Shown here one piece after another: positions 1 through 64,000 of a stretch of DNA of 64,000 bases. Origin of the DNA: Liolophura sinensis (lineage: Eukaryota; Mollusca; Polyplacophora; Chitonida; Chitonidae). The notes under the pieces were generated by a model. The model was not told the origin of the DNA. It searched no databases and was given only the letters and a program-made list of their open reading frames with translations. Every line of letters begins with the position of its first letter. The stretch's first letter is position 1. The stretch spans positions 56,494,512 to 56,558,511 of the forward strand of contig NC_088301.1 of the NCBI RefSeq assembly GCF_032854445.1, in the 5' to 3' direction. The translations under genes and the position numbers were made by a program.

Positions 1-2040
1 CAGAGTACCTCTTGTTTGGAAATGTAGATCATTAAAACATACGTTTCTGGTATATATTTAGGCCAGTATTCAAACCAATCTCGTTCACTATCATCGTTAG
101 ATAAGTTTTGATTCTCCTTTCTGAAAGTTCGTGAAGGAAAAAGACCACCAAGTAATGTTTGTAACGTTACAAAAATTCTTAAATATGACCTTAAATAGCA
201 GTCAGTAAATATAGGGGCCTACTGCTGTATGTCCTGCCATAAGACCCCTGAATTAATATCAACCAACGTTAGTACATTTATCAGATACTCAATCAGATGC
301 TGCGTTTTCTGTTATAATATTAAACAAAACAAGACATTTTAAAACATCAGAGCAGTCAGTATGTTTAATACACATCAATGACATTACAAATAAATAAATA
401 TGTATAAAAGGAATACAAAGTCCATGATCAATTTTCTTAACATTGTTGTTCTAGTTCAATGAAAGCCTGCGGTTTTACCATATAGTCACTCTCAATATGC
501 TGATAAAAGCACAACAGAATAACATAGTGTATATCAAGTATGTCACAGCTATTGCGGGTCGAGTCACAATGAATAATCCACAATAATATGCACCGTGAGA
601 TGTAAGCAACTTATGTTTCTAAGTAATCTTCATAAATCCAGTATAGCCTTATTGATGGTACAAACATGTTCCCTTATTAAACATTTATCAAACAATATGA
701 AAATATTGAGTATGAAGGTTTTTGCGTCTATATTCATACAAAGCATAAAAGTGTACAAAATCTAAAAAGGTAACCTTTTCACCTGTATAACTCAGCTGCA
801 GTCTGGGATACGACACAATTGTGAGCCGCATAAGTTACAGACACTAGAGTTCAACAAGACATTCAGATGACATCGACAGCTTGCGTGATTGAACAGTTCG
901 TTAGAACGCATGGTGTTTAAGTCAGGTGATACAATCAAGTACTGTCCTCCAAACCAATATAAAATAGAATGACATCATCATACACAGATATCATTCCCTA
1001 CATAGATAGTGCTATAAGAGCTTGCCACTGACTCAACAACTTCGTATGTTATAGAGGTCTAAACCATTGGGGCTGAAAAAAAAGATGTCATTGTGGGAAG
1101 TTCGTAGTGGTCTTTGGTATGCAAATGTTGAGCTATGATAGTAAAAAAATACCTTGTGAGTTCAAGCACCGACTCGCTGGAGTAGTCTTTGTTATGCAAA
1201 TCGCTACTCACGACTGGCTATCCGTGTTCTATGGGTGGCCACCGCAACCCTATGATTAGCTGTGCTTGACAACAGTCTCTGACAATGTGTGGATGGTTTC
1301 AACATTCCGTCGAGGTATAGGTATGGGCCAGTCTAACAGGCTCCCAGTACTAATACAGACGAGGAAAGCTTGCACAGAGAAAATGAAGTGCAAAAATTAG
1401 GTAAACTTTGACACTATATAAATGGGGTAAAGTTGCTGTAATCATACATTGATAGTTTATAGAAATATTTGTTTACAGTCCACCAAACAGATAAATGCCA
1501 GGGAAACATGGCTGTCAATATTATTCTTGTTCTCCTATGTAGGTAGGTCAGTGCACAAAAATGGTAGCCATTTGTGAAAGCTTTCTTGATTCGAAGATAT
1601 AGGTAAATTTGTTAATGTTCATAAATCTCACTGGAAAAAAGACATACAAAACCCTCTGTACAAGAAATTCTAACCGTGCATGGAGCCTTTCTAGACAAGA
1701 TGTGTTACCGTACAAAAAGAAATTTAAGTTTCAATCAAAATGACTTAATAAAAAACATCAATAAATTAAAAAAAAAAACAAAAACTAAACTTAAAATCAA
1801 TGAAAAAATTTCAAACTTTAAAGCGGAGGCTATAGCTGATGAACGGTTGACATTTATTTAAAATATGATTGTATGAACATCAATTAAATAAGGAATAAAA
1901 TCCTGTTGCACACTGTGTGTCATTTCAAAACACTACCAGGGGTTTTGCATGGCTACATGTCCATCTGGATGTGGAGCATTTCAAAATTTGCATTTTGAAT
2001 CTATTTTTTTATGTGTTTGTTGTTTAACGCCATACTCATA
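1..2040. other. AT-rich stretch with no recognised gene
   Basis: I see no exon-like open frame with splice signals on either strand here. The one short open frame near 1676-1861 is lysine- and asparagine-rich, sits in A-rich sequence and has no recognisable motif, so I treat it as chance. The stretch could contain the far 3' UTR of the minus-strand gene that ends at 2908, because a TTTATT (AATAAA on the minus strand) lies at 1853-1858. That signal is about 1 kb past the stop codon and the link is a guess. Confidence 0.5.
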
Positions 2041-2069
2041 AATTTCTGTCTTATATGATACCTTCCGCA

Positions 2070-2482
2070 GCTGCTAGCCACCGGTACACAGCTCACAAGC
2101 ACAGACAGGGAGTCACCGAGCACACATCTCTCGGCTGCTATTCACCGGAACACAGTCAGCCATAACAGAAAGGGAGTCACTCAGCACATATCTTTCAGCT
2201 ACTATCCAACGATACACAGTTCACAAGCACGGAAAGGGAGTCACTGAGCATATATCTCTCTGCTGCTATCCACCGGTACACAGTCTGCCATCACAGACAG
2301 GGAGTCACTGAGCATATACCTCTCGGTTGCTATCCACCGGTACACAGTCTGCCATCACAGACAGGGAGTCACTGAGCATATACCTCTTGGTTGCTATCCA
2401 CTAGAACACAGTCTGCCATCACAGAAATGGAGTCACTGAGCATATATCTCTCGGCTGCTATCCACTGGTACACAGTGTATAA
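2070..2482. repeat. 64-bp minisatellite, about six copies
   Basis: Direct repeats of about 64 bp run through this block. Each unit contains a core like GCTATCCACCGGTACACAG followed by CACAGACAGGGAGTCACTGAG. The best-preserved junctions are 64 bp apart (CACCGG at 2271 and 2335, and its variant near 2399). Units at the left edge are more diverged. A further partial unit (CACAGACAGAGAGTCACTG) reappears at about 2837-2855, after a SINE, so the array was interrupted by that insertion. Confidence 0.8.
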
Positions 2483-2485
2483 GCA

Positions 2486-2838
2486 GAGAGAGTTGGTAGA
2501 GCGTCCGCTTCGGGACCGGTAGATCCAGGATCAATCCTTGATCGAGTCACACCTAAGACTTTAAAAGAGGAAGTTGTAACTTCCTCGCTTGGCGTTCAGC
2601 ATGAAGGGGATAGTGCAACGACTGGTTGACCCGTATCAGTATAATGGCTCGGGCGGTGCGGCTTACTTGCCTTCAGTAAGTCGTCTCAGTGAAGCAGCAT
2701 CAAATAAAAGAGCGGTGGAAATCCGTCCTGCACCAAGGAGGCACATTACACGTACATGCACCCTAATGATTCCTTCGTCGTCATATGACTGAAAAATTGT
2801 TGAGTACGACGTTAAACCCCAAGCACTTATTCACTCAC
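2486..2838 (+). mobile_element. tRNA-derived SINE inserted in the 64-bp array
   Basis: The left end reads as a tRNA-like promoter: AGTTGGTAGAGCGTCCGCTT resembles an A box, and GATCGAGTCAC lies where a B box is expected. A non-coding body follows, and the 3' end carries TTGTTGAGTACGACGTTAAA with a short CA-rich tail (TTATTCACTCAC). Array units lie on both sides. The short open frame inside it (2589-2792) is not a gene. A truncated inverted copy of the same 3' end is visible at about 13805-13875. I infer Pol III transcription from the box motifs. Confidence 0.65.
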
Positions 2839-2907
2839 AGACAGAGAGTCACTGTGCATACATGATCATTTGTGGATTGTGATATTGTGCGATAAGAGAA
2901 TTTAGAC

Positions 2908-5900
2908 CTATACACTGTCCGCACCAATGAGAGCTACATTGACTCTGCGAGTGAAAAGATTTGTCTTCCTTTCATTCCAGATATAAATCATGAGTTGCAG
3001 AAAGAAGCAGAAATGTGACTGGCTGAGGTGTGTTCCTGTGTATTTTATGCACTGGAGAAAAGAATTAAACTGTTCACATATCTCTGTATTTGCCCCTTGC
3101 AATGTCGTTATGCGAGATGATCTGTAATTGTTTCCACACCTGTGAGAAAATCCATGAAACAGATCATGCCAGAACCGTGTTCCTCGCCAAAATGAGGGCT
3201 CCCTGTTGAGGGAGAATTCTGACAGAGAGCAGGCAAAGTCATAGAAAACCTCCTTTGGTGGCTCCTCAAGATAACAGAAGGCTGAGGAAAAGGGATCTTT
3301 ACGTCCTTCAGGTCCAGATATTATGTGGAATCCAAAACAGTGGCCATGAATCGGACAAAACCACAGGAACAAGTGGGACCAGCCTCCCAAGGACACCTTG
3401 GTATAGCGCTTCTCACACTTCTGTTCATCCGATGGAGATTCGTCATAGTTTTGCTTCATGCCAATGGTGTAGGATGGCAGCTGTCGTACACGATTTCCAT
3501 GTGTACTGAAATAATACGCCACTCCATCTTCAGGATTGTAAGTATTTGGTGTTGGTGTTGCAGGGCAGTACTGTACATCAGTAGAATGGATCTGTTCAAC
3601 AAAATCTACAAGATATGTTACAAAGGAACATATATCTTGAGTTCTATTAACCATGATGGCAGCATGCATGACTTTGTGTAGCTCTGGGGCAAAACATTTC
3701 AACACGCTGATGTCTTTGTCCCCTGATGTGACACTTTGGGCAATTTGTCTGATGATGTCCAAGTATCTGTATGGTACAACAGTTGAAACTGGTGCATCTT
3801 TGGAAAGCATAAGCAGAAACTCAGATAGAGCTTGTTTCAACTGGGTGTCGAATGTTCCAGCTGTAAACTGTGTTAGTAAAGAGACACATCTTGGATCAGA
3901 AGGACAGACGGAAAGGAGTGTTGCAGTTTTGATGGATTCAGTGCAGTTGTTTTCAACATTCCCTGATGAAAGTCTGGACAGATATTTGAGACATATCCAA
4001 GAGAGATGCTTTCTGGCACCTCGCACATCCTGGGGAGTAACTCCTTCCTTGTATGGCAAAAATACCCTGTCATAACGTCTGTGCTTTGTTACTACTGTTT
4101 CATCACTGGTGGGCTTGTGAATTGGTTGGATGTTCAGCCTTCTCAAACTTATGCCTATATGTGTACCATCACACGCCAGGACTTTGGGATTTGGACAGCA
4201 CCAGGGATCAACATGCTGGCGAAAATCAATTTTCATCCTTGCAGCCCATGAGAAAAACCATGAGACAAATGTCGATTTGCTCATGAAACTAGCAGAATTT
4301 GGGTGTGATGATCTGTATATGCGAGTGGCTTCCTTGCAGAAACTGGTGAATGACATTCGACATGAAAGGACCTTATTGCAGAAGTCCCATCCAATTTCAT
4401 CCCCAGCACATGTCTCCTTGGTCCAGAAATGGATGGTATCTTGTTCACCACTGTACCTCAAGGTGCAGGGAATGCTACCAAGGCACAACCTTTTGTACAC
4501 TAGGCAGCGCACAGGGGCCTACAAAAGAAATATATATGTAAACTTCAATTTAAGTTAATAAGCATTAGTATTAATTTGAAGCAGAACCTGGGAAGGTCTT
4601 GCAGAAACCTGCAGATGGTCATGGGTTTCCCCCGGGCTCAGCCTGGTTTCCTCCCACCATAATGCTGGCCGCCGTTGTATTAGTGAAATATTCTTGAGTA
4701 CAAGTAAAAACATCAATCAAATGAAATAAAATAATTTGAAGTAATAACAAAAGGTGGCATTACATAATTCAGGCAAAAAAATTATTGAGACAAGCATATT
4801 TATTTATTTATTTATTTGATTGGTGTTTTACGCCGTACTCAAGAATATTTCACTTATACAACGGCGGCCAACATTATAGTGGGTGGAAACCAGGCAGAGC
4901 CCGGGGGAAACCCACGACCATCCGCAGGTTGCTTAAGGACTTTCCCACGTACGACCTTCCCACAGCAACCGCATTGGTGAGAGACTCCTGGGTCATTACG
5001 GTGCGCTAGCGCGCTAACCAACTGAGCCACGGAGGCCCCAAGACAAACATAACATTGGTGAGTGATAAAGAAATAGTGTGAAAAACCTGTCTAGCTTTAA
5101 TAACAATAGTTTTGAAACTGTTTGAGTATATAGGGGGCAACATGTTTTGGTCGGATATGTGTAACAAGTGGCATGGTTATGTCTGCTGTTTTGGGATATG
5201 GGTAGTGTTTTTTAACGATAATGGACTATGGTGGTTAGAATCTGCCTTTTAGTGCCCTTGTACAGGTTGTGAGTTACAAGAGAATGGTACACAAAGACAG
5301 TAATATTGGGATGAATAAGATGAGTAGGTGAAGACAGTGTTTATGCTGCATGTATATTTTTGTGATGCTTTATAAAATAAGTGTGTAGTGAAGCAGTAGA
5401 TTTTTGTATGGAATGTATGAATACTCACATGTCTTGTGTATAGTGTGGTAGTGAAGTCCAGTAATGGGTGATGCCCCAGGGGATGTTCAGCATCAGTGAA
5501 GTTGGCCTGTGCACAAACAAAACACACACATTATACCACACACGTTATACCAACACCAAGCATTACAAGACAATACTATTAAAATGAGATGCTTTCAAGT
5601 TGGTTTGGCTCCTGGTAGGGGAGAGATAAAATAAGGGTGTGATTTTAATGAGACATAATTATATTACAAGGTATGTTATTAGCAGTTGACCAAATGATTC
5701 AGTCAAGACCACAAACCCTAAACGACGTAGTAAAATAAATTCCCACTACAGCTGTGCAAGGACTGATGATGTTGCACTTGTACAGCATAATTTTATAGGG
5801 CCTTAATTAATAAAGTTTATTGTGATAATTAAATTTCACATTAAATGTTGTGCAATTTTTTAAAGTGTGTACATCTTTAAATTAAAATTATTTCAGCTAT

Positions 5901-6779
5901 GGCTTGATGTAAGTAAACATACATTTTTCATTCAGAATTCATCGTTAGAAATCATGTTAATAAATATAAGCTGGCTAGTGTGAGAGCAAAGGATAAAAAA
6001 TTACAATGCGTCTATTACTCGAAGTTATAGTTTATTGCAAGAATTAACAGATAGAGATCTACTCTTTAACTGACAGTTTTTTTTTTACAATAATAAGATG
6101 ATAAATTTTGGCACACAGAATATAACTGGCTTAAGTTGAATGGTGTTAACTTACACCGCACTGACATCTTGTTGATTTGTCAATGGCAGGAACCAGCTCA
6201 ATGCCAGACAGATACCCATTTCTGTCTCGTGGTGTGGTTTCATTGAGATCATTGATCATATGACGTTTCTGGACAGCTCTGAATATGAATGAAATGAGGA
6301 AGTTATAAAAAAACATACAGTATGGCAGAGAAACACATAACTGTATAATTTTGCTTTGCTTAAGCTAAATAATAACTAGACTGAGTGATAACCAGTGGGC
6401 AAACATTTTTTGGGGGTGACTGGTGTAAAATATGGTACACACCTGCAAAGTTTTATGTCATGCTCAGAACATGGCTTGTGAACACTCAATCCCCCGAAGT
6501 CCCACTCGCAGGTTTCTGGATTGAAGTATCCTCTCTGCAAGAGATGTATACTTTTGCAGTTTTTCAATATATATACATACATATTTATTTATTTGATTGG
6601 TGCTTTACACAATACTCAAGAGAAACCTACGGCCATGCGCAGGTTGCTGACAGACCTTCTCATGTATGGCCAGTGAGGAAGCCGGCATGAGCTGGACTTG
6701 AAGTCACAGCGACCACGTTGGTGAGAGGCCCCTGGGTCCGTCATTACGCTGGGCTAGCGCACTAACCAAATGAGCCATG

Positions 6780-6818
<39 letters not shown>

Positions 6819-6929
6819 CCATGCTTATTTTGTTTTGTTTACTCTGCATATATTTAAAGGTCATGCTGCAGAATAAACAAAACAAAAAAAAAGGATGTAA
6901 ACAAAACAAAATAAGGATGTAAAATAAGG

Positions 6930-6982
<53 letters not shown>

Positions 6983-9900
6983 GGATGACATTGAGCTCAT
7001 GCTGAGCACACTTTCCGAGTAGCATGACGCCCTGTCATTTTCAAAAGTTGGCTATAAACCACAGTTTTATAGACACACATATCTGATATTGAAGAAGTAT
7101 TAGTTTAAGACATTATATACACGTTATGTTTGTTGTTAACCTACTGTGGTTACCTTTGTTTGCAGATTGATGTCGCAATCTTCCAAGTTGGCATTGTCTG
7201 TGAGTTGTTCCTGGTTGCCCACAGTTTCCTCACTGCTTTGCTCCTCACTCCCAACATCAACGGTACCACCTTGCATCCAAAGGTCTTTGTGGGCCACCAT
7301 TGCATCAATGTGTGGGCAAAGGGATGCTGCTTCATCTAGGAGAAGAAGACGACTGGTTGACCGCCTGTGCTTCAGGTCTGTTCCCAGGCACTCACCATGT
7401 TGACAGGACATCATTGATGCGTCAGCTGACATATGTACAAAGGAACAGAATATAGGGTCTGTGCGACTTTTTACTGAGAATTTGTTGACCCCAGCAGTGC
7501 GACTCATTAGTACCACCCCTTGGTTGATGGATTCTGTTGCCTTCCGCATGATCCTCAAGAATGGCCCACTGACTGCCTCCCCATGAAGAATTATATTCAT
7601 GTTAGGCACAACATCCTTCATAACAAGTCTACAATGCATGCAGGTCATGTCTTCTGAAAGGATATCTCCTGGGTTGGGGTTTGTACTCAACGACAGAATG
7701 ACATTGTATGTAGTGCAAGTACATTTGTAAAGTACATCATTTCCTTCTTTGAGACAGGTAACATGTACAAAGGACTGAGGGAGAAATTCCCCATTATCCG
7801 CAGAATAATCATTCATGGCAATCACGTCAGTACATTGATCATGGTGCCGCCAGTGGATGTTGCCGACTTCAATTATCTGATTTCTAAAATGCTGGAAGAC
7901 AGTTATGTCATGAAGTGTCATGTTAACACAGTCTGGTATCGTGCCTTGGGCTGCCTGCAGACTTTCAGGTGTGACTTTAACCACCCTTGGGCGATATCTT
8001 CGGGTTGAGTGACATGCGTGACTCTGACCTCCGAAGTCTTGAGATGGATGTGTATCTTCTTTAGGGGAATATATGCATGACAGGAGCCGCTGTATGTCCT
8101 CCCGGTAACCTTCAGGGTTTACAACTTTAAAAAAGATGTAACGATTACGTGGAGAAGAAGGAAGTCTTTCCACATGTTCCTTCCCAGTGACACTCTGTTG
8201 GAAGCCTATTTGTTGTGCAAACCCAACCCGTGTGGTGGCCGTGCGTAATTTGTTGCTCCCAACGGCTGGTGTGCTGCACCAGTGGTAGTTTGGAATGGAA
8301 GATAAAACATCAAATTGTTGGGTGATGCTCAGGGATGGTTCCAGTTGGGGCCAGTGCTCCATCATCCACGGGTTGTAAGGATACTGTGCTTCTCCCTGGA
8401 CACGAAAATCAGCTAGATGCTCCTCAATTTGTCTCTGAATGTCTGATGGAAGACCCCAAGAATGTGTGAACCTAAAAGAATGAATGGTTTTGTATTAAAA
8501 TTGAAGGAGAAGCTTTATAAAGCCTTTAATTTTATGAACTTTGTAAACTAATGGGAGTTTATGATTTTGGAGATGCTTAGTTAAATGGTTTTGATAATAT
8601 TAGAATTTTTTTTACAAAGGATTTGGTGTGCTTGTGCTCATAAAGCAATGACAAACAACAAATAACAGTCAATGGGAAAATAATAATACCTGTCATCTGA
8701 TTTTGTAGATGAGGGATTTTTTCTCACAACACACAGGAACAGTACTGGCAGGAACTCCTTGCCAGTAGCTCCTAAAATTTGCAGCTCCTTCTTGACATTT
8801 TGCAAAAGCCTGCCATATTTTTCCCCAGATCGGTTATACTTCCTTTTCTTGATAACTACAAAGAAATATCATTGTAATGAAGTTGACACATTGGGAAAAC
8901 GTGTGTGTTCTTGTTTCATTTATAAAGGAAATATGAATGCATATAGGCCTGAGCGGTTTAAGTGTGTCTGTATGTTTGTACAGAGACCCAGGTGGTCTAA
9001 AGTAGGTGGGTTGTAGTGTGTTTATTATACAGGCCCGGGTTGGCTATGGAAGGTGTGATGTAGTGTGTTTATTGTACAGACCAGGGTGGGCTATGGAAGG
9101 TGGGTTATAGTGTGTTTATTATACAGACCTGGGTGGGTTGTGGAAGGTGTGATGTAGTGTGTTTATTGTACAGACCTGGGTGGGCTGTGGAAGGTGTGAT
9201 GTAGTGTGTTTATTGTACAGACCTGGGTGGGCTGTGGAAGGTGTGATGTTGTGTGTTTATTGTACTGAGACCTGGATGGGCTGTGGAAGGTGGGTTTGTA
9301 GATTGTTTATTATGCAGACCTGGGTTGGCTGTGGAAGGTGTGATGTAGTGTGTTTATTGTACAGACCAGGGTGGGCCATGGAAGGTGGGTTGTAGTGTGT
9401 TTGTTATACAGACCTGGGTGGGCTGTGGAAGGTGTGATATAGTGTGTTTATTATACACAGCTGGGTGGGCTGTGGAAGGTGTGATGTAGTGTGTTTATTG
9501 TACACATCTGGATGGGCTGTAGAAGGTGGGTTTGTAGAGTGTTAATTTTACAGACCTGGGTGGGCTATGGAAGGTGGGTTGTAGTGTGTTTGTTATACAG
9601 ACCTGGGTGGGCTGTGGAAGGTGTGATATAGTGTGTTTATTGTACTGAGACCTGGGTGGGCTATAGAAGGTCGGTTGTAGAGTGTTTACTATAGAAACCT
9701 GGGTGGGCTGTGGAAGTTGGGCTGTAGAGTGTTTATTATACACACCTGGGTGGGCTGTGGAACGTGTGATGTAGTGTGTTTATTGTACAGACCAGGGTGG
9801 GCCATGGAAGGTGGGTTGTAGTGTGTTTGTTATACAGACCTGGGTGGGCTGTGGGAGGTGTGATATAGTGTGTTTATTGTACACACCTGGATGGGCTGTA

Positions 9901-12376
9901 GAAGGTGGGTTTGTAGAGTGTTAATTTTATAGACCTACGTGGGCTATGGAAGGTGGGTTGTAGTGTGTTTATTATACAGACTTGGGTGGGCTGTGGAAGG
10001 TGTGATGTAGTGTGTTTATTATACAGACCAGGGTGGGATATGGAAGGTGGGGTGTAGTGTGTTTGTTATACAGACCTGGGTGGGCTGTGGAAGGTGTGAT
10101 ATAGTGTGTTTATTGTACTGAGACCTGGGTGGGCTATAGAAGGTCGGTTGTAGAGTGTTTACTATAGAAACCTGGGTGGGCTGTGGAAGTTGGGCTGTAG
10201 AGTGTTTATTATACACACCTGGGTGGGCTGTGGAACGTGTGATGTAGTGTGTTTATTGTACTGAGACCCTGGTGGGCTATGGAAGGTCCGTTTGTACAGT
10301 GTTTATTATACAGATCTTGGTGGGCTGTGGAAGGTGGGTTGTAGAATGTTTATTATACACACCCGGGTGGGCTGTGGAAGGTGGGTTGTACTGAGACCTG
10401 GGTGGGCCATAGAAGGTGGCTTGTAGTGTATTTATTAATCAGACCTGGGTGGGGTGTGGAAGGTGTGTTTGTAGAATGTTCATTTTACAGACCAGGGTGG
10501 GCTATGGAAGGTAGCTTGTAGTGTGTTTATTATACAGACCTGGGTGGGCTGTGGAAGGTGTGATGTTTATTGTACACACCTGGATGGGCTGTAGAAGGTG
10601 GGTTTGTAGAGTGTTAATTTTACAGACCTGGGTGGGATATGGAAGGTGGGTTGTAGTGTGTTTGTTATACAGACCTGGGTGGGCTGTGGAAGGTGTGATA
10701 TAGTGTGTTTATTGTACTGAGACCTGGGTGGGCTATAGAAGGTCGGTTGTAGAGTGTTTACTATAGAAACCTGGGTGGGCTGTGGAAGTTGGGCTGTAGA
10801 GTGTTTATTATACACACCTGGGTGGGCTGTGGAACGTGTGATGTAGTGTGTTTATTGTACTGAGACCCTGGTGGGCTATGGAAGGTCCGTTTGTACAGTG
10901 TTTATTATACAGATCTTGGTGGGCTGTGGAAGGTGGGTTGTAGAATGTTTATTATACACACCCGGGTGGGCTGTGGAAGGTGGGTTGTACTGAGACCTGG
11001 GTGGGCCATAGAAGGTGGCTTGTAGTGTATTTATTAATCAGACCTGGGTGGGGTGTGGAAGGTGGGTTTGTAGAATGTTCATTTTACAGACCAGGGTGGG
11101 CTATGGAAGGAGGCTTGTAGTGTGTTTATTATACAGACCTGGGTGGGCTGTGGAAGGTGTGATGTAGTGTGTTTATTGTACACACCTGGATGGGCTGTAG
11201 AAGGTGGGTTTGTAGAGTGTTAATTTTACAGACCTGGGTGGGCTATGGAAGGTGGGTTGTAGTGTGTTTATTATACAGACTTGGGTTGGCTGTGGAAGGT
11301 GTGATGTAGTGTGTTTATTATACAGACCAGGGTGGGATATGGAAGGTGGGGTGTAGTGTGTTTATTATACAGGCCTGGGTGGTCTGTGGAAGGTGGGTTG
11401 TTGTGTGTTTATTATATAGACCTGGGTGGGCTGTTAAAGGTGGATTGGAGTGTGTGTAGAGTGTACACTGTTGAATGGGATATGGAAGTAGGTGTGGAGA
11501 GTGGCCTGGGTGGGCTATAGAGTGTGCATTGTGCAAAAATTTGGATGAGCTATAAAAGGGCTTTTGTAATGTACAGGTACGTAGAGAGACTTGGGTGGGC
11601 TATGGAAGGTGGGTTTAATATAAAATATGTGTTGACTGTACAGAGACCTGGTGGGATTTGAAAGTGTGTGCATTGTGCAGAGAGAATATTGATGTGAGTA
11701 GACGGTGTGTAATATTGGACCATGATATTTTGAGAAAAAAAATATACAAAATGGGAATGAAACAAAACACTATATGTATTGCCCGGAGACTTGGCCGAGT
11801 TATGACAGCTATAGGCCTACTATGTTGTTTGTATTGGACTGGTATAGGCATGGGCTATTGCAATATATGTGTTACATATATTGTACTTCTGTTAAAAAAA
11901 GACTGTTTTTTTCTTTTTTGTCTTGAAATATTTTGTAAATGACAGTAAATATGAATACCTGGTGAACTGTCATTTTCCACTACAGGTAGTTTCTTATAAT
12001 GTGTGGCTCTCTTCTGAATAAACTGTCGTCGTTGCGCGATATCAGGTGTGGTGTATACTCTGTATGCTGGTGTGTTGTTATTTGCCATCAACGATCGACC
12101 ACATTTATGAAGGTAGCCAACAAAGCTACCCCCTTCAAAAAACCTGATGATACTCGATTGTTGGACTTTTAATCCCATCGCAAGAAATATGCCCTGTGTG
12201 ACATCTGGATGGCATGCCATATCCAGTAGATGATTTTCCATAGACAGGAGAGCTGTGTTTTGAGAAGAAAACACGCCAGATTGCTCCAGCATCTTCTCAG
12301 CCTTCCACTCAAGCTCAATGGCTCCATCAATTTGATCAAGTTGTTTGGGGTAAACAGTTTCTACAAAATAGAACAT
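2908..12376 (-). CDS. SWIM-like/CxC cysteine-cluster protein with KDZ-type DDE nuclease fold (HMGXB3-like)
   Basis: Seven minus-strand exons join with matching phases: 11959-12360, 8690-8855, 7154-8471, 6443-6534, 6155-6278, 5429-5506 and 2908-4518 (stop TAG). The joined frame is about 1,263 codons. The 7154-8471 exon holds a SWIM-like CxC...CxH cluster (YKCTCTTY, then TCMHC). The exon 6155-6278 ends RCQCG. The last exon (537 codons) has the pattern of KDZ (Kyakuja-Dileera-Zisupton) transposases and of the related C-terminal part of vertebrate HMGXB3: DGTH (Asp about 117 of that exon), YDFAC (about 427), HDLFHG...H.C, and NTEICEQ (Glu about 479). All three expected acidic residues are therefore present. 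The role is unknown: it may be a domesticated nuclear DNA-binding protein or an intron-containing transposon. The 5' end is uncertain. The first exon may start at an in-frame ATG at 12376, or be spliced at an acceptor after 12360; a likely upstream exon is listed separately. Confidence 0.72.
4585..4735 (+). mobile_element. SINE family A, 5'-truncated copy
   Basis: This is the tail half of the main SINE family in the window. It starts near GGGAAGGTCTTGCAG, passes through TTTCCTCCCACCATAATGCT and GAAATATTCTTGAGTAC, and ends in an A/T-rich tail. It lies in the intron just upstream of the last exon of the KDZ-like gene. The tRNA-like head is missing. Confidence 0.75.
4799..5040 (-). mobile_element. 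SINE family A, full-length, with 11-bp target-site duplication
   Basis: Read on the minus strand, the element begins GGGGCCTCCGTGGCTCAGTT, which is tRNA-like with an A box. It carries the conserved body and ends in a (AAAT)n tail at 4799-4815. It is flanked by AGACAAGCATA (4788-4798) and AGACAAACATA (5041-5051), an 11-bp duplication with one mismatch. That shows a retroposition event and fixes both ends. It lies inside an intron of the KDZ-like gene. Confidence 0.9.
6583..6779 (-). mobile_element. SINE family A, internally deleted copy
   Basis: The conserved tail (ATTTATTTGATTGGTGCTTT) and the tRNA-like head (GCGCACTAACCAAATGAGCC) are both present, but the middle is shorter than in the copy at 4799-5040. 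A (TA)n tract follows directly at 6781-6814. It lies in the intron between the KDZ-like exons 6443-6534 and 7154-8471. Confidence 0.8.
6781..6977. repeat. Two (TA)n microsatellites
   Basis: Pure TA runs occupy about 6781-6814 and 6933-6977. The DNA between them contains A-rich repeats (AAACAAAACAAAA-like). They sit in an intron and have no evident function. Confidence 0.85.
8990..11660. repeat. 47-bp intronic minisatellite, about 55 copies with higher-order repeats
   Basis: A tandem array whose unit is about 47 bp contains CAGACCTGGGTGGGCTGTGG followed by AAGGTGTGATGTAGTGTGTT and TATTGTA. The spacing measured between 9124 and 9171 is 47 bp. Two alternating variants (GTGTGATGTAG and GTGGGTTGTAG) are mixed. 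Longer blocks are themselves duplicated: the variant TGTACTGAGACCTGGGTGGG followed by CTATAGAAGG occurs near 9641, 10114 and 10713. The G-rich strand is the plus strand. The array fills the intron between the KDZ-like exons 11959-12360 and 8690-8855. Short open frames on either strand here are by-products of the repeat. Confidence 0.92.
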
Positions 12377-12776
12377 TTAATACATTACTTATTATTTCCT
12401 GTGAATATTGTTAGTAAGGATGGCACAGACTATAGCCATTGTAAGCATGACTGACAGTGTGAATGGGACTATGACTTTACAATAAATGTATGTAACGATT
12501 AGTGTGTATTTACAGTTGGTACACAGCATTATTGTGCTTTACACTAATTGACTTAAACTATTGGACAGTATTACATGGCAAACTCTACTTGGTCACATAA
12601 ATGACAATGTCATTGTTTATATGTGCACATTATATTTAATACTACTTATAACAAGACATAAAATTATAATTTTGTTAATTTGTTTTAACAGTATTGGACA
12701 AATGTTTAATATTTCAGTCTTGTATATATTAATAGAAAATGGAAGCTTTTTATTGAACACATTGAGAGAATGATAC

Positions 12777-12941
12777 CTGAGGACTGTCTGGAAACATAGT
12801 CATGAAGCGCTGTTCTAGAACGCGTACCAAGCTCAGGTCGATGAGAATGCACCCCAAGGGCATCCTACAATTGGTACAACAGTAAGCCATTGGGGTTGGT
12901 TTGAAAGCTTGCCAAGATGATACATGTAATTTATTTGTGAT
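12777..12941 (-). CDS. Probable upstream exon of the KDZ-like gene
   Basis: On the minus strand a pyrimidine-rich tract and TTTCAG precede ATCACAAATAAATTACATG. The frame stays open for 55 codons to CCTCAG followed by the donor GTATCA. The peptide includes MAYCCTNCRMPLGC, a small cysteine cluster, and ends MFPDSPQ. It lies directly upstream of the first confident KDZ-like exon, and cysteine-rich content fits that protein. The exon ends in phase 0, whereas the acceptor after 12360 needs phase 1. So either a small exon is missed, an indel is present, or the downstream part starts at its own ATG (12376). Transcript data would settle this. Confidence 0.45.
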
Positions 12942-13019
12942 CTGAAAAAAAATTGTTGCGGGACAATTTGTTTTTATGTTTGGGATTTGAAACTTTGCTT
13001 TAGTAGCAAGGCTATAAAC

Positions 13020-13260
13020 GAGCTTCCACCTGTTGGAGACACATGAATGCAATACATCAGCTCATTACATAAAGTACTAAGGTCGTGAATTTGGTAATTT
13101 ACTGTAGTTAATATACTTACAAAGCACAAACAATGCAACATTAAACAAGTGTCAATATGCTTTATACGCATGCAAAACTCAGTACATACAAGTACACATT
13201 TAGAGATACTGTACCACCCGTAAAAAATACAGCGTCGTGAATTTTGTAATTTATTGTACC
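13020..13260. repeat. Dispersed copy of a degenerate ~178-bp repeat
   Basis: The sequence from GAGACACATGAATGCAATAC through GTGAATTTTGTAATTTATTG resembles units of the tandem block at 18940-19445, which share the GAGACACATGAA, CATGCAAAAC and AATTTGGTAATT blocks. Another weakly related segment (CAAACCTGAGCTCAGTATGT) lies near 13518. I see no coding potential. Confidence 0.5.
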
Positions 13261-13804
13261 CTATTTCTTGTAATTTTTGGGACACCTGATCTGCTCTTTT
13301 TAGTCAACATGTAATTGTAGCAGGAATATTTAGTTTGTTTTTTCTCACATGGTTATACCATCTGACGAACAGCACATCTTTACTTTTCCAAAGTGCCAGG
13401 AAAGAAATGTAATATTATGCTTTCAGCACTACTAACATCTGTCCCAAAATTTGAAGAATTAACATGTGAACAGTGCATGAGCTATGGAACATGTCTTGGT
13501 GTTGTATTCCTCGTGTGCAAACCTGAGCTCAGTATGTGCAGCACGTATGCCTGCATGCTGACTGATAAATCGATTTGCCTATGCAATGGCACAGTTTTGT
13601 AGTTGGAGGAAACTGCCCAGGGTAAACCACCAGCCTTGGGTATGCTTATACTACGTTAATATGAACGGGGCACGGGGTATTGAATGAACACAAGACTGCC
13701 CAACAGCACCCTATGATATTGCATACTGTAACCAAGAGCCTAAGACTTTTGAGAACGCAGAGATTGCCTGCAGGTATCAGGATTGAACCTATATTTTGTT
13801 TGCC

Positions 13805-13875
13805 TGTGGACGAGTGAGTGAGTGCTTGAGGTATAACGTCGTACTTAACAATTTTTCAGTTACATGACGAGTCCC
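13805..13875 (-). mobile_element. Truncated 3' end of a tRNA-derived SINE
   Basis: GTGAGTGAGTGCTTGAGGTA, then TAACGTCGTACTTAACAATT, is the reverse complement of the 3' end of the SINE at 2486-2838 (ATTGTTGAGTACGACGTTAA and tail). Only about 70 bp is recognisable. Confidence 0.6.
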
Positions 13876-14892
13876 CATTGATATTTTCCATTTTTATGAA
13901 GAAAGATGATTGAATGCTACTAGTATGTGTTGTCCACGGATATGAAGAGTACCTGATAAAGTATATATGTACCTGGAATGTAAGGATACAGCAATTATAT
14001 TTATGCTTTACGGGCGAACCAACAATAAAAGTTGAAAATGGATAAAAATGAACTTGATAACTTGAAAAACCATTTTATTTTGTGAATTTCCTGTTTTTGA
14101 AGGTTTTTGGATAACAAATATGTCTTAAACAGGAACAATTACTGGGACATTCCACAAGTGACACAAACTGGATGATTTTTGAGTTTTATTTTTGCACTAT
14201 ATTAAAAAATTAGAAAAAAAGATTCTGCCCGTAAAAAAAAATATTAATTGGTGTGACCTTAAGACCTTACGTACTTAATGCAAAGCTTAACAGTGTTGCA
14301 CTACAATGGTATAATGTGATTTCGAAACACCACACTTAAATAACAGAGTATGATAACCCAAAACAGAATCCTTATTAAAACATAGAAACACTTCATGATA
14401 TATGTGAATGATATAGGTATTGTACATCTGGATACGGCTCAGAGACCTTCAAGTTACCAAACGTTTTGGCTTGGAAATACTTAAGTGCTCCAAAGATGTA
14501 CAGGAGAGACAAATAGCAGAAATAGATAAATGTTGTACTTCTAATCTGATAATATAAAAAAATACCAGTAAGTTAATGACAATGCAACCTGATAAAGAAC
14601 TGAGTAATAATTTGTTCACTTGCATGGGGTTATTGTCTGTTTAAACATTAATACCATGGCACATACTGTGTGTGATGGTCAATTTCGAAATGAGCAATAT
14701 AATAGCCCCATGTGGTGATGCACTATGAAGGAAAAAGTTGGATTGCTTTGGATGCCTGTGGTCTTTTACAGATTGCAGCTTTATCCATATGCAGAATGCT
14801 CACAATGTGGTCTACTAATGCCATAAGCTAAGACGACAAAATTGAACATTATATATAAAACACAAAGTATTATTTTAAATAAAATGACAAAC

Positions 14893-14898
14893 TTTATT
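14893..14898 (-). terminator. Polyadenylation signal AATAAA for the small four-exon gene
   Basis: TTTATT on the plus strand is AATAAA on the minus strand. It lies about 100 bp beyond the predicted stop codon at 15000-15002, a natural distance for a short 3' UTR. Confidence 0.5.
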
Positions 14899-14999
14899 CG
14901 AACGAAGTGATGATTTACAAGAAAAGCCGATGGAATGTTAGGTCACAAATGGTGAAAATATAAAATCAAGTGTGAAAGTGTCTATAAAAGATGGCTGGA

Positions 15000-17900
15000 T
15001 TAGTTGCAGATGATGGATTTATGTCCGTGGTCACCCCAAAATGTTGTCTTCTGTTGTATTCGGGGAAGAATAGAGAGGATCTGAAAACAAGAACAAATGC
15101 TGTTTTAAAGAATAATACCCAAGCAGAATATGTTGCATGAACACATTGTCTAAAGCCATCTGCCATTGGGCTGATGTGAATAGACACATAACGTGGCTAG
15201 TGTGTGCACTACATAATAACAACTAGCTCTGGAGGAATGCACTTAACTGAAGCCAATGAGGCAATTATCAGCACTGATCCAGAAGTTGAAGTGTCAGTTG
15301 TGTGGAACATAATCTGCTTTTAGGATTTGCACGTGTTGTTGAATTTAACAGAGTGTTTCTAATTTATAGTTTGTTTATGCTATAAAGAATTTTTGACCCA
15401 TACAATGGTCATGAGTATTATAGCTTGATGAAACCAGAGTGTCCATTGAAAACCACAATTTATTTGATTGACGTTTTATACCATGATGAAGAATATTTCA
15501 CTTATATGATACCATTATAGTGGAAGAAAATGAAACCAAAACGACCATCTGCAAGTTGTTATCAGACCTTGCCACCTATGACCGCATAGGACATGAACTG
15601 AGCACGACTGCATTGGTGACAGGCGAATAGTTTTGAATACAGGCAGCTGACTAGGGCACTAGTGAATACTTCACTTATTCAACAGTGGCAAGCATTATGT
15701 TGGAAACCGGTGAAAGTACATGGGAATATAGTACACAAATATAAGCCAATAATTTGATGAGGTTTTGATGAAACAGACACACAGATGAACAAACTGTTTT
15801 ATGGACCAAACATATGCACCAATTTTGTTCTTTGACAGTGTGATCCTCTACAAACTATAACACTGATAACTGCTGTGGTTTTACTGTCTATCCTGTAAAT
15901 GTATTGGCAACCATTACACTTTATACTTTATGGCTTGCAATAATGGGTTATATGCTAAACTGTAACAGATTAAAGCACTTTCATAGCAAGAATGACATTT
16001 GGAAGTACCGGAGGTGGGAGAACTTATTTACATAACTCACTCACTTGTGTTTTACGAAAGGTGAATGTCAGGACTTGGCTTACATCATGGTTGACAAGAT
16101 TCTTGAAGATGCCTTTGAATGAATCTGTAGTATAATAAAGCTGAAGGTAAGAAAACTATGTACAACAATTTTTTTCTGCAAATGGTATAATATTATGTTG
16201 TGCATATATGTATAACATATCAGAAATGACATAACTTCAAGTGAAAAGATTGCTTTGGTGTATTTATGTATTTGCTAGCTTGATTACACATATTTTGTAA
16301 AAGTGTTGCCTACATGACTTACGTACATTATACGAAAGGAGGGCATGCTGCAAATGGCTGTACCTTGAATAATATTGAATGTGTTACCGTTACAAAAAGA
16401 TAATTACATGCACTGTTAACCACATATGTTGAAAGGATTTTATTTCAATTAATCCTTTCTGTGTGAGAACTGAAAGTAAACAAAAGATCTATTATTACTA
16501 ATTAAATGATATACCTGCAGGTAGACAGTGCATGTACATGTAGCAACAAGCAGCATAAAATCGTGAGGAGGAAACCAGAGCAGAGGGGCAATCTAACAAG
16601 ATGGATTACTAATACTGGTACAGTTTCTTAGATCTACATATACACATGTAACCAAATTGACCCCATTTTATGACTGATAAGAAGATCCATGATGAAGTTT
16701 CACTGATGGAGAGGCAAATATGATGAACAGTGAAACAATGATATAACATATGAAAGTGACTTTATTTGATTTTGGTTTGAAACAACACTGAGGGGCATAT
16801 GTATAAAAAACCTGGAAGGTTGTGATGCCAAACTATTAAGGTCATATTTTATGAAATGCAACTAAAATTGATGCTTCTGGGAGTTTTGAAGTGTATGAAT
16901 GAAAGAAATTGGTATGAAAACAAAATCTTATTATTGGTAAACTGTGATAATTTTGCTCAGTATGGTGTTAGCTAGATTAGTTTGGGTGTGCAACAGCTTT
17001 GGAGACCAACTGTTTTGTGGAAATTAAATGGCTCTACATATGGCCCTGATACTGCATAATATTTGATTATTTTTGCATTTGACTGAAGCCCTTCTATGCC
17101 CAGGGGAAAAAAAATATAGGCCTTTGGCAAACAGCTGATGAGCTTTGCCACATGCAACACACAGGTCTTAACTGACATATCATCTTTCTTTAAGCCCACC
17201 AGCCAGAAACGTCCGATATCCACAGAGAAAGAGGTGAGCTTTTAGGTGGACTGAGAAGTTCTTTGTTGTCCTGTTGTGGACTGGCTTTCCCGGACTGCCT
17301 GTGGTATTAGTAAACGCTTGATGATAATCAAACGCCTAACCAAATCAGTTGTTGTCCTCGCATAGCTATCTAGGCTTTAAGCCAAGCGAACGCTGAATCA
17401 TCGGGGCGATGAGGTCACAATATTTGTCACTGAAACTCTGACTTCATCAAAGCTAAAGCCAGGTATAGCGCATGAAAAATAAATTTGTCTCAGTCAGCCA
17501 GTTCTGAGTTGTAGCATGAGCACTTGTGTTCTATTACTGATTCTTGGAGGTAAGGCGTGTGCTGATTGGTGTTGTGGGTATTGCAATGTCTGCACTACAG
17601 GTTAATTGTTGTAATCATCAACGTAATCGTCTTTTCAGAACACAACACCAAAGAAACTCAAAGCAACCAATGACAAGGCTGATCAAGTGAACGTGAGTCT
17701 GTCTCCGGAACAGAAACAGAGGATTGAGGAAAACCGCCGAAAAGCTTTGGAGAAACTTTCGTCCAAGTCCAGTGATGGAGTCTTGTCGGACCAACCTGGT
17801 ATAAGGCATTGGCCCCTGAATTCAGTAAACCATACTTTATACAAGTAAAAGCACTCAAAAAGTGTGTACCAAATGCAGGGGTTCATAGAAGTAATTTTTC

Positions 17901-20900
17901 CAATAGGAGTAATGCAACACGCAAGTCTTAACTGACAGAGCTTGACAATTACATTCTATGTTGTGTGAATGTTACTTCCGAAACCAACTTCTTTGATAAC
18001 GACCACACAAGTATGGTCGATGGCTTGTCGTCATGCTCCAGGAGCCACAAAAATTAAGAGTGGAAAATATACAATTGCCCTCCAAAGTGGGGTGGTAATA
18101 TGTACCTTGTGTATACTAGCAACTGAGAGGATCACCTTAACCACTGGGCCACAGCCCGCTATCTATAATACACTGGTTTTGAAACTAACCTCAGATGCCA
18201 ACAGTGGTGTTGACCAGTTATTGCAGTTTTGAGTGCAATTGGGAAGTGCCTTTTTTTGCAAAACTAGTAGCACATACGGACACTGTAGCACACCTGTTGA
18301 CTGTGGCCATGATTACATATTGCTATGTGTTTTACAATGATTTGCAACATCATAACGAAGAACATAACAGATACTGTAACAGGAATTTCTTACTGATTAT
18401 AACACAAGCCAATGATGATGGTTCGGCGATACCTTTAAGGTTGAAATGGTAAAATATGTGGCTGTTAATAAACTTGTAAGATGACGTGTACTTACCAAAG
18501 CTGCTGCATAAAAGGTGAAAGGATTGGCCTACCCCATGGTTGACAAGAATGCTGGGGCTAAGTTCCTTCAAGTAAACCTAAAATTTAAAAAAAAAAAGTA
18601 CATGTAAATTATGCTTTTTTTCTCTGAACAGGTGCCACATGTATGATAAAAGAAAACTCAAGTGATGTTATAAGAGATTTGTATTTAACATGAACTACAT
18701 GTTAGTTAATAAATGTGATGACAATGAAGTATGCAACAGATAGAGGAAAATTACCAAGCCTCTGCTTGTATAACAATGGGCAAACTATGGATATGTTACA
18801 AGAGAGATTTTAATGAAGTACATCTATGAGCAACACAAACAGTATGAAGTTTACAGAAAAAGTGTAATGGTGTAAGAATGCAATAAAAACAAATGAACAA
18901 TTATATGTTATGTTAAACTTATAATTGGTATCAAGGCTACCAAAGAGCTCGCCTGTATGAGACACATGAAGGCAAAACTTCAGCTCAAATGATGAATTTG
19001 GTAATTAATATGCTCACAGAGATTTATATGCATGTAAAACTTAAGGTCAATACATGGCATACTTTTTAGATACCAACCCTAACACTTTGTATAACAGTGA
19101 TTCTAATACACAATACACTAAATCAGGAATTCAGTAATTTACGGTATTAAATATGCACACACCCAACCAATGATGGAATATTCCCCAATTGATATTGTGC
19201 CCTGCATGTGTGCAAACCCGCAGCTCAACACATGCAGTAGTTTTTGAGAAACCACTCCTAATACTCTGTTTAACATTGATCCTAAACATAATACACTCAG
19301 TCAGGAATTCAGCAACTTACAATAGTTAATATGAACACATCCAATCAATGATGGAATATCCCCCTCTTTCTATTGTGCTCTTCAAGGGTGTAAACCCTGA
19401 GCTCAATACCTACAAGATACCAACCCCTAACATTTTAACATTTTTTTCTCAATTATTGGATGCAGATGCCGATGCCCAGGGTATGACATAAGGTACAAAG
19501 TTTAACCATAGAGGCTGCTGATAACAGAAGCTGCAATACATGGCCATAATGATGCCAGAACAACAAAAACCATTTTAGGAGAAAAAAAAATAACACAAAT
19601 GCAACATGTAAAGGATATACATGTATGCACAAGCCACAAATAAGTGAACATAAAAACAAAATATGTTTAGAAGGTGCAAATTTGTATGATTTTAAGTCAT
19701 GGGACTGCAATAATACACAAATACTAACAGAACTAGGGAAAAGAACTGAAGCAGTATGTTGATTAGAACCTGCATTGCTAATGCATGACAAGTTTATAAC
19801 CATATAAAGGCCTGGTTAATTGAACTGTTTTGGGAACAATTTAGTTGCTGTACAAAGAGAATTGAGCTTAGCACAGATTTTCTGGACATAGCTTATGAAA
19901 ATTAATGTGCACAAAAGAGATACGGGGGTAAAATAGACATACATTTTATATAAAGCAATGAACACATTATGGGTTAACATTTTTGTTATTATTTTGAGTT
20001 TTACGCATATATATTTTTGAGACAGTGTGAAGCTAGGCTTAAAGCATAATATAAACATGCAATCGGGGATTGTTACAGGAGCTTAATGCATGCAAAATTT
20101 AAACAAGGGAACAGGTGCATGCTAAAAATGCATGTTGTTGGCATATTGTATAAATGATTAATTTATTTTATTTATTTCATTGGTGTTTTATCCTGTACTC
20201 AAGAACATTTCATTTCTTCAGCATTTTGAGTAAAGCATATAAAGTAAAAGGCATGAGGAAAACCAACAAACACAAAATACTTGTGCAAGAAACACTATGG
20301 AACATTACTTACATATTGTAGATAGAATAGTCAGGTGAAGACAGAGTGAAGGACAGCAGTGACAGGTTTTGTTATGCTCAGATGAAAAACGAAGTCATGC
20401 AGCGGATGGAGCGTTCAAGCAGTTGAACCTTGGAATACTAGGGGATTATTCTTTTTTTGCTAACCATTCACAAAAAAAAACACTTAGAGGTTTTACACAA
20501 ATTAATTTTTGAGACAGTGTGAAGCCGGGATTAAAGCATAATATAAAACATGCGTTAGGGGAATGTTACAGGAGATTAATGCATGCAACGGTTAAACAAG
20601 GGAACAAGTGCAAGCTAAAAAAAACTGCTAATCATTTTTTGCATAAATGATTATTTTATTATTTTATTGGTGTTTGCCCGTACTCAAGAACATTTCACTT
20701 CTACAGCAGTGTGGTGGGAGGAAACCGGGCAAAGTGAGGGGGTAACCCACAACCATGCGCAAGTTGCTGGAAGACGTTGCCACGTACAGCCGGAGAGGAA
20801 GTCAGCATAATCTACACTTGAACTTGGTGAGAGGATCCTGGGTCATAGGGTAGCACTGGCTAGCTTACCCCTCGGCCACGGAGGCCAATCTTGACTTAAT

Positions 20901-21567
20901 GGTATTGACTAAAGGATATGTGACATATGTAATGCCTTTAGGTTTGATGGGTTGCATAAACAGCAATGTAACATGCATGTAAAAAAGTACTGCTGAGCGG
21001 GTATATTGAAATTTGAAACATAGTTCATAAATGGCAGGTGATGCCAGTAGGTGATGTACACGTAGAAGTCTGGGTGCAGCGCATCCTTCCAAGACGTAGT
21101 ATATCACTAAACTGACATACATCGGTCGCAGAAATGGACAGACGTTACAATCAGCCACGTCATACAGCAGGCTTACTGCGGACAACAAGTATGTTGAGGA
21201 TAGCACACTAAGAACCAAGGAGCGCGGGGGAAGTAAATGCTTACATATATTTCCGCATAAACATAGCCACATAGTGCTACCACCAACCTCACGTCTGTAA
21301 CTGCTAAGTTAGACTTATTAAATACTGAGGATGAGTACATGTGATCCACTGACAATGCTAAAATAGAGCACAACAACAACTTTGAAAGTATCCACTGTTG
21401 TAACTAGCCTACATTGTACACTGCTGAACTGAAATGGCACAGAATGGCAAGCATAATTCACAGACTGGCGAGCACAAATTCTATTAATTATGACGTGAAT
21501 AAATTATTACTTAAGAAATAGTAAAAATAAGTGAACTTACATCAGTGGTTGTACCAACACGTGCCAT
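15000..21567 (-). CDS. Unrecognised small four-exon gene, predicted 89 aa
   Basis: I do not recognise this protein. Exons on the minus strand are 21541-21567 (from the ATG), 18496-18577, 16045-16124 and 15000-15080 (stop TAA). Each junction has a consensus donor (GAT/GTAAGT, TTTG/GTAAGT, CACAA/GTGAGT) and an acceptor (TTTTAG, CTACAG, TTTCAG). The phases match across all three introns, and the total is 270 bp, or 89 codons plus stop. The first exon's frame is open upstream of the ATG without another Met, so translation should begin MARVGTTTD. Exon 2 contains ILVNHGVGQSF and exon 3 contains NLVNHDVSQVLTF; these look like diverged copies and are also similar at DNA level. There is no signal peptide or clear membrane segment. 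The gene is divergent from NOMO (about 350 bp ATG to ATG) and so may share its promoter. It could instead be a spliced non-coding RNA: the same first exon also holds an 80-codon open frame (21542-21784) that closes at the donor. Confidence 0.5.
15455..15665 (-). mobile_element. SINE family A, old degenerate copy
   Basis: ATTTATTTGATTGACGTTTT followed by GAAGAATATTTCACTTATAT marks the tail. The body is recognisable but has many substitutions and deletions. A second partial tail match follows at about 15665-15710 (ACTTCACTTATTCAACAGTG). Confidence 0.6.
17639..17798 (+). CDS. Orphan exon with RPA32-binding-like helix
   Basis: A pyrimidine-rich tract and TTTTCAG precede AACACAACACCAAAG, the frame stays open for 53 codons, and CAACCTG is followed by the donor GTATAAG. 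The peptide contains LSPEQKQRIEENRRKALEKL, a charged amphipathic helix. That pattern (basic residues around RIxxNRxxAL) is known from the RPA32-binding motifs at the N-termini of DNA-repair proteins such as SMARCAL1, XPA, UNG2 and TIPIN. I infer an N-terminal exon of one of these, or a relic of it. I could not find a flanking exon in a compatible phase or any catalytic domain nearby, so the gene may be broken, may have exons I missed, or may be a transposed fragment. It sits in an intron of the minus-strand small gene. Confidence 0.4.
17985..18165 (-). mobile_element. Possible tRNA-derived SINE copy
   Basis: Read on the minus strand, AGCGGGCTGTGGCCCAGTGG TTAAGG looks like a tRNA-type 5' end with an A box. 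The downstream B box is poor. The open frame covering it on the plus strand has no recognisable motif. Confidence 0.35.
18940..19445. repeat. Degenerate ~178-bp tandem repeat, about three units
   Basis: The blocks GGAATTCAGTAATTTACGGT (19126) and GGAATTCAGCAACTTACAAT (19304) are 178 bp apart and are followed by near-identical ATGATGGAATAT segments. CTCAATACMTRCA and CTAATACTCTGT blocks repeat in step. A related copy is seen at 13020-13260. It lies in an intron of the small minus-strand gene. Confidence 0.65.
19990..20730. repeat. Local tandem duplication of about 250 bp, 492 bp apart
   Basis: The sequence from GAGACAGTGTGAAG (20019) through TTAATGCATGCAAAATTTAA and AAATGATTAATTTATTTTAT is repeated from 20511 with modest divergence. 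The duplicated block runs into a SINE family A tail in both copies. The SINE was therefore either copied with the block or mediated the duplication. Confidence 0.65.
20158..20225 (-). mobile_element. SINE family A tail fragment
   Basis: The fragment reads TTTATTTCATTGGTGTTTTA then GTACTCAAGAACATTTCATT. Only the tail is present. It is part of the left copy of the local duplication. Confidence 0.6.
20645..20886 (-). mobile_element. SINE family A, near full-length
   Basis: The tail (TTATTGGTGTTTGCCCGTAC), the body (GTGGGAGGAAACCGGGCAAA) and the tRNA-like end (CCTCGGCCACGGAGGCC) are all present. It lies in intron 1 of the small minus-strand gene. Confidence 0.8.
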
Positions 21568-21917
21568 TGGGCCGAAGTTGCATGTGCCACTGACAGATCC
21601 GAGTGCCTGAGTAAGAACTACTGTGATTGGACGAAATAGCCAGGTTTGTAAGATACAATCTGATTGAGTCCAACAATTTGCGGTCAAGCCATGGTGTGAT
21701 GGACGTCCGTTCTCCTGGTGGATTTACTTCCGGTCCCCTCTTGGATGTACTCGTTTTGAATAGAGAAAGGTGCGAGACGCACATTTGACTTCACGACATG
21801 TCAACACGACATGCATGGTACGATTTTCGGCAAGCACATTTCGCCGGTTGTTTCACCTGGCGTATTTTCTGTGAGCAGTGTGTGATTTAATTCACACATC
21901 ACACTTAAATCAAAAGT
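21568..21917. promoter_or_regulatory. Divergent promoter region between the small gene and NOMO
   Basis: The start codons of the 89-aa gene (21567, minus) and NOMO (21918, plus) are about 350 bp apart. The interval contains both transcript starts if both genes are expressed. It is locally richer in CpG than its surroundings (around 21700-21860). I see no convincing TATA box. Shared control is an inference from spacing. Confidence 0.5.
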
Positions 21918-24900
21918 ATGCAATTTACAGAACTGTTGACAAGCTTTCTGTTAGTCTTCAGTTCTTTATCAGTTCGAGTTTTGGCAGATGGCCTTCTTGG
22001 GTGTGGTGGATTTGTCAAGTCGGATGTGGGTATTAATTTTTCGTTGGTAGAAGTGAAGCTGTACACAACCCATGGCAGCATCAAATATCAGACAGATTGT
22101 GCCCCAAACAGCGGCTACTACCTTATACCTCTCTACGACAAAGGCGACTTCATCCTGAAAGTTGAGCCTCCTCATGGTTGGAGTTTTGGTAAGGATAGAA
22201 ACAAAATCTATAATGAGATTAATGCATTAGGATTATCGATCCTGTCTTTTGGGATGCTAGATATAGGCCTATGGGACATTGTTTTGCCTTTTGGAAAACT
22301 ACAACGATCATGTCAAAGGAAATCGAAGTAATAGAGCATAGAATAATTATTCTCATTAGGCATATCACACATTACTCTTTGTTTCTCATCACCAGAACCC
22401 CGTCCCGCATATCTTTTTTCTTGTAGACTGATGTTTCCTGACAAAAAAAATGTTTGACAAAAACTCTGTCAAAATACATATGTCAAATAAGCAACATTCA
22501 AATTTCAGGATCTGAGCCATTACACTTGCACATGCACATTCAACCTTTACCATGTTCATCTGTGTTGAACACGTCCAAAAAAAAAACTCAATCTATCACA
22601 ACAGCTCAAGTGGTCTAATGGTATAAGCATCCAGCTACGAACCCAACACTCTTTCTGTTGGAAGATCAAATTCAGAACTGTTCAGAACAAAGGATGAGAC
22701 GACTTTCTGAAGTAAGAAGTAAGAACTGACAGAGACAGAGACAGATGTCACATGATAGAGACTGGAGTGAGGAAATTCTTACTTATGGTGTTTTTTTTTT
22801 TTTTTTATATATGTAACTTGAGCATCTCCACATTCAGTTTTAACCAATGAAAAAATTATGTCAGAAGACACATGGAAATCAACATGTAAATAGCAACAGT
22901 GTCCTCACAAATCCCAGAAGAAGTGTTGAAGATCTTGTTCCAGTTCGTCAAAATGTTGGTCAGAATAGATTTACCAGGCAAAAAGCTAACCGTAGAATAG
23001 GAGAAATGAAAAGCATGAAGATAATTTAGCATCAGCAATTTTGTTGCTGAACTCTTAATCATCCTGCTGTAGGTATAGTTCTAGTCAGAAAATTTTACTC
23101 CATTGCTCCTAATTTCATTGTTTTGCCAGAAATTGTCACCAAAGGTGAACGTATCATGAAATAATGATAATGGAACTGTTTCTCTGCCCACACAAATTTT
23201 GCAACGTATTTAGACGAGAAACATCGGTATGCTATCAGCAGATACAGCACTGTAGCTTTATTTAGTATTTCAGGAGTCTCATGAGTTCATGCTGGTTTAG
23301 GCGAAAGAAGGTGGGGCTCTTGCAAATTAGCGCATCTGAAAGATGTGACCTAAGGTATAGTTATCCACCACTGATTATTGTCTGCACCAGGTATGGTGAG
23401 GTATGGAGATTTGTCAGGCACATGGTAAGTGATGGGAGTTTTCCTCGTGCCTTGAACTTGACAGCTGTTGCACAAATTAGATATTCTTGAGAAAGGCATT
23501 CAGTCCTAATCTGGTAAATGAACTAGTTATTTGCTAACTAAAGTGTTCATATATCATGTTTTCGTGTACTTCAGAACCTGCCAGCATAGAACTGCATGTT
23601 GATGGGGCCAATGACAAGTGCAGCAAAGGTGAAGATATCAATTTCGTTTTCACTGGATTCTCCGTTTTTGGAAAGGTAACATGTTTGCTATTAACTTCAA
23701 TTTGACTTCTTTATAGTATGAGCTTACTGCTGTTAAAAAGAATATACTACATATTGTAAGGGAAAATTTGCACTCAGTGGAACAAATTTTGACCTCACAG
23801 AAAAATACCAATCTTATCAATGTATATTGTATAGTGATAGAATGGTAAAAAAAAAGTATGTAAAAGTCATGTGTCGCTTTAGTTTAAGATTCCTTTGTAA
23901 TTTAGCTGATGAGGTCTGCTGTCTGTGAACACAAAATTCATTCCTCTAATGGTGCTTCAGCTCTTGTTCAGTAGTCTCTGCGGGGCTGAGTGTATATGTG
24001 GGCATTAATTCCATTCTAGCAGCTGCATGTGTAAGCTACTCCTATTGTAAACTTTCTATCTCAGTGGACGCCAGTGGGCTTGTGCGCTGATCTACAGGTT
24101 TACAGGTTTTTCCCTGTCTCACGCGACGTTGGGAAGGATGAATGGATGCCGATATTTCCACCAATAGTTCCTTTATTGATAGCTGGCAGTTGGTTCGCAC
24201 CGGGAATGCTCAATGTACCTGCAAACTCTCGCCTAGGATAGATGGCAGCTCTCTCTCTCTCTTTCTCTCTACCCAGACTCTTTCACAAGGCGGCTTATAT
24301 TTATCCCCTCCCCGCTAAGATAGGAATTCTATCTAAATGAACTTTCCCGGTGTGGCCAATCTCAACTTCTAACCAAAACAAATTACATTGTTTTCGATAC
24401 GTGTACTACCAATCCATTGCCCCCAAGCCATCCACCAAGAACAGGCCAGTTCTTAATGTGAACTAGTTCGGGGTGCATACATCATTGTTTGACTTTGGGC
24501 AGGCAGCCCAAGCATGAGTGGCATTTCCAGAATCGACAACAAACAATGCACTGAGCTTTTGTATATTTGTATATTTACAAACATAGTGAGGCATGCACCT
24601 AACGTCATGCAGCTATAACAACCACAATACTATTACAGAGAGAACATACAAGATTGCAATGACACGTAATCCACGTATTTTACAATATGTCTTCACCTCA
24701 AAAAAAATGGCCATTGAAAAACTGTTAATCGTCTTAATCAGTGTAATTTGGTGCGAATATACACAGAAATCTGTACATGTCGTTGACCACTATTCCATGG
24801 CATGACCTCTTTCAGGGAAAGTAAATCTTAGAAATATTTGCATGATAATAATGACAGCTTACCTTTTGTGTTAGTTACAGGCTTGGGAACTTTTTTCCAA

Positions 24901-27900
24901 TTGGCTGATATAATACTTTTTTGTTTAAAATTAAAAAAAAAAGCAGCTGATTTGGTCAGAACAGGTGATTGCTAATGTAATTTGGAGGTGGGGTGAGATA
25001 TTTTCAAACTTTCTTTAGGATTTTCGGTCTGTTTTTCTGGCCATCAGTTCTCATGCCTGTAGTTAAGCTCAAATGAGATAAGAAAATAAGCATAGGGCTA
25101 TTAGAAATTGCATTGAAGTGCTTAAAGCCTACACTCTTTATTTGTATATAGGTAATCAGTAAGGGACAGAGCCATGGACCGGAGGGGGTTCCTGTACAGA
25201 TAAAGAAAGTTAGTGGTGGTGAGGTGATCCAAACCAGCCAAACGCGTCAGGATGGCAGCTATGTCTTTTCCAAGCTCCCCCCTGGGGAATATGTGGTGCA
25301 GGCAACACATCCTACCTGGATGTTTGAAAAGGCAGAAACTCGAGTGAAAATCACACAGGACAATGGCCAGGCCAGTGAGAATCTGGTTGTGTCTGGATAC
25401 GACGTCACTGGGAAAGTGTTTAGTGAAGGAGAGCCCATCAAAGGTGTTAACTTCATTTTGTTCTCCACGACCGTCAAACCCCAGGACATTACCAAATGTG
25501 ACAAGACACCTGTTAAGGGGTTTAAACATGCAGAGAAAGGCAACCTGTTGTGTCATGTGACATCAGCTGCAGATGGAAGCTTTGTGTTCCCTGTACTGCC
25601 TGTTGGGAAGTATGTTGCAATGCCATTCTATAAGGGGGAGCACATCACATTTGACGTGGTACCAGCCAAAGAAGAGTTCACAGTGAATCATGGGTCGGTG
25701 AACATAAAAGAACCATTCCAGGTTGCAGGATTTTCAGTAAGTGGGCGGGTGTTAGATTCTGTGAAAGGCAATGGGGTAAAGGGTGCAAAAATTCTTATAG
25801 ATATGAAGGAGCAGACTGTGACTGGACTAGACGGCTCATACCATCTGGAAAACATGAAAACTGGAACGTACACCATCAGGATTATCGCTGACAAAATCTT
25901 CTTTGATGCCACAAGTGTGAAGGTGACCCCCAATACCCCACAGCTTCCCAACATTGTGGCATCAAGCTTCAGTCTCTGCGGCAAAGTGGTGATTGAGAAA
26001 ATCCCAGAAGGCTTGAGTCAGGTTCCTCCGCAACGGAAGATCACCATCAGCAGTGAAAGCTCGCCTGCTGATGTAATGACAATTGAGACGAATGCTGATG
26101 GCACCTTTTGCTCCCCGGTGAAACCTGGTAAATACATTGTTAAAGTGACTTTGTCAGAGAAAGAAATTAAGGCAGGTCTACAGCTGGCTCCAAGTGAGAG
26201 GTACGTTGCGATTATTAACCATCCTGTGGAAGATGTGACATTCTCACAGTTTAGAGCCAAAGTGTTGGGCACAGTGACTTGTATAGAGAAGTGTGGGTTT
26301 ATTGAAGTATCTTTGGACCCTGTTGGCAGAGCTGACCAAAAGCAAATTGTCCAAGTGAAAGATGGCCCTAAAGGAGGAACGTTTAGCTTCAGTGATATTA
26401 TGCCAGGAAAATATCAAGCAAAACTTCTACAAGACACTTGGTGCTGGAAAGAAAAAACCTTAGAATTTGAAGTGGTGGAGTCTGATGTGAATTCAGGTTT
26501 GGACTTTTTCCAGAATGGCTACATTCTCAAATGCAGTTTATCTCATGAAATTTCTCTCCACTTCGCTCATGAGAAGAAAGAAGGTAGTGTGGGATCCTTT
26601 GAGTTGAACAAAGGGACAAACCGGTTTTGTCTTGCTCAGCCTGGTGTATACCGGTTAACTCCAGATTCTTGTCATCAGTTTGAACAGGAAGTCTACACAT
26701 ACGATACTTCTAACCCTGCTATGCTTACTCTGTCAGCTGTTAAGCACCTGATTCATGGTAAAATTACCACATCTGAGAAAGCCTCAGACATAGTCATTCA
26801 GATACGTCCGTCAACAGATGAAGAGGCACAAGTGACTCTGGGGCCGCTGAAGTCCGAAAATGAACCGGCAACAAAAGACAAAAAGGACCAAAAACCTTCG
26901 TCTGTGAAGGGACCATTTGTTTACAAGTTTTCATATTGGGCAAAGACTGCAGAGAAACTTCAGATTGTTCCTCGGGCCAAGGAGCTACTGTTTTACCCTG
27001 ACAGCGTTGATGTGACTGTTTCAGGCGAGGGCTGTCCTGGAGAAGTTGCAACCTTCACAGCAAAGTTGGGGGTGTTTATTATTGGGAAGATAAACCCTCC
27101 CCTAGAATCCGTAAAAGTCAAGGTCATGTCTAAAGATGGGAAAGGAGAACCTCTGCTGCTGGAAACAGGTTCACAGGGAACGTTCAACATTGGCCCCTTG
27201 CACTCGGATCGGAGTACAATGTCACTGCTGAGAAAGAAGGCTATATTCTCAGTCCTGTCGATGGAGAACTTGGCCATTTTAAAGCATTCAAATTAGGTGA
27301 AATATCAGTCAGAGTTTTAGGGGCAACTGACGAGCCTCTGCAAGATGTTCTCTTGTCATTGAGCGGCGGAAACAGTTATCGTAGCAACAACCTTACTCCA
27401 GCCAACGGGACATTAGTGTTTCTTCCCTAAGCCCTGGTCAGTATTTCCTGAGACCTATGATGAAGGAGTATCGCTTTTGAGCCAGCTTCTCAGATGATAG
27501 ATGTCTTAGAAGGCACAACAGTTAACCCGGTCATTAAGGGTATTCGGGTAGCTTTCAGCTGCTATGGTACAGTAACTTCTCTGAACGGAGAGCCAGAGGC
27601 AGGGGTAATAGTGGAAGCTGTAGGACAGGAGGAATGTAGCCAGTTCCAGGAAGAGAGCAAAAGCGAGCAGGATGGTACCTTCAGGATTCGTGGCTTGCAG
27701 CCCAAGTGCATGTACTCAGTGCACCTTAAAACAGGACAGGTGAACCAACACATAGACAGATCTGCACCAAAGACTCAAATGTTCCATGTGGAAAATTCTG
27801 ACTTTAACAACGTCCGTTTTATCGCATTTCGCCGGATGAACCAGATGGATATCAGCGGTAATATCATTACTTCTGACGAGTTTCTACCCACACTAAAGTT

Positions 27901-28310
27901 GAAACTGTTCAAGGAGGGACAACCCAGATGCACCTATTCACACTGTCAGCATGTCTGTCACCACATTTTTCTACCTACCCTCGTTGCAGATTGACAATCA
28001 GAAATACATCTTAAGGATGGAAACGTCCCTCTCTGCTAATTCTTTTGATTATTCATTGCCTGAGGTTTTCTTTTCTGCTAATGCCACATACCATCATTTC
28101 ACATTCCGATTTGAGCCAAAGCAGAGATCCCTCGACTCGGATCTCACGCAGGGATCTTTCCTGATGCTTCCTATGACCCTGCTCGCAATTGCCTTGGCCT
28201 ACCATCGCCAGAAGGTCCTTCCCTTCCTGAAGCAAACCTTTGGACAAGTGCAGAGCATGTTGAACAAGCAGTCTTCTCCACATGCCCATGGGGGAGCCTC
28301 TAGCCACTGA
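21918..28310 (+). CDS. NOMO: NOMO (nodal modulator), ER multipass-translocon subunit
   Basis: Exons are 21918-22188, 23575-23675 and 25152-28310, about 1,177 codons (human NOMO1 has about 1,222). The protein starts with a signal peptide and GCGGFVKSD, followed by YQTDCAPNSGYYLIPLYDKG, both hallmarks of NOMO. A long lumenal chain of Ig/carboxypeptidase-regulatory-like beta-sandwich repeats follows (GYDVTGKV, GFSVSGRV, SFSLCGKV and similar). Near the C-terminus lies one membrane segment (LMLPMTLLAIALAY) and a short tail. NOMO works with nicalin and TMEM147 (BOS complex) at the Sec61 multipass translocon in the ER. The frame is intact to about 27205. It then needs four single-base corrections, near 27207 (-1), 27425 (-1), 27477 (+1) and 27925 (+1), which cancel overall. 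Homology to NOMO is clear through all the shifted parts, so sequencing error or recent decay are both possible. The 3.2-kb intronless tail is unusual, as vertebrate NOMO genes have about 30 exons. Confidence 0.93.
22600..22690 (+). mobile_element. tRNA-like pseudogene or SINE head in NOMO intron 1
   Basis: GCTCAAGTGGTCTAATGGTA TAAGC resembles a tRNA 5' half with an A box, and GGAAGATCAAATTCAGAAC lies where a B box and T arm would be. The arms do not pair well enough to call a working tRNA. It is most likely SINE-derived. Confidence 0.4.
24065..24552 (-). mobile_element. Candidate solo LTR in NOMO intron 2
   Basis: Read on the minus strand, the segment starts near TGTTGTCGATTCTGG (or TGCATTG a few bases earlier). 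It carries a TATA-like GATAAATATAAG, then a (GA)n tract, then AATAAA about 140 bp downstream, and ends near GGCGTCCA. That order (TATA, transcribed R-like part, poly(A) signal, CA end) is typical of an LTR. Base composition is richer in GC than the surrounding intron. A clean 5-bp target duplication was not found (CTCAG on the left, CTGAG on the right at best). No internal retroelement genes flank it. Confidence 0.4.
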
Positions 28311-28595
28311 AGCCGCTGTGTCTAAACGCAAACAAAAAAGTGAGAAAAACGTGATACTTGGACTCCTTAGATAATTTCTTGTGAAGTGAGGTGAAACCAT
28401 TTATAATGTACCCGTATCATTTTGTCTACACATTTAGTAGGAGTGATCCAGCTTATTGCATTGAACAGTTCATGTTGGATGTGAGGATGTTATCATTTGG
28501 CAATCATTAAAAATGTTCGTTGGGGGTAACTAGATCAACCCTCCATAGAAACGCAGCCTAATTCTGTTTTTCTCTCCATGATCATTAGCCAGAAT

Positions 28596-28601
28596 AATAA
28601 A
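28596..28601 (+). terminator. NOMO polyadenylation signal AATAAA
   Basis: AATAAA lies about 285 bp after the NOMO stop codon (28308-28310), in the first plausible position for cleavage and polyadenylation. Confidence 0.55.
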
Positions 28602-29065
28602 ACAGAATTACATATTTACCACCCTACTTTTTCTGATATGGTCAGGTTACACCCAACAAAATATTTTGTAAGGATGGCCTTGTTTTTGTCTGTTTTCCTG
28701 TCCGGTCTATGCATTGGTTAATTTGTAGAATGAATAGGTGTTTATAGTTTCCTTGATATTGAATTGGATATTTATCAGAATTACCTGTTTTTGTGCATAT
28801 GTATTATACAGAGGTACCATAAGAATTTTTTTTTCTGTATATTGAGATTTTACCAAACTTGTTTGTTCTAGTTTCAAAGGAATTCCTAACCCAATTCTGT
28901 CAGTGTTGTAACTGACAAAATGCATGTTTCAGAAATATACTCAATGGGCATGAAGATCCCTATTAAGGCATTAAGGTTCTAAAAATATTCATTCCTACAA
29001 TTTTGTGAGAAATGTTTTCAAATCAGTGAATGTAATCCATGAAATGAGTTTTTCTCTTGGCTTTA

Positions 29066-29424
29066 TACCCAGTTTACACAAAATTTAAACTGGATCAAAT
29101 CTGAACTGGTTCAGTCGAAGCCAGTTGTAAAAATGCCTGCATTCACTCAACCATATGGCCAAGCCAGTTTTAAGCCAGTTCAGGGATTTGCCCGTTCACA
29201 CGGACACATTTAAGCTGGTTTAGCAAGTATGTCATCTGACCGTTCACACAACACAGATAAACCTGCTCAAACCCTGAAACTGGCTTAAGGCCATGTAGCC
29301 AACTGGGGCAAATAAAACCAGATTAAATGCCCCCATTTTGCGCTCACCACTGGAGATGTCAAACTGGCTCAAAGCTACTTTTTGCAAGTTAAACCAACTT
29401 AGCTTTGCCCGTGTGAATGGGGTA
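29066..29424. mobile_element. PIF/Harbinger-like MITE with TTA target duplication
   Basis: The left end TACCCAGTTTACACAAAATT and the reverse complement of the right end TACCCCATTCACACGGGCAA form imperfect terminal inverted repeats sharing TACCC and a YACAC block. TTA flanks both ends (29063-29065 and 29425-29427), the 3-bp duplication expected for Harbinger-type elements. The inside is dense with short direct and inverted copies of AAGCCAGTT/AACTGGCTT, as in the subterminal repeats of such elements. No coding capacity is seen. Confidence 0.55.
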
Positions 29425-29429
29425 TTAGA

Positions 29430-31095
29430 TTCATTGTGAGTCATTTGTTAATTTTATCTCTCTCTCTATATATATATATGCAGAATTATGTACATATTGT
29501 AACTCTTCAGTCTTTGTACATGTATGTGTGTTCTTCATCTATATTTATGTGTATGCTCCAGGATCTGTATGGAAAATATTAACAAGGAAATAGCATTCAG
29601 ATGGTGAACACCTAAAATTGGTCATCCTCAGCTGGCATGCTTTCATTACCAAAGTTACATAATACAGTAACCATTGTTGTATCTTGTTATTTTCAAAATT
29701 GGCATGGCAGTGCATGATTTGATTGATAAAGACATGTAGTAAAAGTTTTACATATTCTGGCAGTTGTTCAGATGGCAAAAGGTACATGTGAAGTTGACGC
29801 AAAATCTAATCCAACACACACAAGACTGAAAATGTTTCCTTTTTTACCTTTGTTAGTTCACTCTTGAGTTAAATTTTGGATACTTTATGGATTTGTTTAA
29901 ATGGTCAACCACATTGACTTGCTTAACAGAAAACAAGGTAATACTTGTCAGCAGTGTTACTTTATGAGGAATAATACCATGTTCTTGCTTGCTCTGCTAA
30001 CATTACATTATATTTTGTATGAAGTTAAATCAGGCAATGCTTTGTAACATTTTCCCCTGTGAACGGTAATAGATAGGGGTAAGGTCTCTGTAGTAGTGTT
30101 TAACAGGTGCTCTGTTCTGAAGAACATGACCTATTCATAAAGCCATTTTCAGACAAGTCAAAATTTAATAATCTTTCCACAAAGCTCAGTATTTGGTACT
30201 TGAAGTTGAAAATTGAATACATTTGCCTTAATATAACACTTGTGAGGTGGACAAAACTTTACTGTGTAAAACCGAAAACTAGCTTTAAGATCGTATTTAG
30301 ATTTTGACTTAAGTCAGAAATGTCTTTGTGAAATCGTTCCAAGGTGCGCATCAGTATGGAAACTATGCCACTGAATTTATGGTGTATCAATGTGGAGCTG
30401 CATTTATTTGGAAGGTAGGTTGTGTTATCTTGTTCACACATACCTTTTACCATTGGCTCTACTTATAAGTATAAACATATTTGTCATATTGGGAAGATGT
30501 ACCTGCTTTGTTGTAAGAAGAGTTTAAAGACAACTTTGCCAGAGTATAAGGTGGCAAAGTACTGGGGGTACATTTTGAAGTAAGTTAAGTGACTATATAA
30601 AGGGCTCTTCGTGAAATCCGAATGTTGCAAATCTTGTTCTTCAAGAACCTTAAAATAGGTAGAACAATTAAACCAATGGTCAACACTAAAGTAATACATA
30701 CTGGTGAGAACATGAAAAATGTTCAATCTAAAGGTATTTTTATGTGACTTCGTTAACATCAAGAATTAGTTGTAAACCATCTCTGTGCAGGTCTTCACTT
30801 TCATGTTTGTGTGATCATGTCATGGGAAGTCTTTGGTCCCCAATATTTTCCCAAACCCATGACAACAGAATTTTAGGAAAACAAGTTTAGTTCCTTACTT
30901 CAGTGTTACTACAGCCACCCACCTGATGTACACCTTAAATTAAAGGCAGTCAATATATACCCAGCGACTTTGGATATGATCACAAGTTTTTTTCCTTCAA
31001 TGTATATACCCAGTGGCTGTGGATATATACAGAAATTTTCCCTATATACGCAGCGCCTGCAGCTGTGGATATCATGTGAATTTTATTCTTACATA
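29430..31095. other. Intergenic stretch without recognised genes
   Basis: I find no exon-like structure on either strand. A short (TA)n tract lies near 29470. Between about 30950 and 31075 a motif like TATATACCCAGYGGCTGTGGATAT occurs three times at uneven spacing, a small degenerate repeat. Confidence 0.5.
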
Positions 31096-31099
31096 CCTA

Positions 31100-31350
31100 A
31101 AGGTAGGCAGCAGGCTGCAGTGTAGTGATTAGAAGAGCTTGTCCTTTAGCTGCTACAACACAAGGTGCATATTCAAGCCCGGGCTTGGGCAGGGAATTTG
31201 TATATTCCTCCGCTTTCACTGCTTGTGGGCTCTGAGGAACAATGTAAGTAGTAGACGATGCTGGTGTGGCCATTTAAGCTGTCTAACATATGTGCACTTC
31301 ACATATGGGAAATATATAGTTCCATCAGCTATACCCAGATTAAGACCACT
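31100..31350 (+). mobile_element. Probable tRNA-derived SINE of a second type
   Basis: GCAGTGTAGTGATTAGAAG resembles an A box region, and GCATATTCAAGCCCGGGCT resembles a B box (GGTTCRANYCC consensus) about 45 bp later. A body with TGTGGCCATTTAAGCTGTC follows. The small open frame across it is not a gene. No clear target duplication was found. Confidence 0.5.
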
Positions 31351-31385
31351 ATGAGCAGACATTGATGGACTTCTGTTAAAACATA

Positions 31386-31507
31386 GTCCAAGATTGCTCT
31401 GAAGTTAGGTTTGGCAAAATGTTCTTCAGCCATGGATGTTCCTAAGCCAGTGTTCGTTGGCCGAACAAAATTTTGCCAGACCCAACATCAGAGCAATTTT
31501 GGACTAA
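31386..31507. mobile_element. Foldback (palindromic) MITE-like element with 9-bp flanking repeat
   Basis: The arms beginning TAGTCCAAGATTGCTCTGA (from 31384) and, on the other strand, TAGTCCAAAATTGCTCTGA (from 31506) pair over about 49 positions with roughly 8 mismatches. They leave a loop of about 25 bp. TAAAACATA occurs on both sides (31377-31385 and 31508-31516), as expected for a target-site duplication. There is no coding capacity. Confidence 0.65.
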
Positions 31508-31509
31508 TA

Positions 31510-33080
31510 AAACATAGGAAATTAACCTAATGTCACTCAAGCTATGTCGTCCAATGTCTGAATTATGACAATAGTGAACACAGCATCATAGACCTTTGAC
31601 AAAAGTAGAATTTGCTTTTCCTGTCCTCAGTTGTACTGATCAGATGTGAAGGAAACCCCCTATAAACTAGCTAAACGTTTAAATTATAATGTTCATCTGC
31701 TTTATTCTAAACTGTCTAAACAGAGCAAAAATAATAATACAATTACAATTTATTATACCTCTCGTACTGTATGCCAGGTTTTACTATTTTCCATGCTGAA
31801 CTGAAGATAATCTTTCTTGCACCACTCTTATAGTAAGTGTGAAAGGACAACTAGGTGATAAATACTTCGCCAAACATCCTTTCACAAGCCTTATGAAACT
31901 GCACACATTTTAGACCACAACAAATTTGACGGTTCAAGGCTATGGAAATTTGTCTATTGATTGGCTAAGCGTAGACATAACCTGAAATTGGTAGTTACTT
32001 CCACAGCCGCTGGGTAAATAGCCACTCCATAAATTAAATCCAAGTTATTTGTTAATCAGGATACTGTTTACAGATGGTACATGTAATGTGGTAAGATTTA
32101 TAAATATATTCTTGCATTATTTTAGCTATGACATAATATGGTAACATAATGTTTGGAAATGAGCATCTGATTGTCCAAAATGAATTTGGTGCTATTTCTG
32201 AGAATCCTCAAGATATTAAAATAACAAACATATTACAGTTGAGTTGAATAATTAACACCATTTAAAATGAGTAAACAAAGAGATTAAGTTCTTGTTGAGA
32301 AGCAGGCCTCAGCATGTAGTTTCTATTGCTTAATTTGAAGACATACCTGTAATTATGAATCAGGTGTCAGGTGCAAGAAGATTCCATGTGTCTGATAGAT
32401 TACAAATGTAATATATTACAGTAAAGTGACCTGAATATCAACCCTCCTTACATGTAACCAAAATATACAGAAGTAAGTATAGTCAGTTGGATAACTGTGT
32501 TTTCCTTTTATACAATTGTGATTGGTCATACACAAATAAATGCGTTCACTTGTCATTTGTGCGGAGATTGTTATACATGTATTTACTACCTCGGCCTCAA
32601 GCCACTGTCATGTCATGTCTGCCATACATACTGTTTGTAGTTCATGCATGTTCAAGACCTGCACCCGATTTGTATGACAAAATGCTTCCTTCTACATTGG
32701 GATTTTATGAAAAACATTTCAATATGTTGATTTCACCAGCAGAACCCCACACCCATTTAGGGCTTCAATCCACATGTAATATGTTATTGTAAAAGGTATT
32801 TCATAGTAATCGGGTGGAGGGGGGCGAGTCTTGGCAACACAAATCATTTGGACACTCAAGGTTTTGGTTCAGTCAAAGCCTAAAACACATGGTTTGAGTT
32901 CTCCAGCATCCATTGTTTACATGACCTCAGTGACAATAAGTGGTTATAACAGAGGTCATTACAGGGAAGGTCAAACATCAGTGCTTTGCTCGCATCATGA
33001 AAGTGAATTGCTCTTGACTACCACAATAACACCAATCAATCAGTCTTGTTTGACCAACATAAATCTGCAAATCCAGATTA
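31510..33080. other. Intergenic stretch without recognised genes
   Basis: There are no supported exons. Short open frames such as 32487-32792 have no splice context or motif that I recognise. Confidence 0.45.
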
Positions 33081-33087
33081 CTGCGTT

Positions 33088-33262
33088 TATTTGATGGCTG
33101 TTTTACAGAGTAGTCAAGAATATTTCACATATACCATGGTGGCAAGCATTTATCGTGGGAGAAAACTTTCCCATGTACGCCTGGAGAGGAAGCCAGCTTG
33201 TGCTGGACTTCAACTAACAGCGACCCCAGTGGTGAATGGCTGCTGGGTCACAGAGGCTGCCT
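33088..33262 (-). mobile_element. SINE family A, degenerate copy
   Basis: TTATTTGATGGCTGTTTTAC then GTCAAGAATATTTCACATAT marks the tail. GGAGAGGAAGCCAGCTTGTG and CTGGGTCACAGAGGC mark the body and part of the head. Confidence 0.7.
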
Positions 33263-33683
33263 GGTTATTGTAATAACTACAATCCAGATGTCTGAAATAC
33301 CCCATCTTTCTTTGGCTAATGAGATGCAAATAAAGGCTGTTCCTATATAACATCACAGGAATGACAGAAAACCGAACTGCAAACTATAATACAAGTAATT
33401 TTAATCAATGCAATGAAACAACACTGCTTTTATATGCATTTTATAAATGCAATGTTTTTTCTGGTCAATTTAAGAAAAATGTTTGAACAAAAATATATAT
33501 CCTTGTGAGACAAACTTGAAGAACATCAATATGGTGCACATCGAAACGATCACTAAATGATCATTAATGACGAATCGCACAATGAGCAAAGATATTTGTG
33601 TGTACTGCAAACAAGTGTGAATTGTCAACAAGATCAACATGTACTGTAGTTATCAAGAAATCTCCAGAACATCTCAGTATATA

Positions 33684-33689
33684 TTTATT
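33684..33689 (-). terminator. CPT2 polyadenylation signal AATAAA
   Basis: TTTATT on the plus strand is AATAAA on the minus strand, about 45 bp past the CPT2 stop codon (33734-33736). Confidence 0.55.
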
Positions 33690-33733
33690 TTTATATAAAT
33701 CTGAATATTTTACACTTAGTGAGGTAGCCAAGG

Positions 33734-36700
33734 TCATGACTTCTCATCAGGTTTTCTGCCCTCTAAAACATTTCGGATGTCTTTCAGGCTGGACCTAGCA
33801 CATTCCACAAAATCCTTGACGTTACGTTCTCCCTTATAAGCAGTCACATTGAAGCCAATTCTGTTATCCTCAACAGCATAACCTAAAGGCAAAATAAAAA
33901 AGGAACATGTATAAAAATAAAATCGACAAAAAGCTATTCTGCAACCATTATTCACTTTCAAAATTTCCTGTACAATATTTTGACCAAAGAGGTCTATGCG
34001 GAATCTCGCTGGCTCAGTCTTATCTATTGCATAATTCTTCACGCACAGAATTGCTTTGTGAAAGATAATGCGTTGATGGGAAATTAATCAAAACAATCTG
34101 GAAAACTTTAGGTACATATATCAGATTTTTGATAAATTTTTCAAGACGGGCAATGTGTACATAAGATTTTGACAAGCATACTCCAGAATTGTTCATTTAC
34201 AACATGGCACTGAGTTTTACAGATGGAGAAACACGAAGTGCCCGGCATACACCACAAACCTTTAGCAGGTTGACGTTTCCTGCATGCCTACCATACTTGT
34301 GACCTTCAAGAAATCATTTGGGAACAAATCCACTACACTTATTGTCCCCAAGACACCACAACTAGTGAGAGTGGGGGAATCTACAAATTCCCTGTCCAAC
34401 GTCTGAACCTGCACATCATGTGTCTTTGTGACCAAAAGGAAAGTGCCTCTTACGACTACATCAAGCCAGCTCCCCCAGATCACTGTTGGACGCAGGGGAA
34501 AGACGTGAATTAAAATTAGTACCATCTGCATTTGACTTGTTACTTACCTACTCCATAGCCATCTGCGACAACAGGTGCAAATCCTCCAATCTCAACGGCA
34601 GGGCTGCTCAATGTGGAGGTTGACAAAATTATGTGGTTGATTTTCGAATAGGCTGGATCTTGGAATAAGGCAGGCAGGTTACCTCCCTTAGCTGAGGCCA
34701 GATTTTTAAGTGAGAACAAGTGGCGATCAAACCCTTGTCCTGAAAGATTCAATAGAAATAGTAACGTCCAGAAAACAAGACATCTGGGTAGAGACACAGC
34801 GCGAAATACAACAAAGTTTTCATGATTTACAAATGTGAAAAATTCAGACAGAACTCTCAGGCATTTACAAATTATCAAGTTTCTTTTTATGAAGAATTCT
34901 TTCACTAAATATCGTATTTCTTTTAACTTTCTTCATGGGCAACGTCAGTTTATAGCACAACAACTTTATAAGGCAACATCACAATAATTAAATATGTGAA
35001 ACTGAACCCTATTATGTTGGGATGATACACTAAGAGAGCCCTACCCATAGCTGCTTCTTTAGTGAGCTGGGAGTGGGTTTTTGAGCAATTGATGATGGCT
35101 TCCTTCATTTCCTCAGCTGAAAACTCTGAAGGAGATTTAATCATCATTTCACAGGCTTTTTTTGTTGCCATGGTACAAGGACGAATAGTCTCTGTGCGGC
35201 CATGCTTGAATGCTGCTGTACTGCAGGACTCGTACGTTGCCGCAGTCTCTCCTCTTTGTTTGAAAAATGCCATCTGTCAAGAAATGGATAACTTACCACA
35301 AATAAATATGCAAAAAAGTAATTATTAAGAAATCCTAAGTAAACAAATGAAAGTAAGAAAACTGGGTTTTTTACAAGTGATATTATATTTTGCTGATTAA
35401 CTAAATTTTTTAATACCACAGCATGATCTGAAGGGAAAGAGCATATAATAAATATAATGTATGAATGTCACTAAAATCAAAACTCAGCAAATACAGAGGA
35501 AACACACCTGGACTGCCAGCTGAAGAACGGCATCTGGGCTGACTTTCTGCTCTTTAATGAATTTCTTTGTGTAGTCCAAGAATTCCAGGTGATCAAGATC
35601 CAGATTTGATGTAGTCTCATTAAATTTTCTCTGAGCCTCCAAGATAGATGTCTTTAGGAATGGATCAAGCTTAAAATCTACAACACATACATGCGCACAT
35701 ATTTTCACAAATACATAACATTAATAATGTTTGACACCAACCATAATGATAGGGATCAGTCAAGGTATGGGTTAAATGGATTACATCTTCAATAGATGGA
35801 CCGACTGAGACTGAAATGGCACCAAAAAAACCCTTAGCCATTTAGGCTGAAAGGTAATTACAAGTTACATTCTGTATCATACTTCAACTAAAGTTAGTCC
35901 GTAAGCCAATGAACTAATTATATTGAAATTAACATTAAAATTATCATGAACTACATGGCTGTTGTACACTTACCCAGCTTTTGCACTATGTTAGACGAGT
36001 CAACACTGGCAGGTGGTGAATTTGGATGCACATACGGATTGGTTATTGTGTCCTTAAAAACCTCGTTAAAGTACCTCAGCACTGCCACACCGTCACCCCA
36101 AGCATGCTCAAAGTTAACACATGCCCGCCCATCCTTGTTCAGGATTAAACTGAAGGACTTGTCAAACCACCTGAAAGCAGAGAAAAACTTCTTTTTTGTC
36201 AACAGCAGTAGTACTTTCATATATTTTCATGTCTTAAAACATTCTTAATTTGGTAGCATTATTTCAAATTTTCTTTGAAAACTAACTTCTGTTCTACAGT
36301 ACAGTAACATTAACAAAAGTTTCTGCACAGCACTGAACAGAAAGCTACCCATGCAGACGGAATCATTCAGTCTTAATAGCATGTGGTATAGCATGCCTTA
36401 AGGCACAAGGTCCTGTCAGGTAACTAAATAGTGCTGTACAAATAATGTACAAGAAAATATGATAGTATTGTAATATTGGCAGTTGTAAAATATGCTTACA
36501 AGTATTTACTGTATAAAAGTACCTACTGGTTACTCTGCAGTATTTCTGCATGTATGTGAATGTTGAGTGCCCTGCGACCACTGACTATGCACCAATATGA
36601 ACTTGCCAGGCTACAATGTCATTTAATGTGGTTTGGCACTTTCTGTACTGTGGCCTATGGTCAGGAAGGAGACAGTGCCATCGATTCAGCCTTGCCTTGA

Positions 36701-39700
36701 AGTAATGTTTATTTTTCCTGAACAACTGAATCTCCTCAGACTTAAACTAATGAACTGTAAGAGAAAGTCATCAGAAGAGGAACTCAAACATTCCTCTTGG
36801 CAGGTAGGTCAAATGTCATCACAGGAGGTCAAACGTTAGTGTGAAAATCAGATACCAGCAGAACATTTAGCTATTTGTAATTAATTCAAAAACATGTGTT
36901 ACTTAAGCTATAAAAAAAACTTCCCCTCTACTAACAATAGCATGCAATCAGTGTAAAATACATCATGAATTTAAAATAAAAAAGGTTTCAAGTATGTAAA
37001 TTAGTACCTGTTAGCCCCATTACCATGGAGAAAAAGGCGAGTGACTTCATTGGGATCTTGTGGGGCTAAATCTTCCAAGATGAGCACAAACAAGCTACTG
37101 TCAATTAACTGCACTGGAATCTCATTACCTGTCCATCAGAAAATTGAGAAGAGTTAATTCCTGCACTTTTTATTTCGTGGTGTCTTAAATGTAATAGACT
37201 GGAATACACTGACTACTTACAACCATCTCTCTATAAATTAAATTGGAATTTTGCATCATTCAAGGTGCACATGCATGGGATGACGGTCCAATAGGCCTTG
37301 TTGGTTCAATTGGGGTATAACAAATGTGAACAAATTTTGCCGCTACTGAACATAAAAGAAAAAGAAGAAGAAAACAAGCAGTTCTAACATTAGGATGTGA
37401 GAAAGCAGAGTACATGCAGTGCTGTACATGCAAACATAGGAGGTCAACAGTGTAGAGCCCCATCTTGTAATAGAAAGATTGTGAATCCTCACCAGCATTG
37501 ATCAGTTGTTGTCGCACAGCTGCCCACTTGTCCCTGTTCTCTGTGGTCATAACCCCGACTGGAAACTCAGGTGAGGCACAAGTGTCAGACAAAATGTACT
37601 TCAGGTGGGCCTGGATTACATCAGGGGACAGGATGTTACCTGTGACAGATGAAGTTGCAATTTGTATGCATAGATAAATGGGGGTAAATAAAATGAAGAG
37701 AAGCCTGTTCACATACATGTACACGTGGCAAAGATATGAGAAATTTATTAGTTCCATGAAAAAAATAAACAACAGTATTACCATATCATATCAGTAAGCC
37801 ATGTAATTCAAGCTGTATCACTTCCATTACTAAAAATGTACATATTTTGAGACTTTCATGTACTAGTGAAGAACAACATGTTCTGTTTTTAAATGTATGA
37901 TGTGCATACCAGATACATGTAGGCAATGTTTCTTCAATAGGACAGGAAAGTATTCAGATATACCGGTTCTGGTAATTCTTATAATAGGGAATACACTGTT
38001 AAGCGACTGTTGATAAAGCTTACCATCTCCATCAAAGACATCAAATATGTAGAAGTTTCCATTCCTTAGTACCAGCAGGTGCTTGCCTGTAGGGTCAGAG
38101 ACAAGTTCATCTCTACCCTTCCTGTGAATTTGGAAATACAAAATACTACTGAATGAGAAATAATAAGGGATCAAAGAACTTAATCTTGTAACATTAAACA
38201 ATCCATTTTATTCCTTGGATATGTCACAGTTTACCAACTAAAAATAAGGTAAATTACCTTGGAATGCGTGTGGAGTTGAAAAGTCTGTCATACTGGCTCA
38301 TATCCAGGGGGAAAGCTTTGTACAGATATGCCCCATACCATGCAAGGGCAGCTGGTAACCATCTGAAGACAAACAAATACTAGCACGAGATGGTTTTAAA
38401 CTACCATGGCAATAAACCATTCAAAGACATACTAATAACAGTCTATAGCAAGCTTACTGTTCTCTCCAAACCACCACAGACAATGTTTGCTGTCACCTAA
38501 GAAGTGTGTATTTTCCCAAAACTCTCTGTACATAATCGCATCACTGCCGCTGTCAGGAATTCATTGAGGGATACAGGCCAGCAGTACCCTCAGGTGACAT
38601 AAAAAAGCTGATAAGTCAGTCAATTTCAATCAACTGAGTCAATATTGTGCTGCAAAATGTTTCACTGACCTGTCTTCTGACGGCCAATAAATCACACAAA
38701 CTTGGCTACTAAGTTTCCGGGATGGCAAAACAATGTCACCATTTTTCTGGAGCCAGAAACGAACAAAGGTGATTCAGTTTAAAACTCTCTCATAAAAGTA
38801 GTTTCATGGATAAAAGCAGTATGACATCTTGCCCTTTGTATAAAACACCTCCATTCTGGCAATCAACTCTTACCCCATGTTGTATCTCATAATGCATTAG
38901 GCACAGATGATGACATCTTTATACAATCAATCCTTTATCTTCTGTGAATGTTAATATAATCTATACAGATTCTAGCACATAATTCTGGAAGAGACACATA
39001 ATCTCACCTGACAACTTTTCTAAAACTTTGTGTATCACTTTTTGTTGGATTCAGATGATATACCTCTGGCTCCAAAAGATTAGCCCGATACGTCTTCAAA
39101 TATCGCAACGATGATACCACCATATTTGTTGCACGTGTCAACTGAAAACAAAATTTTGAAATCCACATATATATCAGAAATCCATGATATAAAGAGAGCT
39201 TTGGACCAATTCACTTTCAGAGACAAGGTTCAATACTGCACAATGGTGGAGCTTGAAATTCCTACTGCATGATGGCAGAGCCTGACACAACTATAATACA
39301 GTGGCAGAGCCTGACACAACTACTGTGCAATGTCAGAGCCTGACACAACTACTGCACAATGTCAGAGCCTGACACAACTATTGCACAATGTCAGACTGAG
39401 ACAACTACAGGAAAATGACAGAGCCTAACACAACTACTTCACAATGACAGAGTCTGAAACAACTACTGCACAATAGCAGAACTATTGCACAATGGTGGAA
39501 CCTTATTTATTTATTTGATAGGTGTTTCACACTGTACTCAAGAATATTTCACTTATATCACGGCGGCCAGCATTATGATGGAGGAAACCAGGCAGAGCCC
39601 AGGGTATGGTGGAACCTGATAATACAGATATAGCACCATGGCAGAATCAGACAAGACTGCATCACAATGACAGAGCTAGTACAACTATTGCAAAATGTTA

Positions 39701-42700
39701 GTTAAGTAATCTCCACAATATAGATAAATGTTCCTTTACAGAAGGCTATTCCTCCACATGTGTTTAGCGAAAATGTTCTTTGGTGAAATAAAAATGGATT
39801 TTCAGTAAGATTTACTTGATCATTATATTCCGGTCTTGGGTCAGGGTTAAAGGCCATGAATGGATTGTGGTTGAGAGCAACTGGCCTTCTATCACACAGG
39901 TACATGTTAAACCATGGAGCTGAATATGAAAATCACACATAAATTACTATTGCATAGAAACACATTCATTTTACTTTGTGGAGAGTTTAAATGCCTTCAA
40001 CTATTTCGGCCAAGGATAATACAGAAATGAAAATGATCCTATTAACTGTATGGTGGATGAATAAAATGAAACAACACTGAGGAAAATAAATCTTATTACA
40101 CATCAGAATAATTAAACACATTTTATATACATGAATATACATGTATTTACATACATTTTCAGAAATCAATGCACATGTGTGAGCATGCCAGAATTCTGTA
40201 ACACACTTTTTTTTTGGTTTATTTTTTTACAAGATAAGAAAAGAAACATAATAGCAATTGCAAGATGCAATATGAAAACCAGATGGAAAATTCTACCATA
40301 ATGTTTACAGGATAAAAAGGTTAATGTATTGCAACTTATAAATAAGAAATATCAGTGCATATATGCAAGTCCTTGGGGTTAATGAATAATTTTTTTTCAC
40401 CTGATATATAGCTTGTATGTTTGTTTTGTTTATCAAGCATGACCAGTTCTTCGTGTAGTGCTGTAAAATAAGAAGATTACATCAAATTCAATCTTGTACT
40501 TCTTCAATGCCATATTTAATGTACATGTAAAAATAAGAAACTGTGTTATCAAAAGTTCCTCAGCTCTCAGTCGGCAGCTCATCATTCCAATCACAAACAC
40601 TACTTGCATCTATATTGTCCAATATGCAATTTTTGAATGACTGTTTTTACATTAGATAATAGGCCTAGTTGAATGCCTATGATGATAATTACACCTACGA
40701 TCAAAGAAATATGGCAACAAGACAGATAAATTTAAACACCAGTTAAACCACAGCTTCCTTGGCAAAGGTAGAAATTTTTTATTTTACACTGATAAGCTTC
40801 ACAAAGTAAAGTACTGTGGCAATTCCAACAATTGCTGAAATCAATTTAGTATTTCTACAGTGTATAAACCATATACATGAATTAAAAGATTGAAAATATT
40901 TTAATAATTATGGGTTATTCAATGAATACCGATGTGGACGAGTTCTAACATTTGTTGAGTATCATAGTACTGTACACAGTACTCAACAAGAGAGTAGAAA
41001 TATCTAACAAAGAACAGATCAATGGGGGTTTGTGGCATTACACTCATTAGGCCTACCTTTTCCTTCCCCATCTCTGAACTGGTTTACAATGGCCTGGGTG
41101 GTTTTGAATTCCTCTTGGCTAAGAAGGGGCTCCTGGGCCCTGAGGTACCTTTCACATGACTTCTCTAACTGAGGAATTGGCAACCTTGGTAAACTTTTCT
41201 GGAAGTGATGTGTAGGAACAATACTTCTTTGGAGAAAGTCATTGTAATTTGAGCTGAAAATAAGATAGAAGCATCCAGGTTATGATGGTTTGGTAAGAAA
41301 TCACACAGAGTTCCATCATTATCATATTTCGTCTACTATTGTTGTGGAAACTAAAACTGTGCTGCTATAACCTGCACACAGCTCATTTCAACTGCCCTGC
41401 CCTCACAAATACAAACTTCACTATAATATAGTCAAAATCTAACTACATTTTCAGTTATATCGAAACTATCGTACAGGAACATGTAGGCCTACATACTATG
41501 TAATATGATATGACAAATTTCTGGTTATAAAAACTGAAATAATGCTGCACTTCATTTGTTTCAGACATCCAATATAATGTTGTTTGGAAAAGCTCATCAC
41601 GCTTTGTTTGGTCATTGATGACCGTCATTCATATTCAAAGAAATGTAGCAGTTTCTGCGATGGTCACATGAATAAACCAGGGATCCCTTTGGCATCACGG
41701 CATTCCCAGTAAATGGAAATGGTACTTGGAGCAAATCACATTTTGTGACCAAATGTAACTATGTTACAAATTTCATAAACAAGCATACAAATTGCACAAA
41801 AATGTGACACATTGGAGATTTCTTGTCTAGATAGACTCAGTGTGCCCTTTTAAAGTTTTCAGATTCATTGTTACACTGATACAATGACCCTCAGAAAATT
41901 TAAAATAGCATACTAAGTCTATCTACATTCAAAGATTAATCTCACATCCTAACAAGTTGGACAACCTCGTGATTACCTGGTTACTGTACTGTAACATTGC
42001 ACTGGTGAGGCTCCTAATATTTTCAATACCTAAAGGAATAGAAATTATAACCACATAAAACTTCATGAATAGTAAGACCAGTCTACAACGAACAAGTAAT
42101 TAATCAAAGTATTTATTTTTTAATTTATTTGATTGGTGTTTTACATAATACCAGTACTAAAGATCACATATACGAGGGCTGTCGGTATTATGGAGGGAGG
42201 AAATTGAGCAGAGACCAGAGGAAACCCACAACCATCTGCTGGTTGCTGGCAGACCTTACCACATCAGCCAGAGAGGAAGCCAGCATGAACTCGACTTGAA
42301 CTCATAGCAACTATACCAGCAAAAGGTTTTTGGCTCACTGCAATGTGCTGGCATGCTAACCCCCTCGACCAAGGAGGTCCCAAATATACAAAGTAGGTTG
42401 CTTGGAAGTTCTTATTAAATTCAATATGGCAAATGTACATTACAAGGATGCCACTGAGATAACAAAACAATTGCTTCCTTTACTTTAAAATCTAACAATG
42501 CACTTTCAAATGCACATAAATGCCTTTAAATTTTTGATGCCATCAACTTAGCTTTTCTGATAAGAAATAAATGCGTCACTTACAAAATGAAGTATGTTAA
42601 ACATAGAGAACTACAGTGTTACTGTAACCATAATAAAGATGATCAGGTGTCCGATTAGAAAAAGAAAAAACATAACAGGGCGTTAGCCGATTAACTGATC

Positions 42701-42982
42701 AACATTGTTGGAAAATGGTGAAAATTATTTCTGCGTGGTAGAAATAGCACTGTAGAAGTCTAAGAGCTGTCTCCAGGCTCCATTTCTAGATTTCTAGGCT
42801 ACATTACTGGTAGGCCTCGCTGAAAGTAGCCTATGCTTCAGATATGGTTCACAAAACTGTCTCTTCAAAATCATTCAACTCGGCCCATTAAATTCACCCA
42901 GAAAAAGTACCTTTTTAATGACATGCTGAGATTTACAGGCCCTGACATTGAGCGACTTCAGGTAACAGCTTGTTTGCATCAT
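33734..42982 (-). CDS. CPT2: Carnitine O-palmitoyltransferase 2, mitochondrial
   Basis: Sixteen minus-strand exons: 42911-42982, 41977-42029, 41057-41253, 40401-40460, 39816-39919, 39064-39141, 38670-38746, 38258-38362, 38024-38121, 37493-37639, 37008-37128, 35974-36170, 35508-35677, 35045-35273, 34548-34739 and 33734-33882. They sum to 2,049 bp, or 682 aa (human 658). All phases match. The enzyme transfers acyl groups from carnitine to CoA on the matrix side of the inner mitochondrial membrane. The N-terminus ([19 protein letters not shown]) is basic and lacks acids, as expected for a mitochondrial presequence. [20 protein letters not shown] opens the conserved part. [15 protein letters not shown] carries the catalytic His (about residue 393). 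[18 protein letters not shown] and [11 protein letters not shown] are the carnitine and CoA site motifs. The start was chosen because the ATG ATG at 42982 joins in phase to exon 2. The segment from exon 7 ([11 protein letters not shown]...) is unlike other CPT2 proteins. Confidence 0.97.
39240..39500. repeat. ~29-bp minisatellite in a CPT2 intron
   Basis: Units like CAGAGCCTGACACAACTACT GCACAATGT repeat about nine times with point changes. The array is followed directly by a SINE tail at 39503. It lies in the intron between CPT2 exons 39064-39141 and 39816-39919. Confidence 0.8.
39503..39604 (-). mobile_element. SINE family A, tail-half copy
   Basis: TTTATTTATTTGATAGGTGT, then the conserved ACTCAAGAATATTTCACTTA and GAAACCAGGCAGAGCCCAGG. 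The tRNA-like head is absent. It abuts the 29-bp minisatellite; GGTGGAACCT occurs on both sides and may be the target duplication. Confidence 0.75.
42113..42378 (-). mobile_element. SINE family A, near full-length in CPT2 intron 1
   Basis: The tail (AATTTATTTGATTGGTGTTT), the body (GAGGAAACCCACAACCATCT) and a damaged head (CCCTCGACCAAGGAGGTCCC) are all present. It lies in the intron between CPT2 exons 1 and 2. Confidence 0.8.
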
Positions 42983-43608
42983 CGTGCGCGAGTATCAGTC
43001 TAGTTACGTATATGCATTCGCGGTCGTGCTTCGCGCTGTAAGTTGGAACCTGTCAATTAGGCCTATAATGGCCGAAGCCGAAAGTGGTGGTACTGAATCA
43101 AGTGTGTCGTTCAGTTTTAGCACTCTAGTTGTGAACTGAGACACCAGGTTTTTAGTTCATCTCTAAATAATCGTGCTTTTGGCGTGATAAAGTCGATCCA
43201 AGTTCAGGTCAGTCTACAGTCCCTCCGACGCCGGTCAGAGTTGTGTTCACTCTTGTGACCTTCGAGCTGAAGAACAGAACTCTTTAACGCGTGGAGGTAA
43301 AATTACGACGCAGTGACTTTCTCCGCCACATTTATTTTCAAACACAATTTTGATTTTTATACTTCATTTGATTGACATTCATTTGCTTTAGTGAAGTTTT
43401 AAGTGTGCCAGGAACAACGCACTCTTCTTGCAAGGGTTTACAAGTGAGTAGAATTGTCTGGTAATCGCAAGCGACCCACCACCGCCGCCTCGAAGGTGGC
43501 AACGTGAAGTTTGTTGACAGCGGGAACCTGTGTTGTTGTTGTTCGGATTGACGTTGTAAACAAGGAGACTTTCAAGTCCGTCAGTTTGCCCATAGGGCTG
43601 GACAGACT
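42983..43608. promoter_or_regulatory. Bidirectional promoter region of CPT2 and muskelin
   Basis: The CPT2 start codon (42982, minus) and the muskelin start codon (43609, plus) are 626 bp apart, head to head. The interval is visibly richer in CpG (around 42985-43040 and 43200-43560) than the AT-rich surroundings. No TATA box is evident. Both 5' UTRs must lie here. Shared regulation is an inference. Confidence 0.6.
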
Positions 43609-60870
<17,262 letters not shown>

Positions 60871-62740
60871 CAGGCTACCTTGTGTTTATACCAGATAATC
60901 AGTAAAACTGCCAAGGTGACCTTCCTTGTTGATTCTGCTAAAATTGGATGCCCTTCATGTGTGATTGGAACAAGTTTCTTTTAAGGTTATGTGCAATTTT
61001 AAGCTTGTTTTGAAATGGGCTATGATCAGAAGAGCTCCTGTCATTGGTTATTCAGAGGTCAGTTTCTCGCTGGAGATTACAATATTTTGAATCCTAACAT
61101 GTTCAGGTATATGATATAATGATGCTATTTAGTGATATGTATGTAATTATAGTACATTTATATCTGTCTTGCCAAAGACCTGTCCAGTATTTTTTTATTG
61201 ATCAGACTCTTTAAGTTGATTAAGAAATACATGTAAAGTGAGAAAATCCCTCTGACCACAAGGGTTAGTCTAGTAGCCTGCCTGTGGCACGTCTGTAGTT
61301 TGCTTGGGTTGAGTCAGTGGTGTGCTAGCAGAGCAAGGTTGTTTTGCTTAGATTGTCCTCAGCATGATTTATATCAGCTCTCAAATAATTCTGACTTCCT
61401 TTGGCTGTTTATCTCATGAACAATACAGATCATAAGACCAGAAATAAAACAGATGTCACTCAGATCACCACACAAACTTTACCAGCCCCCATTTCCAATC
61501 ATGTGACTGAAGTGCTATAGCCTGGCACGACTCCCTTTCTCCTTCCAAAATGGCTGCCTGCGAAGTTTCACTTGGTTCATTAGTAACTGAATGATGTAAA
61601 ATCAGAATTAAAGAAAATCTGTTTTTGTAGCTTACAGCTTTTGCATACTGAGGACACCACACTTGAAACACACCTGAGTTCCAAGTGAGTGAGAAGAAGA
61701 GTACATATGTGTATTTCTAAGCAACACGTTGAGTTCATTAAAATCTACAAAGGCTAATATATCATTTTAAGATAATTGGCTCACATCTAAACATATTTAA
61801 TTCTTGCTATGACCTGTTCAGCCTGGGTAAATTGAGTTTGGTTCAAAACTATATATGTAACATAATGACCAATCATAGTGTCTGTCTTACATGTCAGTGC
61901 ACAAGGCAGGCCTGAGGTCACATGACCACTCACCATTGATTTAGGAACAAGTGACCAGATGTGCTGAGGAATTTCTTTGGTGACTTTAGTTAAGACTAAC
62001 CTGTAACTGTGGCAAATTACTTGCACTGTTCAAGGAGACTGTTACATGAGATTTTATTCCTTTCATTCTATGAGCACTTAAGGTGGTAAATTTTTATTGG
62101 TTGTGCTGTGTTGTGACAGTGAAGTCATAGGGAATGAAAACTGTTAAAAGTCATCTATTGTATTTCATCTAAAGTTTGGTATGTATAAATTCACTTTCAG
62201 TCAGAATATGTTATTTGAAAAATGCTAAGCTTCAGGTGAAATACAGTAAGTTCCATCAGTCAGTGAGAAACATTTTTGAGAATTGATATGAATTGTATAT
62301 ATATATTGGTATATATCCAATTTCAAAAGAAAACCTCTGAAGTACATTTGCCCAAACAATACTTAAATTGATAATGTAGAAGTAAAAGCATCTCCATGCA
62401 GTTTCTACTGTTTACTCCAGTTTTTGGTCCTCGTGCCCCTAACTTTATCTTAATGATAGCCTGGCATGAGAATAGAAAGCTAGTGTAAAATGTTGATACT
62501 ACTCTGAAGATGCCTTTGCTTGTTGATGTTATTATTATTGAACCCACATATAACTATGAATAGTATATCAATATCAGGGTTATGTAAATGGCTATGCACT
62601 TGTATCTTGGTGAGGTCATTCGGTTTTATATTGACATGAATTATGCAACAGAAGAATGCATCCTTATTATGACTTGTAAATTTGTGTAATAAGTATTTGC
62701 TTGATAGTGCTTTGTGTGTGTGTGTATATGTATGTGTGTG

Positions 62741-62794
<54 letters not shown>

Positions 62795-62905
62795 AAAAAT
62801 ATGTATGTATGTGTGTTAGACTAATTCGTATTCAGTCAGCTGTATATTTGTTCATGTATTTTGAAAAATATGTACATTCTGTTAACACATGTTGTACAGA
62901 ATAAA
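60871..62905 (+). other. Muskelin 3' UTR and possible polyadenylation sites
   Basis: No further coding exon is seen after the muskelin stop. AATAAA occurs at 61443-61448 and again at 62900-62905, either of which could end the transcript. A (TA)n tract at about 62748-62789, with TG-rich flanks, lies between them. Confidence 0.4.
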
Positions 62906-64000
62906 TTGCGTTGTTTTCAACATTTGTATCCATGTTGTAAGTCATTGTGTGTTTCAGGTACAGCATCAATACTCAGAAACAAGACATTATTTTCAAGCAT
63001 TATGCATTTATATCAATTTCAGTAAAAGAACTAAAATTTCACCCATAACTAAGTTGCACATTGTACTTGATTGTGACAATTCTATTGATCTTAGAAAGGT
63101 TTTGTAAACTTTGTTAGGGAGGTAGGATGTTGTCCTGTTTGGGGAGGGGATGTAGGTTTCAGCACAAAAAGTGTAGCTTTGACATTTCTTTGCCTGTAAA
63201 AGTGCAGTTTTAGGGTTCGAAATCATAGGTCATATGGCTTTATTTTTAATTCAGTCCTGTCCAATTATATTGGCAAATTAGAAGGCTTAACAATTATTAC
63301 TTCCCAAACAGTATAGTTTCAATCTGTTCATTGTAAATTTACACTTTCTCTGATAGTGTATTTGGAATGGTTTTTTTTTCTGTGTTGTAAAAATTGTAAT
63401 AAGTAGTGTATAAATGCATGTATATAATGGCCCAGTTGTTTGTGTAATATATGTGGATGTAAAATTTTTCAGTTAAATGCTGTAAACACCATATTACTTG
63501 GCCTATACTCGTGTCACAAGTGCTATAACATTAGGAATATTTTTCATTTGTTACATGTGCTTTATTCATTATTTTTGATATAATTTCTCAACAAAATTTA
63601 ACGAAGACATATTGGATGTATTAATACATCAGAAGAATTTTTATCTCTGGATAGGCCATGTTGCAGTTTGTGTGAAGTTCATATGTTCGTTTACCTGAAC
63701 AATCTTTTCAGATTTCAATTCTTTATGAATAATATTTTCAAATTCAATTTATGGCACAAAGAATTCAATCTCCCTACAGTATGCATACTTTTGATTATTA
63801 TTTTTGTTCTTCTATTTAAATTTCAGATCGTGTATTTATCAAAGATAAATGGTATGTGTGTAGACATTGCATAGTTCATGAAATGAAAAATATATCATTT
63901 GTCTGATTTACTGGTCACAGCCCTTTTATTATTTTGATTTGTATGGACAATTTTGCTTTTTTAGGTTTATTTGATCTTTTTACTCTGTGTAGAATCAATT
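62906..64000. other. AT-rich flank without recognised genes
   Basis: I see no exon with splice signals or a recognisable motif on either strand. Short open frames here are typical of AT-rich non-coding DNA. Confidence 0.5.

Follow-up and report, generated by a model that had tools for sequence, protein, structure and literature searches.

The window, by which we mean the whole 64,000-nt stretch of Liolophura sinensis DNA analysed here, contains on its plus strand the first exon of NOMO, an open frame at 21909-22331 that matches the Pfam profile NOMO1-like_1st (E 9.5e-29). Its first ATG lies at 21918, head to head with exon 1 of a candidate on the minus strand. The first-pass annotation had described this candidate as an unrecognised spliced gene for an 89-aa product, divergent from NOMO, and both the layout and the structure hold: at the coordinates originally proposed, four pieces of the minus strand can be joined through consensus splice sites, in matching phases, to give a 270-nt ORF of 89 codons plus stop (Table 1). 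With a slash marking the border, the junctions read ACT GAT/GTAAGT at the exon 1 donor, TTTTAG/GTT...TTTG/GTAAGT around exon 2, CTACAG/ATT...CAA/GTGAGT around exon 3 and TTTCAG/ATC...TAA in exon 4. The acceptor of exon 3 is the weakest site, at 0.84 where the other two acceptors score 4.50 and 5.74, under weights that come from general knowledge and were not trained on Liolophura sinensis. Intron 2 holds a frameshifted remnant of a uracil-DNA glycosylase.

Table 1. Positions, in window coordinates, of the predicted exons and neighbouring features.
Feature	Position	Strand	Remark
Exon 1, coding part of proposed ORF (MARVGTTTD)	21541..21567	-	ATG and GTAAGT donor verified
Exon 2 (82 nt), paralogous to exon 3	18496..18577	-	splice sites verified
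Exon 3 (80 nt), paralogous to exon 2	16045..16124	-	splice sites verified
Exon 4 to stop codon of proposed ORF	15000..15080	-	acceptor and TAA verified
AATAAA poly(A) signal	14893..14898	-	starts at 14898, about 100 nt beyond the stop
Head-to-head interval, exon 1 to NOMO ATG	21568..21917	.	CpG-retaining
U6atac-like stretch opposite exon 2 (weak)	18501..18620	+	cmscan 18.3 bits
Counterpart opposite exon 3	16047..16098	+	5' end (GTGTTTTACGAAAGG) resembles U6atac nt 1-15

The putative transcript start would lie upstream of the coding part of exon 1, at a higher coordinate, and predicted exon 4 would extend past the stop to the poly(A) signal. The latter stands at the distance first noted, and is the sole AATAAA or ATTAAA on the minus strand of 14600-15080. 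Between NOMO and the candidate CpG is retained, with an observed/expected ratio of 0.90 over 21541-21916 versus 0.37 in the whole window, and positions 21726-21733, read on the minus strand, carry the only exact copy within the window of CCGGAAGT, which we take to be an ETS-type motif. If transcription begins above it, an ATG directly 5' of the exon 1 ORF opens an overlapping upstream ORF of 13 codons (MQLRPNGTCWYNH). Use of exons 2 and 3 as mutually exclusive exons was rejected, because joining exon 1 to exon 3 runs into an early stop and the phases of the two exons differ. A stable hairpin in either exon was likewise rejected (z-scores 0.60 and 1.26 on the minus strand, 0.68 and -0.35 on the plus strand), and no known miRNA sites were noticed.

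Exons 2 and 3 are related far beyond chance. Their local alignment score of 45, which bears out the DNA-level similarity noticed at first pass, was reached by none of 2000 dinucleotide shuffles, and their global score is 144, where 2000 shuffles gave a mean of 35 (sd 15, maximum 96). A 24-base pattern built from both exon cores matched only these two exons in the 64 kb with up to three mismatches, and had no match in 100 shuffles. When 135 candidate exons bounded by splice sites were compared in 8,870 pairs, four rows stood at 45, namely exons 2 and 3 together with their alternative-acceptor versions, and the next score was 30. Candidates overlapping tandem arrays were dropped from this count (212 reduced to 135) because the arrays had swamped the first one, in which 1,198 of 21,830 pairs scored 45 or more. 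Likeness in the 60-nt intron flanks was not significant, 67/1000 and 108/1000 shuffles being as alike. The pair count, the global score and the flanks thus support an internal exon duplication, as had been suggested, as the probable origin of the pair. Within the exons, the 3' part is still alike while out of frame (11/2000 shuffles reach it), and the 5' part taken alone is weakly so (112/2000). At the claimed thresholds the window's minus strand offers 56 donors and 386 acceptors; from these densities we estimate that a second copy would by accident have its donor no more than 3 nt, and its acceptor no more than 1 nt, away from the corresponding positions in roughly 1 of 10,000 cases, the thresholds being post hoc. 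No third copy in the 64 kb scored better than nhmmer E 1.8. The core pattern, searched as DNA, had no match in viral_contigs and one in genome_contigs, inside a 310-aa ORF of the bacterium Sneathiella sedimenti, which we take as chance.

The shared peptide pattern LVNHxVxQ of the first-pass annotation does stand in frame in the core of both exons, but it is a short in-register patch, since only 23-25 of the 54-56 identical columns in an end-to-end alignment share codon position. The remaining 29-33 identical bases occupy unlike codon positions; the alignment spans nearly the whole length of the exons, and indels break the register to either side of the motif. A reading frame kept between paralogous exons, as expected of a protein-coding gene, was not found. 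In the ungapped core, from CTT to CAA, the codons CTT, GTC, AAC, CAT, GTA and CAA are the same to the base in both exons, and three substitutions in the two remaining codons alter both amino acids while synonymous sites are unchanged. Such a combination points to constraint on the nucleotides, or to their shared ancestry, and not to constraint on the peptide.

The phase-matched ORF chain by itself is not beyond chance. Chains of equal or better splice score occurred in 13 of 60 shuffled regions, 43 having no qualifying chain, and the real region offers one more chain (95 aa) whose splice score slightly exceeds that of the 89-codon chain. The chance of one in 27 previously given for the phases disregards the freedom of exon choice. 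When an assumed 465-nt transcript was shuffled 2000 times, 152 of the shuffles contained an ORF of at least 89 codons; among 3000 four-piece transcripts drawn at random from the window, with known gene and array regions excluded, 47 did. Codon usage is ambiguous and falls between noncoding DNA and NOMO: the log-odds is -0.07 per codon, as compared with a noncoding median of -0.22 and values of -0.04 to 0.28 for eight NOMO pieces, and 39 of 500 stop-free noncoding chimeras reach it. In agreement with the initial failure to recognise a family, searches with the 89-aa product up to E 10 found no match in Pfam, PDB or NCBIfam, and none of its 17 pattern matches in viral_contigs or 106 in genome_contigs was confirmed; no eukaryote genome collection is among these five sources.

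From these exons, their borders and their setting we infer the transcription, the noncoding nature and the role of a minus-strand RNA. Our hypothesis, which we lean slightly towards regarding as correct, is that the locus produces a spliced, polyadenylated lncRNA divergent from the NOMO promoter region, with an exon of about 80 nt duplicated into exons 2 and 3. The lack of a shared frame between these exons favors a spliced noncoding RNA over a new small protein gene; of the spliced gene first proposed, a transcript with a duplicated exon would therefore remain, whereas its 89-aa coding role is not supported. Four consensus-site exons followed at a fitting distance by a poly(A) signal count for the lncRNA, as do the standing of exons 2 and 3 as the sole pair at the top score with flanks that are not alike, the matching offsets of donor and acceptor in both copies, and the head-to-head layout with NOMO, its retained CpG and the window's only CCGGAAGT. 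Against it count the frame that stays open across four exons, the codon score above the noncoding median, the weak exon 3 acceptor and the weak likeness of the 5' exon parts. According to this hypothesis a common promoter region would open both ways, toward NOMO and toward the minus-strand RNA, and the latter would be spliced at three GT-AG introns and end after the AATAAA. The duplicates of the ancestral exon would have retained a motif of some 40 nucleotides together with their splice-site positions, and no reading frame. Most likely the RNA would be an ordinary divergent promoter transcript whose production or splicing goes along with activity of the NOMO promoter; the repeated motif would be the seat of any role at the RNA level.

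Divergent lncRNAs of animals lie head to head with a coding gene, and have few small exons, a poly(A) signal and no recognised protein domain. The candidate is like these bidirectional-promoter transcripts on each count, and adjoins its coding neighbor across a short CpG-retaining interval; it is unlike them in its two paralogous exons with a conserved core of about 40 nt, and in that its transcription is a prediction. We found no literature joining bidirectional promoter, divergent lncRNA and exon duplication. Seen as a lncRNA candidate whose exon has been duplicated, it joins a very large number of others and is mildly interesting, since paralogous exons within one transcript reveal what is kept, here a nucleotide motif and splice sites and not codons, without a second species.

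Two other explanations have to be weighed against a divergent lncRNA. That the locus is a protein-coding orphan gene, with the 89-aa product translated and LVNHxVxQ a duplicated peptide motif, appears improbable to us. It would account for the frame open across three junctions, for the scarcity of such ORFs among random four-piece transcripts, for the codon score and for the common frame of the exon cores, and as a short spliced ORF without known relatives the candidate is like orphan microprotein genes. Unlike in such genes, the duplicated exons lose codon register in their 5' and 3' parts. The equal-score chains in shuffled regions, the persistent likeness of the out-of-frame 3' part, the nature of the core substitutions, the overlapping upstream ORF and the empty searches, within the scope given above, also count against coding. 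The other explanation, which we consider possible but rather doubtful, is that there is no gene: a short dispersed repeat, or the retrocopy of a small RNA, would be present twice upstream of NOMO, as exons 2 and 3, with borders that happen to look like splice sites, and exons 1 and 4 would be due to chance. The equal-score chains of shuffled regions are consistent with this; moreover, the acceptor tract of exon 2 is complementary to the oligo(A) stretch 18587-18597, such as a retrocopy would leave, exon 2 is U6atac-like on its plus strand, and the uracil-DNA glycosylase fragment lies between 26-nt direct repeats, which suggests past insertions in the region. On the other hand, we estimate matching donor and acceptor offsets to be improbable for unrelated insertions, the 64 kb lacks a third copy at the limit stated, and by eye no clear target-site duplication stands beside either copy.

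The resemblance to U6atac opens a further possibility, a very unlikely one in our judgement, that exons 2 and 3 descend from antisense copies of the U6atac snRNA, so that the spliced RNA would carry two U6atac-complementary stretches and could bind or titrate U6atac. In the window no known structured RNA reaches its gathering threshold. Four weak structured-RNA matches emerged from region 14600-22200 when E was allowed to reach 5, U6atac having the lowest E (0.37 for 7.6 kb, 0.012 for 241 nt). This match covers the whole model. It is nevertheless below the gathering score of 33, belongs to one of 4,227 families, and is outscored in bits by the unrelated bacterial family STnc40 alongside (21.0 bits, E 0.18); for exon 3, cmscan returned nothing up to E 10. 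Exon 2 is the window's best match to the U6atac 5' half (41 versus 32 for the next), and exon 3, with a local score of 31, is the third-best place, its alignment to U6atac departing from that of exon 2 after the first 14 bases. Shuffled U6atac reached the exon 2 score in 0/5000 and the exon 3 score in 7/5000 trials, and shuffled exons did so in 0/5000 and 2/5000 (Gumbel p 2e-5 and 0.001, uncorrected for family number). However, when U6atac itself was shuffled 40 times, 2 of the shuffles attained 41 at some place in the window, and the differences of exon 3 from exon 2 do not lean to U6atac (1196/5000), whereas those of exon 2 do (82/5000).

The predicted duplexes with U6atac, -62.5 kcal/mol for exon 2 (0/300 shuffles) and -41.6 for exon 3 (1/300), make pairing suggestive only; stretches at exons 1 and 4 carry no such signal (185/300 and 178/300). 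U6atac is reported to be unstable and limiting for minor-intron splicing (PMC3728624), and on that account regulation by an antisense RNA would come naturally. A NOMO-divergent noncoding RNA whose duplicated exons, as antisense U6atac copies, pair with U6atac could hold down this limiting minor-spliceosome snRNA, a scenario that we regard as remote, although if true the complementarity would matter more than a plain lncRNA candidate. Among the matches listed, no title was on point for U6atac with antisense lncRNA. A human genome survey describes U6atac retrocopies, including U6atac/poly(A) structures (PMC4476161). In likeness to U6atac (Rfam RF00619) and its retropseudogenes, exon 2 on its plus strand tracks roughly the first 50 nt of the snRNA and is succeeded by the oligo(A) run; in contrast to them, there is little likeness in the 3' half of U6atac, and both copies carry a common 4-nt insertion relative to U6atac. 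No exact match to the opening 28 nt of U6atac was found in viral_contigs, and by eye no clear TATA or PSE of a Pol III promoter lies upstream of the U6atac-like stretch. In the U6atac 5' half the AAGGAGA and CCCC..UUGACAAGGAUGG elements are important, and the plus strand of exon 2 keeps these in part, as AAAGGTGA, CCCC and TTGACAAGAATG, along with the 4-nt insertion.

For the minus-strand locus the best reading, favoured slightly over even chances, is a noncoding transcript that would be spliced, run divergently from NOMO and contain one exon in duplicate. The four exons lie exactly where the first-pass annotation had placed them, and joined they give a frame of 89 codons plus a stop; this observation was confirmed, while its coding interpretation is not supported, owing to the register of exons 2 and 3. 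The borders read GAT/GTAAGT (exon 1 donor), TTTTAG/GTT and TTTG/GTAAGT (exon 2 acceptor and donor), CTACAG/ATT and CAA/GTGAGT (exon 3 acceptor and donor) and TTTCAG/ATC (exon 4 acceptor), and an AATAAA starts at 14898. The generic splice-site weights applied here rate the acceptor of exon 3 as weak (0.84). The proposed internal duplication is supported, and exons 2 and 3 are related: their local score of 45 was reached in 0 of 2000 shuffles, and end to end they score 144 (2000 shuffles: mean 35, sd 15, maximum 96). Candidate exons bordered by splice sites and lying clear of the tandem arrays numbered 135; of the 8,870 non-overlapping pairs scored among them, only exons 2 and 3 and their alternative-acceptor versions reached 45, the next pair scoring 30. 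The intron flanks of the two exons display no significant likeness (67/1000 and 108/1000 shuffles as alike).

That there is no gene, and that exons 2 and 3 are two repeat copies, we consider unlikely. At the claimed thresholds the minus strand of the window holds 56 donors and 386 acceptors, and an accidental match of both splice-site offsets in the second copy is, by our own estimate with thresholds from the claim itself, a ∼1 in 10,000 event. We regard this as the strongest evidence that the candidates are real exons. Taken alone, the ORF chain is not beyond chance. When each site had to equal or exceed the weakest claimed one in strength, the 7-kb region yielded 16 four-exon chains that reach 85 codons or more, and a pair of these, the claimed chain itself and one of 95 codons, score at least as high as the claim; on the plus strand there are 3, one scoring as high or higher. 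No chain was found in 43 of 60 shuffled regions, and 13 of the 60 had one scoring as high as the claim. ORFs of at least 89 codons arose in 152/2000 shuffles of an assumed 465-nt transcript, and in 47/3000 transcripts built from random window pieces, known gene and array regions excluded.

A protein-coding gene, as first proposed, is improbable, because the codon register of exons 2 and 3 mostly differs. Across five alignment-cost settings the two exons share 54-56 identical columns, of which only 23-25 occupy the same codon position and 29-33 different ones. Indels of 1, 5 (4 + 1 in some alignments), 1 and 4 bases put the proposed frames out of step, so that they agree only over the middle 27-31 bases. 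This agreement accounts for the shared peptide pattern LVNHxVxQ, which is indeed present in the core (the ungapped middle of the alignment) of both exons, but the frames disagree on either side. Likeness in the 3' part, which is out of frame, exceeds chance (11/2000), and that in the 5' part does so less clearly (112/2000). Within the core, from CTT to CAA, six codons are base-identical and three substitutions alter the two remaining amino acids, the reverse of the pattern expected had a protein exon been duplicated and kept under selection. The alignment settles most of the coding question. Codon log-odds of the frame (-0.07 per codon) lean neither way: this value was reached by 39/500 stop-free noncoding chimeras and 5/58 natural noncoding open stretches, and the values for eight held-out NOMO pieces lie between -0.04 and 0.28. 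No relatives of the 89-aa product were found in Pfam, PDB, NCBIfam, viral_contigs or genome_contigs; none of these collects genomes of related animals, and the result therefore carries little weight.

As a lead, exons 2 and 3 may originate from U6atac; the likeness is on the plus strand, and the minus-strand transcript would consequently be antisense to U6atac. In a relaxed-threshold Rfam search of the region 14600-22200 (E-values allowing for 4,227 families), U6atac matched exon 2 on its plus strand over the full model, with 18.3 bits against a gathering score of 33 (E 0.37 for 7.6 kb, 0.012 for 241 nt). However, the E-value for the whole region falls short of significance, exon 3 by itself gave no match, and a bacterial sRNA family scores higher in the same 241-nt stretch (21.0 bits, E 0.18). 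Scored against nt 1-50 of the U6atac consensus, exon 2 on its plus strand is the best place in the window (41 vs 32 for the next), and exon 3 on its plus strand ranks third (31). Shuffled U6atac attains these exon scores in 0/5000 and 7/5000, but 41 is reached somewhere in the window by 2/40 shuffled sequences, and the likeness lies mainly in the 5' half. Differences of exon 2 from exon 3 lean to U6atac (82/5000), whereas those of exon 3 from exon 2 do not (1196/5000). Predicted duplexes with the consensus are strong only at exons 2 and 3, at -62.5 (exon 2) and -41.6 kcal/mol (exon 3), with 0/300 and 1/300 shuffles as good, against 185/300 and 178/300 for stretches at exons 1 and 4; these energies, however, repeat the sequence likeness and are not independent proof. 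The oligo(A) run adjoining exon 2, whose complement is the pyrimidine tract of the exon 2 acceptor, would suit a U6atac/poly(A) retrocopy, a class that PMC4476161 describes in the human genome.

Head to head with exon 1 lies NOMO, whose first frame matches NOMO1-like_1st (E 9.5e-29) and a later exon Ig_NOMO (E 3.7e-28); its first ATG is at 21918. CpG observed/expected is 0.90 over 21541-21916 vs 0.37 in the whole window, and the only exact occurrence of CCGGAAGT in the window falls in this interval. We take CCGGAAGT to be an ETS-type motif, frequent in bidirectional promoters.

Intron 2, between exons 2 and 3, holds an apparent uracil-DNA glycosylase gene remnant, comprising LSPEQKQRIEENRRKALEKL and, in a different frame, GPTWYKALAPEFSKPYFIQ (together E 0.001 by tblastn with human UNG as query). 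In PDB the last piece had 14 matches at E ≤10, every one a uracil-DNA glycosylase (best E 0.025), and neither Pfam nor NCBIfam gave a match to that family. Upstream lies SSFFKPTSQKRPISTEKE, presumably UNG exon 1; tblastn found no further UNG pieces in the window below E 0.63. With 26-nt direct repeats (92% identical) on either side, the remnant looks like a genomic UNG fragment, intron included, whose insertion produced a target-site duplication.

Elsewhere, repeated pieces connect 19998-20228 with 20490-20713, and the SINE-like element may resemble the V-domain SINEs of molluscs. The 2908-4518 frame has a sub-threshold match to KDZ transposase (E 0.1, 12.8 bits vs 26.6). The two repeated open frames of the 114-bp array arise because its unit is a multiple of three. 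Of the likely carnitine acyltransferase exons, which we take to be CPT2, 37260-37790 matches Pfam Carn_acyltransf (E 2.9e-10) and 37863-38207 was attributed by eye.

Coordinates of features in the window
Feature	Position	Strand	Remarks
Exons 1-4	21541-21567, 18496-18577, 16045-16124, 15000-15080	-	
NOMO, first frame	21909-22331	+	
Oligo(A) run	18587-18597		
Apparent uracil-DNA glycosylase remnant	17180-17844	+	
Direct repeats	17152-17177, 17912-17937		
SINE-like element	20660-20900	-	GGCCTCCGTGGCCGAGGGGTAAGC head, TTCTTGAGTACGGGCAAACACCAATAAAATAA tail
Second 3' end	20170-20240	-	
Long open frames	2908-4518, 7136-8494, 11855-12376	-	perhaps transposon-like elements
114-bp tandem array	49431-51584		two repeated 113-aa open frames
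Large tandem arrays	9004-11455 and 58804-59552		47-bp and 56-bp units
Likely carnitine acyltransferase exons	37260-38207	-
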